Shown piece after piece: positions 1 through 64,000 of a stretch of 64,000 nt of DNA; position 1 is the stretch's first letter; each line of letters begins with the position of its first letter. Source of the stretch: Leptasterias polaris. Lineage: Eukaryota; Echinodermata; Asteroidea; Forcipulatida; Asteriidae. The translations under genes and the position numbers were made by a program. The notes under the pieces are model-generated. The model made no database searches. It had not been told where the DNA came from and was given only the letters and a program-made list of their open reading frames with translations. The stretch covers positions 7,600,001-7,664,000 of the forward strand of contig JAZGTN010000058.1 in the NCBI GenBank assembly GCA_037783415.1, read 5' to 3'.

Positions 1-1500
1 TTTTTCTTGCACATTTGTCGCAAATGTTGGTAGGATGCTGATCTGGATTGTCGTGCCACGCATTTACATCAAACACATTGTAGATTTCCTTCCGGATGTC
101 TTTGCATGCAACGGAATTTCTAGCAGATGTACTCTTAATTCTTGGTTGTAATCTATTTGTACATATTCTGCATATTTTTCTTAAGGACTCTTGATGAAAT
201 TTGAAGCTCATTTTGAATCAAAAATGAATAAAAACTATTAGGAAGAAAACAAATGAAGAAGTGTGTTTCTTTTACATAATTACCGGCCTCTGGATAACTT
301 TCTTGCAAGTAACATACTTCTACTTCTTGTGTATTAATACACAATATATTGTCAAAGATTAATGTGTGACTTTTAGGTCGGGTATATTTCATTAGCTGTG
401 ACTCGTTTAACGTCACGGCGAAACGACGAAAACAATTATTTAAAAATATTTATAAAAAGAAATATGCTTTTAAGAAATAAATATCAAACAAAACAAATAA
501 GTTCAACCTATTTTTATGCTTATTTGACCTCTCTACCATATTATACTGTCCAAAAATAACTTTATTTGCCAAGACTTTCGCAGCGTAATACAACTCGGAG
601 CGCGCCATGTGCATAGCTCGCGCACGCCATTGGAGTAGTAAAATCTCCAACAAACGAAAGGCAGTGAGTTACTTTACACGCGTGCTATGGCTATGGAACA
701 GCCGTGAGTTATTGCCAAAATTATGCAAGAGCCACATTGTGTGTGTGGCCGGGTATTATCTCTGCCCGTGCAACGGCAGAGATATTGTCCTTGTGCTGGA
801 TATTCTCCTTCTTCTTCAGTCAGGCCGTTTGCGAAACCATGGCTTGGGCTTCGCGTGCTTTCCGCTGTACGTGGCTTCAAACAGGTAGACAGAGCCCAAG
901 TGGGAGCGCAAGCTCAAGGCGTGGTTTTGTAAACGGCAACAATATGGAACAACCGACATCTAGTGGCGACAACCGACAACTTGTTTAACATAAAGCAAGT
1001 TGCAGCTCGCACTGTCGTCTGTTGTTGGCTTTTTAGTCAACTTCTGCGGTTGCGACAGAAACAGAACGTCAAATAGAGCAGGGGTAAGCTGGTTTGTGTA
1101 TGGATGTTGATTAAAGGGAGGGATAAAATGCAATTTGAGTGAAAAAAACAGTAAAGAATGTGCCGTGAATGTGATGATTTTGACCTCCGTAGTAAACAAC
1201 GTGTATTCATTTGTACATCGTTCATAGGCTCAACAGGTTACGATCTCACTTATTACGGTCTGATTTTTGATGTTTTATAGTATTACAAAAAAGAAGTTTA
1301 ATAAAGAACACAATGTAAAATTTTTGAATTTAATAACATGAATTTAATAACATGAAAAAAACCAATCTTTTGTCACTTTTATTACTTCAAATTCAGATTC
1401 CGCGAAAATCATTTGCCCTACAACACCGCGTCTAATGGGGCAGAGATACCCGTATTTGCTCAAATACAGCTCCTGTGCTTTCTGGTTAGTATTGTTTTTG
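1..1500. other. spacer without a recognised gene
   Basis: AT-rich spacer with a more GC-balanced stretch at about 600-960. The reading frames here are short, overlap on both strands and match no family I recognise. I see no splice-bounded exon. Confidence 0.5.
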
Positions 1501-1511
1501 CCGACATAATC

Positions 1512-1761
1512 ATGGCGTCAAGCCAACCACAGAAAAAGGCAACGAGTTCAGTTGGCAACTTTTATTAGGTGGGATTTGCCGACATTCGGCTTTGAAGTCG
1601 AAGAAGAGGATGGTGTTTCAAAGGTCGTAAAAATGTGGTGCAAAGTGTGCAGCAGGCACATAGACAAGATAAAGATCGACGGAAGAATAAGAGGGGCGGC
1701 AAGGTTGGACATAAAATCATTTGCTGACACTATGAAAATCTCTGCCGTGAAAATACAGTGA
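1512..1761 (+). pseudogene. zinc-finger N-terminal exon fragment (TTF/ZMYM-like style)
   Basis: An ATG at 1512 opens a short frame that stops at about 1568. A second frame runs through 1552-1761 and carries the recognisable part: an acidic stretch, then MWCKVCSRH (a Cys-x2-Cys pair followed by His), then a basic region. This order resembles the N-terminal finger of multicopy hAT-derived or ZMYM-like proteins in invertebrates. That link is from memory of the style, not from an alignment. The two frames would need one frameshift to join, so I treat it as a broken copy. Nothing that continues the protein follows. Confidence 0.3.
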
Positions 1762-1897
1762 AACTTCATTTGTACGTGAATTTGCTGTGAAATAATTTTT
1801 CATGGCGTTTTTACGGTGATATGATACCGTGAAAATGCCGTGAAAAAAAGTCGCTGTGAAGTCGCTGTGAAATCGCCGTGAAAACACCGTGAACTCC
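1735..1897 (+). repeat. short interspersed GTGAAA motif cluster
   Basis: About ten copies of a motif close to (G/A)CYGTGAAA, at irregular 10-30 bp spacing, directly follow the zinc-finger fragment. Examples are gccgtgaaaat, cgctgtgaagt and caccgtgaact. It looks like decayed simple repeat. Confidence 0.5.
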
Positions 1898-2261
1898 GCG
1901 AGCCCAGCTCATTAACTTTCTATTCAAGTTAATCCTTTGCTCCATTGTTGACCCTTTTGTATCCACTGAAATCCCACATGAATGTCTGTTAAACATAACG
2001 GCCGCTATTATTATCAGATTAATGTAAGCGCATTAAATTGAAAGCAACGCTAGCTGCAGACCTGCACTGTATTGGCCGACATGCAGGCATACATGACGTT
2101 CTTGGTTTGCCCCTACATAAACTCAAACACTAGTATTGTTGGACCCAACACATGGGCGATTCCGCGGTAACACAAAAGTGAAAGATCAACTGGTGTAGCT
2201 GAGAGACCTCTGCGAAAAAACGGTAACACGCGTTTCGCTGGATGGAAAGGCCAAAAAAATT

Positions 2262-3960
2262 CTTTTTTATTTTATTTTATTACCTTTATTGCACAAACAT
2301 AAATACAACGTAGTGCAAAAGGGAAACCCCGAACAGGCACACAGGCCCACTAAATGGGGACCCTTGATCACACAAAGCAAAAACAAGAAGGAAACAGGGA
2401 AGTATGTACAGTTAAAACGGTAAAGAGGCACACACACAAAATATATTTATATAAATATGTAAAAACACAATATTGGCTACAGATTGCACATGGTAAAGAT
2501 AGTAAAGATTTTTTAGAAAAATATCCTACCCCAAATTACAAGTCGCTAGTGAGGTAGTGGTTACAGAGGCCAGATTTAAATTGAGGAACAGCTTGCAAAG
2601 CTCTGACATCAGGGGGAATTTTGTTCCAGGAGTTATAAATGCGGTTAAAAAATGTTTGCCTAAAAATGCCAGTTTTACATTTATTGGGAATAAGGGTGGG
2701 AGAATCAGAAGATCTCAAATTGTGGAGATCAGTGTTACGGAAACTGACCTTATCATGAATTGAAATAGCTGTCATATTCTGAAGGCCCTTAAAAGAGAGG
2801 ACATTGTCCTTGAGTTTACAACGATCTTCTAGGCTGAGGAGGTCTAGTTCTTTTAAACGCTCCTTGTATGAGACAGAACTTCTCAGAATAAATTTTGTGG
2901 CACGTCTCTGAACTTTTTCAATAGAGTTGATAAGTCCTTTAGCATGAGGATTCCAGATTTCGGACCCATATTCCAAAATGGGTCTTACATGTGCTATGTA
3001 GAGAATTTTACGAGTAGCAGAATCTTGGACATCATGACAAGTGTGCCGGATCAAACCTAGAATGCGGTTTGCTTTGCAGACTATTTTGTTGATGTGCAAC
3101 TTCCAACTCAAATTTTTAGTCATCAAAATACCAAGGTCATTAGTGTTATCAACATAGAGTAAATAATAATCACCAAGTTTGTAATCACCAAGTTTGTAAT
3201 CAAAAGGGGCAATATGATGATGTTTGCGGGTATTGACAGGTAGAAGAATAGAAGAATTAAAAATAGCAGTGAGTGAAGGTGCAAGCTCGTGCGCACACTC
3301 ACGCAACAATTTGCCAGGAATACCGTCCAAACCACTTGCCTTGCCTGGATCCACTGAACTCATCACTTCAAAAACATCTGTGGAAAGAAATTTAATAGAG
3401 TTCAAGTTATTAATTTAATTATCTTGAGCATTGATGGTATAATCAAGCTTAGAAGTGGCTTTGTCTCTAAAAATGCTGTGGAAATATTTGTTAAAGAGAT
3501 TAGCTTGTTCAGCTGGAACACTGGTAGTGTTATTGTCTTAACTGACTGAGTGAGGAATTTTACCTGGACTTTTAATCTTGTGAAATGACCAAAAACGCTT
3601 GGGATTGTCTTTTAAAGATGTTCTAACATCGACAAGAAAATCAGCACACTTCTGTTTGATGAGATATTTAGATTGTTTACGCAGAGAACGAAATTTGTTC
3701 TGAGAATCAACACAACCAGTCTTCTTGATTTTAACCCAAGCACGCTCCTTTTTTTTACAAGATGGATGATGTCAGAATCAATCCATGGAGCAGATCTTTG
3801 ACATTTGCAATGAACTTTAGCAACAAATTTATCAACGATATTAATGAAACTGGTCTTCCAATTATCCCAAAGTGAATCAAACCAAACTTCATTTCAACTT
3901 TGTCCTAAAATTAACCAGTCTACAACAAATTGGTTTCTATTGTCATCAAGTACTATGCTA
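2262..3960 (-). mobile_element. LINE fragment, CR1/Jockey-like, internally deleted
   Basis: The minus-strand frame 3405-2536 starts with the N-terminal RT signature (DPGKASGLDGIP) and jumps, with the catalytic core missing, to the thumb and C-terminal part (HVRPILEYGSEIWNPH, KVQRRATKFI, YNSWNKIPPDV). Upstream, 3420-3900 on the minus strand still reads as the endonuclease-RT linker (for example NPKRFWSFHK) but has stops. The 3' end is at about 2262-2290, with an AT-rich (TAAAA) tail. The YADD block is absent, so the copy is dead. The family is inferred from these motifs. Confidence 0.8.
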
Positions 3961-4176
3961 AGGTTTATTATACCGGAATAATAACAATAATCCAAGTGTT
4001 ACTTTTTTAAGTAAATTGCAAAATAGTCGGTAACCACGTTACGGTAACACGCGTTTCACTTTTTCCTGCTACATTGTTGATAAGTTATTTCAATTGTTGA
4101 GTTACAAATTCTCAAAATTATCAATCAATATCAATCAGTTGCACATCATATTTGAAGAGCAAACAGTAAGCAGACC

Positions 4177-4968
4177 TTATTTATTTATTTTTTTAGTTTC
4201 TCTACAGATCACAAAATTTGTAGTGCATGCGATTACTACCACTGGTTCTCCAAGTTTCCTAATGATCAGATTCCTAAAATAATTTTTTTTGTCGTCTTTA
4301 GGACTCGGCCACTTCCAATTCCTTCCGGCAGGATGCATCACTGAAACACGAAAGTCATTTTCTTCACTTACTTCCATTACTTCACCAGGGAAATAATCCC
4401 CATCATATACCACTAGAAACCAACTCCCCACATGTATCTCAATGTTATTATTAACACTATTGTTGTCACTTTGTTTCAAACTGATATTGTCACTTGGCAT
4501 GTGACCATGATGACTAATGTCACTTTGATTGTTGCTCTCATTAGCTGATGTGACACTTGGAACATCTGATTAAAGAGGTGCTACTCCATCAATGCTTGCC
4601 ATATCCACATCATCATCCACCTCATGATCTTCATCTGCTTCCAGAGCATCTTCTGCGGTGATGGATGCAACTACTTTGCCATCTATTAGCTCTATGCAAT
4701 GCATGCTTGCAATGCCTTTGACTGATACAGCCTTCTCAAATACATTGTCTAAGTCAAGGGTGTTGTTTCATGCAGTGATAGTTGAACTGTCCATTTCATC
4801 AACTCGCACTTTTGGCATTTCTGAAGCAGCAGCTACGAAAGTTACAGCACTATTCACAATGTGTTTGCGGGAGCGCACATTATCCAACACGAACCGCTTA
4901 GTTGACCCCCTCCCCCCCCCCCCCCCCCCCGATTCCATCAACAGGTCCTTTGCCGTGGGATGTCGCAA
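4177..4968 (-). pseudogene. broken gene fragment with C-terminal GRNWKWP-type domain
   Basis: One minus-strand frame can be followed from 4968 to 4177. It is interrupted by an in-frame TGA (about 4768) and TAA (about 4577). It includes a Gly run created by the poly-C tract at 4913-4930, an acidic segment rich in Asp/Glu, and a C-terminal block around VGSWFLVVYDGDYFPGEV, HPAGRNWKWP. That block resembles a small beta-rich module found at the C-terminus of many multicopy, transposon-linked invertebrate and fish proteins. Continuity of frame across two stops indicates a once-coding exon. The function is unknown. Confidence 0.5.
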
Positions 4969-5254
4969 AGTAGTTCCACCTTATTTTCAAATTGTGCTTG
5001 CCTTCCAGGCCTGGGATAGTGGCAGGAATATATTTGTTTTAAACTGTGTGCTGGGCCCATCTGAGCTGAATTACACCTTAAAACAATACATGTGCTAATG
5101 ATGAACCCTGATGCATTGTGGGAGTAAAAGTAACTATTAAAGCCTATTTAGAAATTTGTGCTTTTAAAATAGTTATACTGCCCTTTTTTGACTTGAAAAG
5201 GAATGGGCTGTGTTCACAGTTTACAATTACCATTGTATACAGTGTATTGGGCAT

Positions 5255-5286
5255 GGTAACACGCGTTACTAGTAACACACGTTACC
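5255..5286. repeat. near-palindromic GTAACACGCGTTAC pair
   Basis: Two back-to-back copies of ggtaacacgcgttac. Related copies occur at about 2222, 4030-4050 and 5435, all within a 3.3 kb stretch. The motif is nearly self-complementary. Confidence 0.6.
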
Positions 5287-5549
5287 ATTTTTGAAGGCTC
5301 ATTGTGAAGTGTTGGTTAAGAATGTATCTAAATTTTTACTATTTTTACATGAGCCCATACTAGTAGGAGGAAAATTATAAGTTGCAGCAATTAAGACCAG
5401 GTTATTTAGTAATTATATTTTAAAAAGTGTATTTTGGTAACACGCGTTACACTCTCTGAGAGTACCTCAAACCAAGTATTGATACAAGTGTACTATTAAA
5501 AATGTTCATGTTGTTTCTAAAAGAACACTACCCATACTTATTATTTACA

Positions 5550-5672
5550 TTGATATATTTTTTAAGAAGATTGATCCTGACCCTTAACCCTTTAGCACTT
5601 GCGAGCAAATTCAACAAAGTCATTTACTCACTGATTGATATATTTTTTAAGAAGATTGATCCTGACCCTTAA
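5550..5672. repeat. 38-bp direct duplication
   Basis: A segment beginning ttgatatattttttaagaag and ending cctgaccctta occurs twice, 85 bp apart, without changes I can see. Confidence 0.8.
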
Positions 5673-6102
5673 AATAGGGCAAATTGGTAAAATCATAAAA
5701 AACACTGCTTTTTCCCCATCAAAGTGCACTATTGGAAAAGTAAAAAAATTTCACAGTTAACAATACCCAAACAGATATTTTTTTTTCCTGACACTTGCAT
5801 GTGATTGTTATGATAAAAAGATAAAAATTCAGTTCTGGTAGCAATTTCATTTTTTTGAGAAAATTCCACCTTTTCATGTAATTGCCCAGATAATTATGAA
5901 CAAAAGTAAAGAACCGCTCGACTGAGCTAGCTGAGATGTAACCAAGAATATCAGCCTCCTATTATTTCTATTGATCTCATAACTTTGCCTGGTGGCAGCG
6001 GTATGAACCACGACACCGCAAGACTGGTGCGAAGGCGATAAGACAAAATTGCCACGGCGAAATTACAGAATGGAAAAATCAACGACAGCAGCAAGTATCT
6101 TC

Positions 6103-6134
6103 ACATGTACATGTACATGTACATGTACATGTAC
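6103..6134. repeat. (ACATGT)n microsatellite
   Basis: About five perfect ACATGT hexamers in tandem. This produces Cys-Thr runs in the overlapping short frames, which are therefore not genes. Confidence 0.9.
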
Positions 6135-6419
6135 TATGTACATTACAATACACATCCGTGCTACACACACGCAGTCGCACATAAATAACGCGTCGATGTG
6201 GACATTGAGAAGACAAGCAAACTTTCTGCTCTAGAAAAAACTTTGCGATGCGCAATACTGCCACCAATCGATAGCCTTACGCCATTAGAATGGTTCCCGT
6301 CCAGCTTCCGAAATAGATTGCATCTAGACAGGGTGGACTCCAAACGAACAATCGCAAACTGTAACGTGAACAAAAAATAACAAACAAGTTCGCCGGAAAC
6401 AAAGTTTTTCCAAACTAGA

Positions 6420-6930
6420 TGCCAGACATGGTTACTGGTCAGTCTCCCTCGATCATGAGTCAAGTATGCTTACTACATTCAACAGCCCCTTTGGAAGACT
6501 TCGCTTCACAAGACTTCCATTTGGCTTGTGTGTCAGTCAGGACATATTCCAGCAAAAGATGGATCAAAACTTGGAGAAATGCCCCGGCCTCGGCACAGTC
6601 CGCATAGCAGATGACTTAGGTGCAGGTGGCAAGACAGAGGCCGAACACGACGAGAACTTACGCAATCTAATGAGAGTTGCACGCACACACACGGCTCGTG
6701 TTCAACCTCAAAAAGTGTGACATAAGGAAGCCAAATAAAAAATTATTCAGCCTAATCTACAGTGAAAATGGAGTACGCCCAGACCCAGAGAAGGTGAAAT
6801 CTATAGAGGCCATCACTGCACCAACAAATTCTAAGGAATTACAACAATTTCTTGGCACCGTTCATACCAAACCTGTCAACGCTGACATCTCCCTTGAGAG
6901 AGCTGATGAAACAAGACTGACAGTATGAAT
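6420..6930 (+). pseudogene. Gypsy-type reverse transcriptase remnant
   Basis: Two overlapping plus-strand frames (6466-6720 and 6677-6928) hold the RT finger/palm boundary (FTRLPFGLCVSQDIFQQKMD, then ADDL where YxDD is expected) and the downstream connection (NGVRPDPEKVKSIEA, LQQFLG). They need a frameshift near 6700. No protease, RNase H or integrase lies next to it, and no LTR can be seen. This is a decayed Ty3/Gypsy fragment. Confidence 0.7.
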
Positions 6931-8410
6931 GGATACTGGCCCACCAAAAGGCATTTTTATTTAATAGGGAGGTTATAATATATTTCATTTGTGTCTTACT
7001 GTGTATTAACAAACTAGTTCATACAGCTGTGCAGAGAGTTGTAGCATTACACCAAGTTGGCAATTGAAGTGATACTTTAAACCAACTGAGTGACATAACA
7101 GTCCCTTTAACCCAATTTAGCAACATAAGTGTCCCTTTAAACCATTTTGGTGACATATTAACCCCTGCGAGAAGCGAATATTTTGTGATTTGCTCCGAGG
7201 AACGAGGTGGCTCACGCGGTAGGCGCATTATGTAATTAGTGAAATTGACACATGAAACAGCCGAAGGGTAAAAAAGAAACAGTAGCCAGGTCACCTATAT
7301 ATACCCTGAGGGTATTTCTGGGTCAGGATTGTAAACAAACAGCTCTGGTTTCCATTCACAGACATATGACAAAGAGCATGTGTTCATACTATGGCGGCAA
7401 TTTTTGTACACAAGGGAATTGCCGCCTTGGCGCAGACCCACTTTGTGACAGCTGGCCTACCCGGTGAACGACCTCTAGGGCAAAATCGGTTCAGCCACTT
7501 TGTTAAGGGGTGTTCAGGGTTGGATGAAAATTAATTTCAGCGGAAAAAAATAAATTAAAGTGTTTTAATTAACAAAATTAGATTAATTGTTCTACCGCTT
7601 GAGACTATTCGCTACTCGCAGGGTTCAGGTTAGCCATTAAAATCAGCTGGTGAAATGTCTCTTTAAACCAAGTTACTGCCATTCTTTATGGTGATGTAGT
7701 TGATAAAAATCTACCTTCTGATTCTCTTTCCACTTTCGTTTGTAGATGTATCTTTCAATTTAACGATGGACAGGTGCATCTTGGCTTTGAAGTCGGTATG
7801 CTTGTTGCCGTTACGGTCCTTTGCGCTTCACTCCTTTGCAGTGTGTTATACTGAGAACGTAAATTAACATGGAAGAAGAATTGAAAATCTATCGGATATA
7901 GCACAATTTTATTCAAATTTGATTCAATCTAACACATTCAGACTAATTAATTTATTGCACTGCTATATACAGCTGATTTCCTCTTTTTAATCTCAGTTTT
8001 ACCATTCAAAATTGAAAACACTATACAAAATCATTGAAATTTCTTTGTTTTTTGATGAGGTTACAGTTGCCTGCCTTTATACAGTATACTCTGCCGATAC
8101 AAAATACATGGATAGTAACTTTAGTTTCTCCTCTCTATGCTTCATAACATTTTGAATAACGCCCTGATCATACATTGCATGTCATTACGCATTTTCTATA
8201 GGCTTATTGACTAGCCCGCAATTAAATGAGATAGCTATTTATGGTCATGCGACTGACCACTATAGAATTTTGAATGGGATTAAACAATCCTTTGTATTTG
8301 TATAAGGACCTTTCTGGAGGCCTAAAAATCAGCATGCATATCATGAAGGGACCTTAGAGAGGGGAAATTTAAGTATTTTTTTTCCAATGGTCTGCAATGC
8401 TGAAATTACA
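6931..8410. other. spacer; short diverged repeats at 7030-7160
   Basis: A unit of about 36 bp, roughly gacataa-agtccctttaaacca, recurs about three times at 7060-7160. The rest is AT-rich without a gene I can support. Confidence 0.45.
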
Positions 8411-8415
8411 TATTG

Positions 8416-9622
8416 ATATGGTAACCAAAGAGGAATAAATTAATTATATACATAAACAAAATATATATATAATTTGTATTTAATATATAGGATATAATGT
8501 ATATAATATAAAACATACATAAATGATAAATATATAAAATATGTTACGAAATATTTAAAATTAAAAAAAATATCGGTTGTAAAGTAAACAAAATATATTT
8601 TGTTAATAACTTACTTTTATTTAGTTTTATTTATTTAAAACCAATTATTTTGGCATTCAACATTTATATTTATGGTAGAAATATAATCGCACAAAAATAT
8701 GTATTCACGGAAATTTGTTATTAAGACACAACTATTTGCATTCAATGAGGAAATAAGATTATGTCGGTTTTCCTTTTTTTTGTGCAAACTGAAATGTAAA
8801 ATGTTTTCAAAAAAATATAAAAGGTTTACAAATACAAAGTGTTGGCAAAATTACGGCCCAATATGGCGCTCTTGCATTCGAGGATGAAAAGGAAATTGGT
8901 GTGAAACTAAAATATTCGATGTGTGTTAAAATATATAAAGTTTACAAATATAAAGTGTTGGCCAAATTACCACACAAGATGGCGCTATACTATAGCAACA
9001 TAAACAATTTAACCCCTAATTTGTAATTTAGCAGTCCAGCCTCCATGGCACACAGTACACACCCAGCCAGTAACACTAGATAGCCACCACGTTCCCTCCT
9101 CGAATACAAGAGCGCCATCTTGTGCCGTAGTTTGGCCAACACTTCATATTTTTTTGGTGAACTTTATATATTTTTACCACACGTCTTTTCTATTTTCTCC
9201 TCTAATACAAGGGCGCCGACCAACATTTTATATTTGTAAACATTATATATTTTTAAAACACATTATTTCAGTTTGCACAAATTAATTATATTTTTCCTTG
9301 AATACAAAATATTTTGTATCCTATAAATAGTTCTCCATGAATGAATATTAGGTGTACATTTATATTTGTGCCCCTAATATAATTTCAATTATGTAAATAA
9401 TTACGATCGTCATTCGAAAAAAAAATCTTCCTCAAAAATAAATTACAAAAATATATCTTGCTGCTTTTAAATATTTTTTGGAAAGGAACATTAAATTATA
9501 TTTTTTTTATATCATTAATGAACGTAATATATGCGTTGTATCCTATATAGTACATACAAATTGTATATATATATATTTTAAAATGTATATAATCAGTTTT
9601 TTCCCCTTTGGCTTGCCATAGG
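8416..9622. repeat. 1.2 kb foldback (inverted-repeat) element
   Basis: The two halves are imperfect reverse complements around a centre near 9040. ggtaaccaaagaggaataa at about 8420 mirrors the segment at about 9600-9622. The block with acaaagtgttggcaaaat and ggcgctcttg at 8830-8880 mirrors 9095-9165. The outer arms are almost pure A/T, with TATATA runs. This is the shape of a non-autonomous foldback or MITE-like element. It has no coding capacity. Confidence 0.65.
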
Positions 9623-9639
9623 TTGATGATATTATAAGA

Positions 9640-11015
9640 TACAGACTAGCCACCTTGTACTTGATCTTTCCGTTCTTTTATGCTATGTTTGGATATGTGT
9701 GTGTGCCAATCTGAAGGTGTTAAAACTTGATTCTTGAAATTCCTTCTCCAACCAATTCTTTTTTATCATATTTTCAGTAGAAAGCTCCAATCGAAATGCG
9801 ACTTCATACGATCGTCTCCTATCAATGTCATCATTCTGTATATGGATTTCCATATGGATTTCCAAGATAAACAGTGACATAATTGGTAAATTATATGAAA
9901 CTTGCGTTACTTTTCAATGTTCGTAAAATCACTGGTATTTGAACAAAAATTGAAACAATTAAGTGTATAATTCTACTAACTCCACACAGGAAAATCTCTG
10001 ACTTCCTAGGCCAAGATATAAATGGATATTTAAATATATTATGAAAAAATATTCTAAGAACTTACCAAAGTATAAGTTTCTTTCTTCTTTAAGCTACGTG
10101 CATAACGTTCTTGCACGCCATTTTTTTCGATGAAACTGGTTGCTATGGTGTCTCTGGCACCTGGTGGCGCTTTCGGTTAAGTAATTTTAGAGCCCTCTAT
10201 CATTAATCGTGATATTTGAAAACAATTAACAAATCATGGTAACGTATGTTTCGTAACGTAAATTTCAAAAAGGACTTTTGGTGAGGAACTGCCCAATACC
10301 ACAAACAAAATTCACCGGGAACGTGCTGTAATTTCCAAGTAGGAATACAAGGCTTACATTTGGGCCGCATTGTAAGCCAACTCATGCAGGTTACTAAAAT
10401 CTGGTAAGGTATGTTTCATTCCATAAAAACACATATTTCAAAGCAGAGGAGAAGGCCATGATACGAGGAAAACACTTTCATCTAGGGCTTCAAGATTAGA
10501 GGAATTAATAATACATATATTAATCTGTTGATACATGCGAGTACAGCTTGAATACGTTTATTCAAATTATTCTGAAATGACATGACTTCGTCGGTAACGT
10601 AAATTACAGTCGAACTTGCGACACACTTCGAAATCGAAGTTCCAGAGGTTGAATAGTAAAACAAAAATCAGTCATCACGTTGACAAGACATGACGACATA
10701 CATTTAAATCAGAATCAGTAGAAAGAGACATCAAGTGTGAACTGCACAACCTTGGAACCATGGTTGGGCTTTTTTGCGCCATGATATGCTTTTTATATTG
10801 ATTTGATGAAAACAAGCTTCAAAGATTAGTGCGGTTGAAAAAGTACTGGATTGGCGACAACTTATGTTTACAAAAATGTGTCTATGATGAGTTGCTCTAT
10901 AACATGGTACTACATTTCAAACAGATTCAAACAGATCATGTCCAGATGTTTTCATACACGTGCTCAAACATATGCGACATGAAAATCCCGGGTTTGCGGC
11001 GATGTAGTGGGAATG
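9640..11015. other. spacer without a recognised gene
   Basis: Several short frames occur on both strands, none with recognisable domains or consistent splice sites. Nothing further can be supported. Confidence 0.4.
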
Positions 11016-11019
11016 ACCT

Positions 11020-12030
11020 TAATGATCAATGACAATATGGAAATGAAGACAAAGTTTCGCTGAGATGACCACCGTAAGACTTGTAATTATGTGAGAAAAT
11101 GCAAGCAGAAAAAGACCAACATTGTTGATGTTTTGATCACACACCGAGAAGCAGGGTCTTGACACTGGCTCGCGAAGGGCGTTTCAGACCGGGACTTTAC
11201 GGCAGAATTTATCACTGCAACCGTAGAGTAAGGAACATGGGGATTGAAACGGTAAGCTTATTCTTTTATTTAATGCACAGTTTAGTATGAGCGTCGAACG
11301 AAGAGGTAAAATTTGGGCAATTGGAAACGGGGTATGATTGTTTGCTGTGTCACTTGTCAGATTGATGAATATTTGTCTTCAACTCTGTATTATGACATGC
11401 ATATTTATAAAAAACCTGCGATGAAGGTTTTCCTTAGAATGTTTTGTTTATAATTTCATTTCAAAAACAGTATGTGCACCTTCCACTAACTTTTACTTCC
11501 GTAATTTCCTTACTCTGATAATATTATTATTGGTCCTGGATTGAGTGCAATTTAAATTCAATAAATTATTAGTATTATTATACAATGATAAAATATTTTA
11601 GGTCTTGAATTTTATTTATTTGAACAATTTTAGCTTGACTTAATTCTCTGTGAGTCTTAATTTGTTTTTAATTGGGTTTTTTTCTTCTTCAGAATACAGC
11701 ACATCCATTACCCGAATGGTCTCCAGTGAAATATGTCATACTTGTTGTGTTGCATTCCTTATTTCCTTGCTGAGTGTATGATGCACCATACAGGGAGAAA
11801 TAGTAATTAACTCAATACGTTTTTAGTCAAAATTCACGAGAGGATTAGACTTGCATTATGATTTAATACAAGTGCCCTTTTCAATAGTCTAAAATTAACA
11901 AACCGTTGTGGGAAAATCAATATCTAAAAATCAAGCCAGCTATTTATAAAATACAACCGACAGCTCACACCTTGCTTTACTTATTTTAGCGACATCATCA
12001 TCAGTGCTTTTGTATTGAACAATCAATGTT
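11020..12030. repeat. diverged segment with inverted partner at 58990-60130
   Basis: Landmarks recur in opposite orientation at 59-60 kb: gtttcgctgagatg, then a block around gtgagaaaatgcaagcag and gttttgatcacac, then acggtaag, then cattacccgaatggtctcc, then gtatgatgcaccataca, then ttgaacaatcaatg. Similarity is roughly 70-80 percent by eye in the blocks, with unrelated patches between. The order is the same, so this is one dispersed element or an old duplication rather than chance. Confidence 0.7.
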
Positions 12031-12060
12031 TCACAAACCGATACTTCGCTCATGGGATCG

Positions 12061-13552
12061 ACTCTAAACAGAATCAGGGACACTGGTTTACAAGAAGACA
12101 GATGACGCTGACGAAGTAAAACCTCGTCCAGTTCTCCCTATTGCCACTCGCCAAGCTGTCCTACGTAGCCTCCATGATGAGATGAGCCATCAAGTGACGA
12201 AACGCTTCTTCTGGCCAGGGTTACACACCGATGTGAAGAAGTACATCCAGACCTGCAGGAGATGTACTCTACAAAAACGTCCAGAGAATCAACGTTGCAT
12301 CGATCTCAACAGCATCCGAACAACACGCCCAATGGAGTTAGTCTGCATCGATTTTCTGAGTCTTGAGAGGTCTTCTGGCGGATACGAACACTTACTCGTG
12401 GTAACGGACCATTTCACTCGATATGGCAAAGCATATCCAACTAGAGACCAGAAAGCGACGACAGTGGCACGCATATTGTGGGAGAGATACATCTCAAACT
12501 ACGGTATTCCGGAACGCCTGCATTCCGACCAAGGGAAGTGCTTCGAGTCTGAAGTGATCCGTCAACTCTGTGCTGTTATGGGGATGTCCAAGAGCAAGAC
12601 GACACCATACCATCCCCAAGGCAACGGCATGACTGAGCGATTTAATCGTACCCTCCTATCAATGTTAGGCACCCTTGATCCAGTGAAGAAGGTGAATTGG
12701 GCATCGCACGTTGAGGTCATGACCCATGCCTACAATTGCAGCCTACATGAATCAACCGGCTACTCGCCCTTCTTTCTCATGTTCCAACGAGACGCAAGAT
12801 TACCAGTAGATGTGATGCTCCTATCACCAGACGGACAACCACAAGAAGCCAGTCGAAACTACAACTCATATGTCAAGACCCTACAGACGCGTATGCACAA
12901 GGCATTAGAGGAGGCTAGAGCTAACGCAGAGGAGGCCAGAACCAAACAGAGGCGGACATACGACATGAAGGTAAAGGAGAAGTCTATTCAAACAGGTGAC
13001 CATGTTCTAGTGCTGAACAAAACGCCCAGAGGGAAGTGCAAACTCAGAGACAATTGGGAACAAACACCATACGTCGTGGTACGCAAACACCAAGACATTC
13101 CAGTCTATGTTGTGAGGCAGCTTCACTCCAAGCGGTTGAGGACTCTTCATCGAAATATGTTGTCATTGTGTCCTTTTGACATCACTGATGGGACTGAGGG
13201 AACCACCACCGATGGAGAAGATCCTTCATTGCATCCTAAGTCTTCTGATGCAGAGTCAATTATCCCCCCACCACTGGAGTTCTGCAATGTTCCTGAGCAC
13301 GAGATGGTACCAGTCCCTCCACCACAAGAGCTTAGCGACGCGTACCTTGATGCGACTGAGGTGATACCACCCCCAATGAGCTATGGAGATCCTTCATCCG
13401 AGTTGAGCAGAGACGAGTTACTTTCTGCGCTGAGCGCATATGAAGGGTGCGAGGATTCATCAAGTTCGGAAGAAGCGACCTGGAAACCTGCAGACAAACG
13501 CCTTTCCAGGAGATCCATCAGACCCCCACAGAGATATGGAGATTGGATGTAG
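12061..13552 (+). CDS. Gypsy integrase, 5'-truncated pol remnant
   Basis: An open frame, usable from about 12061 and with the first ATG at 12182, encodes the integrase end of a Ty3/Gypsy pol. It has part of the H2C2 zinc region (CRRCTLQKR at about residue 30) and a D,D-35-E core: VCIDFLSLE, then HSDQGKCFES, then GMTERFNRTL. Next comes the basic C-terminal region with THLR-like spacing, then an acidic Ser/Pro-rich tail. Between SLHDE and the H2C2 cysteines the frame is shorter than usual, suggesting a small deletion. RT, RNase H and protease are missing upstream, where sequence of the 11-12 kb repeat abuts at about 12030-12060. No stop interrupts the remaining 1.4 kb. Confidence 0.85.
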
Positions 13553-13621
13553 CCTTGACCTGTAGGATGAAACTGTATGCATAATGAGGTTTAGTTTAAA
13601 TGTTGTTGAGGACAACAACAG

Positions 13622-13960
13622 ATTTTAAAAAAGGCGAGATTGTAGAGTAGTGGAATTTCACTTTGATTTTTATATCCTTCCATTTTATCTTGCAAAGTGG
13701 TTCCCCCTGAGTGACTGCTTTTTATAGGATGGGCTCCCCTGTGTAGCTCCCAGACTCGTTTATCACTTTTACCACATTTATTTAGTTCATGTTGCTAGGC
13801 GCACCAGTCTATTCTTTTGTGCTGCACTGCCCACATGTGCTTAGCAGGTCAGTGAGCAGTGAAACAGCAGTGAGTAAAGACCTACTTCAATTGTGTCTTG
13901 TAATTTCCCAAAACTCCAAAAGTTAGGACATCAAGTTTCCGTATTGCTCAATAATTCTGG
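13622..13960 (+). mobile_element. polypurine tract and probable 3' LTR start of the truncated Gypsy
   Basis: A purine run (aaaaaaggcgaga) ends at 13640 and is followed by tgtagagtagtgg, a normal LTR start with TG at 13641. With no 5' LTR in the window the LTR length cannot be measured, and the end given here is a guess. Confidence 0.5.
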
Positions 13961-16540
13961 TGAGTCTTTCTTTTAATTACTTTTTATTTGCATTGTATAA
14001 AATATGTATTTACTTTTTGTGCATCTTGTCATGAGATGTTGAGATTAGTTAAGTCTTGGGTGAATCTTAAATTCATTTTGATTTGCTTAGCCTATGGTGG
14101 TTTGAAGTATTTCAGCAGTGGTTGGAAATGATATACATGTAGTTTTGACTCTTTCCTTTGTCAAGCCAGCTGTTGTAAGTGTTGTATCAAACTTTCAGAG
14201 TGTGGAAACTATTTATTTGCCTTTGGTAGGTTTCCAAATAAAGTTTTGAAAGAATAGTCTTGTTCTGATTTTTATAAAAGTTACTGTTGAAAGTTGAGAG
14301 AACGTTGGAAAACTTGTAATTTAACCTAGAACTCTCCCCAAATTTATGAGTTATAGACCTAGTAAAGTTATTTTGTCAAGGCTAGATTTGCTGAGACACT
14401 AAGTATTTGAGTTGCTATCTATGCTATTTTCTAGGTTTAGTTTGGAGGCACGTTTATCTGTACCTTGACCAAACTTTTGTCTCATGAGTGAGCTTTTGTC
14501 AGTATGTCACTGGTCTTTAACTAAGTGTCAATGCTTTTTGACTAACTTGAGAAAGAAGAAGAGTTTTTGTAACCTTATAGTCTGAACTTACTTACATTGA
14601 TAAACCTTTCCAAGGTTCTAAATAGTATTTTCTAAAATTTAGTCTAAATGCTATGTATGTGAGAACCTGATTTCTTCAGTAAGGCCTACTGACCATGCCT
14701 TGCTGGTGCATCACTTTTCTCAGGATGTTTATTTAGAGATTTGCATACATAATGAGCTCCATAGGGTTGTGCAGCTTCTTCAAGTTTATGGCTGGTTTTT
14801 ATTACTTAATCCCCTGCCACCTTGGCTCCATAGGGTTGTGCAGCTTCTTCAAGTTTATGGCTGGTTTTTATTACTTAATCCCCTGCCACCTTGGCCAGTT
14901 CCTTTGTTATTTAGATTTGTTAGGTGTCTTGGAGGAATGATTTTCTCTGAAGTGTTCCCAGCCTAGTTTTATACAGGATAAATGTGTTGTACATAGTATA
15001 TTTCTAAATGCATATTTTCTTCACATTTATTTGTAACTTGTATCTTTAATCATTTTCTTTTTACATTTTTCTTTATTTACAGGCTATTCATGTATCTGTT
15101 TTGAATGTGCTTTACAGAGTAATTCGCTATTAGTGCTGTGTTGGTTTTTCCTTTTTTTTTTAAGTCTTGACTTTATCTTTGATAATATTTACTATGACTT
15201 AAATTGATTTGTCTGGGTGTTTCTACATCAGTATTCAAAGGTTTTAAATTAAAGTTCATTTTGTTGTTATGGTACAAATTTAGTGTTTTTGCCCCAGTTA
15301 TTTAAGGAAGATCTGCGACTCATCATTTAGACCCTTGGTCCTCACTGCAATTCCCGTAACTTTATTTAGTTTTATTTAAGTGATTCATTTTTCCGGGTTA
15401 CATTAGCAATTTGATAAATCCGTTCATTTTTGGTAGTTAGATAAAATCCTTTCGGTGTTAAAAAAGAAATGTGCTAACAATATTTGTTATGCAATATAAT
15501 GATTAAAGTGATTTTTGTCTAGTTCATATAATACCTCTGGGATATTGTACAAGTACATGTATTGCAGTATATTATGACCCTAACTAATCCATAAAAACAG
15601 CTTGCCAGCACCCAAGTCTTCCCAATGTATATGTAGCAATGTTTACTTCCTGACGCTGTCTAGCCTGGGCTGTCCCATGCCTACCACTATTTAAAGTATT
15701 GTGTTTTTCATTTAATGTACATTCAGAAAGGTTTTGGGTCATCTGGTCATGTACTACAATTCATGCATTTGTTTGCACATTATTCTTGTGACATGTAGGT
15801 GGGACTTGAAATAATTACATGTAGCCTTCTGTTGAATCTTTAGTGATTAGTCACCAATTAGACCATTTTGTAGCACTACATGTGCTAAATGTCTGATTGG
15901 TGTGAGGATAAATCAATGTTGTTATAGTTGGATTTATTATAGTTGGATTTATTATAGATGAATTACTGACAATAGATTATCCCCAAAAACCAACTTATCA
16001 GCATAGCACTGAATGCTTATTGATATTGTCCCGTACGTAACGGGGATGTCCCATGCGTAACGCTATGTAAGGTCTTATGTTTTTGATCTACGCAATGAAA
16101 AGTTTGAAGTATATACAAACATCATTCATATCTCTTTTTTATGTGTTATTCCTAATAGTGTCTAGGTAGGAAATGATGAGATAGTAAGCCTTTTGTTTAT
16201 TTTGTAGTTATTGGTCACTGGAGTGATTCTTTCGTAGCACCTTGCCGCATGTCCAACTGTGGTGTAGATGAATCCAGCCATTGTTTTTCTGCGCTTTTTG
16301 ACACTTTTTTCCCAGTAGTTTGTTTTCCTCATAAAACTAAGCTTTTATTTTACATTTATAATGCTTTTAAAATTCTTTTTGTAGAGGTACAATTGTCAAT
16401 GTCCCATAAGTACAACATCTGGTAGGCCTAATGACAAATATGTGGAAAAGTGCTTATTTCAGTATACCGGTACTTGAGTTTTTACCAACTGGTTGACACA
16501 TATTTCATGTTATTGTAGTGAAACCCTGGGCTGCGGCAAC
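13961..16540. other. T-rich spacer, possibly part of the LTR or its flank
   Basis: No coding exon is visible in 2.5 kb. The only internal structure I can see is the 69-bp tandem duplication at 14757-14894. Confidence 0.4.
14757..14894. repeat. perfect 69-bp tandem duplication
   Basis: The unit beginning ctccatagggttgtgcagc and ending ctgccaccttgg occurs twice head to tail with no visible differences. It is probably recent. Confidence 0.95.
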
Positions 16541-16544
16541 ACAG

Positions 16545-16825
16545 CTGAATAATAATAATGACCAATTTTTATATAGCGCTTTTCACACCCGAAAGGCGTC
16601 CCAAAGCGCTTCCCAAAGCGCTTCCAACATTATTATCCCTGGTCACTGGGCCATTATTTCATTCCTTAAACCATCTCAGCTCCCTGGGGAGTATACAGCC
16701 TGTGCAACAAATATGCGCTACTAGGCTAAATCAATCACAAGAACCATCTCTGCCCTCACAGGTACCCATATTACCCCTGGGTGGAGAGAAGCAATTATAG
16801 TTAAGTGTCTTGCTCAGGGACACAA
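16545..16825 (-). mobile_element. SINE copy, tRNA head missing
   Basis: It matches the SINE at 17985-18350 across its body: the AAT run, tatagcgcttttcacacc, the ctggtcactgggccatt block and acaggtaccc. It breaks off at ttgctcagggacacaa, before the tRNA-like head, where an A/C-rich tract follows. In the minus-strand sense it is 5' truncated. The cgcttcccaaag stretch is duplicated internally. Confidence 0.75.
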
Positions 16826-16899
16826 CAAAACAAAAAAACAAACAAAAAAAACATTGAAAAGAATATTATTTTAAAAGCAAGTTACACAAATAAAGATTC

Positions 16900-17455
16900 A
16901 AACAAATGAGTTTTTAAAAGTCCCTTGAAAATCTGAAGAGAGCCAGCTTGGCGAATATTAAGAGGTAAGTCATTCCATAATGAAGTTGAAGGCCATAAAA
17001 TTGTGTGGAAAAAGTAGTTTGCATGAGTAGGGATTGGCCAGCAGATCGGAGAGGACGAACAGGAATATATTTATGGAGAAGATCAGATATATAGTCAGGA
17101 GATAAGCCATGAAGAGCTTTGAAAGTGAGAAGATTTAACTTATAAACGATACGCAGTTTGATCGGGAGCCAGTGGAGTTCTTGTAAGATGAGAGTAATAT
17201 GTTGGGAACGAGGGGTGCGAGAGACGAGGCGAGCAGCGGTGTTGAACTCGTTGAATTTTAGAAAGTTCTCTATCTGACAGACCAATTAGAAGAGAATTGC
17301 AAGAGTCGAGTCTAGAAGTGACAAAGGCATGAACCAGTAAAAGAGTAGAATCATCATCAAGATGGAGTCGGATTCGACCTATTTTTCGAATTTGTAGAAG
17401 AGCAGATTTGCATATATGTGACCATCCACCACCAATGGGCTGTAAAGTTGACATT
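16900..17455 (-). mobile_element. LINE RT C-terminal fragment
   Basis: Two minus-strand frames carry typical C-terminal LINE RT sequence: HAFVTSRLDSCNSLLIGLSD and KIQRVQHRC in 17454-17140, then LPIKLRIVYKLNLLTFKALH in 17285-16914. A frameshift separates them. It is CR1/Jockey-like by these motifs. It is a different family from the LINE at 2.3-3.9 kb. Confidence 0.75.
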
Positions 17456-17465
17456 TTACTGTTAT

Positions 17466-17517
17466 GGGCTTAATGCATTTTTGGAAAGAGTGGGCTTAAT
17501 GCATTTTTGGAAAGAGT
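17466..17517. repeat. 26-bp tandem duplication
   Basis: gggcttaatgcatttttgg plus aaagagt occurs twice in tandem. Confidence 0.9.
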
Positions 17518-17984
17518 GTGTAATCAGCTTCAAAATGATACATCCACATTTAAATCAGACTTTTCTTAACGAAGTTATGATTTCTCAAAGCCACCTACTT
17601 TTTTATTCAGATTTCTCAAAAATGGGCTTTAAAGTTGAAAACCCAAACAATTTAATAGGCTCTGTAATGTACAATTAGATTACCATAGCAACCACTACTT
17701 TAGAAATGACCTATAAACACCAAAATTTCACCAACTAAAAATTGTATATCCAGTATTGCATATAAAAAATATTTTTTAATTTGGTAATTGTTTTGCATAA
17801 TTAATGAGTTTTTAATTATGCACGAATATTTGCAAGTTTGCCCTTACCCCATCAAAGTGGGTTCAGATGGGCTGAAAATTTTGTCAACCCTTGCTATCCA
17901 TGTTTTTTATGACATTTTCTGTAAATGTCAACCAAAAAGCTCTTTGAAGGATATCTTATCATTAAATTTAATATTTTTCCCCAA

Positions 17985-18350
17985 AATAATAATAATAATA
18001 ATATGGATTTATATCGCGCTTTATCACACCCAAGGGCGTCTCAAAGCGCTTCGAACATTATTATATTACCCCTGGTCACTGGGCCATTTATTTCATTCCT
18101 TAAACCATCTCAGCTCCCTGGGGAGTATACAGCCTGTGCTGCAATATATGCGCTACTAAGCTAAATCAATCACAAGAACCATCTCTGCCCTCACAGGTAC
18201 CCATTTTACCCCTGGGTGGAGAGAAGCAATTATAGTTAAGTGTCTTGCTCAGGGACACAAGTGTCACGACCGGGACTCGAACCCCCACTCTGCTGAACAG
18301 AAACACCAGAGCTTGAGTTCGGTGCTCTCAACCACTCGGCCACGACACGC
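17985..18350 (-). mobile_element. full-length tRNA-derived SINE (tRNA-Leu-like head)
   Basis: On the minus strand the element begins at about 18350 with a tRNA-like head. The A box is tggccgagtgg and the B box is ggttcgagtcc. The anticodon arm contains actcaagc, as in tRNA-Leu(CAA). A long variable arm lies between. The body follows and ends in an (TTA)n tail at 17985-18003. The head would give internal Pol III promoter function. It is not a functional tRNA gene, because the acceptor ends pair poorly and the SINE body is attached. Confidence 0.8.
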
Positions 18351-18481
18351 CAAAATACCTAATTTTAGTATTTTTTCCCGGTTTTTGTTTTAAAAAAATA
18401 AAAAATAATTATATATCATGTTTTTAAGGGTTCAGGTACTTTTTGTAACACAAAACTCCATTTCTAGAGCTCTTTGTAAGT

Positions 18482-18842
18482 TTATAAGGAATAAATCGAG
18501 TAAAACTTTAGGCAGGAACACATTGGAAGATTGCAAATACAACAACAAGTAAATGCGACGTTATGACAGTTCAAGTCATCCATTGATGGGCCAGGCTCAA
18601 CTGTCTTGTCAACTGGTGATGGCAAAGGACATGTAATGTCTGCCCGATGATCCTGAGCACAGAACTGGCGGATGTTCTTAAATAAATACGATGCACGCTC
18701 GTGTAGCAACCCGGGTGGTGACAGAGAAGCTGGCAGCTGTAGGGGAGGTAAAACGTCTGGGTCTTTAAGAAGCTGATATTCATGCTCTTCACTGTCAGCA
18801 TACTGCTTGTAGAACACCTTACCAGGTTGTTCGTGATCAAAC
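18482..18842 (-). CDS. isolated 3' exon candidate, unknown protein
   Basis: A good acceptor on the minus strand (cctattttatag, followed by gtttgatcacg) opens a 120-codon frame that ends in a stop at 18482. The peptide starts FDHEQPGKVFYKQYADSEEH, is Pro-rich in the middle (LPPLQLPASLSPPG), and ends with a Cys cluster (CCCICNLPMCSC). I do not recognise the family. Further exons would have to lie upstream on the minus strand, yet the next 4 kb is satellite. It may be a stranded exon. Confidence 0.35.
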
Positions 18843-19099
18843 CTATAAAATAGGGGTACAAATAAGTACATTATTTATTTTATCAATCTAAATTTTGTGT
18901 ACACCAGAGGAATGAGATACTTGTGCATTTTTGATAGATTTTTTTTTTTTTACTGTTATCCTTGATTGGGTTAAAACAAAATTGTAGAGCGAGATTTCAA
19001 CATGCAACCTCCAGGTTGATGTGCTGGTTCTCCATCAATTGATGCATTTTACTACCCTGATGACGACACTTTAGCGCTATTTTGTCAATAACCAATATA

Positions 19100-19670
19100 T
19101 AATTATATATACGACAAAAAATTATCTCGCCAAGTTGACTTACAAAAAATAAGAAGTCGACTTACCGAGATAAATTATCTAACAAAGACAACTTACAAAA
19201 CGCAAGAAGTCGATCTACCGAGATATCTAACCATTTCAATGAACAAAACTCGAAGTCGACTTACCGGAGATACGTTATCTTACAAAGATCTCACAAAAAA
19301 CAAAAAGTCGATCTACCGAGATAAATTATAACCAAAAGACTTATAAAACTCAAGAAGTCAACCTACCTAGACAAATTATTTCGCCAAGATGATCAACTTA
19401 CACATATCAAGAAGTCGACTTACGTTGACTTATCTCAGTCACGACTTATAATTTTTTGTAAGTCATCTTGGCGAGATCATTTGTTGTCGGTCAGTCGACT
19501 TCTTGATTACGTAAGTTGTCCTCGCGAGATAACTTATCTTCGTAAGTCGTCTTCTTTATCGTAAGTCGTCTTGGCGAGGTAATTTATTATGATGAGTCGT
19601 CTTCTTGATTATTATAAGTCTTGACCCGATATTTTATGTCGCAAAATCTACTTTTATTTACCACAGAAAA
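19100..19670. repeat. inverted array of 45-60 bp units
   Basis: The left half holds repeated units close to agtcgacttaccgagataa and atcttacaaa. The right half (19435-19665) holds the reverse complements, such as taagtcgtcttggcgaga. The whole block can fold back on itself, and each arm is itself a small tandem array. Confidence 0.7.
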
Positions 19671-19679
19671 GTCGACCTG

Positions 19680-20730
19680 ATGCAATACATTATCTGGTTT
19701 TCTTGAGAAGTGGGATAGCACTCATGGAGCCCGTATGTCTCGTACGGGCTCCCCACACACACACACACACACATACTTACACAATGGCACTTACGGGGCA
19801 CTGGATTGTGGGGTACCTATGTAAGTATGGCGGCTACTTATGGGCCCCTGGTTATGGGGTATTTCAAAGTACCCCACAGAGTTGGTTTAGTTTTCCAAAC
19901 ATTAGCTACATGTATAAGGCAAAATGACATTTGCACATCCACAGGGAAAAAACATGCTTAATAAAAATATGTAAAATATACCAATATGATTTTTCTTTTT
20001 GACAGCAAGTGAATAATAATCTCAAGCTTCCTGTGAAACATGCACATGGTGTGCTGCCAGGCCAGAACTTTAAAACTTTAACAAACTTGCAACAATTAAG
20101 AAGGGACTCCTTCATCAATGTCTACAGCAATACTGTGGATACAAATAAGCACTCCCATGCATATTTTTGTTAGAATAGTAAGGTTCCTTTATTTATTTCA
20201 ATTTTCTTTTTCTAATAAAGATAACTTGTATACATTGATTGTAAAAGTCTGATTTCAAAACTGCTCTTAACATGGTAAATATGAAGAAGACGTGCATTAA
20301 AACAACCAGCGACAGTCCAGTGAAAGGAAGTCTGTGTAGTCTTATCATTACATTATATTATGTCCAGTGCTAAATTTCCAAGATTGAAATTAACTCTCCA
20401 AAAGTACAACAAACCAATAGAGCCACTACATATCGAGTCCTTATAATGAAACTGAAGTCCTTCATTCTCCAAAGATCACTAAAAATTGTGTTCCTCTCTT
20501 TTTCTAAAAAAGATTACAACTGGAGTTGAGTTTAATAGCTGATTATATGCCACATTTGAATTACCACAGTGATTACACAAATTTGACAAAATAATATTTC
20601 AGCCTCCCCCTCCAAGCCCAACCCAGACTTTTCATGGAACGCCATCATCAACTTATCCAGCTAAAAACAAAATGTGTACTCAATGAATGATTAAATCAAA
20701 AAATGCTTCTATTGCTGCTAAACTTCAAAT
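19680..20730. other. spacer without a recognised gene
   Basis: It contains a short (CA)n run near 19755. No exon can be supported. Confidence 0.4.
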
Positions 20731-20734
20731 AATC

Positions 20735-21670
20735 AAATAAAACCTTGCATTCAACCATTTACAAGCAAAATATGGCTTCTTGCTTGACTAGTTTTTATCC
20801 TGTAAAAAATAAAAAACATGCAATCAACTTTTTTCAAGCAAGCAAAATATTGCTTCTTTTGCTCAACTTGTTTTCATCACATAAAAATTTAAAACTTGCA
20901 TTCAACCATTTACAAGTATGTAAAATATTGCGTCTTTTGCTCAACTTGTTTTTATCCTGTAAAAAAACACACCATGCAATCAACTAATTAAAAGTAAGCA
21001 AAATATGGCTTCTTTTGTGTAACTTGTTTTTATCACATAAACAATAAAAACTTGCATTCAACCATTTACAAGTTTGTAAAGTAGTCCTTATTTTGCTTAA
21101 CATGTTTTTATCCTGTAAAAAAATAAAATCATGCACTCAACCATTTACAAGTAAGCAAAATATGGCTTCTTTTACTTCACTTGTTTTTATCCCATAACAA
21201 AACAAAACAAAAACCATTTACAAGTAGGCAAAATATGGCTTCTTATGCTTCACTTGTTTTTATCCCATAACAAAACAAAACAAAACAAAAACCATTTACA
21301 AGGCAAAATATGGCTTCTTTGCTTCACTTGTTTTTATCCCATAACAAAACAAAAACCATTTACAAGTAGGCAAAATATGGCTTCTTTTGCTTCACCTGTT
21401 TTTATCCCATAACAAAACAAAAACCATTTACAAGTAGGCAAAATATGGCTTCTTTTGCTTCACTTGTTTTGCTTATCTTGTTTCTTTCCAGTCATAAAAT
21501 AAATAAAATAAATAATACAACCTTGTAATCAACCATGTACAAGGCAGCATAACATTGCTTCTGTTGATAAACTTGTGACCATGCACTAAAATATTTATAA
21601 GTATTCAAAAATAAAACAACACCCCTTTACAAGTCGGTAAAATATTGCTTTTTTCCAAAACATATTTTTA
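20735..21670. repeat. minisatellite, units of about 60-95 bp
   Basis: About ten diverged units built around accatttacaagtaggcaa, aatatggcttcttttgc and cacttgtttttatccc, separated by variable A-rich linkers (such as ataacaaaacaaaaacc). The unit shortens towards 21400, where three near-identical copies stand in a row. Confidence 0.85.
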
Positions 21671-21689
21671 TCCAGTTTTTAATCCAGAA

Positions 21690-22515
21690 GGCAACTCGAC
21701 AAAGCCAGCATGAATCTGATTTGCTTTCTTAAGTTATATCTTACTTTTTAATAAAATAGATCAGTACCATTAACTATTTCAGTCAAAACAGGGTTTCTGT
21801 GAATTTTTTGCTGAACTCTTTCCTTTCCAGTTCAATAGTAAATAAAACCAATTATGCAATACAAATTAGACCATAAAATTAAACACACAAAAATTAAATT
21901 AAATTAAATTAAACAAAATGAAATGAATAAATAACTATATTTTCAAAAATATGTATGTTTTACATATAAATATATATATATAAAAAAACTTTCACCTCCC
22001 CCACCCTCTATACTATTATCTTTGTCTCTTTTCTTGAGTAAATGTAACTCTTACAAGATAGCCTTATTTCTTATCTAGTTCCAAACTAAATAAAACAATC
22101 CAAACTTTAAACAAATTCTTACAATGTAAAGTGAGACCATCATTCACTAAAGACATGCTCTGGACTCTGTAGCCTTTAGTAGCGTGTTCTTTGCTATTGA
22201 TTAATTTAAATGAATGGACTAAATGGAAATTTGGCTACTTTGCCTTTTGGTAAGTAAATAAGAAGAGGGCAATTACTTGTGCCAAATAATTTATAATGCA
22301 CTTGGTTTTGGTTGAATTAGTTAGCTTGCAACTGCGATGTGCCTATTAGCTGTGTACTACTGCCAAACAGCACACCACAGCAACAGGAGCCCTAAGAAAG
22401 TAATGCAAGTGCTAAATGGTCCTCTCTAAAAGATAAGAGCGCTAGGTGTCAATTATAATACATACACTCTGGTGCTGGTTAAACTGCTGCTTCATCCATG
22501 AGTCGAAAATAAAAT
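21690..22515. other. AT-rich spacer
   Basis: A (TAAAT)n-like tract lies near 21890-21910 and a TATATA run near 21970. No gene is seen. Confidence 0.4.
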
Positions 22516-22517
22516 AA

Positions 22518-22870
22518 ATGAGAGATCGAGTGTGTGTGCAGTCAACTTTTATATACACGTGCGGGATCGAGTGGAGTCGGAGAAACGCACCTGGCGTTGC
22601 GTAACGAAAGGAATGCATGAGGACCGCCTGAGCGATTTAATGGAACAAAGAAAAATACTGAAAGGTCTACTACATCAGCCTCCCCCTATACTGTTGGAGG
22701 CAGAAAAAAAAATGAGAGATCGAGTGTGTGTGCAGTCAACTTTTATATACACGTGCGGGATCGAGTGGAGTCGGAGAAACGCACCTGGCGTTGCGTAACG
22801 AAAGGAATGCATGAGGACCGCCTGAGCGATTTAATGGAACAAAGAAAAATACTGAAAGGTCTACTACAAG
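22518..22870. repeat. tandem duplication, 194-bp period
   Basis: The block beginning atgagagatcgagtgtgtgtg and ending ctgaaaggtctactaca occurs at 22518 and 22712, essentially identical. An 88-codon frame crosses the junction but simply repeats itself, so it is not a gene. Confidence 0.9.
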
Positions 22871-23002
22871 CCCTCCTCCATACAAAAAATTAAAAAAAAT
22901 AAAAATTTATAAATAAAAAGAAAGTGCTTTTTAAATATGAAAAAGTCTCCAGTTGCAGGTAGGTCGAAACAACTTTACATGTCAACATATGTTGCACATT
23001 TA

Positions 23003-23232
23003 CTACTTCTTACTTTTATCTCTCTTATTTGCATCGATGATTGTGTTGACCTTGTATTTTATGTCACGCCAAGATCTACTATTTAGGTTTGGCTGAGATT
23101 CTTGTATGCAGGCTTCACATGCAGACTTTCCCGGACTTGCTTCATTTTTAATGAAAGAGTGAAGCCGCTGCCATACACACTGAGTTTCTTGTTTGCTCCA
23201 TGGCCTTCGACCCTGCTGTTTTGGGGGAGGAC
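23003..23232 (-). CDS. finger/recombinase-like gene: terminal exon G
   Basis: This is the last exon of the long minus-strand gene whose other exons lie at 23.8-57.9 kb. The acceptor is ttattttcttag, and the exon starts at 23232. It reads in phase 1 as GPPPKQQGRRPWSKQET, then PGKSACEACIQ, then SWRDIKYKVNTI, and ends with a basic KRDKSKK tail and TAG. The Trp-Ser-Lys...Pro-Gly-Lys...Cys-x2-Cys...Trp-Arg-Asp-Ile pattern is what I recall from the C-termini of a multicopy finger protein family in fish and invertebrates. Joining it straight to exon E keeps the frame. The candidate exon at 23431-23456 does not keep the frame at its 3' side. Confidence 0.65.
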
Positions 23233-23430
23233 CTAAGAAAATAATATTTAACATAACAATAACATTAAAACATGAAACTTTGTAATTAAGAACATTAAAC
23301 AATCATTCCTGTGCATTACGCAACAGGATGATTTTGCTACAATGTAGTCTGTTATTTTTGGCTGGTAGACTTGATGCAAATGAAAACACAAAGCAAACTT
23401 CTCAACATCAATAATCGTTGTGACAGGTAC

Positions 23431-23456
23431 CATTCCCTTAGGCTGTGGCCCAAGGT
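23431..23456 (-). CDS. cryptic or alternative micro-exon F
   Basis: It is flanked by a plausible acceptor (acttttcag) and donor (gtacct) on the minus strand and would read DLGPQPKGM after a phase-1 exon. Its length (26 nt) leaves phase 0 while exon G needs phase 1, so it cannot be a simple constitutive exon. Confidence 0.25.
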
Positions 23457-23781
23457 CTGAAAAGTTATATAGTTTTTAGTTATTTAAGTGCACCTCTCGG
23501 CTTTACTTCAAAACCACGATGAAGTTCAAAATACAATATGACAACACCCGTTTGTTCGTTTTGTCAAATGTTGATCACTTCCTACGATTTTTCATTTCAT
23601 CATCCTGAAATTATGATTCATAGAAAATGTCTTTTTACATGTTAAATTTGTAATGTTTAACCCTCATTTTGCCCATAAGCCCAAGCTTTCAAACTCATGC
23701 ATAAAATGGAATTTTTGGGGGGTAAAGTTGTTCTGTCACTCAACATATAAACAAAAACCACAGATTTCAATTTACATTTAC

Positions 23782-23808
23782 CTGGTGGGATGTTTTCACT
23801 GTCATGAT
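23782..23808 (-). CDS. finger/recombinase-like gene: micro-exon E (27 nt)
   Basis: Bounded by an acceptor (tttaccaacag) and a donor (gtaaat), phase 1 on both sides. It reads DHDSENIPP and then joins exon G. Symmetric phase means it can be skipped without loss of frame. Confidence 0.5.
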
Positions 23809-24456
23809 CTGTTGGTAAACCAAAACAAAGAATGGTAAAGGAATTTTGAGATACCAAGGTCGCATTTGTTAACACAACTGAATATGATTACTAATGTGGT
23901 AATATGATGTCAAAGGTGAATATTATACAAATATTGAATGCTTGGGAATGCATTTTCTCAGAATAGAATCATGAGGTGAAATTGGAGGGCCAGATTTCAC
24001 CAAGTGATTATATTCTGAGTAAATGCACGAACAAAACGCTTTTAACATTTGTTTTATATACACCTCACACATAGATCTAATTGTCGTTTGAAGTTTTGTT
24101 CACAATAAACACAACATAGACACAGAAACTTGCCACAACACAAATTCTAAAAAAACACTTGCAAATAATGTTGACGACTCAATAATTGATAGTATGACGG
24201 TAAATGCCAAATAACCTTGTTCCCCATGACATAGCCTTGCCTTAATGTTTGGACAAACGGGCGGGAATGATTGTTTTGGGAATGATGGTGGGATTTAAGC
24301 CTCACCAGTTAATTATTACCACCCAATTTTTAGTTCTTAACTGTGATCACCAGTCATTGGGCCACAAATTCAACAAATGCAGACAGACAACTCAAACAAT
24401 TGCATAACACGTAATTCCCTCTATCTTTAGGGCTGGGGAAAAATTTTAAGACATAC

Positions 24457-24531
24457 CCTGTGTTGATTTCTTTCTTGATCGACCTTTACAAGGAAGTACA
24501 GTATCTTGTGCTTGTGACCTTGGTGTGGGAT
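24457..24531 (-). CDS. finger/recombinase-like gene: exon D', duplicated copy
   Basis: A 75-nt exon with intact acceptor (tccctacag) and donor (gtatgt), phase 1/1. It reads DPTPRSQAQDTVLPCKGRSR and a KKSTQ end: a basic, proline-containing linker. It is the downstream copy of exon D at 25519-25593, differing in one residue (T for P), and sits inside a duplicated block of about 540 bp. Both copies are frame-neutral, so either or both could be used. Confidence 0.55.
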
Positions 24532-25518
24532 CTGTAGGGAGTTTTAGAATTTACAACATACTAAACAATAACTTAAATTTTTCATTTTTAATTAGGCTTT
24601 TTTCCAAATACAGGTGTCTTATACAATATACAGGGTAAAGACTTCCTGTTTCACTTAATTTTCTAAGTATATTTTAATTACAAAAAATAGTTAATAGCCT
24701 GACTTTTTCTCAAAGGCTAAATGACAACACAACACACATAAACAAGGTATACTAGTTAAACAAAAGCAGTCAAGTGGAAACAAATGGTAGAGATGAAAAC
24801 ACACAGAGAAAGGGATGAAGAAAGAGGAGGGTAACCAAATGGGGTGGGGGAAGGGGGGTTGTTTTCACCACAAGATACACATCAGCTGAATACACCAGTG
24901 GGACATCGCTTCAATCTTCCTCATCACTCCATTTTGATTTTACAGGGCATTGAGGAACTAGGTAACCACAGAGAGATTGTTCGTCTTAGTAGAGAGAAAC
25001 TGTGGAGAAGGCGCCTCCAGACCATCCATCTCAACCCAATGGTCTGAACACCCAAGAAGGAAATGACTAATAACTTTTTGTCTTTGCATTATCCTTTTTA
25101 CGACAGACATCTCCCTTCTACGTCTGCCTCATTCACTAACTATTTACTTTTTCCTCCCTCTTCCCATAATTGTGTCGTTTGTGTTCCCCACCTCTTGTGG
25201 TCAAACCATCCCCTCCCCCCCCCCCCCCCCCTTTGGTTACCCTCCTCCTCCTCTTACGACCGTAAATGCCAAATAACCTTGTTCCCCATGACATAGCCTT
25301 GCCTTAATGTTTGGACAAACGGGCGGGAATGATTGTTTTGGGAATGATGGTGGGATTTAAGCCTCACCAGTTAATTATTACCACCCAATTTTTAGTTCTT
25401 AACTGTGATCACCAGTCATTGGGCAACAAATTCAACAAATGCAGACAGACAACTCAAACAATTGCATAACACGTAATTCCCTCTATCTTTAGGGCTGGGG
25501 AAAAATTTTAAGACATAC

Positions 25519-25593
25519 CCTGTGTTGATTTCTTTCTTGATCGACCTTTACAAGGAAGTACAGGATCTTGTGCTTGTGACCTTGGTGTGGGAT
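25519..25593 (-). CDS. finger/recombinase-like gene: exon D
   Basis: A 75-nt, phase-1/1 exon between an acceptor (ctctctacag) and a donor (gtatgt). It reads DPTPRSQAQDPVLPCKGRSR and then KKSTQ. It follows exon C in phase. Its near-twin is at 24457-24531. Confidence 0.6.
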
Positions 25594-25764
25594 CTGTAGA
25601 GAGTTTTAGAATTTACAACATACTAAACAATAACCTAAATTTTTCATTTTTAATTAGGCTTTTTTCCAAATACAGGTGTCTTATACAATATACAGGGTAA
25701 AGACTTCCCGTTTCACTTAATTTTCTAAGTATATTTTAATTACAAAAAATAGTTAATAGCCTGA

Positions 25765-26010
25765 CTTTTCAACCCCAGCAGAGTTTTTCTCGAAGGCTAA
25801 ATGACAACACAACACACATTGGTTACCCTCCTCTTTGTTCATCCCCTGCCTTCTCTGTGTACTTTCATTGCTATCATCTATTTCCACCTGACTGCTTTTG
25901 TTACACCAGTATACCTGTTTATGTGTGTTGTGTTGTGTTGTCATTTAGCCTTTGACACGTTTGAGAAAGACTCTGCTAGAGTCAAAACGTCAGGTCACTT
26001 ACTATTTTTG
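25765..26010. mobile_element. short inverted-repeat element (MITE-like)
   Basis: The left arm at 25770-25815 (cagcagagtttttctcgaag, then gctaaatgacaac) is mirrored at 25930-26005 (gttgtcatttagcc, then gagaaagactctgctaga). A related inverted segment lies at 24722-24840. It has no coding capacity. The outer boundaries are uncertain. Confidence 0.55.
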
Positions 26011-26294
26011 TTGTTGCATTTATTCCATAGGTCCTTTTGGATGGTAAGCAGTTTGCAACTGCTAATACTACATGTATTTTTCATATATTTTTTATTAATT
26101 TACCCATTTAAATAATACAGTTGCAGTTGGTAAACACTGACTTGAGTTTATAAACCACCATTGTGAGTAGCACATAAATGTGCATTACTTATTATTATGA
26201 TGTTTGACAGCATTCTGACACATAATTAGGGATACATGTATGTTGCTGTGTAATCCAGTGTACACAAAGCTAAGTAATTATTTAGTAACCATAC

Positions 26295-26348
26295 CTTGAG
26301 CTGCACTGTCTTCATCAGCATCTGAATCCATATCTGGTACATGAATGT
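26295..26348 (-). CDS. finger/recombinase-like gene: exon C
   Basis: A 54-nt, phase-1/1 exon. The acceptor is gtatttgcag, the donor is gtatgg. It reads DIHVPDMDSDADEDSAAQ, an acidic linker. In the gene it follows exon B (ends at 37012). The intron between B and C now contains the whole 9.7 kb Gypsy element. Confidence 0.6.
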
Positions 26349-26716
26349 CTGCAAATACAAAAAATAAGTAAAAAAGAATATCCAAAACACAGACAAAAGA
26401 ATCTTGATTTTAAATGAGTTAACAAATTATGAATTGTGAATGAAAGTTTACAAGTAAATACCCCAGTGTTTTTCAACATAAGTGAACAATTATTTTAAAA
26501 ATTTGCTCAAAATAAGCAGATATAATGTTTAAAGATTTGACAGGACTGATTTTTAATGTTGCACTACAAAAATGTAAGGTACTAGATTGGTATATACAAA
26601 TGCATGTGAGTGCATTGTTACAGAATATAAAACAGAGGTGAAATCTGGACTATTCTTTGCTGAGTGAAATGGAGAAGCTAGATTGTTACAACCACTATTA
26701 AGAACAATGTTGTTCC

Positions 26717-27905
26717 TGTAGTGGCTCACCGTCTTACTGATGGTGATGGTGGTTAGGCCCTACAAAAATGATTGAGGACTGGACTGCTGATTGTCTATGT
26801 TGGTACTGTTTGTGCGTCTTTTAATCTTTCCAGATATTCTCAAGAAATATAGCAAACAAAAAAACCTGTAACCAAGACAGAAAATCCTAGTGATATTAAA
26901 TGTTCTCTATCCGGTAATAAATACAACTTATAAGTGACAAATGATAATTTACTTATTATGAGAAAGTACAGTGTGTGAAGATTAAAAAGTCTTACCCCTG
27001 CAATGGTTAAACCTCCCTTTAGAGATGAAGTGATTGTGATAGGCGAAGGGAATACAGCCTAAACCACCTAAAGGAACCAAATAAATTATATTCTTCAAAT
27101 TGTACAATCTATAGTAACGGTAGTAGAGACCAAAGAAAACGTTTAATCTTTACCATTAAGTACAACATACAGTAATGAAGCACCCCATACTTTTAATACC
27201 ATGGTCCTTATTTTACGCAGCATGCAGTCACACGCTAAGCCCATACATACGTGTATTACAAGTACACACATTCCGCAAACATGGCCACAACGACGCGTTC
27301 CACACATAATACAGCGCAGTATGTATGCAGTTGCTTCCTTTCTGTTTACAAAACGACCATAACAACGTGTACAAAATATGACAACCACAGAGACATTGTG
27401 GATACTACACAACTCAAAACCCACAAAATAAACGTAATGATATATGTCAAAATCCTCCTAAACATAATGAAATGACTCACCAAAGCACGTCAGGTATTAC
27501 AGACTATAGCTTTTCCTCCGTAAAGGTGACAAAATAGTGCTTTTTATGCATCAATCTGAGCTGTACCGCAACACGATGTTCAAAATAGGACAAGCTCATC
27601 GGAAAAGGACTGCCAATAATTTTCCCTCATGGCCGGATCACTATAAAATCATCCGCCAATAAATAATTTGGTAGGAAACAGAAATTAATGTTTAATCATC
27701 AAAAAGACCACCTTTCATTCAAGGACAAAACTAAATTAAATATGCATACTAAGTTAGATCACAAAAAAACAGATTTATACACGAGTTCTACTGGCCAACT
27801 GACCTACTTTCTTCTGTAGGAATACAGTGTGACACGTCATTCCATGAACAGTGTAGACAAAACTTAAAGAGATAGTCTCAAATCGAAATAATCCGTTCCC
27901 TTACA
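26717..27905 (-). repeat. 3' LTR of the Gypsy element
   Basis: Begins with TG and ends with CA on both strands. The neighbouring internal side carries a short purine-rich stretch (aaagcagggaa) as a candidate polypurine tract at 27906-27918. A Cys-rich minus-strand frame of about 90 codons lies at 27143-27424. Its copy in the other LTR is shifted by small indels. Confidence 0.85.
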
Positions 27906-28177
27906 GGTTCCCTGCTTTAGTACCAGCGACCACGAATGGTACCATTAAAAATCGTTTAGAAGTATTTATAAAAATATTAATTACATATAGGAATAAAAGT
28001 TACTCTAATCTCCTGAAAATGAGACGTAACAAAACAACTTGTTTTCATAAAACTTGAGATATAAAACTTAAGGTATAACACTTCAGTAAACAATGTAAAT
28101 GTTACACTATTTGCAACAAGAAAATACATGAATCAGTGGGGGAACACCCTGCCTCCCTTTAAAGAGAGTGTCACTGA

Positions 28178-28813
28178 ACTTTTATACATTCAAAACAGTA
28201 TACGGCAAAACACAAGACTTAAACCTAACCAGAACTTCCTTAATGCCCCTACAATATTTACTCATCCCCTCTTGATTTAAATGGCACCCATCACTCAAAT
28301 ATTTGGGATAATTAATGCGTCGCTGAGTGTATACCTCAGCATACGGGTAACCGGTTTCCAAAGCCCGCCTATTAAAAGAAGTAAGTTGTACCGTCTGACT
28401 CGATGGTTGAAATTTGCCACTGAAACCTGTCCAGGTCGACTAATAATAGAACGCTGGATCACAGTGAGCATTACGACTTTGCGCGGCCTGATACCCTCCA
28501 TAACCAATAGGTCAAGCAACTGCGCAGCCTTACGCACCACTACCGCTGCCGAATTCTCGGGATGGCACAAATCATTTGAACCAATATCAATACACAACAC
28601 ATCAACGGGTCTCAACTTTAACTGACGGAGATACAAATTGGGATTAGAAAGCACTTTATCAAAAGATAATCCAGAATGACCCTCAACATATAAACTTATG
28701 TCTCCGGGAAGACGAATCATGTCGGCTACAGTTACATTTAAGCGCTGTACTTCCCCGAGCAGTCGTCTCGGGAACGAATGTCCAAATAAAAAGGCTGACA
28801 TCATCTCTGTCAT
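28178..28813 (-). CDS. SGNH/GDSL-hydrolase-like ORF in the env position
   Basis: ATG at 28813. The SGNH blocks can be seen in order: LFGHSFPRR (block I, Ser), GHSGLSFD, then VDVLCIDIGSNDL (block III, Gly-x-Asn-Asp type). The frame then shifts at about 28330-28345. The expected block V, DGCHLN with the catalytic Asp and His, lies in another frame at 28275-28292, ahead of a stop near 28178. The copy here is therefore broken by one frameshift, or contains a sequencing indel. It lies between the integrase end and the 3' LTR, in the sense of the retroelement, where env would be in a retrovirus-like element. SGNH esterase domains are known in ORF1 of CR1 LINEs. I know of no standard Gypsy domain of this kind. 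Confidence 0.7.
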
Positions 28814-29003
28814 GTTTTAATATCAGAATCACAAAAATACACAAAATATGATCTATAAATGCAATGTTATAAAACCATAAACAACAAATGCAACGTTCAG
28901 CCCACACTTAAGGCAATTACTTAAGTTCACAAACTAAACTATATAGCACGGTCTATTGTGCATATAAAGAAATCGCGCAAGATATTTTTTTTTTTTTACT
29001 TTT

Positions 29004-29175
29004 GGAGCTGGAGAACAGTGTCTTACAACACCAGTGGTGAAGCAAGCGACTCCACCAAGACAAACAGCCTATCACAAAAACAGATATACATTATAATAGA
29101 ACACTGGGGTTATAATTATATATTAGGAGCTGGAGCACAGTGTCTTACAACACCAATGGTGAAGCAAGCGACTCC
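29004..29175. repeat. 50-bp direct repeat inside the Gypsy element
   Basis: ggagctggagaacagtgtc and the following acaacaccagtggtgaagc recur 122 bp later with few changes, between the SGNH-like ORF and the integrase end. Confidence 0.8.
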
Positions 29176-29205
29176 TAGGGCCTAGCTCCCAAAAATACTA
29201 TGTTG

Positions 29206-31575
29206 CTACATTAAGTTGTTCTCGTTAGACAATTTGCCAGCGCAGTGCTTCCGCTTAAGTCGTTCTGAGCGTCTTGGCTCATCAAAAGACTCTGCGGGGC
29301 TACGCATTTTGTCAGCTACTGACGTAAGCTCAGGCTCCACAACCGAAGTGGAAGTAGGATGATCTGCCATTCGTTTTGACGGTTTGGGAGAAGATGGCTT
29401 AATTAGAACCCATTCCTCAGCGGCACTATCAGAATCATCCTCCGCATCTGCAAGAGAACCATTCGCATCATCAGGTTGCAGACATGGGGGAAGATTCATC
29501 TCGCCCCTGGGATCAAGAATCAAACTCTTTCTATTCATCCATTTCTCCGGACCACCCGTGGCAGGTCTCACAGCATACAAGTTGCGATCTGGGTTGCTCT
29601 TCACTACAATGTACTGCTCAGAATGATACCTATCAACTAATTTATGACGATCAGTAAACCCACTACGCTTGACAAGAACCCAACTCCCCACAGGCAACGG
29701 GCACGCATGGGCATACTTATCATAGCGTCTTTTGTTTGCTTCAGCGGCTTTGGTCATGCGACTCTTGGCTATAGCGTTGGCTTTGCGCAAAAGATTAGCT
29801 TGGTACTCTATTGCATTTTCACTCCAAGTAGGAGGCGAACAACTAAGCAAATGATCAATTGGCAATCTTGGCTTCCTACCAAACATCAAAGTATATGGGG
29901 CAATCCCAGTAACACTATGCGGAGTCGAGTTGTACACAAAAATGAGATGAGGCAATAATTCAGGCCACTTATGTCTAGACTTCCTGTCAACAGACTTAAT
30001 CAAGCTGCAAAGAGTTCTATTAAAGCGCTGTCTGCCCGTTGCCCTGGGGATGGTAGGGACTAGTCCTGGTCTTCTTGACCCCATACAAATCACAAAATTC
30101 TTTAACAAGCTTACTTTCAAAATTCCTCCCTTGGTCGGAGTGTATTCTTGTGGGTACCCCATAGTGAACAAACCAATGGTTGTGCAAAACCCTAGCAACA
30201 CGAGGAGCAGTCTGATCCTTACAAGGAACGGCCATAGCGAATTTAGTAAATGCATCCGTCATCACCAGTACGTCCTCCAAGTTTCCAATTCCTCGATCAA
30301 GCTCAACAAAATCAATGGCGTGACATTCCAATGGCTCAAAAGCCAATAGGTGTCGCATAGGAGGACGCACCACGGGGTCGGAGCCTTCGCTACTACACAG
30401 GAGAAACAATTTCGTATGTATTCTCTCACTTGTTTGTTCATCCCAGGCCAAAAACAACGATCTTTGATCAGACAAGTTCTCCCAACCCCCTGGTGTCCCC
30501 ATTGATCGTGTGCTGCTTTGATTATTTCATCTTGCAACTGTGATGGGACCAAATACTGATGTATATTACCAAGACCTGGATCTTCAACAACTCTATAGAG
30601 TACACCCCATCTCTCTACAAACCGCGGCCACTCTCGCACCCAGCCAGCGATTGCCTTCTTAGTAGAGTCTGACGTAGGATATTCCCCACCAGGCTCCCAA
30701 TGGTAGCACCATCGCTCCCATATTTCACTCAGAACCTTATCTTGCTGTTGCAAGGACGCCAACTCAGTGTGGGAATATGAAGGCAAAACGGAAGACAGCA
30801 TTTCTTCAGAACCACTATTTGCGTCTTCAATCGAAGCAAATGATTCATCAATGGATTTGGGACTTGGTGGCAATGGTGTGCATTGTGTAATAGCTTGAAT
30901 GACAGCAGAAACTTCTGGACCAGTCATATTGGATGGATTGCGGCTTAGTGCGTCGGCGCATTTGTTAGTGCGACCTGAGCGATATCTTATGTCTAAATGA
31001 AACGGGGCTAGTTGGGCAACCCAACGTTGTTCAGTGGCACCTAATTTTGCATTTAGAAGATGCGCTAAGGGATTGTTATCAGTCCAGACTACAGTATGAC
31101 GACCCAAAAGATAGTCCCGATACTTCTCCGAGACTGCCCACTTCAGTGCCAAAAGTTCCAGTTTGAAGCTGGATAAATCAGGGTAATTTTTCTCTGCACC
31201 CCGAAGTCCACGGCTAGCATAAGCCACAGGGTGTAGATTTCCTGAATCATCACACTGTGACAGGCAAGCCCCTAAGCCTTTAAGAGAAGCATCCACTTCC
31301 AAAACAAAGTCACGATCAAACCGTGGGTATGCGAGCACAGGCGCCTCGCTCAAAGCAACTTTAAGTGCATTGAAAGACTTTTCTGCTTCGGGTGACCAAC
31401 TAAAAGATAAAGGTGACTTCCCTGCTTTTGTCCATGCCCTACCAGTTAAGGCATGAAGGGGACCGGCTAGCTTAGAGAAATCCCTAACGTACCGTCTATA
31501 ATATGACGCCATACCCAAAAATGAACGAACCTGTTCTACGCTAGCAGGCATGGGCCACTGTCTTATACGGTCCAC
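29206..31575 (-). pseudogene. Gypsy RNase H and integrase region, frameshifted
   Basis: The first frame, 31575-30262, carries the RT connection (VRSFLGMASYYRRYV), RNase H (VLEVDASLKGLG, then LLALKWAVSE, then VVWTDNNPL, with DALSRNP at the end) and the integrase H2C2 finger (HDQWGHQGVG, then CFSCVVAKAP). It goes out of frame near 30395. The D,D part of the core (AIDFVELDRG, HSDQGRNFES) continues in the frame 30502-30020. The Glu-containing segment and the C-terminal region continue in the frame 30255-29206. At least two frameshifts, so no intact integrase is made from this copy. Confidence 0.85.
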
Positions 31576-31587
31576 TTTGTCCGGGTC

Positions 31588-32664
31588 TTATACAGACACA
31601 CCCTCATCACTGACAATATGACCTAAGTGCTTTACCGATTTTTGGAAGAGTTTACATTTCCCTCCATTCAGCTTAAGGCCATGACTCACTAAACGGCTAA
31701 AGATTGTTTCTAGTCTTTTCAAGTGATTTTCTAAAGTATCAGAGAATACCAAGACATCATCGAGATATAGGACCACATCGGACAAGTTCAAATCACCAAA
31801 GATTGCCTCCATTATACGTTGAAACGTACTGGGGCTGTTGATCAAACCTTGCGGCAATCGTAGAAATTCATATAAGCCCCACGGGACCCTGAACGCTGTC
31901 TTGGGGACCGACTCAGGCTGAACCGCTACCTGAAAGTAGCCATGGGCTAAATCTAACGATGAGAACAATTTTGCCCCCTGAAGGGACTCTAGAGTCTCCT
32001 CGATCCTTGGTAGTGGGAACGAGTCTTTGGTCGTCCTCTGGTTAATTCGCCTATAATCAACGCACAACCGCAACTGGCCATTTTTCTTCTTTACCAAGAC
32101 TATAGGACTAGCGTAGGGACTCACAGACTTCCTAATGACATTCCTATCTAACAGGTCCTGTAACAGCTGTTTTACTTCCTTCATTTGACAAGGAAGAACC
32201 CGTCTGTAGGGTAAGTTAACCGGTTTATCATCAGAGAGTTTAATTTCATGTAGTATCAAATTACAACATCCCAAATCATAAGGACTCATAGAAAAGGCGC
32301 TCTCATGTTTTCTGATTAACTTCGCAACTAGGGCTGCCGCTGCACTGTCGAGACCCTTAACACTGACACCTGGTGGCAATACATAAGATGAACCATCAGA
32401 TAACTCAAATGTCTCTCTGTCCTGATCAGGCTTACCCTCTAATATTACCTCATCAACAGCAGGGGCCGAACAAGGTTCAGTTAAATCATATTCATCTCCT
32501 ATCACATTATGTGTGTCAACAATTATCTGACCTCCACGAACGTCAGCTACAATCTCGTCCTTAATAACAACAGCATAAGCAGTTGCAAGTTTTGTGAGAG
32601 CGGGTATGACTAGAGGCTCTGGGCTCTCGTTAGTAATAAGCACATCCACCGAGGTTTCATTCAC
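31588..32664 (-). pseudogene. Gypsy reverse transcriptase segment
   Basis: An RT palm with LRLCVDYRRINQRT, SSLDLAHGYFQV and the catalytic YLDDVLVFS (about 31755-31775). The frame ends at a TAA at about 31588, in frame with the following RNase H. One nonsense codon therefore separates two otherwise continuous parts. The N-terminal 120 residues link to the protease. Confidence 0.85.
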
Positions 32665-32677
32665 CTCTTGTACACCT

Positions 32678-33463
32678 TCAACTACTGACCATTGACTCTT
32701 TATCTAAAACATCTCCACTGGAAATTTCATTTGTTGAAAAAGGCTTTAACAGGACAGGTTTGCCATATAAGTGGGTGTAAGCTGGGTCAATTTCACACGA
32801 CACAAATTTTACACTACAAGGGGGTAATGTTTCACACTTCCGAGACCACAGTTCGGCAATATGAGGTTCTACTACATTGTCCTCATTATTTATCTGACCA
32901 GACTGTGATTCGATTGATGAAAACCATCTTAATGCTAGATCCCATTCTGGGTCCAACTGGGTGGAGTTTAATTTTCTCAAACCCATTGATAGTTTACGCA
33001 ACACATTACAACCCAATAGAATTGGATAGTCATCTCGCTTACCTACAGGGGCAGGAGACTCCTCCTGAGAGACAAAAAAACTTGCCTTAAACTCATACCC
33101 CAAAACTTTTAGCGGTGCTTCCAAGAACCCTTCTACTGGTATACCTAGTCCATTAGCTCCTATCAACCTAAGGAAAGTACCCACCTGGTCCAAGTTCCCA
33201 ACCTTTGAGGCTATATGCTTATGATAAAACCTAGATGAGATTAGGGACGTTTCTGCTCCAGTGTCCAGAACACAATTTGCTGGAACACCATGAATCCATA
33301 TCTTGGCAGTAGGGCTGCTCGAAAGGAGCTTTTTACTATCATCCCTTGTCATCATCCTATCAATACCTAATGTTTCATCTTTTCTCAACGATTCATCACA
33401 AGCTAAGTTACAAGTTGGTGTTGAAACTTCAAAATTGGTGGGCACTGTTAAACCCTCCGTCAA
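32678..33463 (-). pseudogene. Gypsy aspartic protease segment
   Basis: The active site VLDTGAETSLIS lies at about 33236-33265. The frame is separated from RT by a short stop-containing stretch and from gag by a few bases, as usual for a gag-pol polyprotein with a frame change. Confidence 0.8.
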
Positions 33464-33471
33464 AGTGCCCT

Positions 33472-34506
33472 CTATGGCGGAGGTACCGCGTTTCCCGAAA
33501 GCTGCATTGGCATGCTGGGATTCATCTGCTTCTTCTCAGCCGCGTTTTTCTTCTTAAAGCACTGGTCTTCAGTATGCCCTCGTTTGTTACAAAATGTGCA
33601 CGAGAGGCTGTTACGGTAGGCTCTAGCTTTATCGCGGTTTGCGGCAGCAGTGGACAGCGATTGCAGCGAGGTAGTCATTTCTTGTAAATTTGTGTTTATA
33701 TTCGCCTGCTGTTTAACAAGGAGCTCTAAAGCAGACTGCATCTGCCCTTGACCTTCAACTATTTTCGCTAGCAGCTGCTGATTATTGTCAGTTTGTGCTT
33801 TATCTTTAGGAACCGCGCTTCGTTTTTTCGCAACCGCGCAAACCTCAGCACTCTCGCAAGTCTCATCAACCAATAGCTGCAACGCTAGCTCGCGTAGCTC
33901 ATAAAATGACAGTTCCAAATGATCCATGGCAAGCCTACGAAGTTCCCGCCTAACCGAAACGTCTTGCACCCCTTTGATAAATTGCTCCCTAAGGGCTTTC
34001 TCTCTAAGTTGGCCGAGTGCATCCTTGTCATCAGCGTCCCCAGCCGCTGATTCCATGTTATGGTAAAGTCGGATGAGGGCCCTACTGTACTCAGTTAGCG
34101 ACTCCCCATCTTCTTGCATGCGATTATGGAAAGAGGCATTGATGGACTGCACTGACTCCAATGAGCCGAAACGCCGTCTCAACAAAGCCACAAGCCCATC
34201 AAAATCTTCTCATTCTTTTAGTGGGCAACACAAGACTTCTTCTCTAGCGTCGCTACCCAAGTGATCAAGTGCTGTGTTAACGATTTCTTTTTCCGAAAGA
34301 CTAAGTTGTCTAGCGTACGTGTTCAAATCATTTAGCCACTCCTGTAGAGTTGGATCACCCGACTTACGTGGAGGCCCGTTGAATTTGTGTAGTTTGATAG
34401 TGGGAGCGCGCTGATACCTAAGATTATTCAGAGCATCTGCGAGAGTCTCAGCCAACGCCTTGTTAGACTGTGCCATCACCTCAGCAAAACCCTGTGGTAG
34501 TGACAT
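33472..34506 (-). pseudogene. Gypsy gag with CCHC knuckle
   Basis: Probable start ATG at 34506 (MSLPQGFAEV). An in-frame TGA at about 34210 interrupts the frame, which otherwise continues to 33472. The C-terminal CTFCNKRGHTEDQC (33557-33598) is a normal Cys-x2-Cys-x4-His-x4-Cys knuckle, followed by a Lys run. Confidence 0.85.
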
Positions 34507-35258
34507 AGCTGCAGCAGTAGCATGCACAATGGACAAAGAGTAACAAACCTTTCTCTTTTCCCCCACAAACTATAGGCACTAGCACTAGAAAACTTCAAAC
34601 AGTTAAACACAGAAACTAACAACCAGCCGCTCCATGTCGGACGCTCGAAACCAGAGTTACCCGTACAGCTAACAAATTCAATATGCCTATAGGCCCATAA
34701 TCATAAAGAGTGAAAAGTGTCAACGTCCCAACACTGCGTTAATCAAGAAGAAAACATGCCACTTCTGATTTACGGTACATCTCAAACAACAAATTAGTTC
34801 TTACACTACGAGGATAAAACAAATGCAAACTATCAGCCACTATAAACAAATAATTGTTCCGCGCTTCACGGACAAAATTTAACGCATGACGGGCTCAAGT
34901 AAAAACTTCATGTCAAAACTCAGACATGGTTTCACCATGAACACTGAAAGTCCTTTGAAAAGCGACAAACAAAACTAAATGTTGTGATGGCTGTTGATAA
35001 GATACTCACACAGTCTAGTCACTACATGTACATTACTACAGTCTTGTTATGAAAAAACCAAGTACTATAAATATAATGTATAAATGTTGTGGCTGTTATG
35101 AAGTTACATCATCCTTGTTTACATAAGTACAATGACAAAATTCCTCTCAGCAATTGTAAAACAAAAATATATTATACTGTCAAGAGAGTTGATTTCCATG
35201 TCAGGGGTTCAGATGACCTAATCGTAATCCACATCCTGTCTACGACGCCAGAAATTCC

Positions 35259-36446
35259 TGTAGTGGCTCACCGTCTTACTGATGGTGATGGTGGTTAGGC
35301 CCTACAAAAATGATTGAGGACTGGACTGCTGATTGTCTATGTTGGTACTGTTTGTGCGTCTTTTAATCTTTCCAGATATTCACAAGAAATATAGCAAACA
35401 AAAAAACCTGTAACCAAGACAGAAAATCCTAGTGATATTAAATGTTCTCTATCCGGTAATAAATACAACTTATAAGTGACAAATGATAATTTACTTATTA
35501 TGAGAAAGTACAGTGTGTGAAGATTAAAAAGTCTTACCCCTGCAATGGTTAAACCTCCCTTTAGAGATGAAGTGATTGTGATAGGCGAAGGGAATACAGC
35601 CTAAACCACCTAAAGGAACCAAATAAATTATAGTCTTCAAATTGTACAATCTATAGTAACGGTAGTAGAGACCAAAGAAAACGTTTAATCTTTACCATTA
35701 AGTACAACATACAGTAATGAAGCACCCCATACTTTTAATACCATGGTCCTTATTTTACGCAGCATGCAGTCACACGCTAAAAGCCCATACATACGTGTAT
35801 TACAAGTACACACATTCCGCAAACATGGCCACAACGACGCGTTCCACACATAATACAGCGCAGTATGTATGCAGTTGCTTCCTTTCTGTTTACAAAACGA
35901 CCATAACAACGTGTACAAAATATGACAACCACAGAGACATTGTGGATACTACACAACTCAAAACCCACAAAATAAACGTAATGATATGTCAAAATCCTCC
36001 TAAACATAATGAAATGACTCACCAAAGCACGTCAGGTATTACAGACTATAGCTTTTCCTCCGTAAAGGTGACAAAATAGTGCTTTTTATGCATCAATCTG
36101 AGCTGTACCGCAACACGATGTTCAAAATAGGACAAGCTCATCGGAAAAGGACTGCCAATAATTTTCCTCATGGCCGGATCACTATAAAATCATCCGCCAA
36201 TAAATAATTTGGTAGGAAACAGAAATTAATGTTTAATCATCAAAAAGACCACCTTTCATTCAAGGACAAAACTAAATTAAATATGCATACTAAGTTAGAT
36301 CACAAAAAAACAGATTTATACACGAGTTCTACTGGCCAACTGACCTACTTTCTTCTGTAGGAATACAGTGTGACACGTCATTCCATGAACAGTGTAGACA
36401 AAACTTAAAGAGATAGTCTCAAATCGAAATAATCCGTTCCCTTACA
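35259..36446 (-). repeat. 5' LTR of the Gypsy element
   Basis: A direct copy of 26717-27905. The internal side, reading minus from 35258 (ggaatttctggcgtcg), should hold the primer binding site. I could not assign a tRNA. 34620-35258 is the untranslated leader, without a gene. Confidence 0.85.
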
Positions 36447-37011
36447 TTTACATGCTGAAACTGTGCATTTGTTTTCTTTCTTTTTCTCCCGACTCAGATG
36501 ATGGATTGACCCAAAATGTTTAGTTTTATTTTTTGTTTGTATAATATGTACATTGAATCACACCAGGTACAACCTAATATTGGAAAGAAAAACAACCGGT
36601 TGTCATTTCATCACTACTTCTTTCCGACAGTCAGTCAAATGTTTTGGCAGTAGAAGCATGGCAAATTAAAGGAGGACACATTACGCAAGTTCCACCAATC
36701 AAAAGACAAGGATATATGTGTGAGGATCCTAGTTCTAAATGCAAGAAAGCATGCTACATGTGCAAAGATAATTACAGTGTGCCATTAGGCTCAACATATG
36801 ATATGTAATAACAGTGCTACATTTATAAGACAACCATAAGTGGGCAAAACAAAACAAATTAATGCAAACTTTATCGTTAATGCAATATTGCATATTTCAA
36901 CACATGTCATGCTATATTGTAAAACATTGACAGTTTGAATTTGAATGGAGCAAGTTTTCCACTGTTGCATGCTCTCTCAGAGGTTTTATCATGCTAAATA
37001 TAACTCCATAC

Positions 37012-37574
37012 CTTGAAGTTGAATTTCATCCAGAGACTTTCCAACAAATTTCCCAATGTTGCCACTATCGACTGCCAACTTTAGTTTTGCAACCTTTGTG
37101 AGTTCTACCGTTGGTGAAGAAAGCCTGTAGAAATCCCGATGCACTTGAATGCTATGGCCAAGATGATCCGCGAGCCAGTCGAGTTGGCTTTCTTTGAGGT
37201 TCAGTATCTGGCTAACTGTGGCAGTATACTTGCGCATCTTTGTAGAGCGAAGTAGATGGGGCTTCTGTAGTTTGGCCTCTTTAGCTATTTCTCGCAGACA
37301 ATCGCAGGCTCTCAGATTGCTCTCGCAACCTGGTCTTGCAAAGAAGTACATATTGCTCTTGCTTATGTCACAAGCAGCACGGTGAGATATCAACAGGTCC
37401 ATAGCTACTTTGCTCTCAGATGGTATAAGTATTGGTACCTTCCGACCACGTTTCCCACGGGTGTACACCATGTCTAACTCTCTCATCAAATGACGTTCCA
37501 GTGGGCTGAGATACGTCTGCATATCCTTGATACTGGATTCCCCCCAGCTTGGGCGCTCAGTGTAAGATGTCACC
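37012..37574 (-). CDS. finger/recombinase-like gene: exon B (recombinase-like domain)
   Basis: The acceptor ttatgtttag precedes 37574, the donor gtatgg starts at 37011, and the phase is 2 in and 1 out, matching exons A and C. The peptide (about 188 aa) contains RGKRGRKVPILIP, then LLRSTKMRKYTATVSQ, then WLADHLGHSIQVHRDFYRL. The Arg...His-Leu-Gly-His...Tyr layout resembles boxes II and the Tyr end of tyrosine recombinases, as in Crypton or phage-integrase folds, although the usual first Arg and Lys are not clear. I infer a degenerate tyrosine-recombinase fold. No catalytic activity is claimed. It is a multicopy type of protein in aquatic animals as far as I recall. Confidence 0.65.
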
Positions 37575-37599
37575 CTAAACATAATAAACACAGGAAATT

Positions 37600-38360
37600 A
37601 TGATTTACCTATGAATCAAACAGAACATTTAAAAGAGGCATTTCGCAGTCCGCTATTTGAGATTGTGTACATTTAACAGTTGGCTTATGCACTTTGGGTG
37701 TCACTGTGTGATAAGTTCCCTTCTAAACGCAATTGAAATCACACACACAAAAACGAAAGAAACATAAAACTCAATTCAGAAAAAAGGATAGAAACTTTCA
37801 GCTTCTACTTTAGTCTGATACAATGTATACTAATGTGTTCACTTTGGGCGCATCAATATCCCATGTCACTGAACGGTTAGCAACCAACTCGAAGCTGTCA
37901 AGTTTATCACAATTTGCTAAACAATCACAGCATTATGTTATTTTAGGAATTCCCATAAATTAGCATAAGATTTTCTTAACAAATTATACAAATATTGAAT
38001 GTATGTGAGCGCATGTTCTCAGAATATCATAACGAGGTGAAATATGGACTATTCAATTTCATGAAGTGTTCAAGAAGAGTGAAATGGGAAGGCCAGATTT
38101 TAATAATTGATTTTCATCACAAATTACAAATTCATGCTTGACATTTCTGCAGATTTTTGGATGAAAAAGCCACAGAGCCGCTTTTACGATCTTTGGAAAG
38201 ATTTGTACATTACTTATGGGCAAACTTAGCATGGAAAAGTGTGTGTGATCCAGTTTCTATGCAAATGCCTGGTGGTGAACTCAATTGCATTATTAAGTCA
38301 TTGCAAAAATACAACATGCACATTTCATTTTTTTAAAGATGTATTAGTAAATACAACTGC
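37600..38360. other. intron A/B with a dispersed intronic repeat
   Basis: A block around acaaatattgaatgtatg, ttctcagaatat and aggtgaaatatgg (37985-38060) has relatives at 23925-24000 and 26590-26690, that is, in other introns of the same gene. Confidence 0.55.
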
Positions 38361-38364
38361 TTAC

Positions 38365-39774
38365 TTAAGCTGCTCCATCTCCCCCGTCCTTCGCTTGTTA
38401 AATATTGTTAGGCGGGTCAACACCAACTCGGAGCATCTTCTGAAGTTCTTGGTAGTAGGTTCTTTTTGCAGGCTGCATGACGACTGTCTTACGTTAGCCT
38501 CCAAGAAGGATGAAAATGTCTTCAAGTCTTCAGTGTCCGGAAGCTCATTCACCTTGTTATAATTACGTTGTGAAATAGTTGTCAAGACCCTTGAGGACAC
38601 TTGTTCTGCCCACTCAGCTTCCTTGAGTTTCAGGAAATTTTTTGCCTTATGTTCAGTAGTGGTGTCATCTCGCCTCAATGCTACACATCTTTTGATTGCT
38701 CCCAACTTGGAAAGACTATGGCCCAACTTCAAAGCTAGGGAAGGACGGTCAGTTTCATTGCTCTTGTGATCAATCTCACTGGACTCAAGTTGGCCTGCGG
38801 TTTGACGTACTCCTTCTACAATTTTGTCAAAGTGCTTGGGTGAGAGAAATGCTTCCAGAGACATTTTGGACCCATTTGTGCTTTGGAGATTCAGCAACAA
38901 TCTTGCAACATTACGCATTTCTTGTGAAACATAGTGTATTCTTCTTTGTGGATCCATGCCAGATGTTTTACGAGCATGAGCATGAGCATTTCCCAGTTGA
39001 ATTATCATTGGATCATTCTGCACAGCTTTGGTTACCAGGTCTTGCTTCATTCTTGCCAACACAGTTTTTACCAGTGGGGAGGCTCCTGTGAACTCATTCA
39101 TCAAAAGGGAACTCTCAAGCTTCAAATCTCTAAAACTTCTTTCGTCATCACCTCGTCCCCCATCACATCTTGAAATACAGTTATGAGTAATGTGCTTCTG
39201 CAGTTCAGTCTTGCAATAAAACCCAAGGCAGTCTGGGCAGGGTCCATAGTCGGACGTCTCAGTCCAGGTATCTCTAATGGAAGGCCTTCTGACTAATATA
39301 AGCTCTCCTTGATTCAATTCAAGGACCATCTTGTTGTGGAAGTAGTTACCTCTGTTTCGGAGCAATTCAAAAGCTTTGGATCTCTCTCTAGATCCGACTT
39401 CCATAGCTGCAATTTTAGCCACTTCTTCTCTGTCCTTATGCTTTTGAAACAGATGTTTGCTAATTTTGGTGACTAGTTTGTTACAGAAGTAGCATGACTG
39501 GTGCTTGTTATAAACTCTCTGGTTTGTATATTTCTGTCTCTCTACTGGTGGATAAAACACTGCACAGTCAATATCATCATCATCGTCACCATCAGCGTCC
39601 ACGTCATCATCACCATTACCAACAGGAGAGCCCCCATTTAGACAAGCACTAACAGGAGAATCTGTCTTCTCGTGGCCACGAACACTAGCTTCAAAATAAT
39701 CATCACCACAAGAGCCTCCATTACCACAAGCATCGGCAACAGTATCCTCATCATCAGTATCCCTGTCACGACTA
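38365..39774 (-). CDS. finger/recombinase-like gene: exon A, 3' part
   Basis: Open frame on the minus strand from the CACTA element boundary (39774) to the donor gtaagc at 38364. It starts with the end of the acidic repeat (DSPVSACLNGGSPVGNGDDD), followed by a finger (SCYFCNKLVTKISKHLFQKH: Cys-x2-Cys...His-x4-His), a second Cys pair (CPDCLGFYCK, then His), and a long alpha-rich domain ending in EMEQL. The frame is continuous with the upstream part at 53120-54140 if one copy of the TA target duplication is kept. It joins exon B in phase 2. Confidence 0.7.
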
Positions 39775-39799
39775 CACTGTAAAAACGGCGCTTAGCATT

Positions 39800-40700
39800 T
39801 AAACACACACAAAACATGTTTACACGCAAACATGTTTAGCAATATGTTTGAAAGCTAAACGGGTATCTTTTTAACATGTCCAAAAGCTAAACGTGTTGAG
39901 ATTTGTTGTGCTTGTTTGAAGTGAAGTTTTGAATTTAAACACAATCAAAACATGTTCACACGTAAACATGTTTAGCAATATGTTTGAAAGCTAAACGGGT
40001 ATCTTTTTAACATGTCCAAAAGCTAAACGTGTTGAGATTTGTTGTGCTTGTTTGAAGTGAAGTTTTGAATTTAAACACAATCAAAACATGTTTACACGTA
40101 AACATGTTTAGCAATATGTTTGAAAGCTAAACGGGTATCTTTTTAACATGTCCAAAAGCTAAACGTGTTGAGATTTGTTGTGCTTGTTTGAAGTGAAGTT
40201 TTGAATTTAAACACAATCAAAACATGTTTACACGTAAACATGTTTAGCAATATGTTTGAAAGCTAAACGGGTATCTTTTTAACATGTCCAAAAGCTAAAC
40301 GTGTTGAGATTTGTTGTGCTTGTTTGAAGTGAAGTTTTAAATTTAAACACAATCGAATCATGTTTACACGCAAACATGTTTAGCAATATGTTTGAAAGCT
40401 AAACGGGTATCTTTTTAACATGTCCAAAAGCTAAACGTGTTGAGATTTGTTGTGCTTGTTTGAAGTGAAGTTTTAAATTTAAACACAATCGAAACATGTT
40501 TACACGTAAACATGTTTAGCAATATGTTTGAAAGCTAAACGGGTATCTTTTTAACATGTCAACAAGCTAAACGTGTTGAGAGTTCACGGTTGTGCTTGTT
40601 TGAAGTGAAGCTTTGAATTTAAACACATTCGAAATGTGCTTACACGCCAACGTGTTAGAAATAATGTTTGTAAGCTAAATGGATATCTCACGTGTCAAAA
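39800..40700 (+). repeat. left subterminal array, 136-bp unit, about 6.5 copies
   Basis: gtttagcaatatgtttgaaag recurs at 39834, 39970, 40106, 40242, 40378 and 40514, always 136 bp apart, with a decayed seventh copy near 40650. Each unit holds several short palindrome-like sites: aaacatgttt, taaacatgtttag, gctaaacgtgttgag and ttaacatgtcc. The same core is found at the other end of the element. In En/Spm such sites are the binding sites of TnpA. That role is inferred here. Confidence 0.9.
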
Positions 40701-41149
40701 AGCTGGACGCCTATTGCGATTTGTTTTGCAGGATAGAACTGTTATCATTTAAAAAGGCCATATGCCTACATTCAGAATGTATTTTCACTCAATTTTTGAA
40801 GCTAAACACGTGTAGCAAGTTGACACAGTGTGTAGGGTAAAGTTACGTTTTAACAAAATGCGAAGTATTTAAAACCCGTTTAATTTTGCGTTTGTGTCAT
40901 AGCAAACGCTCATTTAACTTTGGGCCAAGGCCTACATGTAGCCTACTATAGCTTTTTGATACAACACCTAGGCTATTTAAAAAAAACGATGAGCAGAAAA
41001 ATTTGCTTGATAAAATGTCTATGATTGGGCCCAGATTAAGATGACGTCTTAAGATTCAACAATTATTTTAATGTTTTACGCTCATTGGCTTAGTTAGTTC
41101 GGTTTCTAATTCAATCATTTCGAGCAAAACACGGCCACGAGAACACGTC

Positions 41150-41365
41150 ACACCTTGGCTCGTGATCCAAAAACAGTATTCTAAAAACTACTGCATAATA
41201 ATAGCATTAAATCAATCGAGTTTTGCGCGGCTGACCTGAGCGTACTCACACGTCCGCAACATCCCACCAGCGCATGCGCAGCACCACTTCCTCTCGCTGG
41301 CTGGAAAACGACGACATCACACTGCTTTACAGCGCCCAGAAAACAACAATTTTTTGCATGTTTTG
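41150..41365 (+). promoter_or_regulatory. probable promoter and noncoding first exon
   Basis: A locally GC-richer stretch contains gcgcatgcgca (41270-41280), the NRF1-type palindrome common at TATA-less animal promoters. It ends in a strong donor (tttttgcatgttttg, then gtaagt at 41366). No ATG-initiated long frame lies between, so this fits a 5' UTR exon that splices to 42903 or to 43565. Transcription start is not visible from sequence. Confidence 0.45.
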
Positions 41366-42902
41366 GTAAGTAGTTTCCGATAAAAGACTTCATTAGAATG
41401 ACGTAGATAGGCTATTAGTCGTTGTAGGTTTTATGTAAGGTTTATAATTACTGCGTGCATGTCGTAGTTTAACGTTTACACCAGCGCTAGCCCATAGACA
41501 GGCCGAGCGTAGCTTGAGCATTACGGTTTTACGTTAAATGATATTGATACGTTTTTACATGTACATTATAGGCAGGCGGTTGTATGGTTGTATCGACATG
41601 TCGACACGATGGCATCGTCCGGATCCCTCTTCTATCCTAAAAAAACTGACCACGTTCAATGTTGAATTGGGTGAAGCTTGATTATTTATTGATTTTATGA
41701 AATCACGCCACTACAATGACTTTATCCAGACTTTGAAAATTTGTTTATGAGGCGAACAACACCGTTCCCGCCAAAAAAAGTTTTGTGCAGGAAGCTTACC
41801 ATGAGTTCTGTAACAGTATCCCACATTGGGATTGGCTGATGCTCTGAGCGTGCTGTTAATGTTACGTTCATTGATTGGCTGAAGTACTGCCCTTCGATTG
41901 GCTGGTTGGAACAAGCCTTGGATCTAACCTTTTCACAAATTTCTCGATGCGGAAACACACGGTTAAATTTTCCATTATCAACGTTGTGTGCATATGTACT
42001 TTGTATGTTTTAGTATAGGGAGAGTACAATGACAGTTACATTGTTGCTCCTCTGCCTGTGGGAGTGTGGCTTTGCCTATGAAAATTATGTTTTTTATACA
42101 GTAATTTTTTGTTCTCAATATGTTCACCGTGCTCCAGTCACGTGGGTTTAAACTCATCAATTTAACACTGTTTTTATTTATGTTTGTGCATTGAACTTAA
42201 CAGCTGAGTCAGTGGCAACATCATTCATCAGCACTGCCACTGCTTGTTTGCTTGACTGTAGTTTTTAGTGGATGGCTGAATTAAGAAACAAGTTATTGTG
42301 AGTTCAAAGAGCTTAAAGCTGGCTTGGGGTCAGCACAATAATTAAGGTTATATTTATATATTTGTTTGTCTTTTATTGTATGGGTTTTGAGGCACTGGTA
42401 CTATGGTAGTGGTAAGGTATGGATTTATATATATATATTTTTATATAATATTTTGTTTTTGCAAAAATATCAGTTCTGTGTCAGTTTCTAAATGTTAACG
42501 AAATTGCACAGCTTTTTTTGGGGGGGGGGGGGGGGGGGGCCTTATGGATTTTCCACTATATGGACCTAAACATATTAGGTATAATGATTGGTCACATTCA
42601 CATGTGAGTGTGACATTTGTCCCAAATTATTTGGATACGCCTTCCCTTCTGAAAATAAATGTAAATTAATAATGTAAGTCTAGTCTTACTTAATTCCCCA
42701 TTCAGATTTCATACTCGGTGTGAAAACAGGATGAGTTTTTTGTAATGATTAATTTTGGTTGCTATTGTGAACTTCTCATTTGAAAGTGAAATGGATCCTA
42801 TTCACAGTCTATTAACGAGGAATACATACATGCATTTCAAACATTGTTAAAAGAGTAATCATGTAATCTACTCAAATCAGTGCTTTTATTTTTTACTTTC
42901 AG

Positions 42903-45900
42903 CTTTTGATATGGAGATAAATAATGATTCCACAGTGAGGGATGTCCTTGAGTGGCTGAGCAACAAAAACCTATCGGATGCATCCTTGGGAGTGATAAGA
43001 GGTAAGTGTTATTACTTATTAATGCATTTTTTTTCTTGGCAAAGTATTTATTGATTGCAAGATTACAACCCGTGGTATTTCAAAAGTTCATTCTTGTTGC
43101 GGCAAGACAATTTTTGCGAAAAGGGTACCCCTAGTTAATTAAACTGTAAATTTCTCATGGGAATATTTAAACAAATTTGCACTGGACCACAGGCCCAAGG
43201 CCAGTAATTTTCGGAGTCGGGCCAAACCAGTCTGGTTGTTTTGTGTTTTTGAATTGAATACTAAACTTGTTTGCCGAGAGATGCATCCTCTTATTATCTA
43301 AACTTGAAGCAGAGAACTCATCTGCAGTGAAACTCAAATTATAATATACATGACATACACACACAACAAATAAGATAAAATAATAATCCCTTAGTACTTG
43401 TTCAAATCAAAACAGTTTAAATTAAAGCTGTTTTCATTGTGACTGGTCTAGTAAACAAAAAACTCCAATCTAGTCCAAGGATGTTTCCTCTTGAAATTCA
43501 AGCCCTTGTGTATGCTTTTGTAAATGACTAAACTTCAGGCACCGCATGGTTCTATATATTTCAGGTACCCAGCAGTAGTGTTTTTCTTTTGACTGGGAGC
43601 AACATTTAAAACTGTTATAATGGCCACTTCTCAGCATTGCAGCATGTGTCCATACTTTACCTCAAGTACACAGAACATTTTACAGCACATAGTGCGCCGG
43701 CACAGAAATGCCCCAACATTTATTGCTCATTGTGGCGCAAAAGGTTGTGGGGCCTCTTTCAGAAAGTACAATACTTATAAAATCCATGTAAAGCGACATC
43801 ACAATTATGAAAGAGAACATGTGTCTGTAGAGGGTGATGTCAGTGATGACTCTGACAGGGATGACATGGATGATGAATGCAGTGAGTTGGACACAACTAA
43901 ATCTGAAGCAGCTTTTCTTTTGAAGCTCAAAGCTGCACATGGCATGAGTAACTCAGCTATAGAAGAGGTGATCCTGAGTGTAAGGGAATTGTACCAGAAT
44001 CGATTCAATGCTTTGAAGGAAATGTTGGAACCACAGACACTTCATGATTTAAATCATCTCCTTGATGCTGACACAGCTTTTGCAGAGCTTGATTCCCATT
44101 ACAAGAGAGAAAAGTATATGAAACAACATCTTGGGTCAGTTATGCCTGAAGCTGTCGTTATGGGAGATCATTTAGCCCGTAAAAAACACAAAGGGAGCTA
44201 CAAATTGTCAAAGAAAACTGATTATGGTTACTTTGTACCATTTCTTGAAAATCTGAAGTCACTGCTCTCAATGCCAGAAGTACAGGCATGTCTTAAAGAG
44301 GCCCGTTTTGTTTCAGAAAGGCTGATGACTGATGTGAAAGATGGTGTCTTCCTGCAAAACAGCAAGTTTTTGAATGAACATCCTGGGGCCCTGCAGTTTG
44401 CTGTTTATACTGATGAATTTGAACTTGTAAACCCAATTGGTTCCCATACCAGGAGGCACAAGCTCTGTGTGTTTTACTATGTGTTGCTCAACATTCCCCC
44501 AGAATTCCGCAGTAAACTGTCTGTGATACAGTTGATAGCAGTAGCAAAATCGACATACATAAAGCGATATGGTTCTAAAACCCTCCTTAAGGATTTTCAA
44601 AATGCTCTTAGAAGTCTTCATCATGGTGTAAATGTATCTATTAATGATTGTGATGTACTCCATTATGGTCTTTTAGTAGTATTCCTGGGTGATACTCCTG
44701 CTGCACAAAGTGTTGGAGGATTCAAAGAAGGAGTGGGAGGTGCATTGAAACCATGTAGGACATGTGATATTTCTCGCAATGCATTAAATACACGCTTCTA
44801 TGACAAAGATTGTGATGGGAGAGATGAAGATGAACATCGGGACAGATGTAACGAGCTTGAAGGTCTGTCAAGAGAAGCCAAGCTTTATTGGTCAAAGCAA
44901 TATGGCATTAACAGCAAAGGTTTGCTTTTCTCTGTGCCTGAGTTTCAAATAACTAAATGTATTTTACATGACCCAATGCATGTTCTCCTTGAGGGAATAG
45001 CTCGTATAGAGGTAAGACTACTACTTGTTCACCTGATTCAAGAGAGGTACTTTTCTGTTTCCGACCTGGGCAGAATTATTGAAAACTTCAATTACAGTTC
45101 ATCTGAGGTAAATGATAAACCTCAAATTATTGAGGCAAAAGATTTGCAACATAGTTCTACCTTGCGTCAAACTGCTGCATCAATGAAAAATCTCATATTG
45201 TTGCTGCCATTTATGGTTGGTCACATGGTACCAAGAGAAGATCTCCATTGGGTAAATTTCATTCGATTTCAGCAGATTATTGGGCTGTGTCTTTCACCAG
45301 TGGCATCAGAAAGGACATACAACAGTTTAACAGACCTGATAGCGACTTATCTTAGGTATTTCATTGAGCTGTATCCTGACAAATCATTTACGCCAAAAAT
45401 GCACTATCTGTTGCATTTCCCGAAGCAACTGCTTCAATTTGGTCCATTGAGACACCATTGGTGCATGCGTATGGAAGGGAAACATGGCCTGTTCAAAAGT
45501 CACAAATGGCGTAATTTCAAGGCAATAGCTAAATCAGTTGCTGAGTATCATCAGCGTTGGATGTGTCTTCAACAGCTACAGGCAAGTGGTAAAAGATCGG
45601 AAACATACCTTTATGTTGGGGATGAGGTTAATAAAGGGTCCACTATGTCCATTGACAACTATGAATACATTGAAGTTCTGACACCCAGATGCTCTGAACT
45701 GCAGAATAACGATGTTCATGAACTGTTGCTGACACGTCGAATACAGATGAAAGGATTGGTATACGAGGTTGGGACTGTTTTGATGACATCATGGGATGAT
45801 GGATGTATGCCAACACTTGTCAGGGTCAAGAGCATTGCTGTTGTTGAGCATGCAAAATATCTAATTTGTACAGATCTTGAAGTAGAATACTTTGCAAGTC

Positions 45901-48900
45901 ACTTCAACAGCTTTGTAGTAAAAGATACTGGACACCTTCATGCTGTCCATGCAGCTAAAGACCTTTCTTACAGATGGCCACAAATTTCTCATGAAACACT
46001 TGGGGTTAAGTATGTAATGCTGCAGAATGTTGACGAAGTGTGGTTTATATAACTTAACCTCCCATTCAACAGAGAATGAAGTTGATGGAACAGCACTCCT
46101 CAGCTTGACAGAGGAGGACATATTCCACATGTTTCCTGACAAGGTTGGTGTTGCTCGGAAGTTAACTACTCTAGTGAAACAGATCCTTGTTGATGGTGGA
46201 AACAACTCACAAGAGGTTGGTTTGGGCTCTTTCATTTCTGTACTGTTATAATAACTTGTACAGCACTGTTGTACCCTGAATGAGAGGGAAACAAATTTTG
46301 TAATACAATTTTTTATTTGTAGGGATGGTATGCCATACAGTATACCATAACCAGCCTATTTTAGTTTATGTGCCTATTTATGATCTCATGTTTGTAGCTA
46401 TCAACCCCAGCAGAGCAGATACGTGCAACAGCTTCAACTTCAAGCACTAAAGCAGCAACTGATCCATCTCGGCAATTCACCACCCCGTCGTATTCGGACC
46501 ATATTGATATGCTTTTGGAAAAGAAGGAAGTTTACAAAGAGTGGTCGAAGTTTATTGAAGAAACCGCTTATCACGTTTTAGCCCACCGTGACATCTTAAA
46601 CCGTGGAGACTATGCTGATTTTGGCCAGTTGATGTACAACATGTACCCCTGCATTGGCCATAAAGGCGAACATCCCTGGGTGAGTACTAAGTATGTGCAG
46701 GCAGGTTTGTGGTCTCCAGTACAAGCAAAGCTGCCAACTCTCCCTTATTCTGTAGAAAATTCCCTGAAAATCAACCAATCTTTCCATGTCCTGTCTGATG
46801 AACAAATTTGAAAAATCTCCCTGATTATGGAAACTGTTTCCCTATTATAATATTTTGAATGTAATTCAAAATATCTCCCTGATTGTTGTAAAAAATCTGC
46901 ATGATTGCAAACTTTGGCAGCTCTGTACAAGTGGTCAATTTAACTAAATAAGCCTCCTGAACATGGTATATAATTATTATCTCAAAGTTGTGGTCAAGAT
47001 ATAATTGATGTATAGTTGACCAGCAGACAAGGCAACATTTAGAGAAAGTCACAATTTCCTGAAATGCTGTTTATTTAGCCAAAAACAATTGCTAAGCCAT
47101 GTTGGCATGAGCGATAGAGCAATGCACTACCAGTGCTCATCAAACAGATATACTGGCACTTATAAACAATTACACCTGTTTTTATTTAGTTTATATTTCC
47201 AATGCTTATTTCATTTCCTGGCTAAAGACATGGTGGTCTAAATGTGTTTAATTTGCAGTCGTACTTTAATGAAAAGTTATCTCAGAAGCTTAGGAACATC
47301 AGATGGAGAAGAAACAGGAGATCTGAAGGAGAGCCAATCAAGAAAAAGAGAACATCTAGAGCAACTCAGTTTCTTGCGCTTCAAGATCAAGAAGGTAAAA
47401 GCTGATGAATAGTGAATAATTGGTCTTGTTTTCATTTTTCTACAGTATGCATCTTATGTAGAAGTCCATGGTTTCCAAGTTTCGGTAATGGGCACCGAGT
47501 TGAAACAAGGTACTTGGAATGATTGCTACTTTATTTATGTTTAGAACATGGAACAAAATGTTGACCATGGGTGTATTCAGAATCAGTCAAAGTCGTTTAT
47601 CCCTTGAGCATTCCGTTTGCCCTCATCTCTGCCTCGGGAAAATACAACCTGGGGCAACAGTACATGTATAATTATTTATACTATTTTGCTAATATCATGT
47701 GTGTACATGACTCAGGTGATCAATCTAGTTACGAGGAGAAAAAAGATGCCATGAAGAAAATGTGTAATGATGAGGTGAACCCAGATAAGCCGAAACTAAG
47801 GAAAATCCAGCGAGACACCTTCACTCTAAGAAGACGGTGGATTCAAGGGCTGAAGGATGGTGATGTGGGAACTATTGTCGAAGAATTTCCCATCCTGAAA
47901 AAACCTTGTTTTGTAAGTATATATAATACTCAAAATCATCCATCTCTTGCAATGTTGGTGCACTTTCTTAATGATGTACATGTACAAAGTAGTACAATAC
48001 TGAAAAAGATACAAAAAGAAGAAACAAATTGTTTCTTTAAAAATTCATGGTCCTGACTAGGTTTAAGCACTTTCATTTTAGCAAGAAACATTGGATCTTT
48101 TAATACATTGTGTACATGGTGCTTTGTGTGAAATGTACTTGGCTCCACAGGTTAAAGTCCCTGCTGCTACATCATCATTATTTTATTTGACATAACCAAA
48201 AATAGATTTAAATTTAAAGCGGTTGGTTACCCTTGTGGTTAAATATTACCTGATACTTTCAGACAGCTGATATACTTGTTTTTGTTACATTTTTTGCAGA
48301 TTGTGCAGGAGTTTTTTCTTCTAAGGACAAGCTTAAACCAAGAAACGCTTGGGGAGAATATCCGTCAAATGATAGGATTTCTAGACAAAATGTGGGATAT
48401 TGAAGTGAGTGTACTTCTTTGACTGAGGCTTCGCTTTGTTTTGTTTGCTTTGCTTGTTTGCAGGTGTGTTGTTTTTTTTTTGGGGGAGGGGGGGATTTCT
48501 TTTCCTAGCATGCCAAGATAAGTTATGTATCGGTTAACAGGTCGTCTGTTAGCGGTCTGTAAGTTTGTTTTCTGCTTCTTATCCATGCAGTTTTTCAGTG
48601 GATCAGCTAATTTCAATTTTCTTGTATCTCAGATTGCCATTGGCTGAAAAATTCAAAAACACTGGCAATTCGTATTGTGCTAGCATCTACACCTCTCGAA
48701 AGTTAGCATGCCTGTTGTTATACAGAACTTATGAGACCAAATCAACAAATCACTATGTTTATGACAAACCTAGATTGCTGACCTGCTATTCAATAATCTA
48801 AAATGATCTTTTTTTTTGCATTATTTTGCATCAGTTGCATCACATTCAACTTGATATGTAGCACAACTTGGTGGCATGTTAGCATTACAAAATTATTATG

Positions 48901-49948
48901 TATTTTATTGGAATGAACTAATCAAACAATTATTCATGGTTTAGGATGCCAGTGACAGCGACAAGGATGTCTATGACTCTGTACAAAAGCTCCAAGAGAA
49001 GGTGTCCCTTCAGGGGAAGAGCAGCAAGGAACACGCAGATGCCATCACCTTAGTGGAGGTAAATGTTATATAAATATGTGTTTTTCTTGATTGTTATGGA
49101 CCCTTTTTTTATAACAAAGGTTTGCAGTTTGAAGGCTTACCCCCCCCCCCCCTCTGTCTCTGATCGATTTCCTTTTTATTGATTTTTTTTCTCAGATGTA
49201 AAAAAAAAAATCATCTTGTGAGGGAATATGCCTGAGTAGCAGCCTTTGTAACGGAACATTTTTCTCAATTTATATAACTACACAAATTTTCAACAAATGT
49301 TCTTTCTTCGAATTGGGTGTTGCATCTGTGTGGAGGCCTATCCCCATGGCAAAAGCACTTTTTTAAAACTGATTTGGCATGTTTTGACTGCAGCAATAAC
49401 TGTTTCGCTCACCAAAATCGTCTCAAAATTTGCAAGGTCTGAATCATACTAAAGTAATATGCCTGTGTATTTTTCCAGCAGGACTTGAAAAGTAACGAGT
49501 ATACAGTGCTTATCACACATCAGTGTAATGGTAAAACTAAAATTAAGATAACTTAACGTACACCTGTTAAAATAAAATATTAAATACGGTGAATTCATTA
49601 TATTTTCAGGCACAAAACTTCAAGGCATCCTGTAAGCAAGGAGACCCCCCTCGACTAGTTGTTCTCTCGGACATGAAAGGCGACCTCTTTAGCAGCGGGT
49701 TCATATTGGCTGATGGAGAGGTCATCGAATGTCTGCCGGAAGACGGTATACTTGCAATGATTTTACTCTTGATGTTTACTTATTATGTCTGGGATCTGTC
49801 ATATCCCAAGCAATACCAGATCCTTGGCTTCATTCAGGAGTGGGTTTTCACTGACAAGGAAAACAAATTTTTGAAGTCCACAAACTTCAAGAATTTTGAA
49901 AAAAGATATGAAACTGTGGTGGATCGACAAACTGAAATTGAACAGTAA
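42903..49948 (+). CDS. SAM-domain protein gene, eight coding exons, 468 aa
   Basis: Coding exons: 42911-43001, 46073-46215, 46398-46679, 47259-47394, 47716-47912, 48300-48404, 48945-49058 and 49610-49948 (TAA). All junctions agree in phase and the sum, 1407 nt, is an intact frame. The start ATG follows the acceptor ttttactttcag at 42902. Residues 1-75 form a SAM domain: TVRDVLEWLSNKNLSD in exon 1, then GTALLSLTEEDIFHMFPDK in exon 2. The remainder has YADFGQLMYNMYPCIG, SYFNEKLSQKLRNIRWRR with a KKKR basic run, then FTLRRRWIQGL and an alpha-rich C-terminus. This resembles the multicopy 'SAM domain-containing protein 3-like' proteins of fish and invertebrates. SAM domains mediate homo- or hetero-oligomerisation. 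The donor at 46216 (gttggt) is weak. An alternative end exists: donor ACA|gtaagt at 49944 to an exon at 52703, adding about 26 residues. Confidence 0.8.
43620..46052 (+). CDS. CACTA/CMC-type transposase, 810 aa, intact
   Basis: Single uninterrupted frame, preceded by an acceptor (tatatttcag) at 43564 and lying wholly within intron 1 of the SAM gene. It stops 20 bp before the exon-2 acceptor. N-terminus: two C2H2-like fingers (CSMCPYF...HIVRRH at 7-28, CGAKGC...HVKRHH at about 38-60), then an acidic patch (67-90). Core: VYTDEFELVNPIG (Asp at about 265), then VVFLGDTPAAQ (Asp at about 358), followed by CRTC (the C(2)C insertion typical of CMC transposases), then HDPMHVLLEG (about 449), and WCMRMEGKHGLFK (about 613-626, candidate catalytic Glu). 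The spacing matches the DDE plan of plant Tnp2/TnpD-like proteins as I know them. No damage is visible, so the element may be autonomous. The DDE assignment is by eye and needs alignment. Confidence 0.75.
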   Translation: MATSQHCSMCPYFTSSTQNILQHIVRRHRNAPTFIAHCGAKGCGASFRKYNTYKIHVKRHHNYEREHVSVEGDVSDDSDRDDMDDECSELDTTKSEAAFLLKLKAAHGMSNSAIEEVILSVRELYQNRFNALKEMLEPQTLHDLNHLLDADTAFAELDSHYKREKYMKQHLGSVMPEAVVMGDHLARKKHKGSYKLSKKTDYGYFVPFLENLKSLLSMPEVQACLKEARFVSERLMTDVKDGVFLQNSKFLNEHPGALQFAVYTDEFELVNPIGSHTRRHKLCVFYYVLLNIPPEFRSKLSVIQLIAVAKSTYIKRYGSKTLLKDFQNALRSLHHGVNVSINDCDVLHYGLLVVFLGDTPAAQSVGGFKEGVGGALKPCRTCDISRNALNTRFYDKDCDGRDEDEHRDRCNELEGLSREAKLYWSKQYGINSKGLLFSVPEFQITKCILHDPMHVLLEGIARIEVRLLLVHLIQERYFSVSDLGRIIENFNYSSSEVNDKPQIIEAKDLQHSSTLRQTAASMKNLILLLPFMVGHMVPREDLHWVNFIRFQQIIGLCLSPVASERTYNSLTDLIATYLRYFIELYPDKSFTPKMHYLLHFPKQLLQFGPLRHHWCMRMEGKHGLFKSHKWRNFKAIAKSVAEYHQRWMCLQQLQASGKRSETYLYVGDEVNKGSTMSIDNYEYIEVLTPRCSELQNNDVHELLLTRRIQMKGLVYEVGTVLMTSWDDGCMPTLVRVKSIAVVEHAKYLICTDLEVEYFASHFNSFVVKDTGHLHAVHAAKDLSYRWPQISHETLGVKYVMLQNVDEVWFI
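46733..46850 (+). repeat. 118-bp dispersed repeat, copy 1
   Basis: The segment around attccctgaaaatcaacc and ctccctgattatggaaac recurs at 50028-50136. Both copies lie in or just after the SAM gene. Confidence 0.75.
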
Positions 49949-50132
49949 GTGAATAAGGGACATGCAAAATTCACTCTTTTTTTCTCATGGGCCGAGCTAA
50001 TTAAGTTGTGTGCACACCATCCAGAGATGCCAAATCTTCCTAATTCTGCGAAAAGTTCCCTGAAAATAAACCAATCTTTCCGTGTTCTGATGACTAAATT
50101 TAAAAATATCCCTGATTATGGAAACTTTCCGT

Positions 50133-50441
50133 ATTGGTCATTCTGTGTCAAATCAACCCAGGTCACCTCTCAGATTTGGCTAAAATTATTTTATAATTTT
50201 AATCTCTGGGTATAATGAACATATGGGGGAAAAGAGCTAACTCACCAGTTGTTTCGGAATAAAGGCCCCTTAAAGTGGGCGTGGCATCCCTCTCAAGGGA
50301 GGGTCACTGGAGTTGGATTTTTGGTAGCCTGTGTTCATTATACCCATAGATGAATATTAGAACTGATTTTAGTCAAGTCTGAGAGGTAACCCTACCAATT
50401 TTAAGAATATTGGTTGATTTGACACGGAATGATGACCCTTA
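50133..50441. mobile_element. 0.3 kb inverted-repeat element
   Basis: Arms of about 100 bp: gtcattctgtgtcaaatcaa at 50139 is mirrored by ttgatttgacacggaatgat ending at about 50440, and ctctgggtataatgaaca at 50202 is mirrored at 50333-50352. It lies inside the large transposon, 3' of the SAM gene. Confidence 0.7.
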
Positions 50442-50573
50442 ATTGAATTTGCAACATCCCGGTTAAATCCAATCAGTTATCCCGGTTAAACCGCTTACAT
50501 CCAACCAATCCGGATGGATTTACCGATATCCCTGTAAATCCCACCAGAGGATTTCGGGCACTCAGAGTATGGG

Positions 50574-51699
50574 GCGCCGTTTGTCATTTAATTGTTTAGC
50601 GTATTTTTGATGTGTTTTTACCATGGTTTGTAATAATTAGATGTAAACCATAGAAAGTGCTGTCGATTTATTTTGTGGTTTACATACCATAAATTTACAA
50701 TCAAAGCTTATAAGTTATGGTTTATAAACCATGGAAATTGAATCATCATAACATGGATAAACCATGGTTTATAAACCATGAAAATTGAATCATCATAACA
50801 TGGATAAACCATGGTTTATAAACCATGAAAATTGAATCATCATAACATGGATAAACCATGGTTTATAAACCATGAAAATTGAATCATCATAACATGGATA
50901 AACCATGGTTTATAAACCATGAAAATTGAATCATCATAACATGGATAAACCATGGTTTATAAACCATGAAAATTGAATCATCATAACATGGATAAACCAT
51001 GGTTTATAAACCATGGAAATTGAATCATCATAACATGGATAAACCATGGTTTATAAACCATGAAAATTTAAGCACCTTCAAGCTAAGCTTACTTCAAACA
51101 TGGTTTATAAACCATCAAAATGTAAGCATCATAAAACATGGTTTACAAATCATGGTTTATAAACCAAGATATTTTTTTAAAATGGTTTATAAACCATGAT
51201 TTGTGAACACACGATTTTCATGGTTTTTAAACCATGTTTTATGATGCTTTAATTGTTGTGGTTTATCAACCATGTTTTAAGATGCTTCACTTTTCATGGT
51301 TTATAAACCATGATTTATAAACCATGTTTTTAAGATGCCTAAATGCTAATGGTTTATAAACAATAATTTTTAAACCATGTTTTATGATACTTACATTTTT
51401 ATGGTTTATAAACCATGTTTTGAAAGTGCTTGAATTGTTCATGGTTTATAAACCATAATTTGTAAACCATGTTTTATGATGCTTAATTTGTTATGGTTTA
51501 TGCAAGGTTTATAAACCACGGTTTTATGACGCTTCAGTTTTCATGGTTTATTAACCATGGTTTATAGGCTTTGATTGTAAATTTTATGGTATGTAAACCA
51601 CAAAATAAATTGACAGCACTTTCTATGGTTTACATCTATAAACCATGGTAAAAACACATCAAAAATACTCTAAACAATTAATTGACAAACGGCGCCCCA
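50574..51699. mobile_element. 1.1 kb foldback element built of AAACCATGGTTTATAAACCATG units
   Basis: The terminal arms, about 130 bp each, start ggggcgccgtttgtc and end gacaaacggcgcccc. The left half holds a perfect 48-bp tandem array (taaaccatggtttataaacc, followed by atgaaaattgaatcatc) with about seven copies at 50755-51060. The right half holds diverged, mostly opposite copies. The unit is itself a palindrome, so the block is palindromic at three scales. The whole is nested in the CACTA-type element. Confidence 0.85.
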
Positions 51700-52690
51700 T
51701 ATCAGGGTATGTCTACAATTATCACTCACAGCAATCACTGTTTGTATACTATAGGCTAGATAGATTGTTACCTCTCACTTTTCTTCCAACTTCGTCAAAA
51801 TGAAGATACTATCCAAAATAAACTTTGTTTATAGACCATGTTACCCTTGTTTACAGAGTAGTAAAATTGTACATTATAGTGCATTTTCTGACGGGCAAGA
51901 AACTACACAGGCTATATGGGAAAATTTACATTTTGTGTCATAATTTTAAAATTCAAAATTCACAAAAGCAACAGTGGTATAGCTTTTGAGATGTCCCCCT
52001 TTTCTTCATATCAAAAGTTGAGAAAAATCAGACAGTTCAATCTCTATAAAACTTAAGATTTGTTGTATTCTTCCATTGAGCTGTGTACAAATGTGCCTGC
52101 AGGAAGTCCAGGCTCTGTGGCTCTTTTGTAAACATGTGATGTCACAGGTCACATGTACCATATTGCTTGAGGCCAAAAAAATAAATGTTCTGTTTCCGAT
52201 TACATGCCATTTTAAAATAGGGTCGGTAGGTCGGAATGTTGTTTTTTTTTTGCCTTTTTTTTAAAAATTCCTCCGTGGAGCGCAAATTCAAGATTGCCCA
52301 AAAGATTGTCCATTTTTTGCGCAATTAACAGATTTGCGCACAAATTTGGCAAACTTTGGCACTTTTGCGCAATCTGGGAATTGCGCACCGTCGTGCACGC
52401 ACAATTTTTTTATTTTTTTATAATTTTTTTTAGCCAAATAAAAACTTTAGGGTCGCGGCGTTAAATTAGGGTCGGTCGGGAAACCGAACATTTTTTTTTT
52501 GGGCCTAATGCCAGTAAGGTGAGTGTTAGGCTTTAGGCAAAAAACTGTTGTATTACTGTTTGTATATAACGTTGATGTTGAATTGAATAAATAATGATAC
52601 ATAAATATTGAACCTTGCTGTTGATAATTCATTACCGTGCCGTTTATTAAATTCGATTAATAGTCCATTTTGTTTATTATTATTATTATT
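51700..52690. other. AT-rich tail of the large transposon
   Basis: No gene found. A stretch at 52205-52500 has repeated gggtcgg motifs and runs of T and looks like dispersed repeat. Confidence 0.4.
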
Positions 52691-52779
52691 TATTTGTTAC
52701 AGAAAACAGGGTGCATACCAGGAGATTTCAGAGCATTTTACAGGTGTTCTTAGCTTTTCAACATTTACTTTTTCTTACT

Positions 52780-53119
52780 AAAAGAAAAGAGACGGATGTT
52801 TAAAAACTAAGCACATTCTCTGAAACATGTCTTGCACCCTAAACATGTTTAGCACTCACTATTTTGGAGCCCTAAACACATTATATCTAAACGTGTCACA
52901 GGCTAAATGTGTCTCGGGGTAACATGTCACAGAAGTGCGCAATCTAAACATGTTGAGGGGTAAACATGTCACAGAAGTGCGCAATCTAAACATGTTGAGG
53001 GGTAAACATGTCACAGAAGTGTGCAATCTAAACATGTTGAGGGCTAAACGTGTTAAAAAAGTGGGTACAAGCGAGGCGTTTAGAAATGTGCTTATAATCT
53101 AAACACCATTTTTACAGTG
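52780..53119 (+). repeat. right subterminal array of the CACTA-type element
   Basis: Three direct units of about 52 bp at 52920-53045 (gcaatctaaacatgttgagg then ggtaaacatgtcacagaag), plus single sites taaacatgtttagc, ctaaacgtgtcac, gctaaatgtgtc and gctaaacgtgttaaa. The core CTAAACRTGTT(GAG) is the same as in the left array and in the same strand sense. Confidence 0.85.
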
Positions 53120-54140
53120 TAGTAACAGCAGGAGAGTCTCCATCATCATCAGCACCAACAGGAAAGTTTCCATTACGTAATGCACCAGCAAAAGGATATC
53201 TCTCACTACCAGCGCCAACAGGGAATTCTCCATTACGACCACCCGCACCATCAGGAGTATCTTTATCACCAGCATGATGAGAGTTCTCATTACCACCAGC
53301 ACCACCACCAGCACCAGCACCAGCAATTAGAGGGTTCTCCTCACCAATAGCACCAACAGGAAAGTCTCCAATAGCACCACCAGCACCGGCAGTAGAGTTC
53401 TTACCACCAACAGCACTAGCACGAGAGTTTTTAACACCAACAGCACCAGCACAAGAGTTCTTACCACCAACAGCGCAAGAAGGAGAGTTTGAACTACCAC
53501 AAGCACCATCAGGAGAGTCCCTACCAACACAAGCGCAAACATGGACGCCTCCATTACCAGCAAGTCTCCATTACCACTAACAACAGGAACACAACATGTG
53601 TCATCATTATCATGCATAGTCGAAAACAAAGACAAGATTTCATGACTAACCTGCAAAACATCAATATTAGCTGGATGGGCTATTTTGGTATCGGTTACTG
53701 AAGTAACAGCATCATTTGTAGCTTTAAACACTGCATGCCTTTCAAATGAAAATGGGATCACGACTGAAAAGTTTGAATCGGTATCCGATTCCTCTATGTA
53801 TGATCCAGGCGAACCAACCTCAAAATCTGAAAGCATTTCTCGAGTATCATCATTAGCACCAGCAGGAGAGTCCTGACCATCACCAGCACCAGCACCAGCA
53901 CAAGAGTCATTATCACCACCGGCAGGAGAGTCCTTGACACCAACAGCACCAGCAAGAGAGTCTACAACACCACCAACACCAGCAGGAGAGTCCTCATTAA
54001 CAACAGCACCAGCAGGAGAGTCCTCATTAACAACAGCACCAGCAGGAGAGTCCTCATTAACAACAGCACCAGCAGGAGAGTCCTCATTACCACCAGCAGG
54101 AGAGTCCTCATTACCAACAGCACCAGCAGGAGAGTCCTCA
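53120..54140 (-). CDS. finger/recombinase-like gene: exon A, middle part (DSPAG repeats)
   Basis: On the minus strand 54140-53860 encodes about eight repeats of NEDSPAGAV. Then comes a unique acidic segment (REMLSDFEVGSPGSYIEESD), then from 53560 to 53120 more degenerate repeats (RDSPDGA, GDFPVGA, GDSPAVT). A frameshift of about four bases is needed near 53590 (gacttgctgg in place of a gactctcctgctgg-type unit). The repeat segments are otherwise all in one frame. A consensus-like donor, TTGCAG|gttagt, lies in phase 0 at 53651. The repeats are disordered, acidic and low-complexity; no enzymatic role is suggested. Confidence 0.6.
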
Positions 54141-54144
54141 TTAA

Positions 54145-57100
54145 CCCTTTCAGTACCAACACATATTGGCTACTTATGCCATGGTGACCAGAGACATTTC
54201 CTTGACATGGCTACCTGGAGACCAACACTATTTTGCAAAGTTTCAGGTTACAGCGCCCTCACAAGGCAGATTGGGGTTAGCCTAGGTCCTAGTCACATAA
54301 TGCAAGTTGAGCAAGCAATAACATATTACTGTTTCCTTTGGCATATTGCCTTGGACTAAATCATTGCCTTTAACATATATTTGAGGTATGGTATTATGAC
54401 CACTAAATACACAATTGAGTAGTTTAAATGTTGAAGCTAAACATTTGTCAAGTAGCTGTTCATACCAATCTGCATGAGACATATTTTTGAAACGTTAAAT
54501 AAACATAAGGTTTTAATAAATTACTTTTGAAACAGCATCCTTCCCCCCCCCCAAACCCGCCCAAAATTAAATAACAATTGGTTGAGCCTCACAGATACTG
54601 GGAGTTGGTGACTATACCCATGTTGATCAATTGGTTAAGGCGGCCATTTAGATTGTTGGCAAATTATGAATCGTCCAAAAAAAAAAAAAGTTTTAATTAA
54701 ATTTTTAGGAAGCACCCCCCCCCAACCCGCTCCTAGGATAGGACATTAAATATAAACAAGAGAGTTTGGATTACGCACAATATGACTTATAAATAAATGA
54801 CTGGTAAAATCAATCGTTTTATTTATTTCTACATTTAATGACAAAGAAGGAACTGACATAAAATTACATTAAATATTGCCCATTTGTAAATGTCCGCCAA
54901 GCAATTTGGTTTTGGTCCGTATCTCCGTCTATGAGCCTCACATACATAAATTATAATTGCCATGGTGGTTCAGTCGCTTTAAAAAGGCGGCCATTTAGAT
55001 TATTATAACATTAAAAATAACAAAGAGAAGTTTGATTAAGCACAATATGAACGTTACTCGAACAAAATAACTCATAAAATTTATGTTTTACCTATCATTA
55101 ACCAATATGTCAAGAAGGAACTAACAAAAAATATTTCCAAAGTGCTATACTTGTTTTTTCTACGTACCATCCTCCCCCCCCCCCCCCCCCGCCTCAATGT
55201 TGGAAACTTGAATGTATTAAGGATCCAGGAACCCAACAAGACACATAATTAAGTAATTGCATCAGTCGGTTAAGGCGGCCATTTTAATAATAAAAATGGC
55301 CGCCAACCAATTTGGTTTTGGCCCGTAACATAAAATATGGCGAGGTTTTCAGGATGCAGGAACCCAATGAAACCAAATACAAACAATGTGGTACAGTTGC
55401 TTAAGTCGGCCATTTTGATTAATGTAAAATTTGTTTCTGAAACCTTAAATAAACATAATGTTTTAATACATTCCTTTAGGATTGCACATTCAATAAACAG
55501 AAGAGAGTTTTGATTACGCACAATAGGAACTGGACAAAAATTACTCCTCAAATCAAATTTACACCTATCATGAAGCAATATGTAAAGAAGGAACTAACAT
55601 TACATTTTGCCAAAGTGCTATACTTGTTTTTTCTAAGTACCATCCCCCCCTCCCCCCCGCCTCAATGTTGATTGTTGGCAGGCATGCGATTGTGGGATTC
55701 AACATTGTAGCGGGGGGGGGGGGGAGTATTCAGAAAGTTTATAAAATTATTCGTTTGGTGTGGAAATTCTCCAATAATGGTATAACCGCTTTACACTTTT
55801 TTTACATAATTAACTTAATAGTTGAATTGTTGACCTAATTTATCGCTTGGTGTGGAATTTTTCAAAGCATGGTATAACACACATTGGCTTGATACACTGC
55901 TTACAAATCGTGCGAGTTTGTTTCCGATTAGAGGTGGAACTGCATACAACACAGTCACGTTTCTTCCCGTCAACATTCGGACCTGGAAAGTGCTGAGTTG
56001 AAAGGGCGTTTGAAGCACTTGACACTTTACGGGCATGGTGAACTGGGTTGTTCTCGAAGCTTGAAATAAGTGCCTCTATCACCTTGACCCGAAAATCCAA
56101 AGTAGACAAGCTCTTGTTTGTATGGATGCTGTTGTATACGACATTAGCATTGAGCAAACATATGTCTAGGATTGTAATAAATACACGTTTCCACCATTTG
56201 AATGTTTTGTGGGTATGAGTATAGTACGTGCATAATTGTCCTGCCAGATCCGTGCCCCCCATGTATTTATTGTAATCCTCGACTAGGCACGGTTTTTTGA
56301 TATGACGAAATCCTGTTGAAGTTTTCCGGCTCCGAATCTTTTTACTAGTGACACTGCAATCGCCATAGTTTGAGAGGAGAGTGACACGTTTTGTGTCCTG
56401 CCACATAACGCATAGTTGGCCTGCTTTCTGAAAATATTTGGGATCTGCACCGCTTTTCATAGGAAATTTCTTGGAGTTTGCTACGTCGGGTATCCCTAGG
56501 GTGGTATAGCGCACAGTTCCACAAGCTCCGAATCCTAGCTCAGACAACTTGGAGAACAGAGCCGGGCTAGTAAACCAATTGTCCATGTAGATGCAATGTC
56601 CTTTATTTTCGAGTCCCTGCAAAAGGTTCAATACTATGTGCCTATTTCGGATGGATGGTTTGTCTCAGGATCACTTATAGAGGACTGTCCTTGTGGGCAC
56701 CTGGCCGGGCTGCGATCCTGTGAACAACTCCCAGGCACATGTGTACCCTGTGTCGGATTCGTTCAATGAGAAAGATTTCAATCCCCATTTTGCGGCTTTT
56801 CTTGGCATGTACTGCTTGAAGCTCACCCGTCCTTTGAATTTGACCATCGTCTCGTCCGGTGAAAGGCTTCGTCCCGGCTGGTACACCCGGAGGAATGATG
56901 GTAGTACAATGTTTAACAGTGGCCGTAATTTAGCAAGTTTGTCACGGGGAGAGTCGCCCTCGACATCTCTGTTATTGGCGAGGTGAAAAAATCTTAGGAT
57001 TGCAGTAAATCGGTTACGAGCCATGGTTGCTGAGTACAGGGGACTTCGTAGAATTTCAGACCTGGACCAATGCATGGAGTAACGAGGCCTTTTGTTGATT

Positions 57101-57853
57101 CCCATGCAAAGAAGTAGGGCCACGAATGCCATCATTTCAGGTACATCAGTTGGTCTCCATCCACACTTATTTTCTGCCCCCGCTCCCAATATTTGTTCAG
57201 CATAACGATTAGTCTCTAGTACCATCATCTGCCACACTGCTTCACAAAAGTACAGTTTGAAGATTTGTATGGGGGAGAACGAACTGAAGTCTTCTGTAGC
57301 CCCGGTGTTTGCTGTAAATTTAACAGGCGGTTGCCGTGTGTAACAGTTGGCTTCACGCCATCCACACCTGAAATTCGTTTTTTGTTGTTGTCTTCTTACC
57401 CTTCTTAGAACAGGTTAATGTTGCTGTTGATGTCGAGGCCCTCGGCTCTGTATCCTCTGTCTTCTGACGTCTCCGAGTCCTCAAGTGGCGATTCCTCGTC
57501 AGATGACATTTCTGAACCACTGTCTGCGAAAATTTCTTCCAAAATTTTATCATTTTCTTCAGCCATGTTCTCAGAATGATCTCTTACTCAAGAATGCGTG
57601 GGGGGACGCTTAACGATCCCGCTTACATTTTAAAACTTGCGACGCTTCAGGGCACACGCGGCCAGCTTATTGCCATGGGGATGGACGCAGGCGATTGAGG
57701 GGGCTATTAACATTTTGATAACTTACTTTTTGTCGAAGTGCCACAGAGGCTCATTGGTCACCAAGAGTGCTAATAATTACGTGCCATACGGGCTCATTGG
57801 TCACCAAGTGGGATGTTGTTTTGAGCCGCTATGGCACGGCGGTACTGAAAGGG
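54145..57853 (-). mobile_element. piggyBac element, 3.7 kb, TTAA target duplication
   Basis: The terminal inverted repeats CCCTTTCAGTACC (54145-54157) and GGTACTGAAAGGG (57841-57853) match over all 13 bp. TTAA flanks both sides (54141-54144, 57854-57857). The transposase is on the minus strand. 54500-55720, downstream of the gene, is noncoding with internal repeats: 55020-55200 and 55495-55670 resemble each other, each with a poly-C tract. A direct repeat, gctcattggtcaccaag, lies near the 57.8 kb end (57749, 57790). Confidence 0.95.
55840..57566 (-). pseudogene. piggyBac transposase, interrupted
   Basis: ATG at 57566 begins an acidic N-terminus typical of the family (AEENDKILEEIF). It shifts frame around 57380-57420. 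The frame 57350-56671 holds the first catalytic Asp (SLSPDETMVKFKGR). Two in-frame TGA codons follow, at 56671 and 56665, three codons apart. The frame then continues to 55840 with the second Asp (IYMDNWFTSP), the third (VEDYNKYMGGTD) and the Cys-rich C-terminal finger (CVVCSSTSN...CKQCIKPMC). All domains are present. One frameshift and two nonsense codons make this copy inactive. Confidence 0.9.
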
Positions 57854-57857
57854 TTAA

Positions 57858-57927
57858 CAACAGCACCAGCAGGAAAGTCTCCATTAGCACCACCAACACC
57901 AGCAGGAGAGCCAATGGATGCTTGCTG
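57858..57927 (-). CDS. finger/recombinase-like gene: exon A, 5' part
   Basis: The acceptor gtttgtgttttgcag ends at 57928 (a NAGNAG site), followed by QQASIGSPAGVGG and GDFPAGAV. With one TTAA retained, the frame runs straight into NEDSPAGAV on the far side of the piggyBac element. The upstream exons must lie at higher coordinates. I could not identify them in the satellite that follows. Confidence 0.6.
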
Positions 57928-57984
57928 CTGCAAAACACAAACAAAAACAATTAAAGAACTAGAAATAAGTTTTTGTTGCGAGCA

Positions 57985-58210
57985 CAAAAACAAGGTGTTC
58001 GGGAATTTTTTTCCCCCCAGGACCAAGCATTACTACTCAGTATATAGATCTTGAACCTGCACCTTTAAGTGACGTCATGTCACACTCGATGACGTCATCG
58101 TGGTGTGAACAAATGTTGTGGATGTAACATATCCCAACTTGGATACATGCAAAGTTTCAGCTTGATTACCAAAGTCGTTCTGTACTCATAAATCTTGTAA
58201 GAACTAGCAG
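57985..58210. repeat. partial copy of the TGACGTCA satellite
   Basis: aaggtgttcgg, two tgacgtcat sites, and a block with gatgtaacatatcccaa and tgcaaagtttcagcttga match the start of the repeat unit at 61940-62120. It is separated from the main array by the insertion at 58.2-60.7 kb. Confidence 0.65.
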
Positions 58211-59495
58211 TGGCTCAAATGTAATTGAATTTGGTAAATATGACTCTGTTAGAAATGTGTACGATAAGTTTTTATCAAAAGTTAATGAATTAGTCTATTT
58301 AGAAACAAATTATTCCACAACTACTTTCACAAGAGTTACTTCCTTCCATTGTTTGAACCCAATAAAGTTACCCTTTTCCCGTGCAATTTGGACTTCATGT
58401 ATTACATACTGAAGTCCCTACTCATATCACGCATAGAACAGAAGCACCACAATGACCTAACTATGTCCCGAGTTTACATTAATCCACTAATCCCAAAATG
58501 TCTGTAGCGCCCGCTAGAGTTGACTTTTGAATTGCGAGTTTATTTACTTAATTGGTTTTTGGACGGCCATTGGATGGAAGTATAATGTTTCTTGATATGA
58601 TCGGCTGGTTTCCTTTACTTGTTTTTATAATGATCACATATGAAATAATCGTGTACGATTTTTTCACAACAAAGCTTACATGTTTAGAATGATAGAACAT
58701 AAGAATTAAGTGTTTGACGGGTCAATAATGTCCTTTCATACAGAGCAACATAAATTTTTCAAATTCCCTTTCATTTTGGTTGCACATCTTAAAACGAGCC
58801 TTTGAATTACTCACAAGTACAACTATCATGTATGCCACTCACTGAAGTTTTTTATTTTTCAATGGATATTGATTCTTTATTTATTAATAAATCCGACTAT
58901 ATGCAAATCATGTTGACATTATTAAGTTACAATTCTTATAAGTTTTAACAGGTTTTCAAATACTGTGATTGGGCTTCTCATGTATCGGTGCATGATACTT
59001 TGATTGTTCAATACATATGCACTGATGATGATGTTAAAATAAGTCGAGCATAGTGTGAGCTATTGGTTGCATTTAAAAAAATAGCTTGCTTGATTTTTAG
59101 ACATTAGTCTTCATACAGAACGGTTTGTTAAAATTATAAAATTGAAAGAAAAGACACTTATTATGCAAGATAAAGGCAAATAATGAAGACGGCAGTTTTA
59201 GCTTCTCGTGAATTTTAACTAATTAAATATGATTAATGAGTTAATAACTATTTCTACCTGTATGGTGCATCATACACTCGGCAAGGAATTAGGGAATAGA
59301 ACACAACAATGATTATGAAATCTTTCAATGGAGACCATTCGGGTACTGGATGTGTTGTATATTCTGAAGAAGAAAAAAACAATTATATACAAAGTATGAC
59401 TCAAAGCAATGTAAGTCAAGCTGAAACTGCTCAATTTCATAAAATTCAAGACTTACTAAAATTCAAGACTTACAACATTTCATGATTATATAATA

Positions 59496-59545
59496 ATAAT
59501 AATAATAATAATTTATTGAATTTATATTGCGCTCAACAATACAAC
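59496..59545. repeat. (AAT)n run with SINE-like tail
   Basis: Seven AAT triplets followed by tttatattgcgct, the same junction as at the tails of the two SINEs at 16.5 and 18.0 kb. Only the tail end is present. Confidence 0.5.
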
Positions 59546-59927
59546 ATATCAGAGTAAAGAAATTACGCAAGAAAAAATTAGTGGAAGGTGCACATCTTGT
59601 TTTTGATGTGAACAACTTATAAACGAAACCTTATTAGGGGAAACGTTATCGAAGGGTTTTCAAATAATTATGTCATAATACAAAGTTGACGGACAACATT
59701 CATCAGTCTGACCATTTTCTGACTATAGTGACACAGCCAACAATCATACCAATCCCTCCATTGCCCAATTTTATCTCTTCGACGTTCATACTAAACGTTC
59801 CTTGGTTTTAAAAACATTTCACCAACGTCACCACTTGATGATACAGGATAAACTTTATAACGTAATTGTGCATTAAATAAAAGAATCATTTTGAAAAGCA
59901 TTGATGTTCACACAAAAACTTACCGTT

Positions 59928-60420
59928 TTAGTCCCGTGTAGCAACGATAAACACATGCCGTGAGGGGGGGTCTGAAGCACCCTTCACGATCCGATGACAC
60001 ATCCTTCCTTCTCGGAGTGTGATCAAAACATAACCAATGTTCGTCCTTTTCTGCTTAAATTTTCTCACAAAATTAATAGTCATATGAATCACTGAAGTAG
60101 GTGGCCATCTCAGCGAAACTTCGTCTTTAATTCCATTTTGATCATTAAGCAACGAGAATGGCGAATAGGGGAACAATTAGACGCTGAATATGAGCGGAAT
60201 TCAGATCTATAATGTCAGTACGCCATTGATAAGTTATAAGTACGATGACCTGTGGCGTGTCAACTGTACGGTAATGTCTTCAATGTCGCAGTGTATTACA
60301 CGTCGTGGTCCTTGGCGAACGACCAGCTCTGTGCTTCTGCGAGCTGATACATTGGTTTTTGGACGGCCATTGGATGGAAGTATAATGTTTCTTAATATGA
60401 TCGGCTGGTTCCCTTTATGA
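59928..60420 (-). pseudogene. possible degenerate exons in the repeated segment
   Basis: Two minus-strand frames, 60420-60234 (ILPSNGRPKTNV...VVRQGPRRVIHCDIED) and 60176-59928 (VRKFKQKRTNIGYVLITLRE), are open. The second is followed by a donor (aaaacg, then gtaagt). Its partner at 11.1 kb keeps a similar peptide (VRKCKQKKTNI, VLITHRE) but has stops. They may be fragments of an old gene carried by the repeat. No family is recognised. Confidence 0.25.
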
Positions 60421-60725
60421 TCACATATGAAATAATCGTGTACGATTTTTTTCACAACAATGCTTACATGTTTAGAATGATAGAACATAAGAATCAAGTG
60501 TTTGACGGGCGCGGGCATCGATCTGCATCCAAATTTCCATGGTAGTCGCTTTGGAATCAAAACCCAATATTTTTGAATGATTATCCACTTGATTACAAGC
60601 CTAAAGATGTTATTCAAAATAATAAATGAAGTTGCCACCATTCCTGTGTCTATGAATGCAACAAAACATCAGCAGCTCGTGACCGTAGTTTTTATCTAGC
60701 GCCCTCTGTGTAAAGGCGGCGCTGA

Positions 60726-63700
60726 TGTAATACATCCCAGCCTAAATACTGTCTTGCAAAGTTTAAGCTTGATGCCAAAGTTGTTCTGTATGTATTAGAT
60801 CTTGTAAAACACTACCTTGGTGGTAATATAACTTGAAAATTGATGACGTCATGCAGACGTCATCACTTCATATTTTATAAATTCATTACCTTTCAAGTTT
60901 CAAAAGCCTAGCATTTGTTTGTTAACGAGGTTTGCATGGACGGCTGTTTTAGAGACTAACAAAGCGTGTTGTCAAAAGCAGGTTGCGCGAACCTTGAACA
61001 GAGACTAGACCACAAGCTTGTTTATTGGACTTTGAACCTTGTGCTTGATTTTCCCATCGGTTCAGAACACGTTGTGTGAGTGTATCCTGTGGTTTAACAG
61101 CGGGTCAATAAATACCCGTAATAATTGGTCAATATTTCAAATATTTGTAAAAAAAAAAGGAATGACGTCATCATGTTGTTTCTTTAGATTGACATAGTCA
61201 ATATCACTGTCTTTCAACATGCCAAGTTTCAACTCAGTCGAACTTGTGGTTTTGTAAATACACGGCTTCAAAAAGTAAACCTTTAAGGCGATACCACGTG
61301 ACACACGATGACGTCATCAATCTAAAACTTCACACATATGTTGTCTGCATGAAGGTCATTATGTATATTAATTTTGAAACGATTATCATAAACTTCGCCA
61401 CAGACATCTAGTAAAAGTGTATTTTTAAATGTTTTCAACCTGCCGCTAGAGGGCGCTCTTGACTTTTATGACGTCACTTGTCTTGTTTTTTTAAACCAGA
61501 CTCTTGCTCGACTATAACACCGTTAAAAAAAACTTCAAAAAGTGTGCCACTTTTAAATTACAAGGCACTTCCGGTTTCTTCCTGTTTCGACCGGAGGTAG
61601 AGGTCATGTGAGGTCACGCACACGACAAAAAATAAAGACCTATATGACCTAAGTATCATCCCGCATAAAACAACCGCCGGTCTCTTAAATGTGATTTGTT
61701 ACAGAATTTCAAAGATTAATTAATTTTTTTCTAAAAACCTTGTAATTTGACACCTGATGACGTCATCATGACGTAACTGAAACGGTTTCGTCTCCTAATG
61801 GTTATCTATCTACATGTAAAGTTTCAAGTTGATATGAGCTTGGGAAGTGTGCTTTTGTTAGCGGACAAGCGGCGAAGAGAAGAAGAAGAAGAATCTGAAG
61901 AAGTAAACTAGACATAATTTTTTGTTGGAAACAAAAAAGAGGTGTTCGGTGTGACCTCGTGTTTCAAAGAAATGTTATCAATATGTCTGTGTATTAAATA
62001 TTGTATACTTCTATAGAGTCTTTAGAATGGTGGTTCTAAAGATTTGACCAAACTTTTTGGATGTAACACATCCCAGCTTGAGTACATGCAAAGTTTCCAT
62101 TTGATCACCAAAGTTGTTCTGTACATATAGATCTTGTAAAACACTACCTTGGTGGTGACATAACATGAAAATCGATGACGTCGTGAAAACGTCACTCAAC
62201 ATTATATCCTTGTAGGACCTTCCAAGTCTCATGCAAAATGAAATTCGATTATAGCTTGCTTTGAACTGAAGATATGTAACTATTGGTCAAAATTTCAAAA
62301 ATTTGTAAAAACAAAATTGATGACGTCATCAAGTCGTCACTCTAACTTTAAGTAGTCAATATCACTGTCTATCAACATGCCAAGTTTCAACTCAGTCAAA
62401 CTTGTGGTTTTGTAGATACACGGCTTCAAAAAGTAAACCTTTAAGGCGATACCACGTGACACACGATGACGTCATCAATCTAAAACTTCACACATATGTT
62501 GTCTGCATGAAGGTCATTATGTATACCAATTTTGAAACGATTATCATAAACTTCACCACAGACATCTAGTAAAAGTGTATTTTTAATTGTTTTTAACCTG
62601 CCGCTAGAGGGCGCTCTTGACTTTTATGACGTCACTTGTCTTATTTTTTAAACCGGACTCTTGCTCGACTATAACACCGTTAAAAAAAACTTCAAAAAGT
62701 GTGCCACTTTTAAATTACAAGGCACTTCTGGTTTTTTCCTGTTTCGACCGGAAGTAGAGGTCATGTGAGGTCACGCACACGACAAAAAATAAAGACCTAT
62801 ATGACCTAAGTATGATCCCACATAAAACAACCGCCGGTCTCTTAAGTGTGATTTGTTACAGAATTTCAAAGATTAATTTATTTTTTTCTAAAAACCTTGT
62901 AATTTGACACCTGATGACGTCATCATGACGTAAATGAAACGGTTTCGTCTCCTAATGGTTATCTAACTATGGTAAAAATTTCAAGTTTATATGAGCTTGG
63001 GAAGTGTGCTTTTGTTAGCGGACAAGGGACGGAGAGAAGAATCTGAAGAAGTAAAACAAAAACTAGCCATAATTTTTTGTTGGAAACAAAAAAGAGGTGT
63101 TCGGTGTGACCTCGTGTTTCAAAGAAATGTTATAAACATGTCTGTGTATTAAATATTGTGTACTTCTATAGAGTCTTTAGAATGGTGGTTCTAAAGATTT
63201 GACCAAACTTTTTGGATGTAACACATCCCAGCTTGAGTACATGCAAAGTTTCCATTTGATCACCAAAGTTGTTCTGTACATATAGATCTTGTAAAACACT
63301 ACCTTGGTGGTGACATAACATGAAAATCGATGACGTCGTGAAAACGTCACTCCACGTTATATCCTTGTTGGACCTTCCAAGTCTCATGCAAAATGAAATT
63401 TGACTATAGCTTGCTTTGTACTGAAGATATGTACCAATTGGTCAATATTTCTAAAATTTGTTTAAAAAAATTGGATGACGTCATCAAGTCGTCACTCTAG
63501 CTTTAAGTAGTCAATATAACTGTCTATCAACATGCCAAGTTTCAACTCAGTCAAACTTGTGGTTTTGTAGATACACAGCTTCAAAAAGTAAACATTTAAT
63601 GCGATACCACGTGACACATGATGACGTCATCAATCTAAAAATTCACACATATGTTGTCTGCATGAAGGTCATTATGTATACCAATTTTGAAACGATTATC

Positions 63701-64000
63701 ATAAACTTCGCCACAGACATCTAGTAAAAGTGTATTTTTAATTGTTTTCAACCTGCCGCTAGAGGGCGCTCTTGACTTTTATGACGTCACTTGTCTTATT
63801 TTTTTAAACCAGACTCTTGCTCGACTATAACACCGTTTAAAAAAACTTCAAAAAGTGTGCCACTTTTAAATTACGAGGCACTTCCTGTTTCTTCCTGTTT
63901 CGACCGGAAGTAGAGGTCATGTGAGGTCACGCACACGACAAAAAATAAAGACCTATATGACCTAAGTATGATCCCGCATAAAACAACCGACGGCCTCTTA
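60726..64000. repeat. tandem repeat of about 1155 bp rich in TGACGTCA
   Basis: cacgtgacacacgatgacg recurs at about 61295, 62452 and 63607, and gatgtaacacatcccagc at about 62060 and 63215. The period is 1155-1157 bp. The first copy (from about 60726) is more diverged, and the last is cut by the window end. Each unit carries about four TGACGTCA palindromes, plus ccgctagagggcgctc and aggtcatgtgaggtca. The 73-codon minus-strand frames at 62011-62232 and 63166-63387 are the same repeat position twice, not genes. Confidence 0.9.

What the first reader, a model, noticed from the sequence alone, without database searches (positions are those of the whole stretch)
39775..53119. Animal CACTA-type element whose transposase sits in the intron that splits a SAM-domain gene
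Seen: a 13.3 kb element with CACTG ends and TA duplication holds two intact genes on one strand. The 810-aa transposase ORF (43620-46052) lies completely inside intron 1 of an eight-exon 468-aa gene. That intron cuts the SAM domain in two, so a SAM protein can be made only when the transposase is spliced out. Known: in maize En/Spm the tnpD reading frames lie in the first intron of tnpA and both come from one pre-mRNA by alternative splicing. Inference: this element uses the same one-promoter, splice-choice layout, with a SAM protein in the TnpA role. The 'SAMD3-like' multicopy genes of other animals may then be transposon cargo rather than host genes.
Basis: partly seen in the sequence, partly recalled or inferred. 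Interest (0 to 1): 0.92.

Follow-up and report, generated by a model that had tools for sequence, protein, structure and literature searches.

The report
Animal transposon with nested SAM-domain gene
A 13.3 kb animal jumping gene of the CACTA kind carries its cutting enzyme inside an intron of a second gene of its own, so one transcript can probably be spliced to give either protein, an arrangement best known from a maize transposon, but here with a SAM-domain partner protein.

Summary
Window 39775-53119 is a 13,345-bp element with CACTG ends and a TA duplication; joining the flanks with one TA restores a 620-aa opposite-strand frame. An 11-bp motif occurs exactly 18 times in the window, all in the two subterminal arrays. 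The element holds an intact 810-aa CACTA-like transposase and an eight-coding-exon, 468-aa SAM gene; the transposase lies in the intron that splits the SAM domain. Its stop is 20 bp before the next SAM exon, with no AATAAA or ATTAAA for 3.5 kb.

In the oyster Saccostrea cucullata, one annotated gene, LOC134240278, has a transposase homologue (isoform X1) and a SAM-protein homologue (isoform X3). This argues against chance capture and fits the maize En/Spm layout, although X3 starts oddly. That the SAM protein binds the ends is inferred; its SAM domain most resembles polymerising SAMs. The SAMD3 claim is untested. No RNA or second genomic copy was available, and the one distant relative with DNA shows no SAM exon nearby. 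Alternative splicing in an animal CACTA element is known (SmTRC1), so this is a new variant of a known kind.

The parts
39773..39774 (.). left copy of the TA target-site duplication
   Evidence: with the right copy it restores the interrupted opposite-strand frame
39775..39807 (+). left terminal inverted repeat, CACTGTAAAAA core
   Evidence: 11 bp exact, 26 of 33 matched with the right end
39797..40688 (+). left subterminal array, 136-bp unit x 6.5, carrying 12 CTAAACRTGTT motifs in alternating orientation
41300..41365 (+). putative 5' noncoding exon (its start is not defined; 41300 is arbitrary) with donor at 41365|GTAAGT
   Evidence: sequence only, no RNA
42903..43001 (+). SAM gene first coding exon (ATG at 42911), first part of the SAM domain; best-scoring acceptor of 108 in 41401-43620 by a home-made score
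43002..46072 (+). intron that splits the SAM domain (phase 1) and holds the whole transposase ORF
43565..43619 (+). putative transposase 5' leader after acceptor TTTCAG|G, second-best of 108 by the same score; no ATG before the transposase start
43620..46052 (+). transposase, 810 aa; N-terminal C2H2-like fingers; candidate DDE residues D265, D358, E619 invariant in 50 aligned sequences (window plus 49 relatives)
46073..46215 (+). SAM gene coding exon 2 (rest of SAM domain), 20 bp after the transposase stop
46398..46679 (+). SAM gene coding exon 3 (conserved FIEETAYHVL region)
47259..47394 (+). SAM gene coding exon 4 (LSQKLRNIRW and basic stretch)
47716..47912 (+). SAM gene coding exon 5
48300..48404 (+). 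SAM gene coding exon 6
48945..49058 (+). SAM gene coding exon 7
49610..49948 (+). SAM gene coding exon 8 with stop; AATAAA follows at 50065 and 50258
50568..51701 (.). nested insertion inside the element, 65-nt inverted ends (95% complementary), own palindromic repeats
52839..53054 (.). right subterminal array, 6 exact CTAAACRTGTT motifs, 42-bp unit x 3.3 at 52916-53053
53087..53119 (-). right terminal inverted repeat
53120..53121 (.). right copy of the TA target-site duplication

Best explanation
This is a structurally intact, probably fairly recently inserted, autonomous-looking animal CACTA-type (TRC/EnSpm-like, CMC superfamily) transposon with two proteins of its own. One transcription unit starts near 41.3 kb. 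If the first exon is spliced to 42903 and then 43001 to 46073, the transposase is removed as intron and the SAM protein is made. If instead the acceptor at 43565 is used and 46053-46072 is kept, the transposase is made and the SAM exons become its 3' untranslated part. The transposase cuts and joins at the CACTG ends; the SAM protein, through its basic middle part and a polymerising SAM domain, binds the CTAAACRTGTT arrays at both ends and holds them together, as TnpA does in maize En/Spm. Shown: boundaries, arrays, gene structure, nesting, and an oyster gene annotated with homologues of both proteins as isoforms. Inferred: the shared promoter, the splice choice, and the SAM protein's DNA-binding and bridging role.
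Against: No transcript evidence. Oyster isoform X3, as annotated, does not carry a clear first half of the SAM domain: its first residues differ from the other family members up to the exon 2 junction (BLAST starts at window residue 24). The window transposase itself does not match Transposase_21 in Pfam. L001, the one relative with DNA in hand, has no convincing SAM exon in about 750 bp after its stop or in its upstream flank (best tblastn E 0.002 lies inside the transposase ORF). Only 1 of the 7 transposase relatives with a species name in the listing shares a gene name with a SAM protein. Windows of 3,518 bp without either poly(A) hexamer are not very rare here (23 of 1,210 over both strands, some possibly overlapping the region itself). 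Many other AG sites in 41401-43620 score as well as some of the SAM gene's own acceptors. The SAM protein has no recognised DNA-binding domain.
Confidence: 0.7

Rival explanations
1. Same element and nesting, but the transposase has its own promoter in the intron; the two genes overlap without splice choice and share only the 3' end.
For: No RNA; the 618 bp of intron before the transposase (43002-43619) could hold a promoter.
Against: The second-best acceptor-like site in 41401-43620, by a home-made score, sits just before the transposase start; the oyster pair is annotated as isoforms of one gene.
Confidence: 0.17
2. The SAM gene is a host gene captured, or hit by a transposase insertion, in this genome; it has no role in transposition.
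For: SAM domains are common in host proteins (recalled); L001 shows no SAM exon nearby.
Against: Element ends, arrays and duplication enclose both genes and the site closes cleanly; a diverged oyster gene has the same pair; no poly(A) hexamer lies between the transposase stop and 49570.
Confidence: 0.08
3. The SAM protein is a regulatory or host-facing protein of the element (for example a repressor of its own expression or an anti-silencing factor), not an end-bridging protein. This rival shares the gene layout of the best explanation and differs only in the protein's role.
For: Its SAM domain is closest to SAMs of Polycomb-group and other chromatin proteins, and En/Spm TnpA also regulates the element.
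Against: Dense motif arrays at both ends suggest a dedicated binder, and apart from the transposase no other ORF of 180 aa or more lies inside the element.
Confidence: 0.25

Closest known systems
Maize En/Spm (tnpA/tnpD)
   Same: Subterminal motif repeats bound by an element protein, and a large transposase ORF in intron 1 of a many-exon second gene, both made as alternative transcripts, as described in PMC2613891 section 3; CACT- ends
   Different: The second protein here is a SAM-domain protein (no likeness to TnpA was tested; none is known to me); CACTG instead of CACTA; 2-bp TA duplication, where plant elements have 3 bp (recalled; the soybean element of PMC2613891 has 3); animal host; transposase is one uninterrupted ORF
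SmTRC1, Schistosoma mansoni (animal CACTA relative)
   Same: Animal; 2-bp duplication (7 of 14 copies analysed there); alternative transcripts; one clone holds part of the transposase-type PrC and a PrA-type ORF in tandem (PMC1636069: abstract, section 4 part 1, sections 8 and 9)
   Different: SmTRC1 is about 4.5 kb with CCC ends; no SAM protein is mentioned in the parts read
Saccostrea cucullata LOC134240278
   Same: One gene annotated with a transposase isoform (X1, P0013) and a SAM-family isoform (X3, P0123)
   Different: 42% and 38% identity; X3 has an odd N-terminus; its element ends and exon map could not be seen
Polymerising SAM domains (Polyhomeotic, Scm, Sfmbt)
   Same: Best solved-structure matches of the SAM part
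   Different: Host chromatin proteins; the matches cover only the first ~72 profile positions, the rest of the protein has none

Membership tests
CACTA/EnSpm (CMC) superfamily (defining features recalled, and from PMC2613891 and PMC1636069) | DDE transposase of the tnp2 (Transposase_21) kind | tested here: inconclusive
   Window protein has no Transposase_21 match at E up to 1; of 50 aligned members 4 match it, 4 Plavaka, 15 DUF4218 at E up to 0.1; D265, D358 and E619 invariant in the 50
CACTA/EnSpm (CMC) superfamily | Terminal inverted repeats beginning CACT(A/G) | tested here: met
   CACTGTAAAAA at both ends
CACTA/EnSpm (CMC) superfamily | 2-3 bp target-site duplication | tested here: met
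   TA on both sides; empty site restores a frame. Only one insertion examined
CACTA/EnSpm (CMC) superfamily | Subterminal arrays of a short motif | tested here: met
   18 exact CTAAACRTGTT, 12 left and 6 right, none elsewhere in the window
En/Spm-type tnpA/tnpD layout | Transposase ORF inside an intron of the second gene, same strand | tested here: met
En/Spm-type tnpA/tnpD layout | Both products from one pre-mRNA by alternative splicing | not testable with these tools
   No RNA; indirect support from oyster isoforms X1 and X3
En/Spm-type tnpA/tnpD layout | Second protein binds the subterminal motif | not testable with these tools
   Basic stretch 180-215, computed pI 12; no known DNA-binding domain
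SAM-domain protein | SAM profile match | tested here: met
   Single protein: SAM_3 E 2.8e-4, residues 2-56, but 21.2 bits is under the curated cut-off of 22.6; profile of 7 family members matches the Polyhomeotic SAM at 8.6e-8
SAMD3-like genes of other animals | Sequence homology to SAMD3 | not tested
   No SAMD3 sequence was reached; resemblance recalled only

The most novel reading that the evidence does not exclude
A major branch of animal CACTA transposons has, like En/Spm, a transposase nested in the intron of its end-binding protein gene, but built around a polymer-forming SAM domain. The SAM genes of this family in bivalves, and perhaps the multicopy 'SAMD3-like' genes of other animals, are transposon genes that use splice choice to balance end-bridging protein against transposase.
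Probability: 0.42. Interest if true: 0.78.

Novelty: new variant of a known kind. Interest (0 to 1): 0.66.

Why it matters
If right, the En/Spm arrangement is shared by plant and animal CACTA elements although the second proteins seem unrelated, which suggests that the intron-nested transposase is either very old or was reached twice because it balances two proteins from one promoter. It would also move a set of uncharacterized animal SAM genes from host genes to transposon genes, and give an animal system in which end-bridging by a SAM polymer can be tested.

Tried and rejected
Looked for the same pair in IMG/VR contigs with a transposase alignment and with a SAM alignment: nothing confirmed. 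GTDB genomes gave one relative, L001, on a contig labelled as an Aquifex MAG and presumably animal contamination; its short flanks hold no SAM exon. Searching with a SAM profile returned only the same six relatives, with only the 8,000 candidates sharing most words scored. At E up to 1 Pfam names nothing in the SAM protein outside SAM families except a chance-level DUF4926. The idea that the element is a chance pairing of repeats was rejected because of the clean empty site and the motif arrays. Solved-structure search with the transposase profile finds hits only over its N-terminal zinc-finger part. The 49 relatives in A1 were picked by me from the 120 listed of 145 hits. The acceptor score is home-made. 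In one search the transposase leader was joined one base too late; one search repeats it correctly.

Literature: of ten searches, three paired SAM terms with CACTA or EnSpm (0 papers; 2; 5) and none of those papers is, by title and start of abstract, about a SAM protein of a transposon; none was opened. A mixed search held 373 papers, 15 listed. SAMD3 with transposon gave 6 papers and with fish 119, 20 listed, judged the same way. The others were for CACTA comparators and SAMD3-like genes. The library lacks most subscription papers, and Repbase was not searched. Read: PMC1636069 in part, PMC2613891 section 3 and passages.

Full report
Observation. The element spans 39775-53119, 13,345 bp. Its ends share CACTGTAAAAA exactly and 26 of 33 positions overall; with up to one mismatch this 11-mer occurs nowhere else in the window. 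TA flanks both ends. When the flanks are joined in a script with one TA kept, an open frame of 620 aa runs through the junction on the minus strand, 149 aa before and 471 after; of eight offsets tried only the two in the same frame class do this. So the element landed in a coding frame on the opposite strand, which argues for exact ends and a 2-bp duplication. The still-open flanks suggest a fairly recent insertion (inference).

Ends. CTAAACRTGTT occurs 18 times exactly in the 64-kb window: 12 in the left 1 kb, in alternating orientation inside a 136-bp tandem unit, and 6 in the right 0.4 kb; none elsewhere; shuffles give a mean of 0.15. With one mismatch allowed there are 24: 12 left, 9 right, 0 in the middle of the element and 3 outside it. 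I take these as binding sites of an element protein (inference, by analogy with En/Spm, where TNPA recognises the subterminal repeats; PMC2613891 section 3).

Genes. The transposase ORF, 43620-46052, is intact (810 aa). The database search gave 145 relatives, 120 listed, from 88% identity downwards; the seven with a species name come from an oyster, two starfish, a sea cucumber, a crinoid and a nemertean (two proteins). In an alignment of the window protein with 49 relatives that I chose, D265, D358 and E619 are invariant; calling them the catalytic triad is inference. The window protein misses Transposase_21, but of the 50 members 4 match it, 4 match Plavaka and 15 match DUF4218 at E up to 0.1. 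The SAM gene has eight coding exons with GT/AG introns and 468 aa. Its six relatives found are all bivalve proteins, 34-38% identical over 80-98% of its length, and a profile search returned the same six.

Nesting. The intron 43002-46072 splits the SAM domain after residue 30 and holds the whole transposase. The transposase stop is 20 bp before the SAM exon 2 acceptor. No AATAAA or ATTAAA lies in 46053-49570; the first ones, at 49571 and 49579, are in the last SAM intron, and the next at 50065 and 50258 follow the SAM stop. Of 500 dinucleotide shuffles 0.6% also have none, the minus strand of the same stretch has 11, and 23 of 1,210 sliding stretches of that length over both strands of the window lack both. 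So a transposase message probably has to run into the SAM exons (inference). Of 108 AG sites in 41401-43620, the two highest by my simple score are the SAM acceptor 42903 and one at 43565, just before the transposase start; but the fifteenth still scores 1.10, above two of the seven other SAM acceptors (1.00 and 0.99), so the score separates weakly. First exon joined to 43565 gives an 11-codon upstream frame and then the transposase; joining SAM exon 1 to 43565 gives a 34-aa dead end. The likely choice is therefore between these two acceptors.

Independent case. The public annotation thus treats the pair as alternative products of one gene in another animal. I saw only the names and proteins, not the transcripts, and annotation pipelines can merge neighbours. 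Against it, the first residues of X3 are unlike the other members up to the exon 2 junction, so X3 as annotated lacks a clear first SAM half. P0125 and P0126 begin inside the exon 2 equivalent. All three fit trouble in joining exon 2 to what lies before it, as a long intron would cause (inference). Only 1 of the 7 transposase relatives with a species name in the listing shares a gene name with a SAM hit, and the search reaches only relatives with shared five-residue words.

Counter-case. L001 (34% identity, contig labelled Aquifex MAG, presumably animal contamination) has no SAM exon in about 750 bp after its stop or in its upstream flank; the best tblastn hit (E 0.002) lies within the transposase ORF and looks like chance. 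The partner may differ between branches.

Function. The SAM part best matches Polyhomeotic, Sfmbt, PHC3 and Scm SAMs (8.6e-8 and weaker), which form polymers (recalled). Residues 180-215 are strongly basic, computed pI 12, while the whole protein has pI 5.4. A protein with a polymerising SAM and a basic stretch, and dense arrays at both ends, fit an end-bridging role like TnpA, but a regulatory role is possible.

Comparison. Nesting plus two products is the En/Spm plan. For Schistosoma SmTRC1, alternative transcripts, a 2-bp duplication and a clone with PrC and PrA-type ORFs in tandem are described. New here, as far as I can see, are the SAM partner, its occurrence in bivalves with a transposase of the same kind in one annotated gene, and an intron placed so that the SAM protein and the transposase exclude each other. 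Three searches that paired SAM terms with CACTA or EnSpm found no paper on such a protein, judged by title and start of abstract.

Limits. The window's own genome could not be searched, no structure prediction was available, and there is no RNA. The host species is unknown.

Noticed in passing
50568-51701: Nested insertion inside the element with 65-nt inverted ends (95% complementary, TGGGGCGCCGTTTGTCA...) preceded by TA on both sides, and its own ladder of palindromic ATGGTTTATAAACCAT repeats; by eye a non-autonomous DNA transposon.
   Followed up: partly
36989-39774 and about 53120-53568 (minus strand): The frame interrupted by the element: acidic repeats and a C2H2-like part. A separate ORF downstream of it, 36989-37591, resembles a tyrosine recombinase by eye (R...LGHS...H..FY), and that the two belong together is a guess; Pfam finds nothing in either of the two ORFs.
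   Followed up: partly
29206-34191 (minus strand): Ty3/gypsy-like retroelement in several ORFs by eye; the one ORF scanned (30262-31575) has RNase H and integrase zinc-binding matches.
   Followed up: partly
12182-13552 (plus strand): ORF with integrase core (rve) and integrase zinc-binding matches, a second retroelement remnant.
   Followed up: partly
55840-57237 (minus strand): PiggyBac-like transposase: DDE_Tnp_1_7 and zf-Tnp_2 in 55840-56631; the neighbouring ORF 56671-57237 looks like its first part by eye and was not scanned.
   Followed up: partly
L001:2981-3729: Downstream of the distant transposase, by eye, an exon-like stretch between an acceptor and a GTAAGT donor, with no poly(A) hexamer after the stop; possibly another partner gene in the same layout.
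   Followed up: partly
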